Source: an uncultured Acidobacteriota bacterium
GTDB lineage: Bacteria; Acidobacteriota; CAIWXX01
Assembly (NCBI GenBank): GCA_903916735.1
Contig: CAIWXX010000133.1
Location: forward strand, 1 to 61,034
Reading direction: 5' to 3'
Length of the DNA: 61,034 nucleotides
Part shown: positions 1 to 61,034 of the stretch, in pieces
How the letters are laid out: the number at the start of each line of letters is the position of its first letter
Position numbering within the stretch: the stretch's first letter is position 1
Program-made: the position numbers and the translations under genes
Notes under the pieces: model-generated
Seen by the model: only the letters and a program-made list of their open reading frames with translations
Databases searched by the model: none
What the model was told of the DNA's origin: nothing

Positions 1-1150
1 CCAGCTTGCCCCGGCATTTGTACTTTTGAATATGCCTTCACCATTAATGCCGGCATAAAGGATTTTGGGGGTCGTTGGGTCGATCGCAAGAACACTGACA
101 AAGGTTTCCTTTAACCCGGTATTGATGGCTTTCCAACTGGCGCAGGCATCGGTGCTCTTGAAAACACCACCTCCTCCCGTCCCTGCGTAGATGGTTGCCG
201 AGTGTGTTGGATCTACCTGAAGACCATGGACAGTCACACCATTCAATTTTGCATTGGTGGCTTTCCAGGTCGTGCCGGCATCGGTGCTCTTGAAAACGCC
301 TCCGCCGTTGGTGCCTGAATAAATGGCGGCGGAGCTTGCTGCAATAACACTAATGTAACGATTCGTCAATCCGGTATTGATGGCTATCCAGCTGACTCCT
401 GCGTTGACGCTTTTAAAAACGCCGCCCCCGCTCGTCCCCGCATAGATGCTTGCCGGATTCATTGGGTTTATTACAAGGGCATAGATGTAATGATTCGTCA
501 AACCTTTGTTAGCAGGTTTCCAGGTCATCCCGCTGTTTATGCTTTTAAAAACACCTGACCCCTCAGTGCCCGCGTAGATGGTTGTTGGGGTCTTCGGATC
601 GATCCTGAGAGAATAGACATAACTGTTCGTTAGTCCCGTGTTCTTGGCTATCCAGCTTGAGCCTGCGTTGGTACTCTTAAACACGCCGCCATCCATTGTG
701 CCCGCATAGATGGTTGTCGGGATCGCTGGGTCTATCGCCAGAGCATAAACGCGGGAGCTCGTCAACCCGGCATTTATCTCATCCCAGCTTGTGCCGGCGT
801 TTGTGGTTTTGTATATGCCGGACTCGGTGGCCGCGTAAACGGTTGCCGGGTTCGTTGGATCTATCTCAAGAAAATTGACGAAAAGATACGGCGTCCCAGG
901 GCTGACCATCTTCCATTTTGAGCCGCCATTCGTACTCTTGAATAATCCACCACCCCCTGTGCCCATATACACGATCGCCGAATTCGATGGGGTTATCGCA
1001 ATGGCAGAGATGAAGTGATTTGTCACCCCTGTGTTGATCGCATTCCAGGTCGAGCCTCCATTGATGCTCTTGAAGACACCCATGCCCCAGGTACCCGCAT
1101 AAACAATTGCCTGATTCGTTGGGTCTGCCCCAAGAGCCCAAATAGGGCCA
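1..1150 (-). repeat. Tandem about 129-bp coding repeats of the propeller gene
   Basis: Direct repeats of about 129-132 bp tile this stretch. Each encodes one 43-44 residue propeller blade and begins around FKSTNAG-SW. The copies are diverged at the DNA level but share phrases such as TATGCGGGCAC and TGGATAGCC. Unequal recombination between copies could change blade number. Confidence 0.75.
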
Positions 1151-1257
1151 CCATACGGCCCATTCGATGTCCAGATATTATTTCCAGCGGATGCGACGCC
1201 GGAGGTGAACAGGATGATACACAGCACGACGCAGGACACAGTCAACATTCGGCGCAT
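1..1257 (-). CDS. Secreted BNR/beta-propeller repeat protein, cut by window edge
   Basis: The reading frame is open for 419 codons and runs off the left edge, so the C-terminus is missing. The ATG at 1255-1257 has a strong ribosome site, AAGGAGG, a few bases upstream. The first about 24 residues form a signal peptide ending in GVASA, so the product is exported. The rest is about nine tandem repeats of roughly 43 residues with the pattern DPTNP-TIYAGT-GGGVFKSTNAG-SW. These are Asp-box-like repeats as in BNR, sortilin or photosystem II stability-factor (YCF48-like) beta-propellers. No catalytic residues can be assigned; the likely role is an extracellular or periplasmic propeller that binds or scaffolds something. 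The nearest gene, the polymerase at 1473, is divergent. Repeat class is fairly certain; function is unknown. Confidence 0.8.
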   Translation of the reverse strand, partial: MRRMLTVSCVVLCIILFTSGVASAGNNIWTSNGPYGGPIWALGADPTNQAIVYAGTWGMGVFKSINGGSTWNAINTGVTNHFISAIAITPSNSAIVYMGTGGGGLFKSTNGGSKWKMVSPGTPYLFVNFLEIDPTNPATVYAATESGIYKTTNAGTSWDEINAGLTSSRVYALAIDPAIPTTIYAGTMDGGVFKSTNAGSSWIAKNTGLTNSYVYSLRIDPKTPTTIYAGTEGSGVFKSINSGMTWKPANKGLTNHYIYALVINPMNPASIYAGTSGGGVFKSVNAGVSWIAINTGLTNRYISVIAASSAAIYSGTNGGGVFKSTDAGTTWKATNAKLNGVTVHGLQVDPTHSATIYAGTGGGGVFKSTDACASWKAINTGLKETFVSVLAIDPTTPKILYAGINGEGIFKSTNAGASW

Positions 1258-1472
1258 TGTTTCCTCCTTATTTGGGAGCCAATTGGTCGTAATTCTAAAG
1301 ACTGAGATCGACACAGTCAACCCTGAATCCGCAATCACCTCCGATCACCGACCTCGAGTGACCCATTTTGATTCCGGCGATCCGGCAGGGAATGACTTTG
1401 ACTCGATCAGTTCAATATGCGCATTGGTCGGATTTCGCCTTCACCCCTTTTTGAGCTACACTTGTAATCGCA

Positions 1473-2819
1473 GTGACGGTTCAAATTGATTCTAAACAGC
1501 CCCAAGCGGGGATTCTTCCTCGCAGCAAGCACTGCATCTCGCGTTCCCACATCGACCCGGACGCGCTGAAGGTTCTCTACCGCCTTCACCGGAGCGGCCA
1601 CGCCGCTTACCTCGTCGGCGGAAGCGTTCGCGACCTTCTTCTCGGGCGAACACCTCGCGACTTCGACATCGGAACGGATGCACATCCCGGACGCTTGCGC
1701 CGCTTGTTTCGAAACTGCCGGATCATCGGCCGGCGGTTCAAACTCGCGCACATTCTTTTCCAGGACAACAAGATTATCGAGGTGGCAACATTCCGCCGCC
1801 ACGCCGAAGCGGTTGCAAGCAAATCGCAACCCGCGCGTCCTGAATTCAACACTTTCGGCACGGCCGCCGAGGATGCGCTTCGCCGTGACATCACAATCAA
1901 CGGCCTCTTCTACGATATCGCCACATTTTCGGTGATCGACTATGTCGGCGGGCTTCAGGATCTCAAGAACCGCTGCATCCGTACCATTAAAAATCCCACC
2001 ACCAGTTTTACTGAAGACCCAATCCGGATTGTTCGCGTGATGAGGCACGCCGCGCGCACAGGATTCCGGATTGAGCCGGAAACCTGGAATGAAGTCATGG
2101 CTCGTCACAAAACCGTCATGACATGCTCGATGGATCGGCTGCGCGAGGAGTTCTACAAAGACCTCTCTTCAATGAAATTAGCCCCCCTTTTTGAAATTTT
2201 CCATGCCTCCGGCTTCCTCTATACTCTCTTTCCCGAATTCGAATTGAGAGGGCCGGGTCGACTTCCTGAGAGAATAGCGTTCCTTCACCGCTTGCTCGAC
2301 GCAGCGGCCGCCATCGACCGCTGTGTAGCGACATCATTGGAACCGCCGACGCCATCTCTACTGCTCGCCATGCTCCTGATGCCCTATTTCAGCATGAACG
2401 CTTGGAGGACGGTTCCGAAGAAGGATCTGCATTTGTCGGCGTTTCTCCACGAGCGCCTCGACGCGCTCCTCGCTCCCCTGCTGCATCGGATCAAGATCCC
2501 CCATGATCTTCACGTCGCCATTTTCCAAACCGTCATCATCTGCGAAAAAATCAGGCAGGCCGTTTACTCGAGAGGATCAATCCCTCATTCCCTGTATCCT
2601 GCTCAATATTTCCAACAGGGGCTGGCGCTCTATCGAGCCGATCTCGAAAGCCGGGGCGAAACTCGGGAAACAGTCGATCAAGCCAAAATCGCATCAGATG
2701 ACCAACGACATGTCAGACGGCGGAGGCGGAGAAAGCCGGAACAAAGAGCGCCGGCAGGAGATCATCATTCGCAGAGCAATGAGGCGCGCGGCGTGAACCC
2801 CTCAGTACACAAAGACTGA
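1473..2819 (+). CDS. pcnB: PcnB-type poly(A) polymerase / tRNA nucleotidyltransferase family
   Basis: This is a class II nucleotidyltransferase of 448 residues that adds nucleotides to RNA 3' ends. The head domain has LVGGSVRDLLLG (GGSVRD at 49-54) and the metal-binding DFD at 63-65, followed by the LFRNCR-IGRRFKLAHI stretch typical of PcnB rather than of short CCA-adding enzymes. The RNA-binding DPIRIVRVMRHAARTGF motif follows near 190. The C-terminus carries a run of six arginines around 414-420, as in PcnB basic tails that bind RNA. The start is GTG at 1473 and no clear ribosome site is visible, so the exact start is uncertain. Whether it makes poly(A) tails or repairs CCA cannot be decided by eye; the PcnB-like motifs favour poly(A). 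It converges on the kinase at 2847. Confidence 0.85.
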   Translation: MTVQIDSKQPQAGILPRSKHCISRSHIDPDALKVLYRLHRSGHAAYLVGGSVRDLLLGRTPRDFDIGTDAHPGRLRRLFRNCRIIGRRFKLAHILFQDNKIIEVATFRRHAEAVASKSQPARPEFNTFGTAAEDALRRDITINGLFYDIATFSVIDYVGGLQDLKNRCIRTIKNPTTSFTEDPIRIVRVMRHAARTGFRIEPETWNEVMARHKTVMTCSMDRLREEFYKDLSSMKLAPLFEIFHASGFLYTLFPEFELRGPGRLPERIAFLHRLLDAAAAIDRCVATSLEPPTPSLLLAMLLMPYFSMNAWRTVPKKDLHLSAFLHERLDALLAPLLHRIKIPHDLHVAIFQTVIICEKIRQAVYSRGSIPHSLYPAQYFQQGLALYRADLESRGETRETVDQAKIASDDQRHVRRRRRRKPEQRAPAGDHHSQSNEARGVNPSVHKD

Positions 2820-2846
2820 CGGGGATTTCCGATTCGGCGCGTGCTC

Positions 2847-4901
2847 TTATGGCCCGCCGCCGGGCACGTCTCCTTTGGCTGCCTGCATATCCGTATCGGA
2901 AGCAGGCGGCCCTTCTACCAGCTCCTCGATCGTCTTGATCAGATCTTCACTTCGGAAAGGTTTGGAGATGTAAGCAGCGACGTCCTGCTCCGAGAGCTGG
3001 CTGGCAATTTCTTCAGGGGCGAAGCCGGAGAGGACTGCAATGACCGAATCCGGTGTCAATGACCTCAACCGCTTGATAAGGTCAATCCCATTCATCCCTG
3101 GTATGGCGATGTCGATGAGGTAAACCGGAAAGACCGTCCGCGCCGCCTTTTCGAGAGCATCATCACCACTCGAGGCCGTTTCGACATCCCACGCACGTAA
3201 CGTCAGCAGATCACGAAGAGCATAGAGAATGTCCGGTTCATCTTCCACAATCAGGATGCGCCGTATGGAAACAGCGGGGAAGCGTCTCGGTTTTGGTTTG
3301 GCTTTTCCAGACCACGGGTTCACAGGGAGCCGGATGCGGATTGTCGTACCCCCTCCCTCGTTATTTTCAGCAAGAATCTCCCCTCCATGGTTCTTCACGA
3401 TCCCATGTGCGGCGGCCAATCCGAGCCCCATACCTGGGATGGATCCCGACCCCATCGGTGCCTTGGTCGTATAGAAGGGTTCGAAAACATGCCCGATGAC
3501 TCTCTCAGGGATTCCAGGGCCAGTGTCTCGAAAAGCTATTTCAATACCCTGATCAATCGGGCGAATGATGACGCTGAGGCGGCCGCCCTTTTCCCGCATC
3601 GCATCACGTGCGTTGGCAATGACATTGGCGAATGCCTGGAGAAGCCGCTCGGGCTCTGCGCCCAGCAGTTCGATATCGGAAAATTTTCGCACAACTGTGA
3701 TATTCAATGTCGAGAAGTCGGATTTGAAGAGTCCCAACGAGGTTTCCACAAGATACCGAATGTCGGTCGGACGCACACTCAGAGCGCTCCGCCGGGCAAA
3801 ACTCATGAGTGCATCCGTAATTCGTAGTGTTCGATCTGCACACGCAGCCGCAGATTCGGCGGCGCGACGGATTCGATCGGGGGTCGGATTGAGCGCGGCC
3901 AATTCCACTTGCCCTCGCACAGCGCACAAAATATTGTTGAACTCATGTGCGATGCCTCCCGCCAGCGTGCCCACAGCAGCCATTTTTTCAGACTCGATCG
4001 CAGCCTCCCGGGTCTGCCGGAGTTCCTCGGTTCGATCTGCCACCCTTGTTTCCAGTATGCATTGTTGCTCTTCAAAGTCGGCTCGCGCCTTCGCGAGTTT
4101 CACTGTCATATCGTTAAAAATTTCCTGGAGGTGTCCAATCTCGTCACTGCGATGCAACTCAAGCTTTGTTGTCTCGAAGTTCCCCGCGGCGACCTGCGAG
4201 AGGGCATCGCCAAGCTGTCTGATCGGCTTTGTGAAGTGCTTCGCAAGAAAATTGGCCATCAGAAGCGAGAGACACACGCCCCCTAAAAAAGCGAGAACCG
4301 CCATAAGCTCCAGTTTCCACTCCTCACGATTCACCTCCATCGCATCGATATCGATACCGAGAAGTGCGACGGCCTTATCGTTCGAGTCTCTAATTGGGGC
4401 ATATCCTGAAAGCCAGGACCCTTTCGCATCACTCGACAATTCACGATCTGTAACGGGGCCATGGATTGCTTTCTGAAGTTCAGGACTGGCGACCTGGTAC
4501 ACTTCGCCAACCCGGCCAAATCTCTCCCGCGGCTCAGACTCGACGTTATTATTTGATTCGGCCTCATCCGCTCCGTCAACGATGAGGAGGTAAGAATTGG
4601 GATCCGGTGACCGGCGCATTGCGAAGATAGAATGAATATCAGGATTTGCCTGTTTGATGCGCCGGAGCATCGCTTTGATTTCGGCATACTCGGGCAATTT
4701 TTCATCCGCAGGCATCCGCACACGATCGAGTTTCTCCGCATCAACCATCAGGGAGGCGGTTGATACGATGCCGATGAGCCGGCTCCTGAGGTTGTCGCGA
4801 GTCACATTCCGCGCTCTGTTATAGAAGAGATTGATCGTGAGAGAAGTGACGAGAATGAGCACGGTGCTCATGCCGAGAAACAACTTGCTTCTGAACCTCA
4901 T
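2847..4901 (-). CDS. Membrane hybrid histidine kinase with C-terminal receiver
   Basis: A 684-residue sensor kinase. TM1 lies at about 7-27 and TM2 at about 198-218, enclosing an extracytoplasmic sensor region of about 170 residues that looks Cache-like. A HAMP linker (about 219-270) and a coiled coil follow. The dimerisation/H-box is GGIAHEFNNIL with phospho-acceptor His319. ATP-binding boxes are N (NVIANARDAM near 430), G1 (DTGPGIP near 460) and G2 (GMGLGLAAAHG near 490). A receiver domain fills about 548-655, with acidic residues in VEDEPD, phospho-acceptor Asp597 and Lys647. The output is probably intramolecular or phosphorelay signalling; no DNA-binding domain is present and no cognate regulator is adjacent. 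The signal sensed is unknown. Confidence 0.9.
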   Translation of the reverse strand: MRFRSKLFLGMSTVLILVTSLTINLFYNRARNVTRDNLRSRLIGIVSTASLMVDAEKLDRVRMPADEKLPEYAEIKAMLRRIKQANPDIHSIFAMRRSPDPNSYLLIVDGADEAESNNNVESEPRERFGRVGEVYQVASPELQKAIHGPVTDRELSSDAKGSWLSGYAPIRDSNDKAVALLGIDIDAMEVNREEWKLELMAVLAFLGGVCLSLLMANFLAKHFTKPIRQLGDALSQVAAGNFETTKLELHRSDEIGHLQEIFNDMTVKLAKARADFEEQQCILETRVADRTEELRQTREAAIESEKMAAVGTLAGGIAHEFNNILCAVRGQVELAALNPTPDRIRRAAESAAACADRTLRITDALMSFARRSALSVRPTDIRYLVETSLGLFKSDFSTLNITVVRKFSDIELLGAEPERLLQAFANVIANARDAMREKGGRLSVIIRPIDQGIEIAFRDTGPGIPERVIGHVFEPFYTTKAPMGSGSIPGMGLGLAAAHGIVKNHGGEILAENNEGGGTTIRIRLPVNPWSGKAKPKPRRFPAVSIRRILIVEDEPDILYALRDLLTLRAWDVETASSGDDALEKAARTVFPVYLIDIAIPGMNGIDLIKRLRSLTPDSVIAVLSGFAPEEIASQLSEQDVAAYISKPFRSEDLIKTIEELVEGPPASDTDMQAAKGDVPGGGP

Positions 4902-5040
4902 GGCTGTCCCACTCTCAGTTGCGGAGCCGAACGCCGGCTTGATCTTCCACCCACTTTAGCACAGGCAGGGTCGCTGATGCACGCCGAATTCAGATGAGCG
5001 CCCGGACATCCGAACGTCGGCCTTTTCGGTGCTTCCTTCT

Positions 5041-5598
5041 TCAGCGTCCCCGCAATATCTTTCGATATCGTTCCGCTGCGTTGCGAGTGAATGCGTCCAC
5101 CAACTCCCTGTAGAGGGAAGTCCGGCTGAGCCATGGATAGCTCAACCGGAGAAATATCGGGCCTTTGACATCGAGGAAAAACCGCCGTCGTTCTTCCATT
5201 GGAAGAGTCGCACACCCATTCAGGTTGTCGATGAGATCGCATACTTTTAGTGCCCAGGCTTCACGATCGTTGGCGTGACGCAGTTTCTCTACCAACAGCA
5301 CCCAGCGGCGATTTTTATCGGTATCGTTCGGATCGTGGGTCGCCAAATCAACAAGCCGAACGGTCCGCGTCGAGAAGCCGAGATCGCGGAGCTCCTTGAG
5401 GGTCGTCCCGCCGTCTTCGACGATGTCGTGAAGCAAGCCGGCCAAAACAACATCTTGCCTGTAGCCGTGACGCCGAAGCCGCGTCGCCACGCGAAAGCTG
5501 TGCAGATGGAGACGCTCAGCCTTCATCCCTTTCCGGAATCCCCTGATGCGTGCGCGAACGAGTTTGGCAGCGACATCACCGAGCCGACGGCGTCCCAC
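5041..5598 (-). CDS. HD-domain hydrolase resembling small alarmone hydrolases
   Basis: A 185-residue HD-superfamily metal-dependent phosphohydrolase. His33, then LLHDIVED (His57-Asp58, with the HDxxED pattern) and a later Asp in KVCDLIDNLNG give the metal-site layout of the RelA/SpoT hydrolase domain. HDxxED is the known signature of (p)ppGpp hydrolysis, and the length is close to stand-alone Mesh1-type hydrolases. There is no synthetase, TGS or ACT domain. It starts inside the end of tag (23-bp overlap), so the two are translationally coupled. An alarmone role is inference; a different nucleotide could be the substrate. Confidence 0.7.
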   Translation of the reverse strand: MGRRRLGDVAAKLVRARIRGFRKGMKAERLHLHSFRVATRLRRHGYRQDVVLAGLLHDIVEDGGTTLKELRDLGFSTRTVRLVDLATHDPNDTDKNRRWVLLVEKLRHANDREAWALKVCDLIDNLNGCATLPMEERRRFFLDVKGPIFLRLSYPWLSRTSLYRELVDAFTRNAAERYRKILRGR

Positions 5599-6202
5599 GC
5601 ATCACCTCTTTGTACCGATAGCAATCCACAATATGATCATTGACGAGCCCTGCCGCTTGCATGAAGGCATAGCAGATGGTCGAGCCCGCGAATCGGAATC
5701 CCCGGCTGACCAGGTCCTTGCTCATCGCATCGGATTCCGGTGTCGTCGCCGGTATTTCCTTAAGGCTCCGCCGGGCATTTTTCCGCATCGACCCACCGAC
5801 AAAACGCCATATATATGAGTCAAAGGTGCCGAATTCGCCTTGGATTTTCAAGAAAGCCTTGGCATTCCAGATGGCGGCTTCGATCTTGAGGCGATTCCGG
5901 ACGATCCCCGCATCTGACATCAACTCATCCATCTTTTTTTGACCATAGCGCGAAATCTTCCGGGCATCAAAATCATCAAACGCACGCCTGTAATTTTCAC
6001 GTTTTCTGAGAATCGTCAACCAGCTTAAACCCGCTTGCGCTCCATCCAGAATAATCATCTCGAAGAGTTCCTGATCATTGTGAACTGGAACGCCCCATTC
6101 ACGATCGTGGTAATCAACGTAAATTGGATCACTGACCGACCACCCACATCTGATGATTTGTTCTTTTTGCATGCTCAAGAAAGCCTCACTGTTTTTTCTC
6201 AT
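5576..6202 (-). CDS. tag: DNA-3-methyladenine glycosylase I
   Basis: Tag is a base-excision repair enzyme that removes 3-methyladenine from alkylated DNA. The zinc site typical of Tag is visible: the Cys of RCGW and the His in DYHDREWG near the N-terminus, and His and Cys of NDHIVDC near the C-terminus. The DREWG-PV and LDGAQAGLSW motifs are family hallmarks. The frame can start at 6202, but Tag proteins usually begin just before the RCGW motif. The internal ATG at 6172 (MQKEQIIRCGW) is therefore a plausible true start, giving 198 rather than 208 residues. It is coupled to the downstream HD hydrolase. Confidence 0.92.
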   Translation of the reverse strand: MRKNSEAFLSMQKEQIIRCGWSVSDPIYVDYHDREWGVPVHNDQELFEMIILDGAQAGLSWLTILRKRENYRRAFDDFDARKISRYGQKKMDELMSDAGIVRNRLKIEAAIWNAKAFLKIQGEFGTFDSYIWRFVGGSMRKNARRSLKEIPATTPESDAMSKDLVSRGFRFAGSTICYAFMQAAGLVNDHIVDCYRYKEVMRGTPSAR

Positions 6203-6378
6203 TTCTCAATTAACAGATCGCACAGGATGTAAGAGGGGCTCCTCTCGATTATGTTTCATGCGGCAGCAATTCTCTTAACCATCAAAACGCCTTTACATCA
6301 TGGCGCCAGTATGGTCGAGGCCTCCAAGCTCTGTCAATCAGAACGAGTGATTTCTTCATGTGCCACGCACTTTGAATG

Positions 6379-6711
6379 CTAGTTGTCTTTGCGTGACACA
6401 TCCGAGATCGTTCTCTGGTTCTCATCCTTGATCCACATTCGTTGGAAGACAGCATCCTGGCCCGCATCCAGGAACTCTTTCACCCTGACAAAATTCTCAT
6501 CTGCCATCTCCATCAGGTAAAAAATGCATTTCTTCCAAGCTTCCACTCAGGGGTTGCACATCAGTAAGTCAGCCGGGTGCAATTCCTTCAGCGTGGCCCA
6601 CTCGAAAAGTGGCTTGAGGTGAATGAAACCTGTCTGGTCGCCCGGCGGGCTCAGGACGCATACGAATATCTCCATCTCAACGGACAGGAGATGCCAACAG
6701 CCGTCTCTCAT
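6379..6711 (-). pseudogene. Decayed or interrupted small gene of unknown family
   Basis: One reading frame runs from ATG 6711 to a TAG at 6379-6381, broken only by an in-frame TGA at 6547-6549. The first half (54 codons) contains phrases such as GFIHLKPLFEWATLKELHP. The second half (56 codons) contains AWKKCIFYLMEMADENFVRV and AVFQRMWIKDENQRTI. Both halves read like folded helical protein rather than random translation, and they join exactly in frame across the TGA. No family is recognised, though recombination-promoting nuclease-like relatives would be one place to look. A nonsense-mutated gene is the simplest reading; two small genes or stop readthrough are less likely. Confidence 0.4.
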
Positions 6712-7202
6712 TATCACGCATGAAAGTCACGACCAACAGCCTTTTGGGGAGTTGTACCCAACCTGGTTGGAGCCAGAACCAAAGACGGTGGCCGCAGCAC
6801 CCGCGACTCCATACCTCTCAGGAATGCAGGAGGGGAGGAATGCAGGAACGGAAGGTAGTGTGCCGGCTATGGTCGGTTCGTTCCTGGTTTCCTTACTTCC
6901 TGCATTCCCAAGAGGTTCGGATGGGATCTTGCATGTTCCGAAGATCTTGCCATTTCGTGTCGACATTTCGCCGTTAAAACACGAATAACCACCTCGCCAA
7001 GCATTGAGTGAGGGATTATCCATCAAGGCCACCCGGTGACACATTTGCAGTCGCTCTTGAAATATGAGTTTGATTATTCCTTTCCAGGCGACAGCTCTTT
7101 ATGATACAAATTGAAGAAAGCTGGAGCGTTCGTGAAGCAATAGATGCTCCGGGCGAATGCAGGAGTTGGATCAATCAACTCTTTGAGAAAAGGGAGACAT
7201 GG
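6712..7202. other. Intergenic stretch without a recognisable gene
   Basis: Short frames exist on both strands but none has a good start or protein-like composition. The stretch holds the inverted-repeat element at 6821-6908 and the leader of the Cache gene. Confidence 0.5.
6821..6908. repeat. Inverted/direct repeat element (GGAATGCAGG)
   Basis: GGAATGCAGG occurs at 6821-6830 and again at 6837-6846, and its reverse complement CCTGCATTCC is at 6899-6908. The second copy and the inverted copy extend to GGAATGCAGGAA. A nested inverted pair, GGAACG at 6845-6850 and CGTTCC at 6879-6884, allows an alternative inner hairpin. It resembles a small palindromic repeat unit (REP/MITE-like). No second copy was noticed in the window. 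Confidence 0.5.
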
Positions 7203-7658
7203 ATGTTTAACAAAACCCTGATGAATCTCGTAATCCTTACATCTTTGCTCATTGCAGCACCACTGGCATTTGCCGGGGCTAAGCCGGCTGATGCCCAAGC
7301 CATTGTTAAGAAGGGCATTGAGTATTACAAGGCCAACGGAAAGGCCAAGGCTCTCGCGGCGTTCAAGGATCCCACTGGTCCGTTTGTCAAAGGTGATCTC
7401 TACATCTACGTTCTGGATCTCAATGGCAAGGTTTTGGTCCATCAGAACGCCAACCTCATTGGAGAAAGCTTCCTGATGCTAAGGGACGCTGACGGCAAAG
7501 CGTTCGGATCCGAAATTGCCGAAATTGCCAAGGAAAAAGGAAGTGGCTGGGTGGACTACAGGCGGGAAAATCCCAAAACCAGGATTGTGGAATCCAAAAC
7601 CACGTATCTTGAAAAGTCGGACGATTTGATTTTCTGCAGTGGCGCCTTCAAACAGTAG
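7203..7658 (+). CDS. Secreted single-Cache-domain protein
   Basis: The ATG at 7203 is preferred over the upstream in-frame start at 7101: it has AAAGGGAG upstream and directly begins a signal peptide (MFNKTLMNLVILTSLL... ending LAFAGA). The mature part of about 125 residues matches a stand-alone periplasmic Cache sensor domain: YYKANGKAKALAAF, DLYIYVLDLNGKVLVHQN, GSGWVDYR, and a final YLEKSDDLIFCSGAFK. Such proteins bind small ligands and may feed a sensor kinase or chemoreceptor. No transmembrane or output domain is present. A hairpin terminator follows at 7691-7736, so the gene is probably monocistronic. Confidence 0.8.
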   Translation: MFNKTLMNLVILTSLLIAAPLAFAGAKPADAQAIVKKGIEYYKANGKAKALAAFKDPTGPFVKGDLYIYVLDLNGKVLVHQNANLIGESFLMLRDADGKAFGSEIAEIAKEKGSGWVDYRRENPKTRIVESKTTYLEKSDDLIFCSGAFKQ

Positions 7659-7690
7659 GGCATGCAGTCGAATCAAAAAATACCGCGACA

Positions 7691-7736
7691 AAGGAGGGGA
7701 GTGAAGTCGACGTGGCTTCGCTCCCTTTAGATTTTT
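7691..7736 (+). terminator. Rho-independent terminator after Cache gene
   Basis: The stem GGGAGTGAAG (7697-7706) pairs with CTTCGCTCCC (7716-7725) through one G:T pair and is followed by T-rich sequence (TTTAGATTTTT). Confidence 0.7.
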
Positions 7737-7847
7737 CAGCCGCCATCGTTTTCACTTTCAAAAGCATCAACTGTTTCCTCAAAATTCCCCTCATTTGTCT
7801 GTTTCAAATTTGACCTCCATGTTCCGTGAAGCTAAGATCTGATTCAT

Positions 7848-9335
7848 ATGCCACTCATTGATCAGTTCCTTTCCGCCATGCTGAAGAAAGGGGCGATTGA
7901 ATTTCAGATGCGCCCGGGCGCAAAGCCATTTTTCAAAATGCCGGACGGCGCGCCACAGTCGTTCAGCCGTATCCTGACGGCCCGGGAAATTCTGCATCTT
8001 ATTAATGAGCTCCGCCCAGAATATGATCGCATTAGCGAGAGTCATATCCGAGAGTACTCTTTCCCATATACGATGTCCGACGGGAGCATTTTTCTTGTTG
8101 GCGTTCACCGTGAAAAAGACGCCTTTTTGGTGATCTGCCGTACAGAAGATGCCGTGACGCAGGTTCCTATCGAGTCATCACCTCCTCCTCCAGCCGAGGC
8201 GCCCTCGGCGGCCGAGCGGATCGTCATCGAAGCACCGGATCGATTGACCATGGATTTCCTCTTCCATCTCATGAAGGACAGTCAAGCGTCGGATCTGCAC
8301 CTTTCCGCAAACAATCATCCGGCGATTCGAGTGGATGGAGATATCGTGGTACTGGCTCAGCTTCCCATGCTCTCAGAAGCGCTGGTATTGGAACTGATCA
8401 AAGAGGTCATCACTCAGCGCAGTGCGAAGGAATTTCAGGAGACGGGGGATACGGATTTCGCATATGAGTTGCAAGGGGTCGGGCGATTTCGCTCAAATTG
8501 CTTCCGGGACCGGCGAGGACCTGGTGCGGTTTTTCGTTTGATTCCGGAAAAAATTGTTACTGTTGAAGATCTCGGACTTTCGCAAAAGATCCAAAATCTG
8601 TGTTACCGGAAAAAGGGCCTGGTTCTCGTCACAGGTCCGACGGGATGCGGCAAGTCAACGACTCTCTCGGCTCTCATCGATCTCTGCAATCGCAAGCGGC
8701 ATGATCACATCATCACGATCGAGGAGCCGATCGAATTCGTCCACGAGAACAAAGAGTGCCTGATCAATCAGCGGGAAGTCGGGCTGCACACAGACTCTTT
8801 CAAACACGCACTGCGCGCGGCCCTCCGCGAAGATCCCGACATCGTCCTCGTGGGGGAGATGCGAGATCTCGAAACGATCGCCATCGCCATCGAAACGGCC
8901 GTCACGGGGCATCTCGTCTTCGCGACGCTTCACACATCCAGCGCGGCATCGACGATCGATCGCATCATTGATCAGTTCCCCCCAAACCAGCAATCGCAGA
9001 TCCGCGTTATGCTGGCGGATTCGTTGAAAGGAGTCATCTCGCAAATTCTCCTCAAGAGAAAGGGCGGGGGGCGAGTGGCCGCCATCGAAGTCATGATCGG
9101 CACACCATCCATCAGCAATCTGATTCGTGAGGCGAAGACATTTCAGATACCATCGATCATGCAAACATCGCGAGGGCTCGGCATGGTCACGATGAATGAT
9201 GCGCTGCTCGACCTCATCAAAGAAAATCGGGTTGAAGTCGAAGAGGCGGCACTGAATGCGACGGACAAGGATGGATTCATCGTCATTCTCAAACGCAATA
9301 ACATCGGGTTCGATCCGGCAATTCTGGCATCCTGA
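7848..9335 (+). CDS. PilT/PilU-like ATPase with extra N-terminal domain
   Basis: A 495-residue secretion/pilus-type ATPase. Residues about 130-480 are a full PilT core. They include the N-terminal PAS-like domain (SQASDLHLSANNHPAIRVDG), Walker A GPTGCGKSTT from 263, the Asp box around TIEEPIEFVHEN, Walker B DPDIVLVGEMRD from 329, and the His box TGHLVFATLHTSSA. PilT drives retraction of type IV pili at the cytoplasmic face. Residues 1-100 are an extra domain that looks like a second, diverged copy of the PilT N-terminal domain, joined by a Pro/Ala-rich linker at about 105-125. Normal PilT is about 350-370 residues. No pilin, PilC or secretin genes are adjacent, so the partner machine is elsewhere. 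It converges on the gene at 9383. Confidence 0.88.
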   Translation: MPLIDQFLSAMLKKGAIEFQMRPGAKPFFKMPDGAPQSFSRILTAREILHLINELRPEYDRISESHIREYSFPYTMSDGSIFLVGVHREKDAFLVICRTEDAVTQVPIESSPPPPAEAPSAAERIVIEAPDRLTMDFLFHLMKDSQASDLHLSANNHPAIRVDGDIVVLAQLPMLSEALVLELIKEVITQRSAKEFQETGDTDFAYELQGVGRFRSNCFRDRRGPGAVFRLIPEKIVTVEDLGLSQKIQNLCYRKKGLVLVTGPTGCGKSTTLSALIDLCNRKRHDHIITIEEPIEFVHENKECLINQREVGLHTDSFKHALRAALREDPDIVLVGEMRDLETIAIAIETAVTGHLVFATLHTSSAASTIDRIIDQFPPNQQSQIRVMLADSLKGVISQILLKRKGGGRVAAIEVMIGTPSISNLIREAKTFQIPSIMQTSRGLGMVTMNDALLDLIKENRVEVEEAALNATDKDGFIVILKRNNIGFDPAILAS

Positions 9336-9382
9336 TTAAGCCCGTATCTCGATCGACTCGAAAGGGTTCCGAGATCAGACTC

Positions 9383-10099
9383 CTATCGTGCCCTTTTCTT
9401 TCCGTGTGGACAGACATAGAGACACATGCCACAGACTGCCAGCTCAGGGTCACCGGCTCTGAGCGATGTGAAATACCGGTCACATAAACCCGCGTCGTAA
9501 CGCTTTTCCCTTGGTTCCTCGTCTCGAAACGAACGCCCTGTAAAAGCTTGCACCGGGCAGTTGTCAACGCACTCCCGGCATTCGCCGCATCGTTGCGCCA
9601 ACGGTTCGCCGGTCGCCGACAAATCTGCAGTTGTCAGGATGCTTGCCCACCGCACCCGAGGGCCGGCTTCCGGTGTCACAAGCAGGCAACTCTTACCGAT
9701 CCATCCCAATCCCGCGAGATGGGCGGCCATTTTGTGGGAAAATGCAGCACACATTCGATCATCATCAACCCGCTTGGACGCCGGTATCGGCAGGGCTTCA
9801 AACCCCATGCGCTGCAGACGGCTGCTCACCTGAGATGCGATGAGATCGAGGCGCTGATTGATGATGTCATATGCATGATGCTTGTAGTTGATGGCGACGG
9901 CACGAGTCGCTCTCTGAGGCAATTGGTCAATGATGGAATGAGGAAGAACGATGCCGATGGAAATGGCACGTGGAAAGGCGGCTATGACCGGACCGCCCTG
10001 CGCGAGGATAGCCTCCCGCGCACACGCCAAATTCGCTACGCCGAAAAAATCGGCACCCCAGGTCATTGAGGAATCCCGTATCGTGGCATCACCTTTCAT
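9383..10099 (-). CDS. QueG-like 4Fe-4S double-cluster protein
   Basis: A 238-residue iron-sulfur protein related to epoxyqueuosine reductase QueG. The central motif [20 protein letters not shown] (122-141) is characteristic of that family. Cys171, 174, 177 and 181 (CxxCxxCxxxCP) and Cys206, 223, 226 and 230 (the last three as CGMCLYVCP) provide two 4Fe-4S clusters. Genuine QueG is longer (about 350-380 residues) and carries C-terminal HEAT-like repeats; this protein ends right after the second cluster. It is therefore better called QueG-like than queuosine reductase. The start ATG at 10099 has GGAGG upstream. It lies downstream of malic enzyme but is separated from it by a terminator. Confidence 0.75.
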
Positions 10100-10155
10100 G
10101 GCATCCTCCCCTGATCCTTTCGCCCGCTCTTATCCGGCACCGTTTCTCATCAACG

Positions 10156-10186
10156 AAAAAGGGGACACGGCAGGCCGTGTCCCCAC
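10156..10186 (-). terminator. Rho-independent terminator of malic enzyme gene
   Basis: Read leftward, GGGGACACGG and CCGTGTCCCC (10161-10184) form a perfect 10-bp stem with a 4-base loop, followed by five T residues (10156-10160). It lies just beyond the 3' end of the malic enzyme gene. Confidence 0.9.
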
Positions 10187-10207
10187 GAAGGTGATTTGCG
10201 AATATTT

Positions 10208-11662
10208 TTACTTGACCGCCGCAATGGCTATTTGAACGGCATCTTCAATCAGCTTGGCATCCGGTTCCTTGATGAACCCTTCCTTCATCAAAAGGCCCAT
10301 GGCCCCTCTGGCTTCCTGGATGTCACGCATGGTTTTCTTGAAAACCTCTTCCCGTGCCATTTTAATGCGTGCCACTCCGTTCTTGATCGCTTCCATTGCC
10401 ACATCGGCCGCTACCTCGGCGAACACTTCAGTTTCTTCCATCGTCGGCATGATGTAGTCTGGATTGATCCCCTTCTTGTTGGCGAAATTGGCAACCGAAT
10501 AGGCCGATGCAATAGCCATCTCATCGGTGATCTTGCGAGCGCGAACAATCAAAGCGCCTTTCAGAATTCCGGGGAACCCCATCGAGTTATTCACCTGATT
10601 GGGGAAATCGCCGCGACCCGTTGCGACAATATAGGCGCCGGCTTCCTTGGCGGCGTAAGGGTAGATCTCCGGAACAGGGTTTGCGCAAGCAAAGACAATT
10701 GACTTCGGCGCCATCAGCTTGATCCAGGAAGGCTTAACGGTATCCGGTCCTGGTTTGCTGAGAGCGATCAGCACATCGGCGCCCTTCATGGCTTTTTCGA
10801 TATCGTCGATGCAATCCGGATTCGTCTGACGGCAGAGTTCCCATTTGCGATAAAAAGCCGGGTCGGCTTCGATATCTTTACGATTTTTATGCAGAGTCCC
10901 CTTCGTATCAAAGATGATCATTTTGTGCGGATCGCCTCCCGCCATGATGATCAACCGAGCGATCGTAGTATTAGACGCGCCGGCGCCGTACGACACAATC
11001 CTGACCTTGGAAATATCCTTGTCGACGATACGGAGCGCATTGATCAAGCCTGCCAGAGTCACGCTGCCGGTTCCCTGTGCATCATCATGCCAAACGGGGA
11101 TGTTGCATTCTTCGCGGAGGGTATCGAGTACCTTATAGCAATTGGGCTGCGAGATGTCTTCGAGGTTGATGGCGCCAAAGCTGGGCTCGACCATTTTTAC
11201 AAAGTCAATAATTTTGTCGGGATCATGCTGACCCTTGGCATTATAGGAATTGATGCAGAGGGCAACTCCATCAACGCCTCCCAGGTACTTCATCAAAAAG
11301 GCCTTGCCTTCCATGACGCCCAAACCACCGGACGGCGTGCAGTCTCCATCTCCCAGTACGCGGGTTGAATCGGATACCACTGCCACCAGGTTGCCCCGGT
11401 TGGATAGTTCAAAAGATGTGTCGTTGTTGTCGCGAATGGTGGTTGAAACTTTGGATACACCCGGCGTGTACCACACATTGAACCAATTGAACCCATAAAC
11501 TCCAGCCTTTGGCATGGTCGCTATCTTGCCGCCATAAAATTTGTGGCTGGTATATGCCAGTTCTTTTAAGAAGACGGTTTTTGCCTTTGCCTGTTGCTCA
11601 GGCGTGAAGTTGTCCGGGAAGAGCTGGTTCAGGTTGGCCAAGCTCAGATCGATCTTCTTCAT
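10208..11662 (-). CDS. Malic enzyme (NAD(P)-dependent, short form)
   Basis: Catalyses oxidative decarboxylation of malate to pyruvate with NAD(P) reduction, linking the TCA cycle to pyruvate and supplying reductant. The 484-residue sequence has the MaeB-type N-terminal half (WYTPGVSKVS, NRGNLVAVVSDSTRVLGDGD, LMKYLGGVDGVALCIN, INLEDISQPNC, WHDDAQGTGSVTLAGL). The dinucleotide fold follows (IVSYGAGASNTTIARLI), then ANPVPEIYP and GRGDFPNQVNNSMGFPGILKGAL. The phosphotransacetylase-like domain of long MaeB proteins is absent. The start has AGGAGG upstream and the gene ends at a strong terminator, so it is probably a single-gene transcript. Cofactor preference cannot be read by eye. Confidence 0.93.
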   Translation of the reverse strand: MKKIDLSLANLNQLFPDNFTPEQQAKAKTVFLKELAYTSHKFYGGKIATMPKAGVYGFNWFNVWYTPGVSKVSTTIRDNNDTSFELSNRGNLVAVVSDSTRVLGDGDCTPSGGLGVMEGKAFLMKYLGGVDGVALCINSYNAKGQHDPDKIIDFVKMVEPSFGAINLEDISQPNCYKVLDTLREECNIPVWHDDAQGTGSVTLAGLINALRIVDKDISKVRIVSYGAGASNTTIARLIIMAGGDPHKMIIFDTKGTLHKNRKDIEADPAFYRKWELCRQTNPDCIDDIEKAMKGADVLIALSKPGPDTVKPSWIKLMAPKSIVFACANPVPEIYPYAAKEAGAYIVATGRGDFPNQVNNSMGFPGILKGALIVRARKITDEMAIASAYSVANFANKKGINPDYIMPTMEETEVFAEVAADVAMEAIKNGVARIKMAREEVFKKTMRDIQEARGAMGLLMKEGFIKEPDAKLIEDAVQIAIAAVK

Positions 11663-12262
11663 GAAATCCTCCTATGTTTTTACAGAATATGTAAAGATCG
11701 GGTGAATCATCCGATGGCTAATAGAGGAAGCATGTCGCGCATGAATCGTGCACGCCACAAGCGCCATCCTGAAAAAGCATTCAAGCACAATCAGGCGGGA
11801 CTGCTCGGCGGCTGTAGGCGAGCCGACGCGCCCAGAGATTTGAATCAGCGATGTTGGTGAGACGCACTTTCTGGAATTCAAGGAGCGACGAGCCCACATC
11901 CGTCCCATCGCGATACGGGGTTGATCCCCCCGGGCTGAGATTCATCTTGGGCTCCTTTTCACAGGCCCTTTTCAGGCCTTGCTCACCGCCGATCGGAATT
12001 GGGCGCCTGCCCCCGCTGGCGCAGGAAGTCAAATCATAGTCAACAGAATCGGCAATTGCAAATGCTAATGCCTCAAACCGGAATCACCTGTATCAGGGTT
12101 TTTCTCGGCAATGAGCTGAGCCTGGCGAGAGGGGGGATGCAGAGAAAACTGAGTTGTTTTTGTCTCTTTTTTCAAGTGACAGAGGGCGCACTCAATCGTG
12201 TCTGCCATCACTGAAATCATTCTTACCCCTATGCTAGAATTCAGGAAGTAGGATCAAACCCA
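11663..12262. other. Intergenic region with no recognised gene
   Basis: About 600 bases between two divergent genes. Small frames on both strands (for example a leftward frame about 11781-12032) lack ribosome sites and recognisable motifs. It must contain promoters for malic enzyme and the kinase at 12263, but I see no convincing -35/-10 pair. Confidence 0.5.
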
Positions 12263-14260
12263 ATGAGAAAGAAGCCTTTGGCCAAAATGCTCACTGAGGC
12301 CTCCCCCCTCAGGCACGCAAAGAAGGCCGGCCCATCGGCGATTGATATCCTTGCCTGCATTCCTGATGCAGTCTACATTACTGATCCTTTCGGGAAAGTG
12401 CTCTACGTCAACCAGGGCTTTTCGGATCTAACCGGGTACTCTGCCGAGGAGATCATCGATCAGAATGTACGCATCCTGAAGAGCAGCCGCCATCCTCCTG
12501 AATTTTATAAAACAATGTGGGAAACAATTGCCGGAGGGAAGGTCTGGAGAGGCGAGATCATGAACCGTACCAAGGACGGTATGATCTCGACAACGGAGCT
12601 CACTATCACCCCGCTTTTCGGCGGAGACGGAGGAGTCCAATACTACGTCGCCGTTCAGGGCGATGTTACTCGCTATCGTCAGCTGCTCCAGGAGCACACG
12701 AAAAGAGAGAGGGAGCTTGAGGATCTCCAATCCCAACTCGCCACGTCAGAGAGAATGTATCGTTCGATTTTCGAGAACTCGGTGGACGGAATCTACCAGA
12801 CGACAATCGACGGAAAAATCATCACCGGCAATCCGGCCCTCGTCAAGATACTCGGGTTCAATTCCATCGATGACCTCCAGCAATTTGATCTCGGCACGGC
12901 CGTTTACCTGGATCCCCAGGACAGGAAGAAGTTCGTCACGAAACTGCTTGCCGAGGGCATCTTTTACGCCGAAGAGCTACCGCTCAAGAGGAAGGATGGT
13001 TCGATCATCCTGGTGCAGGAGAGTGCGCGAGTTGTGAAAGATCAGGCAGGCAACCCGCTCTATTTCGAAGGATCTCTGCTTGATGTCACTAATAAGAAGA
13101 CTGTGGAGCGTCAGCTTTTCCAGGCTCAGAAGATGGAGAGCATCGCCAAGCTGGCGGGAGTCATCGCGCACGACTTCAACAATCTCTTGACCGGCATCAT
13201 GGGTTACGGATCGCTTCTCATGAACAAGTTCGGTCCGGCTCATGATGCAAATCCCATGCTACAGCAAATCATGAAGACAGCCGAACGCGCTGGAGAGCTC
13301 ACACAGAAACTCCTCGCCTTCTCTCGACAGGCCATGCTGCAACCAGTGCCGGTGAATCTCAGTTCAATTGTTCGAAGCCTCGTGCCCGCCTTGGAACGAA
13401 CAATTGAGAAAACTGTTTCCATCGAAACGCAGCTCGACGATTCAGTTCCGACGGTCGAGGCCGATCCTGCTCAGGTACGACAGATCCTTTTGTGTCTGGT
13501 TCAGAACGCATCGGATGCTTTGCCGGAAGGTGGAAAGGTCATCATTGAAACCGGATCAGTAGTCTTGGGCACCGATTTTAAAAAGGATCGCCCCTGGGCA
13601 CGCGAAGGTCGCTTTGTCGCCATTCGAGTGAAGGATGGCGGGATCGGGATGGATGCAGCTACAGTCAAACGCGCCTTCGAACCGTTTTTTACCACGAAGC
13701 ATGATGTGCCTAGCCGCGGACTCGGGCTATCCATGGCTTATGGAATCGTCAAGAGCCATAATGGGATGCTGGATGTTGCAAGCGAAGTCGGGAAAGGCAC
13801 AACGGTATCCGTTTTACTTCCGATCACTGAGAGGAAACCGGTTGTCCCCCCGACACCGCCGGCACAGGCTTGGACGGCGGACAGGAACCTGGTCCTGTTG
13901 GTAGACGATGAAGCCATCTTGCGCGAGCTTGGCGAAACCGCGCTCACTCTCGCCGGCTACCGCGTCCTGTGCGCGGCGGATGGGTATGAAGCGCTGGATA
14001 TATACGCTCTTCATGCGCATGAAATCGGCCTCGTCGTTTTGGATTTGACCATGCCGGGCAAAACCGGCGGTGAGGTTTTAACTGAAATGCTCACCAGATA
14101 CACGGACTGTCGCATTCTGCTATCGAGCGGCTATTCACTTGACGCATCCATTAAATCGCTTCTCGACAAAGGCGCTCTTGGATTCCTCCAGAAACCATAT
14201 CGATCTCAGCAACTCGTCGAACGAGTGGAGCAACTCATCAAAGGCCCCACTCCGTGCTGA
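12263..14260 (+). CDS. Cytoplasmic PAS-PAS hybrid histidine kinase with receiver
   Basis: A 665-residue soluble signalling protein. PAS1 (about 25-140: IPDAVYITDPFGKVLYVNQGFSDLTGYS) and PAS2 (about 165-280: FENSVDGIYQTTIDGKIITGNPAL) are joined by a coiled coil. The H-box is GVIAHDFNNLLTGIMGYG with phospho-acceptor His303. ATP-binding boxes are LVQNASDALP, VKDGGIGMD and SRGLGLSMAYGIVKSHNG. A C-terminal receiver begins at LVLLVDDEAIL, with phospho-acceptor Asp594 in VVLDLTMPG and Lys in FLQKPYR. No transmembrane segment is seen, so it senses something inside the cell. No response regulator with an output domain is next to it. A glycosyltransferase gene follows 89 bp downstream on the same strand. 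Confidence 0.9.
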   Translation: MRKKPLAKMLTEASPLRHAKKAGPSAIDILACIPDAVYITDPFGKVLYVNQGFSDLTGYSAEEIIDQNVRILKSSRHPPEFYKTMWETIAGGKVWRGEIMNRTKDGMISTTELTITPLFGGDGGVQYYVAVQGDVTRYRQLLQEHTKRERELEDLQSQLATSERMYRSIFENSVDGIYQTTIDGKIITGNPALVKILGFNSIDDLQQFDLGTAVYLDPQDRKKFVTKLLAEGIFYAEELPLKRKDGSIILVQESARVVKDQAGNPLYFEGSLLDVTNKKTVERQLFQAQKMESIAKLAGVIAHDFNNLLTGIMGYGSLLMNKFGPAHDANPMLQQIMKTAERAGELTQKLLAFSRQAMLQPVPVNLSSIVRSLVPALERTIEKTVSIETQLDDSVPTVEADPAQVRQILLCLVQNASDALPEGGKVIIETGSVVLGTDFKKDRPWAREGRFVAIRVKDGGIGMDAATVKRAFEPFFTTKHDVPSRGLGLSMAYGIVKSHNGMLDVASEVGKGTTVSVLLPITERKPVVPPTPPAQAWTADRNLVLLVDDEAILRELGETALTLAGYRVLCAADGYEALDIYALHAHEIGLVVLDLTMPGKTGGEVLTEMLTRYTDCRILLSSGYSLDASIKSLLDKGALGFLQKPYRSQQLVERVEQLIKGPTPC

Positions 14261-14349
14261 AAGCTCACGCGAGATATCGAGCTGGTCAACGCCGTCCCTT
14301 ATTTGCCATCGTTCTTATCACGTGTGATGATGAAGCCTGATTCCCTGCA

Positions 14350-15519
14350 ATGAAAATATTCTACCTCGCCTGTGATATTCAACTTGACACAGGGCATGGA
14401 GGAGCGACCCATGTTCTGGAGGTCGCAGAAAATCTCGCCGCCCTTGGACATGTCGTTCATGTCTTCGCAAGGGGCAAAGACGCCGCCGGCTCTGTTTCTT
14501 ATCACAAGACGCCGACATGCATTCCACGATATGCGAGATTCCTCAACAGGTATTTCATCCAATCTTTCCTTGATCGACTTCACCCCGATATCCTCATGGA
14601 ACGCTACTACAACTTCGGCGGCGAAGGCGCATGGCTGAAAAAGAGGAGCCGTGTTCCCCTGATTTTAGAAGTTAATTCTCCTATGATTGAATACCGAGGA
14701 TCTCCGAAAGATCGGCTGGATCGTATCCTTCTGTGTCGGCCTTTCGAGCGTTACCGATTGTGGCAAGCTCGATCCGCAGATCTGATTGTGACTCCACTTC
14801 CTGCCATCATTCCAGAAGCTATTAATCGCGACCGAATCGTGAAGCTCCCCTGGGGGGCGAATACATCGATGTTTTCTCGATCAGGCCGCGGTCCGTCGAT
14901 GCGCGCTCGACTCGGGATTCCTGATCACGCCCCTGTGGCCATTTTCACAGGCTCTTTTCGAAAGTGGCACGGTGCTTTTCAGTTTGTCGAAGCCGCGTGC
15001 GATCTGATCCAAAGCAGCCTTCCAGAGCTGCGTGTGATCCTTATCGGTGATGGGGAAACCTTGAAGGATGTTCTCCATTACGCGGCGGTTCATGCACCAC
15101 GGGATCATTTCATCGCCCCAGGGCGTGTCCCGTACACGGAAGTGCCGTCCTACATGGAAGCCGCCGACATCGCGGTCGCCCCATTTAATACGTTGGCGCA
15201 TCCTTATCTAACACTCGGCTTCTTCTGGTCTCCACTCAAGATCTTCGAAGCGATGTCCATGGAACTGCCGGTGGTGACAATCGATCGCCCGGAATTGCGA
15301 GAGATCGTCGGCGACGGCGGGCAATATTATTCTGAGGGCGATTGGAAGGCCATGGGCCAGGCGCTTCTCAAGCTCGCTCGAGATCGTGATCAATGCCGGC
15401 GGATCGGGAAAGAAGCCCGTTCGCGGGTTGCGCAGTTTTCCTGGCGCGCCCATTGTGATGCCCTCGCCGGACATCTGGAGAGCATCATTGGAAAGAGCCG
15501 TCAGCCAACGTCTTTGTAG
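14350..15519 (+). CDS. GT4-family glycosyltransferase
   Basis: A 389-residue GT-B enzyme. The N-terminal domain opens with MKIFYLACD and GGATHVLEVAENLAALGHVVHVF, the acceptor-side pattern of GT4 enzymes. The donor domain has VAIFTGSFRKWHG, VILIGDGE, FIAPGRVPYTEVPSYMEAADIAVAPF and the sugar-nucleotide contact region SPLKIFEAMSMELPVV. It probably transfers a sugar from a nucleotide donor to a cell-surface glycan at the inner membrane. The convergent genes downstream (DegT aminotransferase and a sugar-nucleotide SDR) suggest a shared surface-polysaccharide role, which is inference. Donor and acceptor are unknown. Confidence 0.87.
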   Translation: MKIFYLACDIQLDTGHGGATHVLEVAENLAALGHVVHVFARGKDAAGSVSYHKTPTCIPRYARFLNRYFIQSFLDRLHPDILMERYYNFGGEGAWLKKRSRVPLILEVNSPMIEYRGSPKDRLDRILLCRPFERYRLWQARSADLIVTPLPAIIPEAINRDRIVKLPWGANTSMFSRSGRGPSMRARLGIPDHAPVAIFTGSFRKWHGAFQFVEAACDLIQSSLPELRVILIGDGETLKDVLHYAAVHAPRDHFIAPGRVPYTEVPSYMEAADIAVAPFNTLAHPYLTLGFFWSPLKIFEAMSMELPVVTIDRPELREIVGDGGQYYSEGDWKAMGQALLKLARDRDQCRRIGKEARSRVAQFSWRAHCDALAGHLESIIGKSRQPTSL

Positions 15520-15544
15520 AACTCGCCCGTAAGGAATCTCCCTG

Positions 15545-16639
15545 CTAGCGCAGAGCTTTCTCGAGTGATGAGATCACAATATCGATCTCCTGATCGCTCA
15601 GGCTGGGATAGATAGGAAGAGAGAGGATCTCCTGGCAGGCTTTTTCAGAGACAGGCATGCGTCGTAGTGGAAAATCTTTAAGAAATTCCTGTTGATGGAG
15701 AGGGATCGGATAATGAATAAGAGTTCCCACGCCCAGCTCTGATAGCTTCGTCTGAACCCTCTCGCGATCGGCGACTCGAATGACGAAAAGATGGGAATTC
15801 CGGCCCGGACTTTGCTGAACAATTCGAAGAGGGAGATGGCGGAGGCGCTCGTGATAGATATCGGCGATGCGGTTCCGGCGGTGGTTATCTTCATCGAGAG
15901 TCGCGAGCCGCGTGATCAGAACTGCTGCCTGCAGTTCATCCAGCCTGCTATTAACGCCACGAACGGCATGGTGATATCGGCTTACTTGGCCGCCATTACG
16001 CAACATGCGTAGGCGGCGACAGAGATCATCATCATCGGTCGTGATGATTCCCCCATCTCCGAGGCCGCCGAGGTTTTTGGTTGGATAAAAAGAGAAGCAG
16101 CCCGCGAGGCCGAATGTGCCGAGTTTCTTTCCGGCATGCGTGCTGCCATGAGCCTGGCAGGAATCTTCGATGAGGATTAGATGATTGTCTAGCGCGATCG
16201 CCGGAATCTCATCCATCCGGCTGGCATTGCCATAGAGGTGCACCGGCAGGATGGCGCGGGTTTTGCCGGAGACTCGGATCTCGGCTGGATCGATCGTGAG
16301 AGTCTCATCGTCGACATCAGCAAAGACGGGAACACAGCCGGCCGCCAGGATGGCAAGAACGCTGAAAGCGGCCGAAATTGGAGTCGTGATAACCTCATCG
16401 CCCGGCCGAAGTCCCGCTCCGACGAGCGCCAACTCAATTGCATCCGTGCCATTCGCAACACCGATCGCATGTTTTGATCCGCAATAGGCGGCAAAATGCT
16501 TTTCGAATGCTTGGACGCGAGGTCCGAGGATGAACCAACCGCTTTCGATAACCTCGCCAATCGCGTGAAGGTACTCTTCATGATGCCTCAGCGTCTCCCG
16601 CCTGAGATCATGAAACTCGACTTTCAGGTGATCAGTCAT
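15545..16639 (-). CDS. DegT/DnrJ/EryC1/StrS aminotransferase
   Basis: A 364-residue PLP-dependent sugar aminotransferase. The N-terminal VANGTDAIELAL phosphate-binding segment, LPVHLYGNASRMDEI, LIEDSCQAHG and FSFYPTKNLGGLGDGG with PLP-binding Lys188 are classic for the family. NSRLDELQAAVL and a C-terminal HLFVIRV segment complete the fold. It converts a keto-sugar nucleotide to an amino-sugar nucleotide for cell-surface glycans. It is the last gene of a leftward run starting at yggS; the upstream SDR may supply its keto-sugar substrate. The sugar cannot be named from sequence alone. Confidence 0.92.
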   Translation of the reverse strand: MTDHLKVEFHDLRRETLRHHEEYLHAIGEVIESGWFILGPRVQAFEKHFAAYCGSKHAIGVANGTDAIELALVGAGLRPGDEVITTPISAAFSVLAILAAGCVPVFADVDDETLTIDPAEIRVSGKTRAILPVHLYGNASRMDEIPAIALDNHLILIEDSCQAHGSTHAGKKLGTFGLAGCFSFYPTKNLGGLGDGGIITTDDDDLCRRLRMLRNGGQVSRYHHAVRGVNSRLDELQAAVLITRLATLDEDNHRRNRIADIYHERLRHLPLRIVQQSPGRNSHLFVIRVADRERVQTKLSELGVGTLIHYPIPLHQQEFLKDFPLRRMPVSEKACQEILSLPIYPSLSDQEIDIVISSLEKALR

Positions 16640-16684
16640 TTGTCACGGACGGCGCCGGTCGATCATTTGAATTCCCAGCCGCCC

Positions 16685-17689
16685 TCACGACAGGTACTCG
16701 GTTAGGAATTTCTTATAGTACTCGACCGTTTTCATTAAGCCTGTGCGGAGATTGGTATTAGGGTTCCAGCCAAGAATGCGTCTCGCTTTCGAGTAATCAG
16801 CGTAATAATCTCCAATGTCTATCACCTTGCGGGCATCGGGGAACGGGACAAGTTCGTAATCATCTCCTCGGCCCGCGCATTCAAGCAGCAATTTTGTGAA
16901 TTCCAGGAGTGAATAAGGAGGTTCGGCACCCAGATTGATGGCTTCGCCCTCGGCCTCCTCTGAAAGCCCGGCCAGCAACAATGCATCGACAACATCATCT
17001 ACATAAGTAAAATCCCGTCGTTGAGTGCCGTCTCCATAAATCGTAATCCGTCGTCCCTCCACCGCTTGCCGCACAAACCAGCCGACAAATCCCTGCCGAT
17101 TATGCTTCACCAGCTGGCGCGGGCCATAGGTGTTTGTCAGGCGCAAAGAGACCGTCCGAATTCCATAGACCTTCTGATAGAGCAGATGATAAGACTCGCC
17201 GGAAATTTTATTGATGCCGTTGACGTCCGTTGGATTGAGTGGATGACTTTCGTCGACAGGCAGATGTTGTGGCTTCCCATAAATCTGCCGTGTTGATGCA
17301 TAAACGACTTTTGCTTCGGGATTTGTGCTACGCAGGGTTTCCAGCAGCACGAGCTGGCTGCGGCAGTTGATTTCCAGATCCGTTGTGGGATCATGCATCG
17401 AATCGACATGACTAACCTGTCCGGCCAGATTGAAGATGAAATCGTGATGCTGCACGATATATTTCATCCCGTTGCTATCGCGCATGTCGCAGATGTTGAC
17501 TTTGACGCGATCTTCAATAGGAGCGATATTGAAGAGGTTTCCCCCATATTCCGGTATCAGTGAATCGACAAGCATAACCTCAGCGCCCAACTCGACTAGT
17601 CTGATCGCGAGGTTACTGCCGATAAAGCCAAGCCCTCCCGTGATGAGAACAGGTTTGCCTGCATAATTGCCGAAATCCACTTTGGCCAT
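16685..17689 (-). CDS. Extended SDR sugar-nucleotide epimerase/dehydratase with altered YxxxK
   Basis: A 334-residue extended short-chain dehydrogenase/reductase. The NAD-binding GGLGFIGSN (18-26) and FIFNLAGQVSHVDSM are clear, as is the C-terminal sugar-nucleotide half (VSLRLTNTYGPRQ, YGDGTQRRDFTYVDDVVDALL, INLGAEPPYSLLEF). The catalytic YxxxK motif is changed: the sequence reads NGINK, so Asn157 stands where Tyr is expected, while Lys161 is kept. The DNA at about 17200-17235 is unambiguous, so this is not a misreading. A specialised chemistry or subfamily is likely. It sits between divIVA (11 bp) and degT (45 bp) in one leftward operon. Confidence 0.88.
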   Translation of the reverse strand: MAKVDFGNYAGKPVLITGGLGFIGSNLAIRLVELGAEVMLVDSLIPEYGGNLFNIAPIEDRVKVNICDMRDSNGMKYIVQHHDFIFNLAGQVSHVDSMHDPTTDLEINCRSQLVLLETLRSTNPEAKVVYASTRQIYGKPQHLPVDESHPLNPTDVNGINKISGESYHLLYQKVYGIRTVSLRLTNTYGPRQLVKHNRQGFVGWFVRQAVEGRRITIYGDGTQRRDFTYVDDVVDALLLAGLSEEAEGEAINLGAEPPYSLLEFTKLLLECAGRGDDYELVPFPDARKVIDIGDYYADYSKARRILGWNPNTNLRTGLMKTVEYYKKFLTEYLS

Positions 17690-17700
17690 GAGCCTTCAGC

Positions 17701-18210
17701 TTATGCTCTTTCGCGCTTCTGCATGCGCGGGAAGAGCGACATTCGGTCATCACCCGATGCCTCATCTTCTTTGTGCAGATCGATGATCTTCTGGAGATTG
17801 CCGATGTAGAGAAGGAGTTTCTGTTCGAGGTTGGTCCGAAGAAACCTCAGCTCCGTCGCATCTTCCTGCAATTTGCGCAGCCGTTCGCTGGCCTGCTCGA
17901 TCACGGCTTCAGCGCGGAGCTCTGCTTCTTTGACAATCAGCGCAGCCTCCTTCACAGCGTTGGCTTTCATCTCATCAGAGACTCGCTGGGCATTAAGAAG
18001 AGTATCTTTCAGGATCCGCTCCCGCTCCTCAAAATCCGCCAGCTTCTCGCGGAGTCGGCCAGTTTCGTCTCGGAGCCTGAGATTCTGGCCGATGAGATTC
18101 TCATATTCCTCAGACGCGAAATTGAGGAAGGCGCGAACTTCATCGCGATCATAGCCACGGTATCGAATCTTGAAAACCTGGTGCTGTAAATCAGACGGAG
18201 TAATTTTCAT
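17701..18210 (-). CDS. divIVA: DivIVA-domain cell-pole/division protein
   Basis: A 169-residue cytoplasmic coiled-coil protein. The N-terminal DivIVA membrane-binding domain is present (ITPSDLQHQVFKIRYRGYDRDEVRAFL, then EYENLI). A long heptad-rich helix continues to about residue 150 and ends in a basic tail. DivIVA proteins bind curved membrane at poles and septa and recruit growth or partition factors. The gene follows yggS and yggT, as in the ylmE-ylmG-divIVA cluster of Gram-positive bacteria, although the envelope here looks Gram-negative. Confidence 0.9.
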   Translation of the reverse strand: MKITPSDLQHQVFKIRYRGYDRDEVRAFLNFASEEYENLIGQNLRLRDETGRLREKLADFEERERILKDTLLNAQRVSDEMKANAVKEAALIVKEAELRAEAVIEQASERLRKLQEDATELRFLRTNLEQKLLLYIGNLQKIIDLHKEDEASGDDRMSLFPRMQKRERA

Positions 18211-18259
18211 ATTTCACTCCCGCGTTGGTTAATTGAGGCATGGATATGGCTCAAACGTC

Positions 18260-18577
18260 TCAATACAGGACTCGTCCCTTGAGCATTGCGACGTAATCGA
18301 AAATCGACTGTATGAGAAGAATCTTAATGAAGATCAGCAGAAGCGTTGCCACCATGGGTGATAGATCCAGTCCACCCAAACGTCGCGGCGGAACCAGGCG
18401 GCGGAGTGGACGAAGAAGAGGCTCGGTTGAACGATAGAGAATCTGAACGAGGGGATTATAGGGATCAGGATTCACCCAGGAAATAAGCGCCCGAATGAGA
18501 ATAATGATGATCAGAAGGTTAAGAATCATGTCGAGAATCTGAGCCAGTGCACTCAGAAAATTGGCCAGAATGAACAT
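18260..18577 (-). CDS. yggT: YggT/YlmG family membrane protein
   Basis: A 105-residue integral membrane protein with two hydrophobic spans (about 10-32 and 73-95). Between them is the family hallmark ALISWVNPDPYNPLVQILYRSTEPLLRPLRRLVP. YggT/YlmG proteins are linked to division, membrane organisation and, in plastids, nucleoid or cofactor assembly; the exact biochemical role is not established. Its start overlaps the yggS stop by one base (TAATG). Confidence 0.92.
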   Translation of the reverse strand: MFILANFLSALAQILDMILNLLIIIILIRALISWVNPDPYNPLVQILYRSTEPLLRPLRRLVPPRRLGGLDLSPMVATLLLIFIKILLIQSIFDYVAMLKGRVLY

Positions 18578-19251
18578 TAAATCCGTCCCCCAAAAATTGC
18601 TGTTCCGATTCTAACTATCGTCGAGCCTTCCTCGATCGCGACCTCGAAATCATGGCTCATTCCCATCGACAGATCATGGGCTTCACCACCAAAAAGCATC
18701 TGCCCGAGTTTTTGCAAGCGGGCGAAGTATGGTCGGGCATCCTCCGCATCAAAAGCAGGCGGAATCGACATGAGTCCGCAGACTATTATGCCCGGCACCC
18801 GTTTCAAATCAGAAAATGACTCGCAAAGCTCCTCCTGCAGAAAGCCGCTTTTTGAAGCTTCATGCCCGATGTTCACTTCGAGCATGATTGGCATCTGTCG
18901 TCCAACTCGGCTCGACTCCTCCCCAATACAGCGCGCCAGTTTCAATGAATCGATTGACTGGATGCAATCAAACAGCGCGACGGCTTTGCGCACTTTGTTG
19001 CTTTGCAGGTGGCCGATCATGTGAAATTTCACATTGGCCGGGATGACCGCTTTCTTGCGCTCAGCCTCTTGAACCCTGTTTTCGCCAATAAGCCTGATAC
19101 CCTCTTCGGCAGCTTTGATCACGATTGGAAGATCGACTGATTTCGTTGCCGCGAGTAATTTGACAGAGCCTTCTTTCCGGCCGGCTCGTGCTTCGGCACG
19201 CCGGATCCGGTCAACGATGGCGTGTATGTTCGAACGAATATCACTCATCAT
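18577..19251 (-). CDS. yggS: YggS/PLPBP pyridoxal phosphate homeostasis protein
   Basis: A 224-residue fold-type III PLP-binding protein that buffers pyridoxal phosphate and affects amino-acid and keto-acid balance. The PLP-binding Lys37 is in KLLAATKSVD. Further family motifs are IGENRVQEAERK, HMIGHLQSNKVRKAV and the C-terminal LSMGMSHDFEVAIEEGSTIVRIGTAIFG. It leads the operon yggS-yggT-divIVA-SDR-degT. Confidence 0.94.
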   Translation of the reverse strand: MMSDIRSNIHAIVDRIRRAEARAGRKEGSVKLLAATKSVDLPIVIKAAEEGIRLIGENRVQEAERKKAVIPANVKFHMIGHLQSNKVRKAVALFDCIQSIDSLKLARCIGEESSRVGRQMPIMLEVNIGHEASKSGFLQEELCESFSDLKRVPGIIVCGLMSIPPAFDAEDARPYFARLQKLGQMLFGGEAHDLSMGMSHDFEVAIEEGSTIVRIGTAIFGGRI

Positions 19252-19390
19252 GCTGGGTCTCGCTGAAGTATACTACATGAAAACCATCAAGAGGCAAGAT
19301 TACTCCTGCAACAGCATGGCCAAAACCCCGGTTCTGAAAGTCATGCCGCACCAGATCTCTTGATGCAAGAAGACACAACCCAGCTTTTGG

Positions 19391-19420
19391 TTGACACTTC
19401 TTATTGCTATGTAGTACTCT
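19391..19420 (+). promoter_or_regulatory. Sigma70-type promoter for the STAS-HEAT pair
   Basis: TTGACA at 19391-19396 and TACTCT at 19415-19420 are separated by 18 bases. They lie about 75 bases upstream of the STAS start codon. Confidence 0.55.
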
Positions 19421-19493
19421 TCTAAGGGACGAAGAGTATTTCGAAATATTGTATTTGCTTCGAATATGAAATCATAGAAAGGAGCCATTGACT

Positions 19494-19829
19494 ATGAAAA
19501 TCGCATCGAGGAAGGTTGGCGATGTCACAATCCTAGATCTCGAGGGGAAAATCCTCATTGGTGACGGATGCCAGGAAATGCGCGATTCCATTTGCGCGGC
19601 CCTTGACAGTGGGAATAATAAGATTCTGCTGAATCTCGCCGGCGTTTCTTACATGGACAGTACGGGCTTGGGCGAGGTAATTCGTAATTTCAAGACTGTT
19701 ATCGACAAGGGCGGCAAACTGAAACTCCTGAATCTCACCAGCCGGATCCGGGACCTGATGAGCATGACCAAGCTTTTAACGGTTTTCGAGGTCTTTGACT
19801 CGGAACAGGAGGCGCTAAAGAGCTTTTAG
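19494..19829 (+). CDS. STAS-domain anti-sigma factor antagonist
   Basis: A 111-residue single-domain protein of the SpoIIAA/RsbV type. The ATG at 19494 is chosen over the in-frame TTG at 19488 because GAAAGGAG lies nine bases before the ATG and only three before the TTG. The phosphorylatable serine region YMDSTGLGEV and the LNLTSRIRDLMSMTKLLTVFEVF C-terminal helix are typical. Such proteins bind an anti-sigma/serine kinase in partner-switching control of a sigma factor or an enzyme. No RsbW-like kinase or PP2C phosphatase is adjacent. The HEAT-repeat protein 10 bp downstream is presumably its co-expressed partner. Confidence 0.9.
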   Translation: MKIASRKVGDVTILDLEGKILIGDGCQEMRDSICAALDSGNNKILLNLAGVSYMDSTGLGEVIRNFKTVIDKGGKLKLLNLTSRIRDLMSMTKLLTVFEVFDSEQEALKSF

Positions 19830-19839
19830 CGCTCTCTGA

Positions 19840-22158
19840 ATGGCTGTTCCCACCAATCCCAAAGCGGTTGTTACTGAAACTTTGCGCAACCTGCAGGTTG
19901 CGATAAAGTCATCTTCCCTCTATTCTATCAGCCACCCAACTGCCTCGAAGACGATCAACACGATTTTTGACCAATTTCAGAAGCATTTTGAGCAAAAAGA
20001 TGTGTTGGTCATACAAATCCAAAACGGAATGGTATTTTTCGACCGTACCGCCCTCGACAGAGATAATGTCCATGCCAAGAACTTCTCAACGGAGCTCACC
20101 GAACGCAATGTCACCGGCATGATGTTTCAGAAGAAGCTCAGTCTCGAAGAGCTCAGAAACTTCATGAAAATCATGGGGATGAAAGCCAGTAAGCTGGATG
20201 AAACCGGGGGCCTCCAGAAAGCCCTCGCAAGCGAGAACATTCACAATATCAAAGTCTCGATCTTCGTCCCCAGCCAAGGTACGTCAGTTCCTATGGATAT
20301 GGATATGCCATTCGGCGGTCTTCCTTTGCTTCCGGAGATGGCAGCCTTTGCTAATTATTTCGTTGGGAAAGAGCAAGGGCTCGGAGGATTTGAAGAACGG
20401 TTTTTTCGAGAATCAATGGATAATCCAAAATTCATGGCACAAGTCATTACGCGCGCTGTGCCAGAAGATTCCGAAGGCGAGCACCCTGTTGTTCATTACT
20501 TGAGATCCCTCGAAAGGATCGCCGCTAGCTTTTCTCCCAGAGTCGGTGGTAATATTGATGAAATAAAGAAAGTTCTTGTGCCTGTGGCGCTATCTTTTGA
20601 CGAACAGGTAAAAGATACGATGCTCACTGACGGCCGCGAATACGCAAAATCGACTGGTGCCTACGTTTCGAGCATGTACCAGGATCTAGCAAACGAGATC
20701 GTTGCGGATCGAGTTCGATTTGCATATAGCGAGGGGAAATCAAAGGGATCCGAGCTTGGGGATAAGGTCCTCAAGCTTCTCCAGTACGTCGAAACCCCTA
20801 AAGCAACAGTACGGATAATCGAACAGAAGCTCAAGGAAGCCGGTATGACCCAGGATGAGATCGGCGACGTTCTGGATCATGTTTATTGGGATGAGTATAC
20901 CCTCGACGAGAAATTTCGCAGACTGATGTACGGCGAGAAGCCTTGGTCCAAAGATTTCGACAAGGTCTACTCCACCATCTTGGAACTCCTTAAGAGCAAC
21001 AAGCTGATGGAGGCTGTTGTGCTCTTCCGCAGCTACATGGCCGGACTGCGCACGCCGGATGAGAGTATCAAGCGGGAAATCGCCAGCAAGTGCCTGAAGC
21101 TGATCGAGCCTTTCCCACGTGGAGACGATCGGGAAAATCTTATGGATTTTCTCGCAGGAGAACTTACTGGATGCTTGCGTTCAGAAGCGGCACAAGCCGT
21201 CTGCGAGGCTCTTATCGGGAGCACAACAAATCTCATGCGCAGCGACCTTGTCGAGCGTCGCTTCATAAGAGTTAGAGAATGCATGAAGAAGCATGAGGAG
21301 ATGCTCCTTGCATTCGACATTCCTGCTTGGAAGACAGATTTGATCAAGAACGGCCTTCGCCAGATCGGGGATGCATCCAGCCTTAATGCCCTGGTCGACG
21401 CCCTCCATGAATCAGAAGGAGGCGCTCGGGACGAAGAGGTCGTCGAATGTATCAACGCGCTCGGCCCGAGCATCATCGAGCAGCTCATCAATATGCTCGC
21501 CGAGGAGCAGGATCGAGTGCGGCGCGCGCGAATTGTCGAATCAATACAAATTATCGGCTCTGCAGCAGAGAATGCTATTCTCGCTTCCCTGAACGATGAT
21601 CGATGGTACGTCGTGAGAAACCTCACGATATTGCTCGGGGACATCGGTGGTGAGCGATCGATCTTCTCTCTTGAGAAGGTACTCAATCACAAGGATTCTC
21701 GCGTTGTACGGGCTGCCATCCGTTCACTTAACAAAATTGGAACCGCGACAGCATCTCGGGTGCTCGGACGTGCCATTGAGCGTGGCTCAGACGAAGTCCG
21801 AGCGATTGTGATCCCGGCCTGTGCAGTCGCTGGGAATGAAGCTATCCTGCCGCAATTGTTGGATATTGTTCGAGGCAAGCCTCAACTGGCTGGATCCGAC
21901 GCCGTGCGGAAGAAAGCAATCGAAGCGCTCGGCAAAGTCGGATCACGTCAAGCTGTCAAGCCTCTTGCTGAGATCTTGGAGAAGCGTTCCCTTTTCACAA
22001 TGGCCGAAGATGTTGAGACTCGACTCGGAGCTGTACGCGCACTGGGAGCTATCGGCGGTGATGAAGCGGTCGAGGCGCTCGAACGGGCGGCTCGAAAGGA
22101 TCCAAAAGAAGACGTCAGGCACGAGGCGGCGCGCTTACTCGAACAAATCGGGCAGTAA
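19840..22158 (+). CDS. Large HEAT-repeat protein with unassigned N-terminal domain
   Basis: A 772-residue soluble protein. Residues about 1-130 form a compact unassigned domain that includes FEQKDVLVIQIQNGMVFFDRTAL. The middle is helical. From about 500 to the end there are HEAT/PBS-type repeats, recognisable in INALGPSIIEQLINMLAEEQD, AIRSLNKIGTATASRVLGRA, AIEALGKVGSRQAVKPLAEI and AVRALGAIGGDEAVEALERA. HEAT arrays are protein-binding scaffolds. The gene begins 10 bp after the STAS gene, so the two are almost certainly co-transcribed. A role as scaffold or effector in STAS signalling is inference. It converges on the bactofilin gene. Confidence 0.82.
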   Translation: MAVPTNPKAVVTETLRNLQVAIKSSSLYSISHPTASKTINTIFDQFQKHFEQKDVLVIQIQNGMVFFDRTALDRDNVHAKNFSTELTERNVTGMMFQKKLSLEELRNFMKIMGMKASKLDETGGLQKALASENIHNIKVSIFVPSQGTSVPMDMDMPFGGLPLLPEMAAFANYFVGKEQGLGGFEERFFRESMDNPKFMAQVITRAVPEDSEGEHPVVHYLRSLERIAASFSPRVGGNIDEIKKVLVPVALSFDEQVKDTMLTDGREYAKSTGAYVSSMYQDLANEIVADRVRFAYSEGKSKGSELGDKVLKLLQYVETPKATVRIIEQKLKEAGMTQDEIGDVLDHVYWDEYTLDEKFRRLMYGEKPWSKDFDKVYSTILELLKSNKLMEAVVLFRSYMAGLRTPDESIKREIASKCLKLIEPFPRGDDRENLMDFLAGELTGCLRSEAAQAVCEALIGSTTNLMRSDLVERRFIRVRECMKKHEEMLLAFDIPAWKTDLIKNGLRQIGDASSLNALVDALHESEGGARDEEVVECINALGPSIIEQLINMLAEEQDRVRRARIVESIQIIGSAAENAILASLNDDRWYVVRNLTILLGDIGGERSIFSLEKVLNHKDSRVVRAAIRSLNKIGTATASRVLGRAIERGSDEVRAIVIPACAVAGNEAILPQLLDIVRGKPQLAGSDAVRKKAIEALGKVGSRQAVKPLAEILEKRSLFTMAEDVETRLGAVRALGAIGGDEAVEALERAARKDPKEDVRHEAARLLEQIGQ

Positions 22159-22207
22159 TCGATCCGTGTGCCCTGGATTCATCGAACAGGCGGTACCCCT
22201 TTTCGGT

Positions 22208-22621
22208 CTATTTCTTGTCCTTCATAACCGCGATGTGAAGGATAGGAGGAGATGAAGGTATTGCCGGCGCTGTTTCTCGAATGGTGGAATCCATTTCGCA
22301 CTTGCCTTGGAACATCGCCCCTTCCTCAATGACGAGGCGTGGTGTGATCAGAGTGCCATAAACCCGCCCCTTGGTGTGGATCTCGATCTTGCTTGACGCT
22401 TTGAGGATTCCCTCCACGCGACCGCTGATCGACAGCGACCCGACATCGATTTCCGCGTCGATCTCGCCGGCTTCGCCAATGATAAGCGTATTGGAAGAGA
22501 TAATCCTCCCCTTAAATTTCCCATCAATCCGCATCAGATCCATGAATCTCAATTCTCCTGAGAATTCAGTCCCTCGATCCAGGAATCCGTTCAGATCACT
22601 TTCGGAAAACGGCTTTTTCAT
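22208..22621 (-). CDS. Bactofilin (polymer-forming cytoskeletal protein)
   Basis: A 137-residue protein with the bactofilin beta-helix: LMRIDGKFKGRIISSNTLIIG, AEIDAEIDVGSLSISGRVEGIL and KIEIHTKGRVYGTLITPRLVIEEGAMFQGKC. Glycine-spaced hydrophobic turns show the right-handed helix, flanked by short flexible ends. Bactofilins self-assemble without nucleotide and scaffold wall enzymes, stalks or ParAB positioning. Its start overlaps the end of parB by 4 bp, matching known links between bactofilins and chromosome partition in myxobacteria. Confidence 0.93.
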   Translation of the reverse strand: MKKPFSESDLNGFLDRGTEFSGELRFMDLMRIDGKFKGRIISSNTLIIGEAGEIDAEIDVGSLSISGRVEGILKASSKIEIHTKGRVYGTLITPRLVIEEGAMFQGKCEMDSTIRETAPAIPSSPPILHIAVMKDKK

Positions 22622-23475
22622 CTGCCCTCCGACTTTTTCGCTTTCAGTAGTAAGTTATAGAGGCGATCTAGATCGTCCTCGGAATAGTATTGTATTGAGA
22701 TTCGCCCGCCTCTCTTTGCCCGTTTGATTTCGACCTTTGTTCCCAAGGCTCGCATCAAGGCCTCCTCGGCCGCCCGCGTGTTGGGATCCCGCTCGACGGA
22801 ACTCCGTTCGTTTCTAGGAACTTTCGACGAAAGTCTTTCGGCCTGCCGGACGCTCAGGGACTTTTCGACGACGAGTCGAGCCGTCTTGCGCATCTCTCCT
22901 TCACTATCGAGCGAAAGGATCGCCTTGGCATGACCCGCTGTAATCTTTTTATCTCGCAGATACTGTTGAACATCGGAGGGAAGCCTGAGGAGGCGGAGTG
23001 AGTTGGTGATTGTCGAACGATCTCTGCCGACGCGCTCAGAAATTTCCTCTTGTGTCAACGAGTGGCCATTGACAAGGGCTTGATATCCCAGAGCTTCTTC
23101 AATCGGGTCGAGATCTTCGCGCTGGAGGTTTTCGACCAAAGCGAGAAGATGCATTTGTCGGTCTTCGATTTTTCTGATGAGGGCTGGGATCCTTCGCAAA
23201 CCAGCCATAACCGCGGCGCGAAACCGGCGTTCTCCGTGCACAATTTGGAAACCGTCATGAGTCGGCCGGACGAGGATCGGTTGCAAGACACCGTTGGCTT
23301 TGATGGAAGAGGCCAGTTCTTCGAGCTTTTCCGGAGAAAACGTAGCCCGCGGCTGATAGGGATTCGGCCTAATACGGTCGACTTCCAGCTCGCGAAACTC
23401 CTCATCCCGCTTTTCCGGGATCAGCGCCCCCATGCCACGACCGAGGGCGGGCATTTTCTTTGTTGCAGCGGTCAT
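22618..23475 (-). CDS. parB: Chromosome partition protein ParB/Spo0J
   Basis: A 285-residue CTP-dependent DNA clamp that loads at parS sites. Visible elements are the conserved N-terminal LGRGMGALIPEK segment, NPYQPR, the CTP-binding GERRFRAA motif, ALVENLQREDLDPIEEA and the helix-turn-helix SLTQEEISERVGRDRSTITNSLRLLRLP. A C-terminal dimerisation domain follows a basic linker. It overlaps parA by 4 bp upstream and bactofilin by 4 bp downstream. Two parS palindromes are nearby. Confidence 0.96.
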   Translation of the reverse strand: MTAATKKMPALGRGMGALIPEKRDEEFRELEVDRIRPNPYQPRATFSPEKLEELASSIKANGVLQPILVRPTHDGFQIVHGERRFRAAVMAGLRRIPALIRKIEDRQMHLLALVENLQREDLDPIEEALGYQALVNGHSLTQEEISERVGRDRSTITNSLRLLRLPSDVQQYLRDKKITAGHAKAILSLDSEGEMRKTARLVVEKSLSVRQAERLSSKVPRNERSSVERDPNTRAAEEALMRALGTKVEIKRAKRGGRISIQYYSEDDLDRLYNLLLKAKKSEGR

Positions 23476-24230
23476 TTATGCATGACCTCCCGCGCCAGAG
23501 CCAGGTATGCCTCGGCACCTTTACTCCGGATATCATAAAGGATCGCCGGCTTCCCGTAGCTCGGCGCTTCGCCGAGCTTGACATTGCGAGGAATGACGGC
23601 TTCATAGACTTTGTCACCGAAGAATTTGCGGATTTCCTCCATTACCATCCGGCTTAGGTTGGTTCGATCATCGTACATTGTGAGCACAACCCCCTCGATT
23701 TCGATGTTTGGATTCAGCGAGGAACGGACTCGATCCAATGTCGAAAGGAGCTCGGTGACGCCTTCGAGTGCGTAATATTCGCACTGGAGCGGCACCAGCA
23801 CTGAATCGGATGCGACGAGTCCATTGAGGGTGAGGAGACCGAGAGAAGGCGGTGTATCGATCAGAATATAATCATATGTATTGCGGATTGGATCGAGCAT
23901 CGCTTTGAGCACCGACTCGCGTCCTTCCACCTGAATCAATTCGATTTCGGCTCCTGTGAGATCACGTTCAGCAGGAAGCAGCTTCAGAAAGGGGAGCTCC
24001 GTTTGCAGGATGGCTTCCTCTAGCGGGAGATGCCCCCCCAAAACCCGGTAAACGGATCGCCCCGTATGATTTCCGCGCTGGCCCAGCCCTGATGTCGCAT
24101 TGGATTGGGGATCGAAATCCACGATGAGTGTTTGTCTCTCAGCGGCAGCGAGGCTGGCGCCGAGGTTCACAACGGTGGTCGTCTTCCCGACCCCGCCCTT
24201 CTGGTTAGCGACTGCTATTATTTTGCTCAT
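23472..24230 (-). CDS. parA: Chromosome partition ATPase ParA/Soj
   Basis: A deviant Walker A ATPase of 252 residues that moves ParB-parS complexes on the nucleoid. The Walker motif KGGVGKTT begins at Lys11, with DFDPQSNATSG and DTPPSLGLLTLNGL following. The frame is open further upstream to 24284, but the start at ATG 24230 matches ParA N-termini (MSKIIAVANQKGG). The start lies 3 bases from a parS palindrome, whose GTGGAA half probably also serves as the ribosome site, suggesting control by ParB binding. ParA overlaps parB by 4 bp. Confidence 0.96.
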   Translation of the reverse strand: MSKIIAVANQKGGVGKTTTVVNLGASLAAAERQTLIVDFDPQSNATSGLGQRGNHTGRSVYRVLGGHLPLEEAILQTELPFLKLLPAERDLTGAEIELIQVEGRESVLKAMLDPIRNTYDYILIDTPPSLGLLTLNGLVASDSVLVPLQCEYYALEGVTELLSTLDRVRSSLNPNIEIEGVVLTMYDDRTNLSRMVMEEIRKFFGDKVYEAVIPRNVKLGEAPSYGKPAILYDIRSKGAEAYLALAREVMHK

Positions 24231-24233
24231 GAT

Positions 24234-24249
24234 TGTTCCACGTGGAACA
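24234..24249. promoter_or_regulatory. parS site overlapping the parA leader
   Basis: TGTTCCACGTGGAACA is a perfect 16-bp palindrome close to the bacterial parS consensus (TGTTTCACGTGAAACA). It ends three bases before the parA start codon. Confidence 0.9.
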
Positions 24250-24420
24250 TGCGCAGCGTACCAAAGGCGGGAGGGGAAAGGCAAGAGCCGAGCCGTCGAT
24301 CGGAGAATGTAGGTAAAAACGGCCTATTTTATGGGTGTTTTCAAATTGAAAACGCGATGTATGGTCAATGACGGATGGATGACTCGAAACTCATTCGATA
24401 ACACCGGTCGGCTCTGATGA

Positions 24421-25020
24421 TCAATGGCTCCGCGCCGAAGTGTTCCACGTGGAACATCCCAGTCGAAGCTGGCGATAGAGGAGTCCTGCACCGGCTTCCG
24501 TTTCCTTCAATAGCTCGCAGATGCCAGGCATCCGGCATCCAACGGGCTGCAATAACAGGATCCGCGCCTCCGGAGAAAGCACCGTGCGAATTTCCATGAT
24601 CACTTCTTCGATCCCGCCAACCGCACGTGCGAAGAAAAAATCATATGCATCAACTTCCCGCCGAGCATCTCGGTAATCACGATCCACAATCAAAACCCGA
24701 TCACCGATTCCAAGCCCCCTGCAGGCTTGTTTGATAAAAATCGCCTTCTTGTGAACACGTTCAACAAATGTGATGACCAATCCAGGGTTTGCGAGAGCGA
24801 ATAATATCCCACCCATGCCGCTCCCTGCTCCAAAATCCATTAATCTGCCTGAGATGCTTCCAGTCTCCTGAACTGCATGAAGAATCGGGACAACGAGCAT
24901 TCGTTCGATCTGCTTTCGACTCAGCAGGCGCGACACAAGAGGAACTCGCGCATTCCAACGAAGAAGTTGGTCCACGAAAGCGCTTACCAGCGGATCCTCG
25001 ATATTAAGACTCATTCTCAT
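24421..25020 (-). CDS. rsmG: 16S rRNA m7G527 methyltransferase RsmG (GidB)
   Basis: A 199-residue SAM-dependent methyltransferase that modifies G527 of 16S rRNA. The SAM-binding motif [17 protein letters not shown] is followed by [21 protein letters not shown] and [12 protein letters not shown], all RsmG features. It overlaps the mnmG stop by 17 bp, and its last codons contain a parS site, so the C-terminal sequence is constrained by DNA as well as protein function. Loss of RsmG gives low-level streptomycin resistance in other bacteria. Confidence 0.93.
24441..24456. promoter_or_regulatory. parS site inside the end of rsmG
   Basis: A second identical palindrome TGTTCCACGTGGAACA lies 207 bp from the first. 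It encodes the residues CSTWNT near the C-terminus of RsmG. Both sites are about 7.5 kb from dnaA, the usual origin-proximal location. Confidence 0.9.
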
Positions 25021-26821
25021 GCTTCTTGCGATTCGGCCGAGAACGCGCGCTCAATGCATAAGCGAGACATTCAAGAGCGGCGGGCGTCACGCCGGAAATC
25101 ATCCGCGCTTCCCCTATGGTCGTAGGCTTCACTCGGCCCAGCTTCTCAGCAATCTCTTTGGAAAGGCCGGGGATCGTGCAATAATCAAAACTTATCGGTA
25201 TCAGCTCTTTCTCTGCCGACCTGAGCCTCTCTACTTCCGCTCGTTCGCGACGGAGATACCCTGCATATTTGACTTCGGCTTCGATCCAGGCGAGATCATC
25301 GGGTGGAAGGTTGAAGATCTCGGCGAATTCATGGATACGAACCGCCGGTTGCCGCAACCTCTCTTCAATTGCTTTCCCTTGAATGCGGATCCCGCACTTT
25401 CTCAATCCTTCCTCGCGCCGGCGCCGCCTTTCCCGATAGGAATCAATCACATCTGGTGAAACGAGTCCCGCCCTGCTACCTATTTCCATCAGTCGATCAT
25501 CTGCGTTATCGGCTCTTAAGTGAAGGCGATACTCCGCTCGAGATGTGAACATCCGGTACGGTTCGTTCGTATCCAGCCTGGTCAGATCATCAATCAGAAC
25601 GCCGATGTACGCATCATGGCGGCCTAATATGAGAGGATGTCGCCCAAGCAGTTGCAAACCGGCATTAGCCCCGGCCACAAGCCCTTGAGCTGCCGCCTCT
25701 TCGTAACCACTCGTCCCATTAATCTGCCCGGCCAAATAGAGTCCGGGATACGACCTCACGGCTAGTGTAGGAAAAAGGGCTGTGGGATGCACAAAATCAT
25801 ACTCGATCGCATATCCAGGGCGTAGAATTCTTGCCTCTTCAAGGCCCGGGATCACTTTCAGGATTTCGCATTGCACCTTCTCAGGAAGACTTGTTGAAAC
25901 TCCATTCAGATACATCCAAGAGCTCGTTCGGCCTTCTGGTTCGATGAAAATCTGGTGGCGTGGATGATGCGGAAACTTGACGATTTTATCTTCAATAGAT
26001 GGGCAATATCGCGGCCCTGTGCCTTTGATCTTGCCGGTATAGAGGGGCGATTTGTCGAGATTTTGCCGGATAATATTTGCGACTTCTGTTGTCGTGTAAC
26101 CGAAGTGGCAAGGAACTTGTTGACAATCAATTTCGGTCGTTCGATATGAAAACGGCCTCGGCGTGTGATCGCCCCTTTGTTCTTCAAACTTTGAGAAGTC
26201 TATTGAATCCCGGTGGATTCGCGGCGGAGTTCCTGTTTTGAGTCTTCCCATGGGCAGGCCAAGCGCCGCCAATGATCGAGCCAGCTGTATGCTTGGAGCC
26301 TCGCCGGATCTCCCGGCTGCATGCGATTCCAATCCAATGTGAATGATTCCATTAAGAAATGTCCCTGTTGCCAACACGGTCGCGCCGGCCTTGATGATTT
26401 CACCATCTGCAAGGCGGATTCCAACCACCTTCTGATCAGATTCCATTAAACATTCAGCTTCACCTTCAACAATTTCGATCCCGCCTGTGGATTCGAGAAG
26501 CTCTTGCATGAATCGTCGATACTCATCCTTATCGGCTTGGGCGCGAGGTCCCTGAACTGCCGGCCCCCTTGATCGATTTAAGACCCTGAATTGAATTCCT
26601 GTGGCATCAATAGCAAGACCCATGACGCCGCCGAGTGCATCAATCTCACGAACAAGATGGCCTTTTGCAATCCCCCCGATGGCCGGGTTACAAGGCATTT
26701 CACCTATCATATTTCTGGATTTCGTCACCAGAATAGCCGAAAGCCCCAGGCGAGCAGCAGCATGTACGGCCTCGATCCCGGCATGCCCGCCGCCGACAAC
26801 CAGAACATCAGTTTCGATCAT
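25004..26821 (-). CDS. mnmG: tRNA cmnm5U34 synthesis enzyme MnmG (GidA)
   Basis: A 605-residue FAD protein that with MnmE installs carboxymethylaminomethyl groups on U34 of certain tRNAs. FAD binding is at [21 protein letters not shown] (6-26), with [54 protein letters not shown] and [21 protein letters not shown] following. Length and C-terminal tRNA-binding helices ([16 protein letters not shown]) are standard. It overlaps mnmE by 4 bp. Confidence 0.97.
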
Positions 26822-28176
26822 TTCCCAATACAGAAATCGGCGAAAATACGGTCGATGATTTCCGTCGAGCAGACATCTCCGCTCAGTTCTCCCATAGCCT
26901 GTGCGGCCAGGCGCAGGTCTTCGACGACAACTTCTTCAAAATCATGCGATAGGTATGCATCGAGAACCATTTGCAAAGAGCTCTTTGATCTACTGACACA
27001 CTCCTTCTGACGAAGCGTCACGAGTAGTGGCCCCTCCTCGATATCAAACTTTCCAAACGTCTCTCTTAGGAGTGGAATGAGAGAATCGCAACGAAGTCCT
27101 GTGCGAAGCGAAAGGCGAATAGCCGGCATATCCGGCTTAAAGCTCCATTCTGGATGCTGCCCCAGATCGGCCTTATTGATGACCAGAAGACACGGTCGAC
27201 TTTGATTTACTCTCAATAAAGTGCGATCGATCTCCTCAAGAGGAGCCGATCCGTCCGCCACAAGGATCACACCGTCGCATTCCTCAATGAGGCGCCTGGT
27301 CCGACGCATCCCTTCAACTTCGAGCCCATCGTCAGAGTCGGTTCGAAGCCCGGCAGTATCATGGAGTGTCACAGCGATGCCGCCGAGCTCAACGATCTCG
27401 CGGAGGATATCCCGGGTCGTCCCAGGTTGAGGATGAACAATTGCACGCTCTTGACCAGCCAAATAATTGAAAAGCGTTGACTTGCCGACATTCGCCTTGC
27501 CCGAGATCGCGATCCGTCGCCCTTCTCTAAGTAATTGTGCAGTGGAAAAATTCTTGAGCAGGCAATCGTGTTGATGAAGCAGATCCCGGAGTTCCCTTGC
27601 CATTTCCTCTTTGTTGATGGAAATGCGGTCGGTCTCGCCAAATTCGATTGATGCTTCCAGGGTTGAGAGCAGATGAATCAGCCTTTCCCTGATCAAATGC
27701 GCTGTGCGGAAAAGCTCACCGCTAAACTGAGATGCAGCCAGCAACATTCCGGCGCGGCTCCGAGTGCGGACAAATTCATTGAGGATTTCCGCTGTCGTCA
27801 GATCAATCCTGCCGTTTTCCCAGGCACGACGAGTAAATTCTCCAGGCTTTGCAACGCTGCATCCAGCGACGACGAGCTCATCCACTAGATCCGCAAGCAG
27901 GATTGGATTGCCGATGCAGTGAAATTCACAGCAATCTTCACCGGTATAGGAATGCGGGCCTGCGAAATAGCAAAAGAGGCAATGCGGTATTTCCCTTCCT
28001 TGCGTGCGTAATTGAAGCGTCCCGAGCACTAGCCGACCAGGAGGAAACGGGGGATAAGCAGAGCTCTTTGCCTTGAAGAGAATGGATGCAAGATTCGGCA
28101 CCTGTGGCCCACTCACCCTTACGATGCCGACTGCTGCCGGATGAAGGGCCGTGCATATTGCGCAGATTGTCTCCAT
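26818..28176 (-). CDS. mnmE: tRNA modification GTPase MnmE (TrmE)
   Basis: A 452-residue GTPase partner of MnmG. The N-terminal formyl-tetrahydrofolate-binding domain has VGIVRVSGP and [20 protein letters not shown]. The inserted G domain has Walker [11 protein letters not shown] (226-233), PGTTRD, DTAGLR and NKAD. The extreme C-terminus is CIGK, with the catalytic Cys449. Gene order rpmH-rnpA-yidD-yidC-jag-mnmE-mnmG-rsmG is the classic origin-flanking cluster. Confidence 0.97.
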
Positions 28177-28215
28177 TCCCGACCACCAGAGAGCGTCTGA
28201 ACTAAACCGCCTCTT

Positions 28216-28734
28216 TCACGAATCCCTCGCGGAGGCTCCTTCTGATGGAGCCGGCGCGATCACAATACGCTTATGAACACCATCGCCAAGGCTGTGGGTG
28301 ATAACGCCGTTGATATTCTGACAGGCAATATGGATGATGCGACGTTCGTAGGGATTGAGTGGTCCTAAGGTGAATTCGGTTCCCAGATTCTTAACCTGAT
28401 CACACCCGACCCGCGCCATCTCGTGTAGTTCGCGCTCCCTTAACCTGCGATAACCGTGACTATCGAGGACAATCGGGATTTCGCCTGTATCCCCCGGCCT
28501 TTCCATACACTTTCTAAGAATATGTTGAAGAGCATTGAGCGCTTCGGCTTTCTTCTGCAAAAATCCGTCACTATCTTCACCCAACATATCGATGCGGATA
28601 TGATCATCGTGATATTCGATAGAAAAGGACACATCCAGATGGAGCTCCAGTAAGCACCGGCTCATGGCGGCAAGGAAATCCTCCAGCCACTGCCGTGCCT
28701 CAGGCCCTACCTGCAACATGATCGCGCTCCTCAC
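28216..28734 (-). CDS. jag: KH-R3H RNA-binding protein (Jag/KhpB type, no Jag_N)
   Basis: A 172-residue protein in the jag position behind yidC, overlapping it by 4 bp. A KH-II-like domain fills roughly 10-90 (DDHIRIDMLGEDSDGFLQKKAEALNALQHIL). An R3H domain fills about 95-160 (LREREL, GPLNPYERRIIHIACQN, THSLGDGVHKRIVI). The N-terminal Jag_N domain found in Firmicutes KhpB is absent, so the protein is short. It likely binds RNA and supports envelope or division control as KhpB does elsewhere. Starts at 28734 or the nearby ATG at 28719 are both possible. Confidence 0.88.
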   Translation of the reverse strand: MRSAIMLQVGPEARQWLEDFLAAMSRCLLELHLDVSFSIEYHDDHIRIDMLGEDSDGFLQKKAEALNALQHILRKCMERPGDTGEIPIVLDSHGYRRLRERELHEMARVGCDQVKNLGTEFTLGPLNPYERRIIHIACQNINGVITHSLGDGVHKRIVIAPAPSEGASARDS

Positions 28735-30347
28735 TTTTTCTTGAGTGACTGTACTCTTGTCGGGACAACCCCCATACGCCCCATCAAATACTGCTGAACA
28801 ATGGAAAGGACATTATTGACCGTCCAGTAGAGCACCAGCCCACTCTGTACATTGAAGAAAAGGATGGTGAAAAAAATCGGCATGATCATCATCATTTTTG
28901 CCTGCATTGGGTCCGCCGGCGACGGGGTCATTCTCTGCATTATGAGCTGCGTCAGCCCCATGAGTATCGGGGTGATGTAGTAGGGATCGCGAGAGGAGAG
29001 ATCATGAATCCAGAAAATAAACGGCGCATTTCGTAATTCAATCGAGACCGATAGCAAATTATAGAAGGCTACCAATACCGGCAACTGGAAAAGGATCGGG
29101 ATGCAACCGCCCATTGGATTGATGCCGCGATCTTTGTAAAGTTTCATGACCTCGGCATTCATCTGCTGCCGGTCCTCAATTGACTTCTTCTTTGAAAATC
29201 TTTCGCGAATGGCATTCATTTCCGGCTGGAGTTTCTGCATCTTGAGCATCGAAACAGTGCTTTTAAACGTCAGCGGGAAAAGTATGATCTTGATGGCGAG
29301 AGTCAGAATGATGATCGCGAGGCCGTAATTATGGACGTAGATGTAAAGAAACCGAAGCGCTATTAATAAAGGCTTTGCCAGGATTCCGAACCATCCATAA
29401 TCGATCAATCGATCCATGCCGGAGCCGAGCTGCTTGAGTAGTGTGTAATCTTTGGGACCTACATAAATCATAAACGGCTTTTGAGGAATGCCACGGATCA
29501 GTGCCGAAGAAATTTTATTCAAATCCTGTATCGGGGCGGTTGCCGCTGCTTGAACCGGTTCAGAAAAGCGGGCCAAAAGGATAAAATAATTATCCTCTAC
29601 ACCCAGCCAATTCACGAAACCCAATTCCTGTGCGTCCTTCTGGTGCAGTCTCTGGACTTTGCCATTCTGCTCATAAACCACAATCCCGCGGATCGTTCGC
29701 CGGTTCTTCAGTTGTTCAGCCGTCGGATTTCCCAGGCCGGGTCCAAGGGCAATTGAAAGATCACGCAGATCGGAGGAAGAAGAAATCTCAACTTTGACTT
29801 CATAGCTGCCGGATGCAAATTCGAACTTCTTAGATACCCAGCTGCCCGATGGCAGGTGCGCTGCCATTGTGAGAGAGGCATGGCTCTCTGCGGGTACATC
29901 GACCGTATCCTGATCGACCGAGAAATACGTGTCATTGATCTCTTTAGCCTTGGCGGCATCCTGTGAGAAGACCGCGAATGGCAAAAGATTCTTCCCAAGC
30001 GCATCCTGGCAAACCAGCTCCAGAGGCCTTCCCGCTTCATCATGGTAGGTCTTCAGCCTGAGACTGAAGAGTCGGCCGCCTTTATTGGTAAACACCGCTT
30101 TATAAAGGGTGGTTTCCACTCGGATTTTGAATTCACGATCGGCCGAAGGGAGGGATGGCGGAGGTGTCGTTTCAGCCGGGATAATCGCCGATGCCTGAGG
30201 CTTCTCAACGGATTGATCTTTTGGCGCCGCGCGTTGCTCTGATGGTTGCGGCACCGGCACAGCCGGTGGCTTGGGGACTAAGTAGGCCTGATAAAAATAA
30301 ATGATTATAAAGGCCACTACAATCGCAATTAATGCTCTTTTTTCCAT
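28731..30347 (-). CDS. yidC: Membrane protein insertase YidC
   Basis: A 538-residue Gram-negative-type YidC that inserts and folds inner-membrane proteins. An N-terminal TM (about 5-20) is followed by a Pro-rich linker and a periplasmic beta-sandwich (about 65-320), which Gram-positive homologues lack. The insertase core then has YGLAIIILTLAIKIILFPLTFKS, the cytoplasmic hairpin KLQPEMNAIRERFSKK, MKLYKDRGINPMGGCIPILFQLPVLVAFYNLL and LYWTVNNVLSIVQQYLM. It is one strong sign of an outer membrane in this organism. Confidence 0.97.
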   Translation of the reverse strand: MEKRALIAIVVAFIIIYFYQAYLVPKPPAVPVPQPSEQRAAPKDQSVEKPQASAIIPAETTPPPSLPSADREFKIRVETTLYKAVFTNKGGRLFSLRLKTYHDEAGRPLELVCQDALGKNLLPFAVFSQDAAKAKEINDTYFSVDQDTVDVPAESHASLTMAAHLPSGSWVSKKFEFASGSYEVKVEISSSSDLRDLSIALGPGLGNPTAEQLKNRRTIRGIVVYEQNGKVQRLHQKDAQELGFVNWLGVEDNYFILLARFSEPVQAAATAPIQDLNKISSALIRGIPQKPFMIYVGPKDYTLLKQLGSGMDRLIDYGWFGILAKPLLIALRFLYIYVHNYGLAIIILTLAIKIILFPLTFKSTVSMLKMQKLQPEMNAIRERFSKKKSIEDRQQMNAEVMKLYKDRGINPMGGCIPILFQLPVLVAFYNLLSVSIELRNAPFIFWIHDLSSRDPYYITPILMGLTQLIMQRMTPSPADPMQAKMMMIMPIFFTILFFNVQSGLVLYWTVNNVLSIVQQYLMGRMGVVPTRVQSLKKK

Positions 30348-30354
30348 TATTACC

Positions 30355-30564
30355 TTACGGAACGGGATCGTACCCGCCCTTGGAAAACGGCTGACAGCGC
30401 AGGAGTCGGCGAAACCCTAATGATAGACCCTTGAGTGCCCCGTATCGTTTGACGGCTTCGAGTGTATACGATGAACACGATGGATAGAAGCGGCAGGCTG
30501 GCGGCAATAGAGGAGAGACAGCCCATTTATACAACTGAAGACCTAGAATAGCGACTTTTTTCAT
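30355..30564 (-). CDS. yidD: YidD membrane protein insertion efficiency factor
   Basis: A 69-residue protein; the start at ATG 30564 (MKKVAILGLQLYKWAVSPLL) is chosen over a longer frame because it matches YidD N-termini. Hallmarks are the amphipathic first helix, CRFYPSCSSYTLEAVKRYG with three cysteines, and RLLRCQPFSKGGYDPVP at the end. YidD sits at the inner membrane and aids YidC-dependent insertion. It overlaps rnpA by 4 bp and ends 7 bp before yidC. Confidence 0.95.
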   Translation of the reverse strand: MKKVAILGLQLYKWAVSPLLPPACRFYPSCSSYTLEAVKRYGALKGLSLGFRRLLRCQPFSKGGYDPVP

Positions 30565-30893
30565 AGCGCTCTCGCAGCAGCCTCCAGCATGGCGGAACGT
30601 AATTGGCTGTAAGTGGCTCGAACCGGGCGCGTGACCAGAATGACGATGTCCGCATGATCCGAAAACAAGGAACGGTTTCTCCGAAAAATTTCCCTGCTCC
30701 ATCGTTTCAGCTTGTTTCGCTCTACTGCAATCCCGGCCTTTTTGCTGATCGAAAGCCCCAATCGGGTAGGATGCTCACAACTCTTCCGGATGATCAGCGA
30801 GAAATGAGGCGTATGATATCGACGTCCAAAACGGAATGCATCGTCAAACTCGCGCTTCTGGTGAAGTCTCTCGGCCGACCGAAATTTCTCCAC
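30561..30893 (-). CDS. rnpA: Ribonuclease P protein component
   Basis: A 110-residue basic protein that binds RNase P RNA for tRNA 5' processing. The RLHQKREFDDAFRFGRR N-terminus and the conserved RNKLKRWSREIFRRNR helix (canonical RNRxKRxxRExFR) are present. It follows rpmH by 3 bp and overlaps yidD by 4 bp, so all three are one transcript from the promoter at 31068-31096. Confidence 0.95.
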   Translation of the reverse strand: MEKFRSAERLHQKREFDDAFRFGRRYHTPHFSLIIRKSCEHPTRLGLSISKKAGIAVERNKLKRWSREIFRRNRSLFSDHADIVILVTRPVRATYSQLRSAMLEAAARAL

Positions 30894-30896
30894 TCG

Positions 30897-31037
30897 TTAT
30901 GCAGATAATCGCTTGCGGCCCTTTGCGCGACGGCGCTTCAGGACAAGCCGCCCACCCTGTGTTTTCATTCGTGCTCTGAAACCGTGTGTCTTTTTCCTTC
31001 GATGTGTATTCGGCTGAAATGTCCTCTTTCCCTTCAT
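30897..31037 (-). CDS. rpmH: 50S ribosomal protein L34
   Basis: A 46-residue highly basic ribosomal protein. [22 protein letters not shown] and [14 protein letters not shown] match L34. The start at ATG 31037 has AGGAG eight bases upstream, so the longer in-frame extension to 31085 is rejected. It opens the leftward origin operon. Confidence 0.97.
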
Positions 31038-31067
31038 GGCGGCTCCTCTCAGTTCGTTGAACCCAAA

Positions 31068-31096
31068 ACTATAGTGAAACGCCACGAAGCTGTCAA
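31068..31096 (-). promoter_or_regulatory. Strong sigma70 promoter of the rpmH operon
   Basis: Read leftward, TTGACA (31091-31096) and TATAGT (31068-31073) are exactly 17 bases apart. The -10 element ends 30 bases before the rpmH start codon. Confidence 0.85.
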
Positions 31097-31790
31097 ACGG
31101 AGGGCTTCTCTGCGTCGAATCCCTACGCGAATCGAGTTTGTTGCACCGCCGCTCTTAGAAGGCAGTTGCTGGCCGCCACCTGAGTTGCCCACTCTTTGTT
31201 GCAAAGGCAATGACATCACTCCATTCTGTTGTATCTCCGGTGGTTAAGGCTCCATCATCATAATTAACCCCCTCTTGGATGCATCAGCTACCGGCCTTGA
31301 GGTTTAATTTGCTCAGAACATAAAACCGGATCGTTGACCATAATCAGGCTTTGCCGGATGTCACTCTCCTTTTCATCTCTTATGCTCGTGCTTCTTCTGG
31401 CTCTCAAAGTAACGTCCGAAAGCCGGCAAAGCGGAACAGGAGTAATCATGCAATCACGCATGAATAAGTCGAGATACAAAGGCGCGGATCACGGGGATGT
31501 GGGAACCACCTTTTAATGCCGGCCTACGGTCGCCGCTTCACACGATGAACCCATCGCCTAAGTGGAAATACGTATTACCGAATGATGAAAGTATTGGTAC
31601 TCATTTATTAATAAACTGCAAGAAAGCGACGACGTGAGTTGGCATCGCGGAAATCACTGAATTTGGCTAAAAATCCGCAATTTTCTTTATTATTTTGAGA
31701 TTTATCGACTTTTCCACGTAAAACGGCGACATATGGCTCCAAAGGATTTCCAGATTCTTTTTATTGGAGCTGTTTTAGTGGGCGAATCGC

Positions 31791-31820
31791 TTGAATTGGT
31801 CGTCAGCTCTGTGCTATCCT
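31791..31820 (+). promoter_or_regulatory. Possible dnaA promoter
   Basis: TTGAAT (31791-31796) and TATCCT (31815-31820) are separated by 18 bases. The DnaA box pair lies downstream of the predicted start, consistent with repression by DnaA. Confidence 0.4.
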
Positions 31821-31877
31821 GGGAAGGTTCAGAATGATGAGAATGATGCCTCCTCAATCAACTGGGTTTTCAACAGG

Positions 31878-31898
31878 TGTGGAAAAATCTGTGGAAAT
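31878..31898 (-). promoter_or_regulatory. Pair of DnaA boxes upstream of dnaA
   Basis: TGTGGAAAA (31878-31886) and TGTGGAAAT (31890-31898) are spaced 12 bp start to start, about one helical turn. They lie about 50 bases before the dnaA start, so they may also autoregulate dnaA. Confidence 0.7.
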
Positions 31899-31945
31899 TC
31901 TTAACGTAAGAAAAAATTCATATTTATTTAACATTATCTCATATT

Positions 31946-33265
31946 ATGAGGATTGAAACTGTGAATGCTTGGGACAGGGCTCTGAAAGCACTCGCAACAG
32001 AAATCGAGCCGCTGGACTTCAACACCTGGATCAAGCCGATTGTCTTTGTCGGGCAAAAAGATGATTCAATCCATCTGGAGGTTCCAAGCCCAACCTTCAA
32101 AGAGAGGGTCGAGAACTCATTTGGAGAAAAAATCATCAGGGCCCTTCAACAGGTTTCACATATCACAAACGTGGTATTTTTTGTGAGGATCGTATCTGAG
32201 AAAAAGGCTCCGATCGAGAACTTCTCTCCGGTTTCCGCACCTCCTGCCGAAACGGGGCTGAATTCCCGCTATACATTCGATAAGTTCGTTGTCGGAGCTA
32301 GCAATCAATTTGCGCACGCAGCCGCGATGGCCGTTTCGAAATCCCCGGGTCAATCGTACAATCCCCTTTTCATTTATGGAGGTGTCGGACTGGGCAAAAC
32401 ACATCTCCTCAATGCAATCGGAAATCATATACACCAGACCTATGCCGGACTGAATGTTATCCTGATGCCTTCGGTGAGCTTCATGAACGAGTTCATCAAT
32501 GCGATGCAGAAGGAACGCATCCCGGAGTTCAGGATGAAATTCAGATCTGTCGATGTACTGCTCATCGACGATATTCAATACATTGCAGGAAAGGGAAAAA
32601 CGAGTCAGGAATTCTTTTTCGCCTTTAATCATCTTCACGACCGGCGCAAGCAAATTGTCATCTCAAGCGATTCGGCACCGAAAGATATCCGCGACCTTGA
32701 GGAACGACTTCACTCACGTTTCGAGTGGGGACTCGTAGCAGACATCCGTCCACCTGATCTCGAAACGAAAATAGCCATCCTAAAAAGAAAAGCCAACATA
32801 GATAACATCGATCTGAACGACGATGTGGCCCTTTTCGTTGCCAGCAAAATCAAATCCAATATTCGTGAGTTGGAGGGCGCTCTCACGCGCCTCGCAGCCT
32901 TTGCATCTCTAAAGGGTGTTGAAATCAGCATGGCATTGACAAAAGAAGTTCTGCGGGACTTCATCAACCTGGAAGAAAAAGTCATCACCGTTGAATTGAT
33001 CCAAAAGGTGGTTGCCGAAGAATACTCTCTCAGAATCACCGAACTGAAATCCAAAAACAACGCCCAGAAAATTGCTTTCCCTCGCCAAGTGGCGATGTAT
33101 ATTTCGAAGGAATTGACAGAAGATTCACTCCCTGAAATCGGAAAAGCATTCAGCGGAAAGCACCATTCAACCGTCATTTATTCCATCGCCAAGATTGAAG
33201 CTCTCCGCAAGTCCGATCCGGAATTTAACAAACAAATCAACAGCATAATTGAAAGATTTCGCTAG
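31946..33265 (+). CDS. dnaA: Replication initiator DnaA
   Basis: A 439-residue AAA+ initiator that binds DnaA boxes and melts oriC. Domain I (about 1-85, LDFNTWIKPI) recruits helicase. A short linker of about 20 residues is domain II. Domain III has Walker A GGVGLGKTH (145-153), Walker B VLLIDDIQ and the sensor region HDRRKQIVISSD. Domain IV ends with the DNA-binding signature AFSGKHHSTVIYSI. DnaA boxes flank the gene on both sides. Confidence 0.98.
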   Translation: MRIETVNAWDRALKALATEIEPLDFNTWIKPIVFVGQKDDSIHLEVPSPTFKERVENSFGEKIIRALQQVSHITNVVFFVRIVSEKKAPIENFSPVSAPPAETGLNSRYTFDKFVVGASNQFAHAAAMAVSKSPGQSYNPLFIYGGVGLGKTHLLNAIGNHIHQTYAGLNVILMPSVSFMNEFINAMQKERIPEFRMKFRSVDVLLIDDIQYIAGKGKTSQEFFFAFNHLHDRRKQIVISSDSAPKDIRDLEERLHSRFEWGLVADIRPPDLETKIAILKRKANIDNIDLNDDVALFVASKIKSNIRELEGALTRLAAFASLKGVEISMALTKEVLRDFINLEEKVITVELIQKVVAEEYSLRITELKSKNNAQKIAFPRQVAMYISKELTEDSLPEIGKAFSGKHHSTVIYSIAKIEALRKSDPEFNKQINSIIERFR

Positions 33266-33469
33266 GTTTTAGATAATTGTGGATATGATAATTAGAATGA
33301 GAACGCTTATCGGTCAGTGGCAGAGGATTTTAACAGTCACACCGATGTTTTCCTGGATATACAGACCGTTTTATCAACAGGCAAAATCACACATGACAAA
33401 CGGAAACAAACGGTTTTTTGTGTTATCAACAACCCTTCTTAACCCTTTTATTAAAATCTAATTAAAAAA
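33266..33469. other. Downstream oriC module (dnaA-dnaN spacer) with likely unwinding element
   Basis: This spacer contains DnaA-box-like 9-mers ATATCCACA (reverse strand, 33279-33287), TTATCAACA (33371-33379) and TTATCAACA (33423-33431). The last box is followed by a strongly AT-rich run to the dnaN start (33432-33469), a good candidate for the DNA unwinding element. Boxes beside an AT-rich run downstream of dnaA resemble the incC/DUE arrangement of bipartite origins. Confidence 0.72.
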
Positions 33470-34582
33470 ATGGAATTCACAGTAAAGAAATCTGAGCTCG
33501 AACACAACCTGCAATTGATGCAAGGAGTTGTGGAAACCAAAATCACGATGCCTATTCTGGCGAACATACTCATCCAGGCTGAAGATGAGCAGGTGCGTCT
33601 CAAAGCCACTGACCTGGAGGTTGGTATCGAGACGACGATGCCATGCAATCTGAAAAGCCCGGGATCAACGACTATCAATGTTAAGAAACTCTATGAATTT
33701 GTCAAGAGCCTCCCTGATGACGAAATTCATTTTGCCCGGGAGTCCGATACACGGATTAATATTACATCCAAGAACGTTGTCTTCAAGATTGCGGAAATGC
33801 CATCGGTCGAGTTTCCACGGCTGCCTGATTTTCCAGTCGATGGCAATTTGCGACTGAAAGGGCTTCTTTTTTGCGATCTTCTCAAAAAGATTTCGTTTAA
33901 CTTGGTCGTTGACGATAAGAAACAGCACCGTGGAAGTCTTTTTGTCATGACGCCGGATTCGATCATGCTAGTCGCTACCGATGGTCACCGAATGACATAT
34001 ATCAAGAAAGAACAGGAATCATTCGATTTACCTGTGGATCTTCCGGAATACCGTCTGTTGCTGAATCGCAAGGCTATTCAGACGATTCTCCGTATTCAAC
34101 CAAGCGAAGAGATTGAAATGTCGCTCGGCGAGAATCACATCTTTTTCCGTATCGGATCGACGATAGTATCGTCCAGACTTCTGGAACTCAAGTTCCCGAA
34201 ATATGACAAGGTTATTCCCCGAGGCAATGACAAGTTCCTGAAAATTGGCGTTGATTCATTTCTGATCAGCCTGAAGAGAGCCTGTCTCGTGACGAATGAT
34301 AGGGCTCATCCTGCACAGATTACGATGAGTGGGCATCAGGTGGAGCTCCGTTCGATCGGCGCTGAGATTGGGAGTGAGCACAGGGAGCCGCTTCAAGCGG
34401 AATACGATGGAGAAGATCTGGAGATACGCTTCAACGCGCAGTATCTCATCGATTTCCTGCAGGTGGTCGGTTGTGAGCATATCAGGATGGAGTTGAAGGA
34501 CGCCGATCGAGCCGTTCTCATCAGGCCGATGGGTGAAATGTCCTATGAGTATTTATACGTCCTGATGCCGATGAGGATATGA
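33470..34582 (+). CDS. dnaN: DNA polymerase III sliding clamp (beta subunit)
   Basis: A 370-residue clamp made of three similar domains. The N-terminal LEHNLQLMQGVVETKITMPILANILIQAE, the middle VVDDKKQHRGSLFVMTPDSIMLVATDGHRMTY and the C-terminal EYLYVLMPMRI are typical; the MPMR-type C-terminus forms part of the peptide-binding pocket. It encircles DNA and tethers polymerase and repair proteins. recF, which often follows, is missing; gyrB comes next after 77 bp. Confidence 0.97.
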   Translation: MEFTVKKSELEHNLQLMQGVVETKITMPILANILIQAEDEQVRLKATDLEVGIETTMPCNLKSPGSTTINVKKLYEFVKSLPDDEIHFARESDTRINITSKNVVFKIAEMPSVEFPRLPDFPVDGNLRLKGLLFCDLLKKISFNLVVDDKKQHRGSLFVMTPDSIMLVATDGHRMTYIKKEQESFDLPVDLPEYRLLLNRKAIQTILRIQPSEEIEMSLGENHIFFRIGSTIVSSRLLELKFPKYDKVIPRGNDKFLKIGVDSFLISLKRACLVTNDRAHPAQITMSGHQVELRSIGAEIGSEHREPLQAEYDGEDLEIRFNAQYLIDFLQVVGCEHIRMELKDADRAVLIRPMGEMSYEYLYVLMPMRI

Positions 34583-34602
34583 TCGCCATCATATTCCTCT
34601 GA

Positions 34603-37065
<2,463 letters not shown>

Positions 37066-37088
37066 GGAAACCCGGAGAACCCTGAACT

Positions 37089-39629
37089 ATGGAACCGATC
37101 GAGCAGAAGATACCTGTCAACATCGAAGATGAGATGCGCCACGCGTATCTTGACTACGCCATGAGCGTCATCATCGGGCGGGCCCTGCCGGATATCCGCG
37201 ATGGTTTGAAACCGGCTCACCGACGAATCCTCTATGCGATGTTCCGCGAGGGACTTCTTTCAAACCGCAAGTACTCAAAGTGCGCCGGTATCGTCGGCGA
37301 GGTTTTGAAGAAATACCATCCCCATGGTGATGCCGCCGTTTACGACACACTGGTCCGAATGGCGCAGGACTTCAACATGCGGTATCTGCTCGTTGATGGT
37401 CAGGGAAATTTCGGCTCGATCGATGGAGATCCGCCCGCTGCATATCGGTATACCGAGGCTCGTCTGACAAAACTGGCCGAAGTCCTCATGGAGGATATCG
37501 ACAAGGAAACGGTCGATTTCCTTCCAAATTTCGATGAGACAACAACCGAGCCCCGCGTGCTGCCGGCTCGCTATCCCAATCTGCTCGTGAACGGCTCCGA
37601 AGGAATTGCCGTCGGCATGGCGACGAAAATTCCACCGCACAATCTCGGCGAGGTGATTGACGGGACGGTCCATCTGATCGAGAATCCCGAAGCGACGCTC
37701 GAAGACATGATGCGCTTTATTCCAGCGCCGGATTTCCCGACGGGTGGGTTCATCTGCGGTGTTGAAGGCGCCGCACAAGCCTATCGGACCGGCCGTGGGC
37801 AGGTCATCACACGGGCACATGCGGTCACGGAAAAACTCGGCAAGGGCGATCGCGAAATGATCGTGATCACGGAAATCCCTTACCAGGTCAACAAAGCCCG
37901 TCTCATCGAGAAGATTGCCGATCTGGTTCGCGAAAAAAGGATCGAAGGAATCACGGATCTGCGGGATGAGTCGAGCCGAGAAGGGATGCGGATCGTCATC
38001 GAATTGCGCCGCGATCAGGAACCGGCAATTGTCCTGAACAACCTCTATCTTCACACCCAGCTTCAAACATCGTTCGGCATCATCCTTCTATCCATTGTCA
38101 GCGGCCAGCCGCGAACTCTTCCTCTCCTCGATATGCTGCGCCTCTTTATTCAGCACCGCAAAGAGGTTGTTCGGCGCCGGACGGAGTACGAGCTGAGAAA
38201 AGCCGACGCTCGTGCTCACATCCTCGACGGTCTGCTCATCGCCCTTGACAACCTCGATCGAGTGATCGCTCTCATTCGCGCATCGAAAACGGTTGACGAG
38301 GCACGAAGCGGACTCATGTCCTCCTTTTCCCTGACGCGGATCCAGGCTCAGGCCATCCTCGACATGCAACTCCAAAAGCTGACTGGGCTCGAACGCGAAA
38401 AGCTCCAGCAGGAGTATGCCGAGGTTCAGGCGGCCATCGCTCGATACAAAGAGATTCTTGCGAGTGGGTCATTGCTCCTCAATATTGTCCGTGACGAGCT
38501 GCTTGAGGTCCGCAAGGATTTCGCCGATCCGCGGCGCAGCCAGATCATCGGACCGATTAATGGAATCCGCACAGAGGAATTGATTACAGAAGAGGAGATG
38601 GTCATTACCGTCACTCATTCCGGCTATATCAAGCGGACGCCCATCACGACCTATCACAGCCAGAAACGCGGAGGCAAGGGCCGGATCGGCATGCGCATGA
38701 AGGAAGAGGATTTCGTTGATCACCTCTTCATCGCATCGACTCACAGCTATATCCTGTTTTTCACCGACCGTGGAAAAATGTATTTGTTGAAGGTTCACGA
38801 GATTCCGGATGTTGGAAGTGCGGCGCGCGGGAAGGCGATTGTCAATCTGATCGGAGTGGCGATGGCCGCGACGAGCGATGGAGCGCCTGTGGCTGCTGAG
38901 CGCGTTCGCGCACTGCTGGCGACAAAGGAGTTCAGTGAAGATCGCTTTGTCATCATGGCGACAAAGAACGGCATCGTTAAGAAGACTCAGCTGGCGGCGT
39001 TTGCCAATGCGCGGGCCAGCGGCATCATCGCCCTCGGCATCGAAGAAGGCGATGAATTGCTCGATGTCAAACTGACCGATTCGCAGAGCGAGGTGCTCAT
39101 CGCGACCAAACTCGGCCAATGTATCCGGTTCTCCGAAACCGATGTTCGATCGATGGGACGCACGGCGATTGGCGTCTATGGAATCCGGCTTGATGAAAAT
39201 GATTGCGTCATCGGAATGGATGTTATTGCGCCTGCTGAGACACGCACACTTCTCACGGTGACACGCAACGGGTATGGAAAAAGGACGCCGCTTGAGGAGT
39301 ACCGCCTGCAGGGACGGGGCGGAAGCGGTATCATCAATATCAAGGTCACCGAGAAGAATGGTGATGCAATCGGAATCGCATGTGTCGGGGATACCGATGA
39401 GATCATATTCATCACAACACAGGGCATGATCATTCGCATGCGGGCCTCCGACATCTCCACGATTGGTCGTGCGACTCAGGGTGTCCGCGTGATGGATCTT
39501 GAAGAAGGCGACGAGCTCTCAGCCATCGCGAAGTTGCCGGAGCCCGAGGAAGAGGCGGCTGATGAAAATGGTGAGTCCGAATCGGAGCCGCAGCCCCAAG
39601 AGCCAAATGGAAATGATGATGTCTCATGA
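37089..39629 (+). CDS. gyrA: DNA gyrase subunit A
   Basis: An 846-residue breakage-reunion subunit. The catalytic Tyr121 is in [10 protein letters not shown]. The C-terminal beta-pinwheel carries the GyrA box as QKRGGKG, confirming gyrase rather than topoisomerase IV. The quinolone-resistance region reads [11 protein letters not shown]: Ala82 replaces the Ser that is residue 83 in E. coli, while the acidic Asp86 (E. coli 87) is kept. The tail is a long acidic Glu/Asn-rich extension. The next gene overlaps its 3' end. Confidence 0.98.
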
Positions 39630-40371
39630 TGGCTGCGTGGCCGGAGCACGACTAGGATACGGGCGTCTTCTTTGGCTCATCAGTGCCATTGCACTCGCCT
39701 GGACAGGCTCCCTTTCCGCGCAGGATTTCTGGGTGGACCAGCCGTATGCACAGTGGACGCAGGACGAATGCCAACAGCTGATATCGCGTGCAACCGTTCG
39801 GCCTTTCCCCTGGAAAAAGGATCTTGGTCGGAGTGGATTCGTCAGCAAGGGTGTTCTCGTCTGGTATTCTGAAACGGTATGGAAGGCGTTCTTCAAGACA
39901 CGGAATTTTTCGGATGATGAAGTGAAGAAACGCGCCGCTGAATGCAAACCGGCTCTTCTCATGGCGCTCTACTTCAAAGATGATCCCGGATACGATACCA
40001 TCTCATATCGAGCCAATTATTCGCCGCAGGAGCTTCTTGCATCGACACGCCTCGATAATGGCCGGGGCGCCGTCATCCCTCCGTCGCCGCAGATGCCTGA
40101 CTGCAAGCCATTCATCGATAAATATACGATTGTATTCTACTTCCCAATCACACCTGCGCTCTCCGTCTTTCTGGAACGGGCGGATCTGATCACCTTTGAA
40201 TGCGCCGGGTTGGGGATCAGCCAGACCTTCAATCTGGACGAGATGCAGATCAACGGCCTGAGGGATACTCACTGGCGAGTCGGCCCGCAATTGCCGGCTC
40301 AGCCTTCCGGAAAGCGGGTGGTTCAGCCTCTGCCTTTTAAGGTTTTTCCAGAGCCGGGAACAGGGCAATGA
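39619..40371 (+). CDS. Secreted protein of unknown function, coupled to gyrA
   Basis: The start ATG 39619 lies 11 bp inside the end of gyrA and leads into a signal peptide (hydrophobic [19 protein letters not shown]). A longer frame from 39499 is rejected because it would be buried in gyrA. The mature part of about 215 residues begins [11 protein letters not shown] and contains [29 protein letters not shown] and [12 protein letters not shown]. The pattern of an aromatic-rich W-x-DE opening with a mixed beta core recalls families common in Acidobacteriota, but no domain is recognised with confidence. It overlaps the Ser/Thr kinase gene by 4 bp, so the pair is translationally linked. Confidence 0.78.
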
Positions 40372-42014
40372 CATCGATCATCGGTCGTATCATCGACGGC
40401 AAATACCAGATCCTCGATAAAATCGGCCAAGGTGGCATGGGAGAAGTCTATCGCGCCCGGCACGTCATGATGGATCGCACGGTCGCGTTGAAACTCCTCC
40501 GGTTTCATTTGACCGAAGATGAAGAAGCTCTGCGAAGATTCCAGCAGGAGGCAAAAGCGGCGAGCCGTATCGAACATCCGAATGCCGTGGTCATTTACGA
40601 TTTCGGCCGCGCCGATGAGGGGCTCTGCTATATCGCGATGGAGTATATCGAAGGGGTGAGTCTCAAGCAGGTGCTGAAGGACGTTGGCCCGATGCCGGCT
40701 GAGCGCGCCGTGCCGATCATCAAACAGATCTGCAGCGTCCTTGCCGAAGCACATCGGCATGGAGTTATCCATCGGGATATCAAGCCTGAAAATATTATGC
40801 TCTGCCGGAAGGGCAACAAGGACGACGTCGTCAAGGTCCTCGACTTCGGGATCGCCAAAATCCTGAAGGATGAAGGATCGGCTGATATGACGAAAACAGG
40901 TATCGTCTTCGGCACGCCAAAATATATGTCGCCCGAACAGATCCAAGGAAAACAGCTCGATGGACGCTCCGATATCTATGCGCTCGGGTGCGTCATTTAC
41001 GAGATGTTCACGGGCCGCCCTCCATTCGAAGGCGACGCCGACCTGGATCTTATGCTGAAGCACTTGCACAACGATCCAAAGCCCATGCATGAAACGGCGC
41101 CACAGGTTTCTGTCACATCGGAGCTCGAACAGGTCGTCCTGAGGGCGTTGAACAAGGAAAGCGAGAAGCGACTCTCAGCCGACGAGCTTGCTCATGAGCT
41201 GGATCTTGCCATCACTGTGAAGATGGACCGGCAGCAGAAGCCGCCGGCGAAGACCGAAGCGGAGCCGGCTCCATCGCAGCAACCTGCTTCGAGCCCTCTG
41301 CCAGTGACCGTTGTGGCGCCATCGCTATCGGCCTTTCCGGCTACCTGGACGGAGAAAACATCGATGGGCGATGTGCCAGCAGCCCCTCCCGCCGCTGCAC
41401 CGGTGCAACCGCCAATCCCGACGCAACGATCTTCCAACATCCTGTTGCCGATCATCGTCATCCTTGCCTTTGGTGTTGTTATTGCGACAACGATCGGTGG
41501 ATATCTCTACCTGAGATATCGAAGTCACAGAGGAATCAGCTCTTTTTTGCAGGGTATGACAACGCCAGGACAAATCCAGACTCCCCAGCAAGGACAAGCA
41601 ACCGGCACTCAGAATGCCAACTCAACAACAGGCGGCGCTATTGAGCCTCCTCCCACGACACTTCCGACGGATAATTCGACGATGCCTCCGGTACAGCAGC
41701 CGAATACCGAAAATCCCAATCAAAAGACCATTGCATCAATGCCACGCTTCCAGCGCCTCTCCAATGATGCCGTCAAGGAAGTTCAGAATGGAAGGCCGGA
41801 ACAGGCGTATCGATTGTTCGCCGAAGCGATCCGCCAACAACCCGATTCAGCGGAGCTCCATTTCAATCTCGCTCAGGTGTTCGTCATCCAGAGGAAAAAT
41901 GCGGAGGCGATCGAAGAATTACGGCTTTATTTGCAATATTTTCCCGATGCTCCTGACAGGTCGCAAGTCGAAGAACAGATCCAAGAATTGCAGGAAGATG
42001 TTCGATCCCGATAA
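40368..42014 (+). CDS. Membrane Ser/Thr protein kinase with C-terminal TPR
   Basis: A 548-residue Hanks-type (PknB-like) kinase. The glycine loop IGQGGMGEVY, Lys42, the catalytic loop HRDIKPEN (His135-Arg-Asp137), DFG at Asp159 and GTPKYMSPEQ are all intact, so it should be active. A Pro/Ala-rich linker (about 285-355) leads to a transmembrane helix at about 358-382. Outside, a Gln/Thr-rich stretch precedes TPR-like repeats (about 455-540: ELHFNLAQVFVIQRKNAEAIEELRLYL). It probably couples a periplasmic TPR to cytoplasmic phosphorylation. No PP2C phosphatase is adjacent. It overlaps the secreted protein gene by 4 bp. Confidence 0.93.
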   Translation: MTSIIGRIIDGKYQILDKIGQGGMGEVYRARHVMMDRTVALKLLRFHLTEDEEALRRFQQEAKAASRIEHPNAVVIYDFGRADEGLCYIAMEYIEGVSLKQVLKDVGPMPAERAVPIIKQICSVLAEAHRHGVIHRDIKPENIMLCRKGNKDDVVKVLDFGIAKILKDEGSADMTKTGIVFGTPKYMSPEQIQGKQLDGRSDIYALGCVIYEMFTGRPPFEGDADLDLMLKHLHNDPKPMHETAPQVSVTSELEQVVLRALNKESEKRLSADELAHELDLAITVKMDRQQKPPAKTEAEPAPSQQPASSPLPVTVVAPSLSAFPATWTEKTSMGDVPAAPPAAAPVQPPIPTQRSSNILLPIIVILAFGVVIATTIGGYLYLRYRSHRGISSFLQGMTTPGQIQTPQQGQATGTQNANSTTGGAIEPPPTTLPTDNSTMPPVQQPNTENPNQKTIASMPRFQRLSNDAVKEVQNGRPEQAYRLFAEAIRQQPDSAELHFNLAQVFVIQRKNAEAIEELRLYLQYFPDAPDRSQVEEQIQELQEDVRSR

Positions 42015-42174
42015 GCTGGGATGACAGAGACGACGATAAAAAAGACACCAGCGATATTCGGAATTTTTCGACACCCGTGCCGCAGAGGCTCCGAAGCCAT
42101 TTTGTCGCAATAGGAGTGTGCTTACTCGCGGATAGGGGGAGCTTATGGCCAGTTTGAATCTTTTCTCTCGGGTC

Positions 42175-42203
42175 TTGTTGCTCTTCCCTTGTCGTGGTAC
42201 TCT
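42175..42203 (+). promoter_or_regulatory. Possible promoter of the acyl-CoA synthetase gene
   Basis: TTGTTG (42175-42180) and TACTCT (42198-42203) are 17 bases apart, about 60 bases before the start codon. Confidence 0.4.
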
Positions 42204-42261
42204 TAAGCGCTGAAAATCGAAACAGCACAACGCCGCGTTGAGAGGTTGCCTGTAGTAGGCC

Positions 42262-44052
42262 ATGTCGTTTGAAACATTATGTGACCTTTTCCTTTTCGCC
42301 GCCGGCACTTACCACAAGAAAAATGCCTTCCTCCACAAGAAAGGAGACCGTTTTCAACCGATCTCCATGCAGGAGTTTGAGCAGAGTGTGACGCATTTCT
42401 CACTGGGTTTGTGCGCCCTCGGTGTTGAGAAGGGTGATAAAGTCGGGTTACTCTCCGAGAACCGTCCTGAATGGGCGATAGGAGATTTTGGCATCCTCTG
42501 TGCCGGTGCCATCACCGTACCAATTTACGCCACACTGCCAGCTGATCATATCCTGAATCTGCTGGCCGATTCGGATACGAATTTCCTTATTGTCTCGAAT
42601 GAACTGCAACTCAAGAAGGCGCTCCAGATTCGAACGAGCCTCGAAAAGCTGCAAAGAATTATCGTCATCGATATGGCGGCGCCTCTTCCGGACGGAATCC
42701 TCACATTCAAGGAAATAATGGCCCTTGGCGAGAAGAAACAAAAAGAAGATCCGGATCTCTTCAGAAGGAGGATTGCAACCGTCAAACCGTCTGATGTTGC
42801 GAGCCTTATTTACACATCAGGGACAGCCGGAGATCCCAAAGGGGTCTTGCTGACGCATTCCAATCTCGTCAGTAATGTTTATGCCATCAACGATCTGCTC
42901 CCTCTCGGGCCCGATGATACATCCCTCTCATTCCTCCCACTCTCTCATATTCTTGAGCGATTGGGGGCCTATCTGTTGATTGCCAAGGGCGTGACAATTG
43001 CCTATGCCGTCAGTGTCGAAAAGGTGCCGGAGAACATGCTGGAAGTCTCTCCAACGATCATGATCTCGGTCCCTCGACTCTATGAGAAAATGTATGCCCG
43101 TGTCATGGATCTCGCTCTTTCAGGATCGAAACTCAAAAAGCACCTATTCTTCTGGGCGATGAAAGTTGGGAGGCGGCACGGCGAGATGAAATTGAAGGGG
43201 GAAACCCCCTCTTTATTGCTCTCTCTTCAGAAGGCGCTGGCAGACAGGATGGTTTTTCGCAAAATCCGAGCGCGAACGGGGGGACATCTGCGCTTCTGTA
43301 TTTCCGGTGGAGCTCCTCTGTCGCGCGAAATCGGGGAATTCTTCTATGCCGCCGGCATCACGATCCTCGAAGGGTATGGTCTCACGGAAACATCGCCGGT
43401 CATAACGGCCAATGTTGTCAAGCAGATGAAATTCGGCACCGTCGGGAAAGTGGTTCCTGGGGTTCAGGTCAAGATTGCTGATGATGGTGAGATACTGTGT
43501 CACGGACCAAGCGTCATGAAAGGGTATTACAAACGGGAGGCTGAGACGAAGGAGGTGCTCCGCGATGGCTGGTTGCGTACTGGCGATATCGGGCACATTG
43601 ATTCCGATGGCTTCCTCGTCATCACGGATCGCAAAAAAGATCTGTTGAAGACGTCCGGAGGCAAGTACGTTGCGCCTCAACCGATCGAGAGCATTTTGAA
43701 ATCCCACGAAATGATTTCGGCGGCGGTTGTGCTCGGAGATCGCCGCAAGTTCTGCTGCGCCCTCATTGTGCCGGATTTTGAAAAAGTGGAGGCGTGGGCG
43801 AAAGCCCGGGGAATCACCTTTAATAACCGAGCGGAACTAACCGGCAACCGTCAGCTTTCGGACTATCTGCTCTCCGAAGTTCAACGGCTGACGCCAAACC
43901 TGGCGCAATTTGAAAAAATAAAAAAGATTGCCATCCTGCCACGACCCTTCACTCTTGAAGATGGCGAACTCACGCCGACCATGAAAGTGAAACGCAGCAT
44001 CGTCGATAAAAAGTACCGCGACATCATCGACGCTCTGTATGATGAGGAATAG
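42262..44052 (+). CDS. Long-chain fatty-acid-CoA ligase (AMP-forming)
   Basis: A 596-residue ANL-superfamily enzyme that activates fatty acids through an acyl-AMP to acyl-CoA. The P-loop YTSGTAGDPKGVLLTHSN, GYGLTETSPVI, TGDIGHIDSDGFLVITDRKKDLLKTSGGKYVAP and a C-terminal LTPTMKVKR with the catalytic Lys are all present. Overall layout matches FAA1/FadD15-like long-chain synthetases. It is a single gene with its own spacer on both sides. Confidence 0.92.
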   Translation: MSFETLCDLFLFAAGTYHKKNAFLHKKGDRFQPISMQEFEQSVTHFSLGLCALGVEKGDKVGLLSENRPEWAIGDFGILCAGAITVPIYATLPADHILNLLADSDTNFLIVSNELQLKKALQIRTSLEKLQRIIVIDMAAPLPDGILTFKEIMALGEKKQKEDPDLFRRRIATVKPSDVASLIYTSGTAGDPKGVLLTHSNLVSNVYAINDLLPLGPDDTSLSFLPLSHILERLGAYLLIAKGVTIAYAVSVEKVPENMLEVSPTIMISVPRLYEKMYARVMDLALSGSKLKKHLFFWAMKVGRRHGEMKLKGETPSLLLSLQKALADRMVFRKIRARTGGHLRFCISGGAPLSREIGEFFYAAGITILEGYGLTETSPVITANVVKQMKFGTVGKVVPGVQVKIADDGEILCHGPSVMKGYYKREAETKEVLRDGWLRTGDIGHIDSDGFLVITDRKKDLLKTSGGKYVAPQPIESILKSHEMISAAVVLGDRRKFCCALIVPDFEKVEAWAKARGITFNNRAELTGNRQLSDYLLSEVQRLTPNLAQFEKIKKIAILPRPFTLEDGELTPTMKVKRSIVDKKYRDIIDALYDEE

Positions 44053-44184
44053 GCGCCTCTCACTGTTTCACATGTGATTGCTCTGGTAGGCCGGTTTCTT
44101 CATCTCAGCCCGACTGCTTTTTACGCCGATCCTGCAGATGCGGTGCGGGGCCGCGCTGATTTCGGGAACATCATTTTTCTCGAC

Positions 44185-44213
44185 GTGACGGTTCTGATGC
44201 ATGCCGCTATAAT
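44185..44213 (+). promoter_or_regulatory. Sigma70-type promoter of mutL
   Basis: A perfect -10 TATAAT (44208-44213) has GTGACG (44185-44190; four of six consensus bases) 17 bases upstream. It lies about 60 bases before the mutL start. Confidence 0.65.
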
Positions 44214-44274
44214 GAGTTCTCATGCGAATTAAGAATACGCACGAGGGCGCCGGCGGCCACCTCTTTGGAAGGCC

Positions 44275-46023
44275 ATGATGGGGCGCATCAAAATTTTGGC
44301 GTCGGATGTGGCGGGGAAAATTGCGGCCGGCGAAGTCGTCGAACGACCGGCATCGGCTGTGAAGGAGCTTGTGGAGAATTCGATGGATGCCGGTGCGACG
44401 CGAATCCTGATCGCCATCGAAGATGGCGGGAAACAGATGATCCGCGTCGAGGATGATGGCTGTGGTATGAGCAGGGATGATGCGCTGCTCAGCTTCGAAC
44501 GCCATGCCACAAGCAAACTCCGGACCGCAGCGGATCTTCTACGGGTGAGCACGCGCGGATTTCGCGGTGAAGCTTTGCCGTCGATCGCGGAAGTCTCCCG
44601 GTTGCAACTCTGGTCAAACGATCTCGTCGAAGAGTGCGGCACCTATGTGCGGATCTCAGGAGGCGTCAAGGAGAAGGTCGAGGATATCGCGCTCCCGCGC
44701 GGGACGATCGTGCAAGTTGATGATCTCTTTTACAATTTTCCGGCGCGCGAAAAATTTCTAAAAACGGCGGGCGGCGAAACAGGCCATATTACGCGGACGG
44801 TGGAAATGGCGGCTCTATCGAGTCCAATTGTGTTTTTCGCGCTCCGAAGTGGTGGCAGGAAGGTTTTGCAATGGGAAGCCGTCGAGACGCCGGCGGCTCG
44901 GATCGGGCAGGTTCTTGGCAAGCACGTGGAGCTCCTTGAATTCGACGAATCCAATGGACCCTTCCACTGGCATGGATTTATCGCACCTCCGCTTGAAAGA
45001 AGCGTCGAGAAGCCCTTCCAGCATTTCTTTGTCAATGGCCGGCCTGTCAAAGACCGCACACTGGGTTTCGCGCTCCGGCGGGCTTATCAGGAATATCTCC
45101 AACGTGATACCAATCCGTCGGCCGTGATCTATCTTGAAGTGGATCCGGGAATGGTGGATGTCAACGTCCATCCCGCCAAGACTGAGATCAAGTTCCTGGA
45201 AAGCAATGACGCCTTCAGGAGTCTTCATGCAGCGACTAAGCGCCGGCTGGGAAAGATGCAGACGTTCGTTGCCGTTCATTTGAGCGAGCCGGGGCAAGGC
45301 GCCGAGGATCCGATCGCCGGGAAAGCGGCTTTGCCACCACTGCCTGCGCGGCCACTGCATACACAGGAACAGTCCCATTGCTCCGCCCCGCAGGCCGTTC
45401 CTTCGCAAATGCAATTGGATGCGCCGACCTCTTTGCGGGATAGTCCCTTCACAGTGCTGGGACAATATATGGAAAGCTTCATTGTGGTTTCGACTCGGGA
45501 CGGCATCCTTGTTATTGACCAGCACAATGCACATGAACGGGCTCTCTATGAGGACTACTGTGCTCACACGAGCGTTCCGTCGATACAAAAGTTTCTGATA
45601 CCGCTGATCATGGATCTCTCAGATGAGGCGTTCAACGCCATCATGGAAAATGCACCGTCGCTTTCCACTCACGGACTGCACATCGAAGCTGCAGGACCCC
45701 GTTCGATTGCGATACGTGAAGCCCCGGCTCAGCTTGGTGAGGCCGGCGCCATCGCTTTTCTTGCCGAACTCGTCCACTCAGCAGAGACAGCCGGAGATTT
45801 GCGTGCATTTCTTGACTTTCATCTTTTGCGCTCAATGGCGTGCCATTCAGCCATCAAGATCAATATGCCGCTCACGCCGGAAAAAATGGAGAGCATCATC
45901 CGGAATCTTTTTGCGACATCAACACCGATGGTTTGTCCGCACGGCAGGCCGATCATCGTGAAACTCAGGCTTGATGAGATACTTCGTGGGCTGCGAAGGA
46001 ATACACAAGGATTTTCGTCGTGA
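44275..46023 (+). CDS. mutL: DNA mismatch repair protein MutL
   Basis: A 582-residue GHKL ATPase. N-terminal motifs KIAAGEVVERPASAVKELVENSMDAGA, DDGCGM, RHATSK and TRGFRGEALPSIAEVS are complete. The C-terminal domain has the metal site DQHNAHERALYE (Asp415-Gln-His-Asn418) and CPHGRP. This corresponds to the DQHA(X)2E(X)4E endonuclease motif found in MutL of bacteria lacking MutH, with Ala replaced by Asn. It therefore probably nicks DNA itself. MutS is not in the window. The ATG at 44275 or 44278 could be the start. Confidence 0.95.
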   Translation: MMGRIKILASDVAGKIAAGEVVERPASAVKELVENSMDAGATRILIAIEDGGKQMIRVEDDGCGMSRDDALLSFERHATSKLRTAADLLRVSTRGFRGEALPSIAEVSRLQLWSNDLVEECGTYVRISGGVKEKVEDIALPRGTIVQVDDLFYNFPAREKFLKTAGGETGHITRTVEMAALSSPIVFFALRSGGRKVLQWEAVETPAARIGQVLGKHVELLEFDESNGPFHWHGFIAPPLERSVEKPFQHFFVNGRPVKDRTLGFALRRAYQEYLQRDTNPSAVIYLEVDPGMVDVNVHPAKTEIKFLESNDAFRSLHAATKRRLGKMQTFVAVHLSEPGQGAEDPIAGKAALPPLPARPLHTQEQSHCSAPQAVPSQMQLDAPTSLRDSPFTVLGQYMESFIVVSTRDGILVIDQHNAHERALYEDYCAHTSVPSIQKFLIPLIMDLSDEAFNAIMENAPSLSTHGLHIEAAGPRSIAIREAPAQLGEAGAIAFLAELVHSAETAGDLRAFLDFHLLRSMACHSAIKINMPLTPEKMESIIRNLFATSTPMVCPHGRPIIVKLRLDEILRGLRRNTQGFSS

Positions 46024-46138
46024 TATCGCTGTCTGTGTGATGCCTGGATTGGGACCATGAAGAAGCGCATAGCCTCATTCAGACACGACACGGTTTCAGG
46101 ACAGGCATGGCAGCCCTTTTTTCACTAAAAAGTCAAGA

Positions 46139-47074
46139 ATGAAATACATACCTCTCTCACTGGCACCCATGGCCGGCCTGACAGGCAGCGCCTTTCGGAG
46201 GCTGGTGCGATGGATCGGTGGTTGTGGGACTGTGTACACCGAATTCGTGAGCGCAGAAGCACTGACGCGCGGCTCAACAAAAAGCCGAACCTTGATGCGC
46301 TTCCGAGAAGAGGAGCGGCCTATCATTTGTCAAATTTTCGGAGCCAAGGCGCCGGCGATGGCCGAGTCGGCGAAAATTGTGGAATCACTCGGGGTGGACG
46401 GCATTGATATCAATGCCGGATGCCCGGTTCCGAAGATTGTACGGCAGAATGCCGGAGCGGCACTCCTGCGTGATCGAAGGCTTTGCAAAGAAATTTTTAC
46501 ATATGTAGTAAATTCAGTGAGAATCCCAGTCTCCCTGAAGATGCGCGCGGGCCTCACTGATGACCAGGCCTGCATCGATGTCGGGCGGATCGCGGAAGAG
46601 TGCGGGATCGGGCTTGTGACGGTTCACGCGAGGACGGCGAGCCAGGCTTACGCGGGACGCGCCGATTGGGAGATCATCGGGCGCGTGAAGGCGGCACTGG
46701 TGATTCCGGTGTTCGGTAATGGCGATGTCGTCACAGCGAATCAGGCCATTGAAATGCTTGAGATGACAGGCGCGGATGGCGTTATGATCGGTCGCGGGGC
46801 CTTGGCAAATCCGGGGATTTTCGAGACAACCGCCGCGCTCCTTGAAAGGAGGCTCCCGGTGGTTCCCTCAAAATCACAAATCTTCTCAAAATACCTGGCC
46901 CTACTTCTGGATGAAGAAGATCGCTTTGGCGCCTTGAATCATCTCAAGCAGTTTGCCGCTTATTTCACCCGCGGGATACCTCGCGGAGCTGAATTCCGAA
47001 ATGCCATTAATCATTCGAGGAGCCTGGAGGAAATCGCTGTCTTGACTCCGGCCTTTCTTCACGAGACGTCATAA
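46139..47074 (+). CDS. dus: tRNA-dihydrouridine synthase
   Basis: A 311-residue FMN-dependent reductase that makes dihydrouridine in tRNA. LAPMAGLTGSAFRRL at the N-terminus, DINAGCPVPKIVRQNAGAALLRD with catalytic Cys95, VSLKMRAGLTDD, VTVHARTASQAYAGRADWEII, PVFGNGDV and GVMIGRGALANPGIF define the family. The DusB-like pattern is most likely, but the subfamily cannot be fixed by eye. The start ATG 46139 is the first codon of the conserved region. Confidence 0.94.
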   Translation: MKYIPLSLAPMAGLTGSAFRRLVRWIGGCGTVYTEFVSAEALTRGSTKSRTLMRFREEERPIICQIFGAKAPAMAESAKIVESLGVDGIDINAGCPVPKIVRQNAGAALLRDRRLCKEIFTYVVNSVRIPVSLKMRAGLTDDQACIDVGRIAEECGIGLVTVHARTASQAYAGRADWEIIGRVKAALVIPVFGNGDVVTANQAIEMLEMTGADGVMIGRGALANPGIFETTAALLERRLPVVPSKSQIFSKYLALLLDEEDRFGALNHLKQFAAYFTRGIPRGAEFRNAINHSRSLEEIAVLTPAFLHETS

Positions 47075-47124
47075 CGAAATCAAACTGCCGCCTTCTCTCT
47101 CTCCAGCGTTTGTCCTGAACTCTT

Positions 47125-47490
47125 TTACAAGCTCTTATTCTTTGTCGCGATCCACTCGTCGACCAGCCTCTCGATGATCTCCAACGGCACCGAACCATTT
47201 CCTATGATGACACCATGAAACTCGCGGATATTGAATTTTGGTCCAAGTTACTCCATCAATCTTCGCCGCAGTTTCAGGATCTCAAGTTGCCCGACCTCGT
47301 AGGCGCATGCCTGTCCGGGAGCGACGATATATCGCTCGATCTCGGAGACCAGATCACTTTCGCCCATGCCGGTGCCGACGACGAGCCTGACGGCACGGAA
47401 AAGCTGGCCCTGCAGATATCCGAGCCGGCGGGTGAGCCATCGGCTTTCCTTGTCCACGAAGTTGATTGCGAGAATCTTGCCGTGGGATCA
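47125..47490 (-). pseudogene. Remnant of a DUF885-family gene (C-terminal part)
   Basis: On the reverse strand, one frame reads [21 protein letters not shown], then [24 protein letters not shown]. After an in-frame TAA (47248-47250) it continues FNIREFHGVIIGNGSVPLEIIERLVDEWI before the final TAA at 47125-47127. These phrases match the C-terminus of DUF885 proteins (putative metallopeptidase-like). About 20 residues normally present between the GTGM and SEIERY parts are missing, and further stops lie upstream, including a TGA before 47490. The HExGH-type region is not recognisable. It is a decayed gene, not a functional protein. Confidence 0.8.
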
Positions 47491-47759
47491 TGGGGTGCCT
47501 TCTTGACACGGCGCGCGTCAAGCCGGAATATACTCGTGTATGATGATGCTCATTTGGAACCGAATAAAGCCGGCTGCAGAGATGCGGTGTAAAAATTCCA
47601 AGGCCATCGCCATGACTGTCGTCGAACGGCCACTGGAAAGACGCCATCTATCACAGGTCCAATATTGTGGTGGTGACAATCCAGAGGCGCAAAGGCGTGA
47701 GGCTTGACTGATGGGGCTCTCGGATAGTGACGTGGAGCTCGAAACCAGGAACTCATAAG

Positions 47760-48494
47760 ATGCCTTGGCCGGTCAGTCTTTGTCTGCTCTGTCACAACGA
47801 AGAAAAAAATCTGGAACGGTTTTTCGCTCATGTGCGGCCCCATGTTCGCGAAATCCTCGTGATCGACAGCGGGAGTACCGATCGGAGCGTTGAGATCGCT
47901 CGGCGGCATGCGGACATTCTCATCCTCCATCCACTTGACAACTTCGCCTCGCAGCGAAACTTGGCCTCTTCAAAGGCTCTCAATCGCCGGGTTCTCCATC
48001 TCGACGCCGACGAAACAATGACTCCGGAAATGATCGATGCCGTTGAGATCCTTTTCAACCGCGGCGATATTGATCAGCATGCCGCTTACTGCTTCCCGCG
48101 AATGACATTTGACGAGACTGGAAGACTTCGGAAGATTGTCGAATCTTATCCGGGCTTCCACTACAGGCTCTATGACCGCGAGCGATGCCGCTGGATCAAG
48201 CCCGTCCATGAGACGTTACAAATCGATGGACCGAAGCGGTTCATCCCCTGCCATATTCTCCATTATCCGGATTATTCCCGCATCCCGAGCAAGCTCGCTC
48301 TCTATACCGACCTCAGCAAACACCCTGTCGTCGGGCGCGAAGATTCTGCGTTCCGATCGATGTGGATGAATTTCATTTTTCATGCCCGCGCCCTCTTTAT
48401 TGGCCTCGGCATGTGGAAGCGTCCCGCCGATTTTCTCTTTGCTTGTCACTGGCTGATCCACCAGGCGCGTGTTCGTATAAGCCGGTCGGGCTGA
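47760..48494 (+). CDS. GT2-family glycosyltransferase (WaaE/KdtX-like)
   Basis: A GT-A fold transferase of 244 residues. SLCLLCHNEEKNLERFFAHV, EILVIDSGSTDRSVEIARRH, LDNFASQRNLASSKA and LHLDADETMTPEMI (DxD-like) are the typical order for lipopolysaccharide-core GT2 enzymes. GFHYRLYDRERCRWIKPVHETL is a further match to that group. The ATG at 47760 starts the conserved part directly; an in-frame GTG at 47727 would add 11 residues. A hydrophobic segment near the C-terminus (SMWMNFIFHARALFIGLGMW) suggests membrane contact. Confidence 0.88.
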   Translation: MPWPVSLCLLCHNEEKNLERFFAHVRPHVREILVIDSGSTDRSVEIARRHADILILHPLDNFASQRNLASSKALNRRVLHLDADETMTPEMIDAVEILFNRGDIDQHAAYCFPRMTFDETGRLRKIVESYPGFHYRLYDRERCRWIKPVHETLQIDGPKRFIPCHILHYPDYSRIPSKLALYTDLSKHPVVGREDSAFRSMWMNFIFHARALFIGLGMWKRPADFLFACHWLIHQARVRISRSG

Positions 48495-48676
48495 GCCAGG
48501 CCAATGGATGGTGATTTTTTTTCGAAGCGATACATCAGAAACCACCGGCCAACATGACCCCAGCTGCGATCCAAACCCAGGCCCCACACAAGTGGCGGGA
48601 TGAGCGTGCTGGGAGAGCGGTCGGCATTAATGGGATCGGTGACGACTAGAGCTAGATTGCGTTGTGCGGCTCGCAC
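48446..48676 (-). CDS. Possible small protein downstream of PqqD-like gene
   Basis: A 76-residue frame beginning with GTG at 48676, 25 bp inside the end of the PqqD-like gene and running 49 bp antisense into the GT2 gene. The sequence (for example LIPPLVWGLGLDRSWGHVGRW and PDRLIRTRAWW) is rich in Trp and Arg and looks protein-like, but no family is recognised. It may be the tail of a lost larger gene or a real small partner of the PqqD-like protein. Confidence 0.3.
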   Translation of the reverse strand: MRAAQRNLALVVTDPINADRSPSTLIPPLVWGLGLDRSWGHVGRWFLMYRFEKKSPSIGLAQPDRLIRTRAWWISQ

Positions 48677-49095
48677 ACCCCCAGCCGTACTAGGCGGAGG
48701 AATAGCGATCGTGTAGACGCATACCCCTGGTCTTCTTCCCAGGACATGATGGCGGCGAGATCCGCGCTGATTTCTCCGATGCAGGCCTTTCCATTGAAAC
48801 GATTAAATGCAAAAGTGTTGGCCGTATCCAGCTCGAAGAGAATCGGATCTTCCTCGACTCCCCTAATCCGTGCTCTAACATGTCGATCGGAAACGCAAAT
48901 CTGTATGTTCGGCTTTACAGCCGGGACTACTTTTGTCAGTCTGTCTCGGGATAGCCCCCAGAGGTCGGAAAGCTGTAATTGAGGCGTGCCCCGAGCGGCG
49001 TCCGGGAATGTCATGGATTCGCTGCGAATCACCCGAAAAAACTCAGGGCCGCTGACCGGCTGCGTGCGCTCATTCATTGAGGGATTGTGTTCCAC
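48652..49095 (-). CDS. PqqD-like (RRE-type) domain protein
   Basis: A protein of 147 residues (GTG 49095) or 141 (ATG 49077). The C-terminal 75 residues fit the PqqD winged-helix pattern: a strand pair (RARIRGVEEDPILFELDTANTFAFNRFNG), then KACIGEISADLAAI and a helix SLFLRLVRLGVCEP. PqqD-like domains bind the leader peptides of ribosomally made, modified peptides and present them to a modifying enzyme. No radical-SAM or other modifying enzyme is adjacent. A 38-residue peptide gene lies just upstream on the same strand. PqqD-like folds also occur in unrelated contexts, so function is open. Confidence 0.6.
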   Translation of the reverse strand: MEHNPSMNERTQPVSGPEFFRVIRSESMTFPDAARGTPQLQLSDLWGLSRDRLTKVVPAVKPNIQICVSDRHVRARIRGVEEDPILFELDTANTFAFNRFNGKACIGEISADLAAIMSWEEDQGYASTRSLFLRLVRLGVCEPHNAI

Positions 49096-49171
49096 GATAC
49101 ACCACCAATTCTAATAGTTTTAAAGAATCCAAGAGAGGACCAGAACCGATATGAGAATCCAAAAGGTCCAT

Positions 49172-49288
49172 TCAGGCTCGGAGTTTTGCAGAGTCGCCAT
49201 CTCTGACCCATTTTGTTCCGTTGTTCCAATTCCACATGGATGTTGCGATCAGCAATAAGGCCAGGAGAAGGATTCCATGTTTCATCAT
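49172..49288 (-). CDS. Small 38-residue peptide with hydrophobic N-terminus
   Basis: Two adjacent ATGs (49288 and 49285) follow GGAG on the reverse strand. The peptide has a signal-like stretch (KHGILLLALLLIA) and then a polar Trp/Asn-rich tail (SMWNWNNGTKWVRDGDS). It lies 76 bp upstream of the PqqD-like gene in the same direction. It could be a secreted peptide, a peptide precursor or a leader; nothing in the sequence decides this. Confidence 0.4.
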   Translation of the reverse strand: MMKHGILLLALLLIATSMWNWNNGTKWVRDGDSAKLRA

Positions 49289-49702
49289 GCATCTCCGTCG
49301 CGCTCCATAGTGGAGCCAGAATGGACATAAAATCCAGGAGTAACAAGAGACCGCGGTGGAGTGAGCGATGCACTTTCGCAAAAGTCCTCAGGTGCATCAT
49401 TTTTTGAAACGGGTGTCGATGTTAATCGTGCCACGGTTCGCGACGAGTCACACAATCTAATATAGGACGCAATTGGCCAGGAAGCAACTGTCTTGATAGT
49501 CGGTATCGACTCCCCATTGGGCGATAATGCGCTGATTGCGCGTGGTGGGCGGCCAGAAACCCCCGAAAAAATAATAATAAGAAACAAGAAACTGTCTGTC
49601 CAGAGAAGGACCGATAATCTCTTTAAAAAAGCGATGACATGCTCCGCTATTATGATGAAGCGCATGGACTATTACCGTGGGACTGAAAGGAGAGGGTATC
49701 AT
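49289..49702. other. Intergenic stretch without a supported gene
   Basis: No frame on either strand combines a good start with protein-like composition. The part around 49565-49590 is A-rich. It probably holds promoters for the small leftward genes and for the 49703 frame. Confidence 0.45.
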
Positions 49703-49849
49703 ATGATTGATGCCGACATGGATGAATTCCTGATCGCAGCGGTTATGATCTCAAAACAAATTCTGGAATCGATCGATAATGTGATTCCTGATCAAGCGGC
49801 ATTGTGCGTGTATAATAGGGTCGCGGAATGCACATGCGGATATTCATAA
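49703..49849 (+). CDS. Possible 48-residue protein upstream of transglycosylase gene
   Basis: The ATG at 49703 has a very good ribosome site (AAGGAGAGGG, eight bases before). The product begins MIDADMDEFLIAAVMISKQI and is acidic and helical, ending in CTCGYS. It overlaps the start of the transglycosylase gene by 22 bp in another frame, which could couple their translation. No family is recognised. Confidence 0.45.
   Translation: MIDADMDEFLIAAVMISKQILESIDNVIPDQAALCVYNRVAECTCGYS
49811..49816 (+). promoter_or_regulatory. -10 element directly before the transglycosylase start
   Basis: TATAAT is a perfect -10, ending 11 bases before ATG 49828 and 17 before ATG 49834. The -35 region is weak. If used, the transcript would be leaderless or nearly so. 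Confidence 0.35.
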
Positions 49850-52164
49850 CTCTCTTTTCATGCCTCATCGGCGTTGCCCCCACTGTGCTCGGAGCAAAGC
49901 TTGAGGAATTGACGGCGCAGGTTCGGACATTCCAGGCGGAGGGAGCCACCGCCAAGGCTCTCTATGCGCTGCAGGAAATAGAACGGACGGACGCATCGGC
50001 CTTTGAGGTCAACAATTACCCATACCTGGCCGGACTGCTCGCTAGCCAAATCGGAAAAGATGATCTGGCGAAGCACTACCTTGAAATGGCGCAGCGGTCG
50101 AGAGAGCTTTTTGAGTACGCCGCTCGCGGCCTCGCCGCTCTCTCGCGTCAACGGGGGAATGCTGGAGAGGAACGGCGCTATCTTGAGCAACTGATGAACC
50201 GCCGCGGTTCCATCCTGGCTGATGATGCCGCGTATGAGCATGCAATGAGCTACTTTCGCGAAGGGTCCTTTGAGAAGGCGCTCGCGGAATTGACGGGCAG
50301 GAATCTGGCCGGGAACGATCTTCTATTTGAACGCATCCAGTGCCTGCGGGCGCTCGGGCGCGACGCCGAGGCATCCAGGCTCGTCAGCACCGCCCTCCGT
50401 TCACGACATCAATCCGATGGCCTGCTGAAAGCACTCGGACTGATTGAGCTGAATGAAGATTCACAGGTGATTGATCATCTGCCGACAGATGAGATCACGC
50501 GACGCGGGGATCTGTATTATGAGAACCGTAATTTTGAACGAGCTCTTTACTATTACCGTATCCTCTATGATCAACGGGGTGTCACCAGCCAGAAGCTCAT
50601 CTACATGATGGGGCGAACTCTGGATGGAGCGGGGCGAAAGGCCGATGCGCTCGCCTGGTTTGCACAAGCAGAGGCATCGCTCGGTTTCAGCTACAAGTTC
50701 TGGGCTGTGTGGTTTCAGGGAGAAATTCTGTTCAAGCGGCAGGATTTTACACGGGCTGCAGAGACTTACCGTCGCGCACTCGAATTGGCCTCAACCTCGC
50801 AGCAGGACCTCTCTGTGCGCCTCCGCATCATGAGCTGTCAGATGCTGTCCGGCCAAAAGGAAAGAGCTTTAGCGACGATGACGGAAATCTTGGAACGGCA
50901 TCGGAGCATGTTTTCCTGGATGAGATTCGTCGCGGTCAAGGAGCTCGTCGACCTTGGAAAACTCGCCGATGCCGTCGAGAAAGTCCAGGCGATGCTGACG
51001 AGTGAACCCATGAGTTCGCGTGCGGAGCTGCTTTACTGGAGGGGCGCGTTGCAGGAGCAGGTGGGCAACCTGGGGGAGGCGATTGCCTCGTATGACACGA
51101 TCCTCCGGCTTCATTCGCAGAGTTTCTACGCGAAACTAGCCGAAACGCGCCTGGCCGAGACCTCGCTGGATTCCCTCACTAGCACCTACGCTGAAGACCT
51201 TGCCCGTGCCAAGGCCTCTCTTTCCGCCGGCCAGATTGAAGAGAGTCGAAAAGAACTCTCATATCTCTATCATCGATATCCTCTCCGCCAGGTCGAAGTG
51301 GCCAGGATTCTGCAGGATGTCTACCAAAGGCTGCCGCGATATCGCGATTTTCTGGTCTTCGATCTACTGCAGCCACGACCGTTACTCACCGCCGCGGTTC
51401 CGGATTCGAAGCCGCGAAGCCGCGCTGAGGATCTCGCCTTTCTCGGCTGCTTCGATGATGCCGCTAAAGAAATGGACGCTGCTCGCGGAGGGCGCCTCGT
51501 TTCGATCTCGACGCTCCTCACGATTGCGGATTATTATCAACGTGGAGGCCTGCCGTATCTCGCCATGCGGCGCGCTGAATCGCTGATGAGCCTCACACCG
51601 GGCGGCTACGAGTTTGATCTCCTTCCTCGACGAATGAAAGAACTCCTTTACCCGCTGAGTTATTCTACGATTGTAGAAAAATCAGCCCCTTCTGATCTCG
51701 ACATTGCGCTCTTTTACTCCCTCATACGTGAAGAGAGTCGTTTTAATACCCGCGCACGCAGCCCGGCCGGCGCGCGAGGACTTCTTCAGTTTATTCCGAG
51801 CACCGCATCGCTCATCATCAAAGAGATGGGACGAGGGACCCTCCGGGATGACGACCTCTATGATCCAGATCTGTCGATCCAGATCGGCTCCTATTATGTG
51901 GCCAAGCTGACGCGGCAATTTTCGCAGAAACCGGCCCCTGCACTTGCTTCTTACAACGCCGGCGAGGAACAGGGGAAACTCTGGCTCCGGATGGCCGGGA
52001 CCGGTGAACTCCACGAATACCTGGCCGAAGTTAACTATCCGGAAACACGGAACTATATAATGAGGATCATGATCGGTTATTATCGGTATCGGTCTCTCTA
52101 TCCGAGTCTGGCGGAACGCGATCAGGGGGCAACGGGAGGGGCACGGCCGACAGGCGGCTCGTGA
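49828..52164 (+). CDS. slt: Soluble lytic murein transglycosylase (Slt type)
   Basis: A 778-residue exported enzyme that cleaves peptidoglycan to 1,6-anhydro-muropeptides. A signal peptide (RIFITLFSCLIGVAPTVLGA) is followed by a long superhelix of TPR-like repeats (about 25-600). The C-terminal lysozyme-like domain has catalytic Glu636 in IREESRFNTRA, then SPAGARGLLQFIPSTA, YDPDLSIQIGSYY and LASYNAGEEQG. It is the first large gene of an envelope operon with the DUF4388-like and peptidase genes. Start at 49828 or 49834; no ribosome site is evident. Confidence 0.93.
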   Translation: MHMRIFITLFSCLIGVAPTVLGAKLEELTAQVRTFQAEGATAKALYALQEIERTDASAFEVNNYPYLAGLLASQIGKDDLAKHYLEMAQRSRELFEYAARGLAALSRQRGNAGEERRYLEQLMNRRGSILADDAAYEHAMSYFREGSFEKALAELTGRNLAGNDLLFERIQCLRALGRDAEASRLVSTALRSRHQSDGLLKALGLIELNEDSQVIDHLPTDEITRRGDLYYENRNFERALYYYRILYDQRGVTSQKLIYMMGRTLDGAGRKADALAWFAQAEASLGFSYKFWAVWFQGEILFKRQDFTRAAETYRRALELASTSQQDLSVRLRIMSCQMLSGQKERALATMTEILERHRSMFSWMRFVAVKELVDLGKLADAVEKVQAMLTSEPMSSRAELLYWRGALQEQVGNLGEAIASYDTILRLHSQSFYAKLAETRLAETSLDSLTSTYAEDLARAKASLSAGQIEESRKELSYLYHRYPLRQVEVARILQDVYQRLPRYRDFLVFDLLQPRPLLTAAVPDSKPRSRAEDLAFLGCFDDAAKEMDAARGGRLVSISTLLTIADYYQRGGLPYLAMRRAESLMSLTPGGYEFDLLPRRMKELLYPLSYSTIVEKSAPSDLDIALFYSLIREESRFNTRARSPAGARGLLQFIPSTASLIIKEMGRGTLRDDDLYDPDLSIQIGSYYVAKLTRQFSQKPAPALASYNAGEEQGKLWLRMAGTGELHEYLAEVNYPETRNYIMRIMIGYYRYRSLYPSLAERDQGATGGARPTGGS

Positions 52165-52174
52165 GTGTGACCCG

Positions 52175-53530
52175 ATGCAAGAGATCAGCGAGCAGGGGTC
52201 CTTCGACAGCACGACCTTGGGTGATTTGCTGGCGCGGATCTGGAAGTGGCGCTTCACGGGCAGTCTCCGGGTGGATTATCGCAAGTCGATGCGGATCCTC
52301 ACTTTCAAAGAAGGCGATGTCGTTGGAATCACATCGGATCGGAGAGAAGACTCAATCGATGAGTATATTCGTCGAAGCGGTGCATTGAGCGAAGAGCAGA
52401 TCGCGACGGTTCTCGAAAGAAAGCCACTGGAGCAGGAGACCGCCACAGCCTTTACCGAATCAGGCATGCTGACGGCGAAAGAGTGGGGGGAGATTACAAA
52501 GCGCCAGATCGTCACCGTGATGGCCTCGATGCTCCCCGCCGGCGCCGATGCCCGATATCTCATACAACCCTCTCGGATCGAATGGAACGGGCCGACTTTT
52601 CCGATCCCGGAGATCCTGCTGGCAACGATCATGGCATGTGAAGATCGTCACTGGATCGCCGAGAAACTCGGGATGGAAATAATTCTCGATCCCGGTGTCC
52701 CACTCGATGCGACGCTCCTGCAGCCATACGCGGAGGCCGTGCGGCTCCTGAACCTGGCCGATGGAGAACAATCGGTTGAAGATATTTGCCGGAGTTCCTC
52801 TCAGGATAATTTTTTTGTTTGCAAGTTTCTCTATGCCCTGGAAATTCTCGGCGCGTTGCTCAGGCGGCAAGACCCGTCTGAGCGAAAAAAGGGGCGGCGA
52901 CTTCTGATCCGTAAAGAAGAGCCCCCGGCCAGTGGACATACTCCTTTCCCCTTGTTGGAATCGCTGGCCGCCAAACAACGCCGATATCTTCGACCTCTCT
53001 GGTTCGCGGGAAGTCTCATCGCCATCGCAGGACTCCTTGTCACGGCAGCGTTCTTCTATCACAGATGGAGGAATCGCCCGACGCCTCCCACTCCTGAAGC
53101 CACAGTGAAAGCGCCGACATTTTTTGCAGAAACTCAGCCAGGCTCTTCCCCTCAAACGGCACCTCAATCACAGCCGGAGGCGAAAGTTGTGGATCCGCTG
53201 GTGGCTGCCGCACGCGGCGGCGATATCGATCTTGCCGCTACAATCAGCAGAGAGCGCCTATTGAAGGCGGGGCTCAACTTCTATGTCATCGTCCTTGAGA
53301 TTGACTGCCTTCCCAAATCGGTTCAGGAGGCCTTTTTAGCCGGACATGAGAGCTCATCCCTGTTTGTCATATCGACCATGTACAGGGGTCGGAAATGCTA
53401 TAATGTTTGCTGGGGTCTTTATCGAGCATGGACGGTGGCGCAGAACGACACAGCTCATCTTCCCGAGTATTTTCGCCGCCAGGGAGGATATAAAGTTGTT
53501 CTGCTTGCCGATTTGCTCGTGACAGATTGA
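52175..53530 (+). CDS. DUF4388-like membrane protein with SPOR-like C-terminus
   Basis: A 451-residue protein. Residues about 8-120 resemble the DUF4388/PatA N-terminal domain (TTLGDLLARIWKWRFTGSLRV, KSMRILTFKEGDVVGITSD, LSEEQIATVL). A helical middle part follows to about 235. A single transmembrane helix lies at about 275-295, then a Pro/Thr/Gln-rich linker. The last about 85 residues (NFYVIVLEIDCLPKSVQEAF, FVISTMYRGRKCYNVCWGLY, YFRRQGGYKVVLL) have the alternating strand pattern of a SPOR-like peptidoglycan-binding domain. It may link a cytoplasmic signalling domain to wall binding. It starts 10 bp after slt; its stop overlaps the possible TTG start of the next gene. Confidence 0.75.
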   Translation: MQEISEQGSFDSTTLGDLLARIWKWRFTGSLRVDYRKSMRILTFKEGDVVGITSDRREDSIDEYIRRSGALSEEQIATVLERKPLEQETATAFTESGMLTAKEWGEITKRQIVTVMASMLPAGADARYLIQPSRIEWNGPTFPIPEILLATIMACEDRHWIAEKLGMEIILDPGVPLDATLLQPYAEAVRLLNLADGEQSVEDICRSSSQDNFFVCKFLYALEILGALLRRQDPSERKKGRRLLIRKEEPPASGHTPFPLLESLAAKQRRYLRPLWFAGSLIAIAGLLVTAAFFYHRWRNRPTPPTPEATVKAPTFFAETQPGSSPQTAPQSQPEAKVVDPLVAAARGGDIDLAATISRERLLKAGLNFYVIVLEIDCLPKSVQEAFLAGHESSSLFVISTMYRGRKCYNVCWGLYRAWTVAQNDTAHLPEYFRRQGGYKVVLLADLLVTD

Positions 53531-54882
53531 ACCCGATGTCGTGGATTCGCTTGGAAATTGCGATCTGGCTTCTTATTGGAAGCATGCCTCTTCAGGCCGA
53601 TATCCTGCATTTTAAGAATGGCGGTCGGATCGAATGCGATGAAGCCTGGATCGAGGGCGACACGGTTTGTTACCGGATCTCAGAGGGAACACTCGGCTTC
53701 CCTCTGCCATTGCTCGAACACATCGAGAAAACCGATGCGCCGGCCATTTCGAGTTCTCCGCGGCCTCCACTCCCCCCTGAACAACCCGTGGCCCGACCCT
53801 GGAGGCCGCTCCCGGTAGATACGAAGAACCCTGCCTATCGACGCGCCGAGGAAGCTCTGGCCCGCCGTGATTACGAAGCTGCGATCCAGGCATTGACCGG
53901 CGTCGAATCATTACCGGCCGGCCTGATGCTCGGCTATGCCTATACGCGGCTTCGGCGGTATCAAATGGCATTGACTGTTCTGGAACCTTATCAGGTCCAG
54001 AGCAGCGACAACGCCGATCTCAACTATCTTCTCGGCGAGTGCCACTATAATCTCGGCCATGACGAGCAGGCTATCAAATACCTCGAACAGTCGCTTCACA
54101 TCGAAGACAATCCCGCGATCCGCGATCTTCTGGAACGGATCCAGAGGCAGAATGCGATTATTGGTTCAACGGATTTTCTGAGGAGCACGCACTTTCTCCT
54201 GAGATATGATCGCGCGAGCGATGCACGACTCGCCCAGCGCATTCTCGATGTGCTAGAGAAATCATTTGTGAACCTGCAGAAAGTCCTTTCCTTTTCGCCG
54301 GAGGAAGAAATCCAGGTGATCGTCAGTGGACGAAGACAGTTTTACGATATCACGCGAGCGCCTGAATGGAGCCTTGGGATCAACGATGGCCGCATCTTCC
54401 TTTCGATCGGCGGAATTGATGATCTTAATGATGTATTGGAACGGTCGATCTCCCATGAGCTGGCACATACCTTTCTCCATGATTTGACACATGGAAATAC
54501 GCCGGTGTGGTTGAACGAAGGGCTGGCCATGTATCTGACAGGTGAAAACCAGGATGACTATACGCAAATCCTCGCGCAACGCGCCTCTGCGGACAATCTC
54601 ATACCGCTCGCAGCCCTCCAGAGTTCCTTCAAGGGGTTTGCTGGGGCGGAGAGTGCCGAGCTGGCCTATGCCGAAGCATTGTTGGCCACAAATTACCTTG
54701 TGAGTCTCTACGGATTCAACGAACTGAACAGACTGCTTGGTCTTCTGGCACAAGGAATCCCATTTGAGGAAGCCCTCCATGAGAGATACAAGCTTGACGT
54801 GTTGGAACTTGAGCGCAAGGTGAAGGAGTTTCTTCTGTCAGCGGCCGCGCGCTATCCGAGTGAAGGAATCAGGGTCCGGTAA
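53527..54882 (+). CDS. Secreted gluzincin (peptidase MA-like) metallopeptidase with TPR
   Basis: Exported by a signal peptide (IRLEIAIWLLIGSMPLQA). An SH3-like opening (ILHFKNGGRIECDEAWIEGDTVCYR) is followed by TPR repeats at about 105-205 and a peptidase domain from about 215. The zinc site is HELAH at 310-314, with Asn330-Glu331 (WLNEGLAMYL) supplying the third ligand, the gluzincin pattern. The start could be TTG 53527, which overlaps the upstream stop (TTGA), or ATG 53536, three residues later. Substrate is unknown; wall peptides or envelope proteins are plausible from the operon. Confidence 0.88.
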   Translation: MNPMSWIRLEIAIWLLIGSMPLQADILHFKNGGRIECDEAWIEGDTVCYRISEGTLGFPLPLLEHIEKTDAPAISSSPRPPLPPEQPVARPWRPLPVDTKNPAYRRAEEALARRDYEAAIQALTGVESLPAGLMLGYAYTRLRRYQMALTVLEPYQVQSSDNADLNYLLGECHYNLGHDEQAIKYLEQSLHIEDNPAIRDLLERIQRQNAIIGSTDFLRSTHFLLRYDRASDARLAQRILDVLEKSFVNLQKVLSFSPEEEIQVIVSGRRQFYDITRAPEWSLGINDGRIFLSIGGIDDLNDVLERSISHELAHTFLHDLTHGNTPVWLNEGLAMYLTGENQDDYTQILAQRASADNLIPLAALQSSFKGFAGAESAELAYAEALLATNYLVSLYGFNELNRLLGLLAQGIPFEEALHERYKLDVLELERKVKEFLLSAAARYPSEGIRVR

Positions 54883-54904
54883 CAGGATCGCAGCGCGGCC
54901 GAAC

Positions 54905-54940
54905 TTTTTTCCACAGCCGTCGAAAAAAATGTGGAAAAAA
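54905..54940. terminator. A/T-rich hairpin, possible two-way terminator with DnaA-box arms
   Basis: TTTTTTCCACA (54905-54915) and TGTGGAAAAAA (54930-54940) form a perfect 11-bp stem with a 14-base loop between two convergent genes. The loop-distal A/T runs could act as U-tracts in both directions. Each arm also contains TTTTCCACA, the same 9-mer as a DnaA box at oriC. Confidence 0.5.
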
Positions 54941-55000
54941 TAAGACACACCTATTCCTTGTGGTTTTATGCCCAGGACCCACAATAGATAGGATGCGATG

Positions 55001-56038
55001 TCAGGCTTCTAACAGGAGCTTTCTGACAGTTTGATCCCATGTCAATTGCGCCATTCTGGCGCGACCCGCTTCTCCAAGCCTTTCCGCTAATCCTTTATCG
55101 CCGGCGACTTCGGAGACAACTGATGCGATGCTGGAAGGATCGGCTTTGACGACGAATCCGTTACGCTGATGTTCGACAAGCTCGGCCGCCCCGCCACTAT
55201 CCTCGCACGTGATGACAGGCTTCCCAGACGCGAATGCCTCGACACTCACAAATCCGAAATCTTCATTCCGCGGACCAAAAAAAACAGCCCGACAGCGAGC
55301 GTAATAGTTGAGGAGTTCTTCTTCGGAAATGTGTCCGACAAGAGAGATGCGTTCTTCTAGCCCGAGGTCCTTGATGAGCGAGGCGAGCGCGCCATGCTGT
55401 TCCCCATCTCCGGCGATCACCGCGCGCAAGCCACATGTTTTGAGCGAAAGTGCCTTGATGAGAAGATCTTGGCGCTTGAGCGGCGTGAGGCGCGAGGGGG
55501 CGAAGATGAAATCATCGAAAGATTCACATCGATAAGCTCGCTGAGGGGGCGGCGGATAGAGGACGTCACTGGCAAGGTTGCCCCATTGGAGAAGCTGCCC
55601 CTGGACGGTTTGTGACAATGCATAGAGTTTTGTGAGACGCCGGAGAAAATAGCCGTCGGCCGTGTGAATGGACATTCTCCGGATGCGCTCCTTCAGAGCG
55701 CCTTTCCAGCTCAGTCGTGCCTTCCAATCCGGCCAAAGATCGTAGTACTCCCGCATCCGATGTAACAGCCAGCAGACATGTCGTTCATGACGGAGCGCAT
55801 AGCTTGGAAAGCGCAAAGAGATGATCTGGTCGATCCTCGCATTATCGCCGGCCAGGCCGACATCGGTCAAGTAGGTGGCGGCGTAGGCCGCGAATTGGCG
55901 TCCAAATCTGTTTTGAGGCGTGTAGAGGGTCGCAGCTTCGATCCCGTACTCTCGCAGCGCCTTCACCAAACTATCAGCGATGATGCGATGTCCGCCATGG
56001 ATGAACGGTACATCCGATGTCGCAACCAAAACCTTCAT
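55001..56038 (-). CDS. GT4-family glycosyltransferase
   Basis: A 345-residue GT-B glycosyltransferase. MKVLVATSDVPFIHGGHRIIADSLVKAL is the acceptor-domain opening. The donor domain has FIFAPSRLTPLKRQDLLIKAL, AVIAGDGEQ, RISLVGHISEEELLNYYARCRAVFFGPRNEDFGFVSVEAFASGKPVI with the E-x7-E pattern, and GGAAELV. It overlaps the membrane TPR gene by 4 bp and is the last gene of the ATPase-TPR-GT4 operon. Substrate unknown; the coupling suggests it serves whatever that operon builds. Confidence 0.9.
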   Translation of the reverse strand: MKVLVATSDVPFIHGGHRIIADSLVKALREYGIEAATLYTPQNRFGRQFAAYAATYLTDVGLAGDNARIDQIISLRFPSYALRHERHVCWLLHRMREYYDLWPDWKARLSWKGALKERIRRMSIHTADGYFLRRLTKLYALSQTVQGQLLQWGNLASDVLYPPPPQRAYRCESFDDFIFAPSRLTPLKRQDLLIKALSLKTCGLRAVIAGDGEQHGALASLIKDLGLEERISLVGHISEEELLNYYARCRAVFFGPRNEDFGFVSVEAFASGKPVITCEDSGGAAELVEHQRNGFVVKADPSSIASVVSEVAGDKGLAERLGEAGRARMAQLTWDQTVRKLLLEA

Positions 56039-57732
56039 GACGCGCCCGGTATCCCTTTCCGAGACATATCAATGACCGTTTCTCCAAGCCCCATCCCGTG
56101 TGCCGCCGGTTCCTGAGGTTGAGGCTCGGCGGACTTGAGCATCCGGTAACGGCTTTCAGCATCCATGAAATGAAAATCCTTCATAATAATGCCCTGATAG
56201 ATCTCAATCGCTTCGGTCTTCCGGCCGAGGACCTCGAGGACGCGCCCGAGGTGATAGGGCGCGTCCAGAGACTCCTCGGGGTCCAATGGCATACAAGTAG
56301 CCAGCCTCAGTTCCGGTTCGGCTAGTTCCGGTAGGCCTTTGGCCATGAATGATCGGCCAAGCAGATAGCAAACAGCGCCCGATGGCTCATGCCGCCTCTT
56401 CAGCTGCTGCAGGGTCTTGATGGCTTCGTCGATATTGTGTTCCTTCCAATGAATTCGCGCGAGCAACATGAGAGCTTCTTCATCATCGCCGGCATGCATT
56501 TCCAGAATCTGCCGTGCGCGCGTCATATCCTGCGATTCATAGCAGGATCGGGCAGCCTGGAGGGTCGTGTCTGGCGACTTGAGATAGGCCTCGATCGCCT
56601 CCTTCTTTTTTCCCGCGGAATCGAAAAGCTCGCCGGCCCTTCGATGCAGTCCGGCTTCGTCATAAAGCTGTGCTGCTCCGACCACATCGTGGAGCTCAAA
56701 TTCGGCAATTTCGGCGGCGCGCTGTAAATTCCCTTGGAGCCGAAAGAGGGACACCGCCTTTGCGTATTGCCGGGCCTTCACATAGAGCTCCGGGGACGGC
56801 GCTTTTCCAGCGCTCTCGATCGCTTGCAGCGCCTGTTCAGGCTCTCCGCACTTTTCCAAAAGTTCGGCGGCGCGTTCGTGTTTGCCAAGTTGAAGACACA
56901 GCTTGGCGGCGGCTGCGATCGTGCCCGATCGTTCGTACATGACCAGCGCATCTTCCAGGCGACCGGCTCGAAAGTACATCTCTCCGGCTCTGAAGAGGTC
57001 CCCTGCCTGCTTGTACAGCTCCGCGGCGCGAAGCCATTGCCCTCCCCTCTGGGCCATGTCGGCGCTCTTTTCAAAACTTCCTTCCTTCTCGTATAGGTGC
57101 CCTGCCTGAACAAACTTGCCTTCATCCTCTAATTGCAGAGCGTTAACGGCCTGTTTTGGCTTCTCAGTCCCGGCCATATCGTTGAGAAAACCAAGACCGA
57201 TAAAAAACAGGATGACAGCGTAATAGAACCAGTAGATCAATGGAATGGCAATCGCGGCCAGCTGCAGCCTCTCATGCACGATCTCTTGCCAGAAGAGATT
57301 GACGAAAAAGGATCCAAGGATCATAAGGCCCATCGGCCCATAGACATGGATCATTCCGAGATCTGCAATCAATCGATGCTTGGTTTGGACCAGCCTGAAA
57401 AGGAGGTGGATTACGAGAGGCGGCAGCGCATAAACAGCAACATCAGCAAGGAATCTGAAAAAGCCCGTTGTCGAGATTCGCCCGAAGGCGAGGAAGTAAA
57501 CGGCGCAGGCGGACATGAGGAAGAGAATTCGAGAAAGGCTCTGCGACTTGAAGCCGAAGATGAAAGTGCAGGCAGTCGTGAGAAGGGCCGCCATCATCTG
57601 GAGGAGGCTTTCTTCGAATTGCGATCCAGCAAGACAGATCACCAGGATGATGCTGAAAGGGAGGATGGCCAGGAGAATCTCACGAGGGGATTTCCCTTGA
57701 AGGAATTTATCGAATTCCGGGCGCATAATCAT
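56035..57732 (-). CDS. Polytopic membrane protein with long TPR domain
   Basis: A 565-residue protein. The first about 190 residues contain about six hydrophobic spans (for example ILLAILPFSIILVICLAG, LSRILFLMSACAVYFLAFG, GPMGLMILGSFFVNLFW, LIYWFYYAVILFFIGLGFL). From about 200 to 540 there are degenerate TPR/SEL1-like repeats rich in AAELYKQAGDLFRAGEMYFRAGRLEDAL-type units. The repeats are probably cytoplasmic and would suit scaffolding of the ATPase encoded next to it. It overlaps both neighbours by 4 bp, a strong operon sign. No known machine component is recognised. Confidence 0.8.
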   Translation of the reverse strand: MIMRPEFDKFLQGKSPREILLAILPFSIILVICLAGSQFEESLLQMMAALLTTACTFIFGFKSQSLSRILFLMSACAVYFLAFGRISTTGFFRFLADVAVYALPPLVIHLLFRLVQTKHRLIADLGMIHVYGPMGLMILGSFFVNLFWQEIVHERLQLAAIAIPLIYWFYYAVILFFIGLGFLNDMAGTEKPKQAVNALQLEDEGKFVQAGHLYEKEGSFEKSADMAQRGGQWLRAAELYKQAGDLFRAGEMYFRAGRLEDALVMYERSGTIAAAAKLCLQLGKHERAAELLEKCGEPEQALQAIESAGKAPSPELYVKARQYAKAVSLFRLQGNLQRAAEIAEFELHDVVGAAQLYDEAGLHRRAGELFDSAGKKKEAIEAYLKSPDTTLQAARSCYESQDMTRARQILEMHAGDDEEALMLLARIHWKEHNIDEAIKTLQQLKRRHEPSGAVCYLLGRSFMAKGLPELAEPELRLATCMPLDPEESLDAPYHLGRVLEVLGRKTEAIEIYQGIIMKDFHFMDAESRYRMLKSAEPQPQEPAAHGMGLGETVIDMSRKGIPGAS

Positions 57733-59183
57733 TCGAACTCGCTTCGCAGCGGAAGCACGCGGAGGGACTCGTCCAGAGAGGTTTCGCCTTTGAAGGCAAA
57801 ATCCAGGCCGTTTTCATCCAGCGTTTTGATGCCGCTCGCACGAAACTCCTTATGGATCTGCTCGGATGTGGCCCGTTCAACGATCAATTTCCTCACAGAC
57901 TCATTGATTTCGAGAATCTCGAAAATCCCCTTTCTTCCAGCATACCCCTTCATATTGCACTTGGGACATCCAACGGGGCCATAGAATACGGCGTTTGCAG
58001 GAAATTTTCGATTAAGCTTGGCTTCCTGGCCGGGAGTTATTTGCTCGACGCGTCGGCAGTGGGGACAGAGTACTCGGACCAGACGCTGAGCCACGATGGC
58101 TGTTATGGCCGAGGCGACAGAATGAGGATCGACTCCCATTTCGATCAAGCGGAGAGGGACCCCGGCGGCGCTTTTTGCGTGCACCGTCGTGATGATGAGG
58201 TGTCCTGTCATGCCCGCTTGAATCGCGATGCGCGCCGTATCAAGGTCCCGAATTTCACCAACCATAATGATATCAGGATCTTGGCGCAACATCGTTCGCA
58301 AGCCTTTACCGAAAGTAAATCCTTGCCCCTCTTCGATCTGTGTTTGATTGATGTTGAGGAGGTCATACTCGATCGGATCCTCAAGAGTGTATATCGACAC
58401 TGTATTCTGGCTCAGCTTCAAGATCGCTCGCAGAGCGCAATATATGGTGGTCGTTTTTCCGGATCCTGTTGGGCCGGTAAGAATCACCATACCCTGAGGG
58501 CGTGAGAGGATGGATGTGAGTGTCGAGAGTTGCGCCGTCGTCAGGCCGATATGCTCCAACCCGAATTCCACTTCAGCCCTGTCTAGCAGTCGCATGACGA
58601 CGCGTTCGCCATGTAGTGTCGGCATGAATGCAATCCTAAGGTCCATCCGTCGATTTCCCACGGCGATATCGAAACGCCCGTCCTGGGGTTTGTCATGAAC
58701 ATATGTGACAAGTACCGATAGCACTTTCAATCGGTTTGTGAGGGCCTCCTTGAGATGGGCGGCGAGGTGAGCGACATCGGTGAGTATCCCGTCGATGCGA
58801 TAACGTACAGTCAGGAAATCACGGTACGGAACAAGGTGGATATCCGATGAATTCACAGCAACGGCTTGATGGATAATGTAATCGACGAGTTGAGGAATAT
58901 CAGGATTGGAGCTCCGATTGTATGTCCCGATCACTGCCTTGATTCTTTCCGGGTCATGCGGTTCAAAAGAACTGCGGTGAGGCGATGTAACCGGCACCGG
59001 GAGGAACGATCTCCGGATTGTCCGGACGAGAAGAACCACAAACCCGAGTCCCGCTGCTCCAATTCCAATGGTCCACATCAGTTGAAGAGGAATTTGTATG
59101 TCAAGCTTGGTGAGCACGAAAACGCACCCAGCCAGCGCCAAAAGGGTCATGAGGATAACAGCCGGCATCGATGAGGTTCTCAT
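57729..59183 (-). CDS. GspE/PilB-like ATPase with two N-terminal membrane helices
   Basis: A 484-residue type II secretion/type IV pilus-family ATPase. The core is complete: VNSSDIHLVPYRDFLTVRYRIDG, Walker A GPTGSGKTTT (237-246), TLEDPIEYDLLNINQTQI, Walker B DPDIIMVGEIRD, the His box TGHLIITTVHAKSA, and a zinc tetracysteine Cys373/376 and Cys406/409. The usual cytoplasmic N-terminal domain is absent; instead two transmembrane helices lie at about 7-25 and 35-54. A membrane-anchored ATPase of this class is unusual. It is the first gene of the operon with the membrane TPR protein and GT4. Confidence 0.9.
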   Translation of the reverse strand: MRTSSMPAVILMTLLALAGCVFVLTKLDIQIPLQLMWTIGIGAAGLGFVVLLVRTIRRSFLPVPVTSPHRSSFEPHDPERIKAVIGTYNRSSNPDIPQLVDYIIHQAVAVNSSDIHLVPYRDFLTVRYRIDGILTDVAHLAAHLKEALTNRLKVLSVLVTYVHDKPQDGRFDIAVGNRRMDLRIAFMPTLHGERVVMRLLDRAEVEFGLEHIGLTTAQLSTLTSILSRPQGMVILTGPTGSGKTTTIYCALRAILKLSQNTVSIYTLEDPIEYDLLNINQTQIEEGQGFTFGKGLRTMLRQDPDIIMVGEIRDLDTARIAIQAGMTGHLIITTVHAKSAAGVPLRLIEMGVDPHSVASAITAIVAQRLVRVLCPHCRRVEQITPGQEAKLNRKFPANAVFYGPVGCPKCNMKGYAGRKGIFEILEINESVRKLIVERATSEQIHKEFRASGIKTLDENGLDFAFKGETSLDESLRVLPLRSEFE

Positions 59184-59291
59184 GCATTTTAATCCTACAA
59201 CAAACCGCCGAAGCCACGCATTGGAAAAGATAATCGTGCCTGCCCATGTTTGTCAGAGATGATGGATCGGATAAGGCGATGAAAGGAGAGA

Positions 59292-60029
59292 TCAGGCAGA
59301 GCGATTAAAACCGTGCCGGATTAAGTTTGTGTTCCTTACAGGCAGGGCTTTCACAATTGTCGAACGGACATTTTCTGTCAGTATCTGACGATCGGTTGAG
59401 GGATCGACCGGGACAACCGGGTGAATTGTGACGCTCACTGGAGCCGCGGATCTCAGCCATGCCGACCCCTTCGGCAAGACGCGATGGCTTCCATCGATCG
59501 TGACAGGCAGAATGGGCAGGTTGTAGGTCAAAGCCAGGCGGAATCCACCGAATTTGAACAGTCCGGGCTGCCCGTCGTAACTTCTGGTGCCTTCAGGAAA
59601 GATCACCAGCGAGACGCCCTTTTTCACTTTCTCAGCAGCCAACATGAGTCCGCGAGCTCTTCCCTGCCGGCTCTTCCGGTCGATCGGTATATGGCCGGAC
59701 AACCACAGATGCCACCCCAAGAAAGGAATCATAAATAGGGGTTTCTTGGCCATAATCCGGAATTGAAGCGGCAGATATGCGAAGAGGATTGGAATGTCCA
59801 GGTGCGATTGGTGGTTCGCCATGACGATATAGGATGAGCCAGTATGAATGTTTTCCATGCCCTGCAGGCGAATCCGGACACCGCAGGTCACGAGGATACA
59901 TCGGGACCAATATCGTGCAATCACATGAGAAAGCCGTCCAGAAGGGCTGATGATCAGTGCGAGGAGGGACAGAGATCCCATGAACATCGTGTTGATGACG
60001 AGGATAGGAATTGCGTATAGCGATCGCAT
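59292..60029 (-). CDS. plsC: 1-acyl-sn-glycerol-3-phosphate acyltransferase
   Basis: A 245-residue membrane-associated acyltransferase that makes phosphatidic acid. The catalytic NHQSHLD motif (His73, Asp78), IPIDRKSRQGRARG and FPEGTRS (Glu146-Arg149 region) are the PlsC motifs in order. Hydrophobic N-terminal residues (about 6-28) anchor it to the inner membrane. It stands between the ATPase operon and the RDD gene with spacers on both sides. Confidence 0.92.
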   Translation of the reverse strand: MRSLYAIPILVINTMFMGSLSLLALIISPSGRLSHVIARYWSRCILVTCGVRIRLQGMENIHTGSSYIVMANHQSHLDIPILFAYLPLQFRIMAKKPLFMIPFLGWHLWLSGHIPIDRKSRQGRARGLMLAAEKVKKGVSLVIFPEGTRSYDGQPGLFKFGGFRLALTYNLPILPVTIDGSHRVLPKGSAWLRSAAPVSVTIHPVVPVDPSTDRQILTENVRSTIVKALPVRNTNLIRHGFNRSA

Positions 60030-60484
60030 AATCAGGAGGACATTTTAGCGTATGTTGGCGCGTTGTGCATGCCGGCGATTTCTAATTTTTCGCGATAACA
60101 CTGCCCACGAAAAACATTCAACGGAAAGAGGCATCAATATAATTGCCATCTCGCGAATTTCCGAAGGCGAGGTGGCTACGACCGATGGGCGAAATTCGGT
60201 GACGATATCTCGGGATTTCACCTTGATGGCGCAGCTTGATCCGGGCGGACTTTCAGACCGGAATCGGCTCCCGGAGCACATCGCCTTTTCGCTAATGCAA
60301 TGGAAATCATTCCGGTCTCCTTCCAAATTTTTTAGACCTCTCGTCGAACCCCTCCAGTACCTCTTCATGTGTAAACCCATGTGAAGCGGCTTTGGAGAAG
60401 AATTCGTCGAGCAGTTTACCGAGTGTCCTTTTGCGCTCAATCGTGGCCGGTTCAATCCCTAAGGCTGATCCGGGATTGTCAGTT
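60030..60484. other. Spacer with one doubtful small frame
   Basis: Between plsC and the RDD gene. A leftward frame at 60307-60588 ends in a helical stretch (KRTLGKLLDEFFSKAASHGF, EEVLEGFDERSKKF) that looks protein-like, but its only start codons lie inside the RDD gene, about 100 bp upstream of the RDD stop, so it is not annotated as a gene. Nothing else is recognisable. Confidence 0.4.
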
Positions 60485-61012
60485 CTAGATATCCTTGAAA
60501 ATAAGTCTGCTGCCGGCTGCGAGTTCCGGCCACGAACGGTGGTCCGGGTCGAAAAGAGCCCATAAGAAGCCAGTCCCAATACCTGCAAGTGAGACGAAAG
60601 AGACGATTGAGAAGAGAATAGCCTTCCATGGTGTCAGCCTGCCGTTTCCACTCAAATGCATCCGCAGTAGAGCCATTCCAGGTGTTTCGCTTAGTGCTGA
60701 GAGGAAAAACATGTCGTACATCATGTGGAGGGCCAGAAAGAGGAGCAAAAATGGCAGCCAGCTTCGGGCAAGAATCGTCGAGATACCGATTGCTAAAACC
60801 CGATCCGCACCCAGGAGAGCCACAATCCATGGAATAGCGACAATCAAAACATCGAAAGCGGCAGCCGCCAGCTTACGGCCGGTAGTTGGCTCTGTCGAAT
60901 CGAAAACATCCTGGGATGCCTGCTCCGAAAAAAGAGGAATTTGATCAACGCTCGGACGATGCTGTCGATCGATGTGAGGTGGCCGGACCCTCGGCGCCTC
61001 GCTGCCGTCCAT
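60485..61012 (-). CDS. RDD-family membrane protein
   Basis: A 175-residue inner-membrane protein. After about 45 polar residues, hydrophobic spans at about 47-70, 77-105 and 130-152 follow the RDD layout: GRKLAAAAFDVLIVAIPW (first helix with the Arg-Asp pair), MYDMFFLSALSETPGMALLRMHL (the typical S-TPGK/G-M-L segment) and TPWKAILFS. RDD proteins include Na+/H+ antiporters, but most are uncharacterised. The start is only 22 bases from the window edge, so upstream context is missing. Confidence 0.82.
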   Translation of the reverse strand: MDGSEAPRVRPPHIDRQHRPSVDQIPLFSEQASQDVFDSTEPTTGRKLAAAAFDVLIVAIPWIVALLGADRVLAIGISTILARSWLPFLLLFLALHMMYDMFFLSALSETPGMALLRMHLSGNGRLTPWKAILFSIVSFVSLAGIGTGFLWALFDPDHRSWPELAAGSRLIFKDI

Positions 61013-61034
61013 CTCGATTGTTTTATCATAAGGG

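Follow-up and report, generated by a model that had tools for sequence, protein, structure and literature searches.

The window, the 61,034-nucleotide stretch of DNA analysed here, encodes a GspE/PilB-family ATPase in which a predicted two-helix membrane hairpin replaces the N-terminal MshEN/N1 domain. The ATPase is a genuine, though narrow, variation on a known motor family, found in two genomes of one small class. Its gene is followed by genes for a polytopic TPR protein and a GT4-family glycosyltransferase. Tentatively, the ATPase may be an auxiliary, membrane-tethered GspE/PilB-type motor that has the TPR protein as its adaptor and serves a filament platform whose genes lie elsewhere in the genome.

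Gene order and surroundings

The window is one contig of a 183-contig, 5.37 Mb draft Acidobacteriota genome (G000). Its three minus-strand ORFs were confirmed at the coordinates first given and are co-directional and tightly packed (Table 1). The sequence-only reading had described 4-bp overlaps between them, and both ATGA overlaps are present in the DNA. A second in-frame ATG follows 6 bp into the TPR gene (57726), nearer to where the sister gene starts; the ATPase/TPR overlap is therefore less certain than the TPR/GT overlap and may be mere abutment. Overlaps this short are commonplace in bacterial operons. A fourth gene, which that reading overlooked, lies 108 bp upstream of the ATPase gene and encodes an acyltransferase.

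Table 1. Coordinates of the cluster and of the features of its products (window positions)
Feature	Position	Strand	Basis
GT4-family glycosyltransferase, 345 aa	55001-56038	-	ORF, Pfam, hydropathy
ATGA overlap TPR/GT, 4 bp	56035-56038	-	read from DNA
Polytopic TPR protein, 565 aa, possible start 57726	56035-57732	-	ORF, Pfam, hydropathy
TPR superhelix, residues 208-535	56128-57111	-	predicted structure, mostly high pLDDT
About six-span membrane domain of TPR protein, residues 19-178	57199-57678	-	hydropathy, relatives search, model
ATGA overlap ATPase/TPR, 4 bp	57729-57732	-	read from DNA
GspE/PilB-family ATPase, membrane-anchored, 484 aa	57729-59183	-	ORF, Pfam, NCBIfam, alignment
Walker A GPTGSGKTT, residues 237-245	58449-58475	-	sequence and alignment
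Two-helix membrane hairpin, residues 6-53, replacing MshEN/N1	59025-59168	-	hydropathy; also in sister
PlsC-type 1-acylglycerol-3-phosphate acyltransferase	59292-60029	-	Pfam, NCBIfam; same place in sister order

The locus had been judged unlike any recognised type II secretion or type IV pilus arrangement, and the Pfam scan of the window and the whole-genome searches agree. No pilin, secretin or platform family occurs among the Pfam-scanned window genes, and all secretin and platform matches from the whole-genome searches lie on other contigs. The combination of platform, pilin and secretin with an ATPase that defines such a locus is therefore absent here. Pfam scans of the cluster and its flanking genes also returned no flippase, polymerase or ABC exporter.

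The operon converges on a block at 49828-54882 that encodes a TPR-lytic transglycosylase, a DUF4388 protein and a TPR-peptidase MA, the last two in genes that overlap by 4 bp. At 54880-55010, where the GT and peptidase MA genes converge, is an A/T-rich inverted repeat (TTTTTTCCACA ... TGTGGAAAAAA) that, by eye, is possibly their shared terminator. The window genes include dnaA, dnaN, gyrB, gyrA, parA/parB, yidC, mnmE and mnmG, which points to a probable replication-origin region. It lies at 22618-39629, with parB/parA, gidB, mnmG, mnmE, an R3H protein gene and yidC on one side and dnaA-dnaN-gyrB-gyrA on the other.

Family and catalytic core of the ATPase

The families first proposed for the three products, a secretion-type ATPase, a TPR protein and a GT4, were recovered by Pfam. 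The ATPase is a member of the T2SSE superfamily (PF00437; 389 bits against a gathering threshold of 24.9, 2e-116, residues 96-475), and among solved structures GspE and PilB are nearest to it. Its best NCBIfam match is the GspE equivalog TIGR02533, at 450.8 bits against a cut-off of 630.25; it scores 424.8 bits against the PilB equivalog TIGR02538 (cut-off 675.65) and 230.8 bits against the ComGA model NF041000 (cut-off 300). On these sub-cut-off scores and the missing MshEN domain, a plain GspE or PilB identity was rejected.

Alignment reading recovers the Walker A motif, Asp box, Walker B motif, His box and CxxC...CxxC zinc motif. Both orphan ATPases, those of the window and of the sister genome, are atypical in the segment before PQDGR (T160, V/I162, D164) and in the His box (A336, K337; TVHAK). 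All five positions are invariant or nearly so across 34 canonical homologues, and the departures may alter partner contacts.

GspE (TIGR02533; PDB 1p9r, 4ksr) and the window ATPase have in common the N2 domain, the ATPase core, the Asp, Walker B and His boxes and the tetracysteine zinc motif. The window ATPase instead carries the hairpin for N1, the altered His box and the altered pre-PQDGR segment, and no GspF or other Gsp gene lies close to it. The core and zinc motif are also those of PilB, the type IVa extension ATPase (TIGR02538; PDB 5tsg, 5zfr), and the window ATPase is about 40% identical to the PilB-like ATPase encoded on contig C120 of its genome; however, the window protein is tethered, lacks MshEN and does not adjoin PilT/PilC. 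The competence pilus ATPase ComGA (NF041000) matches in the core, whereas the window ATPase has the hairpin and no comG-like genes nearby.

A quick tree of the ATPases groups the two orphans with each other at 100 SH-aLRT, outside the PilB rows. The branch that links them to L095 was marked as a possible long-branch artefact, and the pair is accordingly given no deeper placement. A structure model of the ATPase built from two sequences had a mean pLDDT of 33.6, too poor for use.

The N-terminal membrane hairpin

Two hydrophobic peaks at the N-terminus bear out the earlier description of the protein as a membrane ATPase. Pfam finds no match to MshEN (PF05157), the mark of PilB/MshE-type assembly ATPases, in the protein; the domain is present in the genome's ATPases on contigs C120, C82, C165 and C85, and one of the C94 pair has it too. 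A comparison set of 35 other GspE/PilB-like ATPases was drawn from Acidobacteriota genomes and the window's own genome. An N-terminal membrane segment is predicted in both orphans and in none of the 35, and the core is preceded by at least 166 residues in every one of the 35 but by about 95 in the window ATPase.

Full-length matches to the ATPase came from its own genome and the sister only, among 396 phylum genomes searched, and the next-best matches cover residues from about 91 onward. Plasmid-borne relatives were considered and rejected: all are below 60% identity, and the matches listed begin at or beyond residue 48, so the hairpin is uncovered by any of them. The literature searched, with partial coverage, held no published description of a hairpin-anchored GspE/PilB variant, which is weak evidence.

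The TPR protein

The TPR protein had been called six-span, in keeping with six hydrophobic membrane peaks in the window copy; the sister copy has five. In its structure model residues 208-535 form a confident superhelix, whereas the membrane domain is poorly resolved. By the positive-inside rule the superhelix is predicted to be cytoplasmic, and the charged loops suggest that both ends of the protein are too. Loop charges in the hydropathy output likewise place the ATPase domain on the presumed cytoplasmic side, with the TPR domain.

Among 40 relatives of the TPR protein, the membrane domain is matched by the sister alone, and the others cover essentially the TPR repeats. A genome-collection scan with two membrane-domain peptide patterns, short enough that distant relatives could be missed, found one locus (JACPPM010000060.1, a groundwater Acidobacteria MAG), which is the sister. 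A fold search with the TPR model returned only generic TPR superhelices at low TM-scores. Among solved structures, LapB shows a weak TPR similarity. LapB and other membrane-linked TPR proteins combine a membrane segment with a TPR array at the cytoplasmic face, as here; LapB has one membrane span whereas the window protein has about six, and the likeness is that of generic TPR repeats only. The protein was also considered as a diverged GspF/PilC and rejected for want of detectable similarity (hhalign probability 0.2%).

The glycosyltransferase

The glycosyltransferase belongs to the GT4 family (Glycos_transf_1, 9.5e-29), with the EX7E motif read as EDFGFVSVE and no membrane span predicted by hydropathy. 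Full-length orthologues at 41-58% identity occur in 13 other genomes of the phylum among the 40 searched. Their tested neighbours include LpxC, HhH-GPD (DNA repair) and UbiA proteins, often LpxC or HhH-GPD. None of the ORFs called in 11 such neighbourhoods matches the ATPase or the TPR protein. ORF calling may select a wrong frame where G+C content is high, but the six-frame ATPase matches listed for these genomes also lie on other contigs or, in G002, about 50 kb away. Since the orthologues are widespread without such neighbours, the GT4 is not tied to the motor. This distribution, and the lack of an adjacent flippase or pilin, leave the surface-glycan export or glycosylated-appendage module first proposed without support, and it was dropped as the leading reading.

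Filament platforms and other motors

The genome has 12 T2SSE matches, but platform matches occur on three contigs only (C120, C82 and C165), where each has its own ATPase close by. The window itself encodes another PilT-like T2SSE ATPase, of 495 aa, at 7848-9335. On contig C94, locus L107 (4215-7790) encodes a tandem pair of diverged GspE/PilB-like ATPases whose N-termini are cysteine-rich; C94 has no platform match, and sister contig C70 carries a similar adjacent ATPase pair.

Conservation in the sister genome

In the sample the class is represented by two genomes of one family, the window genome and its sister (G001). The sister has the same acyltransferase-ATPase-TPR-GT order, with identities of 66, 66, 50 and 70%, respectively. 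Gaps of 47 and 264 bp lie between its ATPase, TPR and GT genes in place of the 4-bp overlaps, which are thus not conserved. The genes upstream of the four-gene order differ between the two genomes. DNA comparison of the surrounding 19 kb found that a MutL-Dus-GT2 block (sister contig C313) and an SLT-DUF4388-peptidase MA block (sister contig C305) are also kept; the sister's AMP-ligase gene is on the same contig as the four-gene cluster. Because these other blocks are conserved as well, the shared order is only modest to weak evidence of joint function. The sequence-only reading had looked to relatives for repeated linkage, and the outcome is mixed: the sole class-level relative does keep it, whereas no other sampled genome of the phylum has the ATPase variant or the membrane TPR protein.

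Proposed mechanism and alternatives

One of the type IV filament platforms encoded elsewhere in the genome may use the ATPase-TPR pair as an auxiliary motor. The hairpin would tether the hexameric motor to the inner membrane. The TPR protein would be the inner-membrane adaptor that positions it, in the docking role otherwise filled for N1 by PilM or GspL. As envelope enzymes, the GT4 and the acyltransferase would be co-expressed with the motor but not part of it. This reading draws on the strong T2SSE match with GspE and PilB as nearest solved relatives, the scores below both equivalog cut-offs, the hairpin found in both orphans and none of the 35 other ATPases, the MshEN domain of other ATPases in the genome, the platforms encoded elsewhere with ATPases of their own, the loop charges that put the ATPase and TPR domains alike in the cytoplasm, the order shared with the sister, and the wide occurrence of the GT4 without the pair. 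Weighing against it are the sample of two genomes from one family, the conservation of neighbouring blocks between them, and the departures of the ATPase at conserved positions. We infer that an auxiliary motor on a resident platform is the simplest mechanism, with a putative contact between the ATPase and the TPR protein. PilB docks in a PilM socket, and the contribution of N1/MshEN is poorly understood (PMC11656802). ATPase duplication and specialisation occur across the type IV filament superfamily (PMC6668835), a pattern that the window ATPase fits as a new variant.

A rather unlikely account, though one to be taken seriously, is an operon of convenience, in which the ATPase and TPR protein may be functional and the cluster has no single function, its order reflecting gene packing and residual synteny. 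The overlaps are of an ordinary kind and absent in the sister, neighbouring blocks in the same 19 kb are conserved too, the GT4 is unlinked across the phylum, and the acyltransferase is a generic PlsC. However, the four-gene order survived although the upstream genes differ, and within the sample the same two genomes alone have the ATPase variant and the TPR protein. It is improbable that the six-span TPR protein replaces GspF/PilC and is driven directly by the tethered ATPase, for filament assembly or inner-membrane transport. The lack of a nearby platform gene, the pairing of a tethered ATPase with a polytopic protein, and a membrane domain unique to two genomes in the sample are consistent with such a machine; the lack of detectable similarity to GspF/PilC, the absence of a recognised pilin or other substrate nearby, and three resident platform loci available in trans argue against it. 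It is very improbable that such a TPR-based motor constitutes an undescribed inner-membrane machine confined to this Acidobacteriota class.

The envelope enzymes invite another reading of low probability, an envelope module in which motor, TPR protein, acyltransferase and GT4 work jointly to assemble or export LPS or a glycolipid. The pair is flanked by PlsC and GT4, the TPR protein weakly resembles LapB among solved structures, and GT4 orthologues adjoin LpxC in some other Acidobacteriota. Yet the resemblance to LapB is generic, the cluster has no flippase, ABC exporter or polymerase, and to our knowledge no role in glycan export is established for ATPases of the GspE/PilB family.

The scope of the hairpin-ATPase finding is narrow, at two genomes so far. 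This natural N1-less, hairpin-anchored protein with an adjacent candidate partner would offer a simple test of whether tethering can replace docking.

Follow-up and report, generated by a model that had tools for sequence, protein, structure and literature searches.

The locus described here raises the question of how an ATPase of the PilB/GspE type might be held at the membrane when the soluble N-terminal domain of its relatives is replaced by hydrophobic helices, and which protein such a motor might act upon. In the accessible text of a 2024 review (PMC11656802), PilB and GspE are motors of the cytoplasm that a stator, PilM or GspL, constrains, PilB docking in a socket formed by PilM; the word "transmembrane" is absent from the main text of this review. 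An earlier note on the 61,034-nucleotide stretch of DNA of an uncultured Acidobacteriota bacterium analysed here (hereafter, the window) had proposed that one such ATPase carries two N-terminal membrane helices, and had taken it for a self-anchored secretion or pilus motor. The gene was found in three genomes: that of the window (G000), an Acidobacteria metagenome-assembled genome (locus L043, contig C339 of genome G001) and Holophagaceae bacterium UBA1801 (locus L044). The two orthologues of the ATPase are 65-70% identical.

Domain content and catalytic motifs of the ATPase

The gene and the parts of its core are as follows:

57729..59183, minus strand: putatively membrane-anchored T2SSE (PilB/GspE-type) ATPase, 484 amino acids, ATG start
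57759..58898, minus strand: N2 domain and RecA-like catalytic core (T2SSE, residues 96-475), by Pfam, PDB sequence match and fold match
58452..58475, minus strand: Walker A, GPTGSGKT (residues 237-244), by alignment
58245..58271, minus strand: Walker B and catalytic glutamate, IIMVGEIRD (residues 305-313), by alignment
58056..58067, minus strand: first Cys pair of the tetracysteine site (373/376), by alignment
57957..57968, minus strand: second Cys pair of the tetracysteine site (406/409), by alignment

The Pfam family T2SSE (PF00437) matched residues 96-475 with 389.2 bits (cut-off 24.9), and neither Pfam nor NCBIfam placed an N1/MshEN (GSPII_E N) domain in the protein. GspE of Vibrio (E 6.6e-99) and PilB of Geobacter were the best matches in a PDB sequence search, all of them starting at query residues 93-95. 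Among the NCBIfam models, TIGR02533 (GspE) scored best with 450.8 bits, followed by TIGR02538 (PilB) with 424.8 bits, both far below the equivalog cut-offs of 630.25 and 675.65, respectively; on the PilB encoded by contig C120 of the same genome, TIGR02538 gave 780.3 bits.

In an alignment of ten proteins, the catalytic residues and cysteines of Walker A, the Asp box (residues 266-272), Walker B with the catalytic glutamate, the His box (residues 326-336) and the Cys pairs were kept in all ten, with the Asp-box glutamate and both His-box histidines also retained. Cysteines 373, 376, 406 and 409, present in every row, agree with the tetracysteine zinc motif, which the accessible text of PMC5424180 gives as a rule of the PilB/GspE clade. 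Arginines 170, 183 and 198 were likewise invariant and correspond to R257, R271 and R286 of PilB as numbered in that text, the offset used for the PilB numbering being set by the N2 domain and by the catalytic glutamate (E310 here, E395 in PilB). By its cysteines and its core, the protein is a member of the T2SSE superfamily and of its PilB/GspE branch, and it is probably hexameric. It is neither GspE nor PilB proper, because it has no N1 domain, scores under the equivalog cut-offs and has no linked platform gene that could be found.

N-terminal helices and translation start

Upstream of the N2 domain, three further segments were distinguished:

59112..59168, minus strand: predicted transmembrane helix 1 (residues 6-24), by hydropathy; AlphaFold helix 6-26
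59025..59081, minus strand: predicted transmembrane helix 2 (residues 35-53), by hydropathy; AlphaFold helix 33-60
58899..59024, minus strand: basic flank and linker (residues 54-95), partly of low model confidence, by charge count and AlphaFold

In 19-residue windows, Kyte-Doolittle hydropathy reached 2.52 (residues 6-24) and 2.21 (residues 35-53), and the Wimley-White octanol sums of the two helices were -8.8 and -7.2 kcal/mol, as against -1.6 for the most hydrophobic window in the rest of the ATPase. The two helices are also the longest runs of the protein (23 and 19 residues) in which D, E, K, R, H, N and Q are all absent. Hydropathy, Pfam and the ten-row alignment agree with the initial observation that two N-terminal helices stand in place of the soluble domain beside intact motifs.

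A normal start further downstream, with the helices encoded by a misassigned 5' extension, was not found in the homologues. All three proteins begin with Met-Arg, and in-frame stops precede the same ATG by 3-4 codons in L043 (TAG) and in L044 (TGA). Later start candidates are GTG 63 and 84 in the window gene, ATG 68 and GTG 61, 74, 76 and 85 in L043, and TTG 59 and ATG 60 only in L044; between the helices and the N2 domain, the three genes have no start codon in common. That the real protein is soluble, with translation beginning at one of the two GTG codons of the window gene, was consequently rejected as highly improbable, given the upstream stops, the common Met-Arg, the lack of a listed start codon between codons 60 and 110 of L044, and hydrophobic stretches that persist through strong sequence drift.

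This drift is considerable: identity among the three orthologues is 24-38% over the first 62 alignment columns versus 67-76% from column 96 on, and despite it both hydrophobic stretches are free of charged residues in all three. The NG86 dN/dS over the N-terminal stretch was saturated, and for L043 against L044 above 1 (0.87 against 0.65); it therefore gives no proof of purifying selection on the sequence there. As far as the sequences tell, what is conserved at the N-terminus is hydrophobic character and position, and not visibly the sequence. Chance hydrophobicity was rejected because both helices recur in three of three orthologues despite the drift, and derivation of the helices from a known domain because the first 92 residues of each orthologue, searched alone, gave no Pfam family at cut-off.

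Lysine and arginine residues within 25 residues of the helices number one before helix 1, one between the helices, and four, eight and three after helix 2 in the three proteins. Such a bias, read by the positive-inside rule, would place both ends of the ATPase inside and suggests a hairpin of N-in/C-in topology.

In the best of five AlphaFold models, computed with ten sequences (mean pLDDT 74, pTM 0.64), helices at residues 6-26 and 33-60 are followed by a linker of weak prediction and a core like that of PilB; this model is the only fair one, the other four being poorer (47.9-64.3), and in it residues 1-60 have a pLDDT of 44-63 by ten-residue block. Foldseek placed the core on PilB (5tsh_E) with a TM-score of 0.85 by target. 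In the accessible text of PMC5424180, the thrust of PilB points to the N2 side, and the proposal is that it drives PilC into the membrane; by analogy, helices that precede the N2 domain would leave the ATPase on its membrane-facing side.

Orthologues and distribution

For the survey of related motors, 148 distinct T2SSE-like segments were examined, mostly from 60 genomes of the phylum, 146 of them with an in-frame stop upstream. The hydropathy filter had a threshold of 1.6 upstream of the N2 domain and required a Walker A match, so that motors with a broken P-loop fall outside the 148. Six segments passed, among them the three members of this family, which are the only ones with two helices. 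Two candidates, L040 and L048, were rejected since the helix disappears when they are read from the first Met, and a third, L095, since its single hydrophobic stretch sits within an N-terminal region of the usual length.

A profile built from the three sequences matched 29 of 396 genomes of the phylum at E up to 1e-110, and only G000 and its one family relative in the set, G001, over the full length from model position 1, the matches of the other 27 beginning at positions 44-98. L168 (start 44) and L169 (start 53) were not accepted as family members, being absent from the segments with predicted N-terminal helices. In 192 genomes of another phylum (centre G398), the same profile gave 50 matches at E up to 1e-104; none reaches back to position 1, the nearest being one that begins at position 23 in a 591-residue frame. 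Furthermore, a degenerate-peptide scan of an assembled-contig collection returned 11 loci, two of them with helices.

In a tree of 147 sequences, the three orthologues formed one clade (SH-aLRT 100) on a long stem (2.38). On account of the long-branch risk, no sister group was drawn and only the monophyly of the family itself was used. The suggestion that conservation of the helices across a clade would mark a new subtype holds in so far as they are kept in three genomes and one clade, but this clade is small. A PilB/GspE ATPase with N-terminal membrane helices was not found in the open literature, as covered by titles and the openings of abstracts, with subscription papers mostly outside. The self-anchored ATPase would be a new variant in the T2SSE superfamily, so far confined to one small acidobacterial lineage; the survey having drawn on open papers and barely reached beyond a single phylum, comparable proteins may occur in other lineages.

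A membrane TPR protein encoded next to the ATPase

The ATPase gene has the following neighbours on its strand:

56035..57732, minus strand: putative partner of 565 amino acids with about six predicted N-terminal membrane helices and a TPR solenoid; the first 4 bases of its gene (ATGA) overlap the end of the ATPase gene
55001..56038, minus strand: glycosyltransferase (GT4 type), overlapping the TPR gene by 4 bases; linked in two of three genomes
59292..60029, minus strand: PlsC-type acyltransferase, upstream; linked in two of three genomes, the L044 contig ending too near to tell

The TPR gene lies directly downstream of the ATPase gene in all three genomes, with the 4-base overlap in the window and in L044 and a gap of 47 bases in L043. 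Its product is 48% identical to each orthologue, and full-length homologues were found in only two of the 396 genomes of the phylum (G000 and G001) and in L044. The earlier note was right in its observation on the ATPase and had missed this conserved multi-helix TPR gene downstream. In the model of the TPR protein, 24 helices make up the solenoid and six N-terminal ones look like membrane helices; the membrane part is modelled poorly (pLDDT 36-67 by block). Fold searches with this model retrieved only generic TPR superhelices, repeat proteins and a small number of glycosyltransferases. Arginine, lysine and histidine abound in the loop that joins helices 4 and 5 of all three proteins; judged by this basic loop, the TPR part would be cytoplasmic and lie beside the motor. 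Adjacency in three related genomes hints at the TPR membrane protein as a partner of the ATPase.

On balance, we favour the reading that the ATPase is anchored by its own hairpin and works with the TPR membrane protein. Each subunit would be held to the inner membrane by a two-helix N-in/C-in hairpin and a flexible linker of about 35-40 residues, the hairpin standing in for a soluble N1 domain docked on a stator of PilM/GspL type. In a hexamer there would be twelve such helices, leaving from the face that the N2 domains of PilB turn towards the membrane, and the stator would then be the membrane itself. Movements of the pore, driven by ATP, would be passed, most likely, to the co-encoded TPR membrane protein, which may be a platform, an adaptor or a regulator. 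More tentatively, one may go further and regard the pair as a two-gene membrane machine, in which a hairpin-anchored ring of PilB/GspE type dispenses with PilC/GspF and PilM/GspL and the six-helix TPR protein moves or transmits; if true, this machine would be unlike the described type IV filament systems.

Other genes of the window were also recorded. Convergent with the motor cassette, three adjacent genes at 49828-54882 (plus strand) encode a TPR-containing SLT transglycosylase, a DUF4388 protein and a Peptidase_MA/TPR protein. The gene at 40368-42014 (plus strand) combines a protein kinase domain with TPR repeats in one protein. Genes of chromosomal-origin type by Pfam (ParB, ParA, GidB, GidA, TrmE, R3H, YidC, DnaA, DnaN, GyrB and GyrA) occupy positions 22618-39629, and the cassette lies about 15-18 kb beyond this set on the same contig.

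Platform genes and substitutions in the core

No platform (T2SSF: PilC/GspF) or pilin gene was found linked to the ATPase, the window covering about 57 kb downstream and the L043 contig about 23 kb upstream, and no linked PilT or gsp genes were found; as the contigs are short, there is a small probability that a nearby platform gene escaped notice. The genome of the window has 12 T2SSE matches and six T2SSF matches, the latter only on contigs C82, C120 and C165: C120 carries PilB, PilT and PilC in a row, C82 a PilB-like ATPase adjoining a GspF-like protein, and C165 a TadA-like ATPase with two T2SSF proteins. In the L043 genome, T2SSF genes occur only on contigs C144, C75 and C47, apart from the ATPase contig.

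Two further sets of related proteins were seen in the genome of the window. On contig C94 (locus L176, 4215-5927 and 5937-7787, plus strand), tandem PilB-like proteins have a c-di-GMP (MshE-related) motif and CxxC pairs; Walker A is lost in both (GPHFNSVT, GPLFNGTP), making them apparent pseudo-motors. At 7848-9332 of the window (plus strand), a 495-amino acid PilT-family protein (TIGR01420, 457.9 bits, over the cut-off) has an N-terminal extension of about 135 residues and the P-loop GPTGCGKS.

The core of the family was compared with 135 other PilB/GspE-like rows, nine PilT-like rows out of the 147 being left out. At 23 positions that are at least 80% uniform in these rows, all three members differ. 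They include, within the N2 domain, positions 118, 159, 160, 162 and 164 (E, D, I, E and R in the others versus V, V, T, V/I and D in the family) and position 337 beside the His box (N versus K). Residue 315, the equivalent of the PilB pore residue E400, is glutamate in 130 of the 135 versus D, P and D in the three members; the equivalent of PilB D398 is kept as D313 in acidic pore loop 1. According to the accessible text of PMC5424180, E400 of PilB shifts some 13 angstroms during the thrust, whose proposed target is PilC. Kept motifs together with 23 changed positions argue for a core that is probably active, but with altered surfaces.

These data bear on a rather unlikely reading, in which the protein serves the genome's own type IV pilus or T2SS-like machine as an accessory extension motor, anchored by its helices and docking in trans on PilC/GspF, with the TPR protein serving only in recruitment. 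The core is nearest to the GspE and PilB models, the genome offers the platform proteins of C120 and C82, and archaeal ATPase/TadC modules are reported, in the available part of PMC4858521, to work with pilins encoded in trans. Against this stand the scores far under both equivalog cut-offs, the D, P and D at the position of PilB E400, the fact that the platform systems have ATPases of their own, and the lack of an N1 domain for PilM. Of the proposed self-anchored secretion or pilus motor, self-anchoring is retained as the most economical reading, but a role in pili or secretion goes beyond evidence that includes no linked platform or pilin gene and an altered pore residue.

Flanking envelope genes

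An improbable reading takes the ATPase for an envelope-biogenesis enzyme which, with the TPR protein, the glycosyltransferase and the PlsC-type protein, energises lipid or glycan handling rather than a pilin filament. It draws on the GT4 and PlsC genes that flank the ATPase on the same strand in the window and in L043, and on the overlap of the window glycosyltransferase gene with the TPR gene. However, neither gene was found on the L044 stretch, where the contig ends about 620 bases upstream of the ATPase and the downstream genes are unrelated. Moreover, we know of no lipid-acting member of the PilB/GspE ATPase family.

Comparison with known systems

The hairpin-anchored ATPase paired with a TPR membrane protein, which remains our preferred reading, can be set against the motors described so far. 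In the accessible text of a 2023 review (PMC10191384), it is suggested that PilMNOP may have scored as essential only because they stabilise both platform and ATPase. With a hairpin in the membrane, the anchoring would be direct, and a natural motor tied to the membrane would offer a simple test of whether the N1 domain only anchors and constrains. If the reading is true, it would also provide an instance of the PilB/GspE ATPase branch being recruited by a new partner in the membrane.

The Tad motor TadA/CpaF and archaeal PilB4 (HVO_1160) belong to the same ATPase superfamily as the window protein, on which TIGR03819 scored 43 bits only; HVO_1160 also has extra terminal domains, for which the available passage of PMC4858521 does not state membrane helices. 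Solved GspE resembles the core of the window ATPase in fold and is its best sequence match in the PDB, and the best NCBIfam model (TIGR02533) is likewise that of GspE. GspE, however, meets GspL at the membrane via its N-terminal domain (accessible text of PMC11656802; title of 4pht), whereas the window ATPase is devoid of N1. Its core matches PilB, the type IVa pilus extension ATPase (Geobacter 5tsg/5tsh, Thermus PilF 5oiu), by sequence and by fold, and it shares with PilB, as far as the accessible descriptions go, the N2 and catalytic core fold, Walker A and B, the Asp and His boxes, the arginine fingers and the tetracysteine site. Unlike PilB, it has no linked PilC or PilT that we could find and, instead of an N1/MshEN domain, carries two predicted membrane helices.
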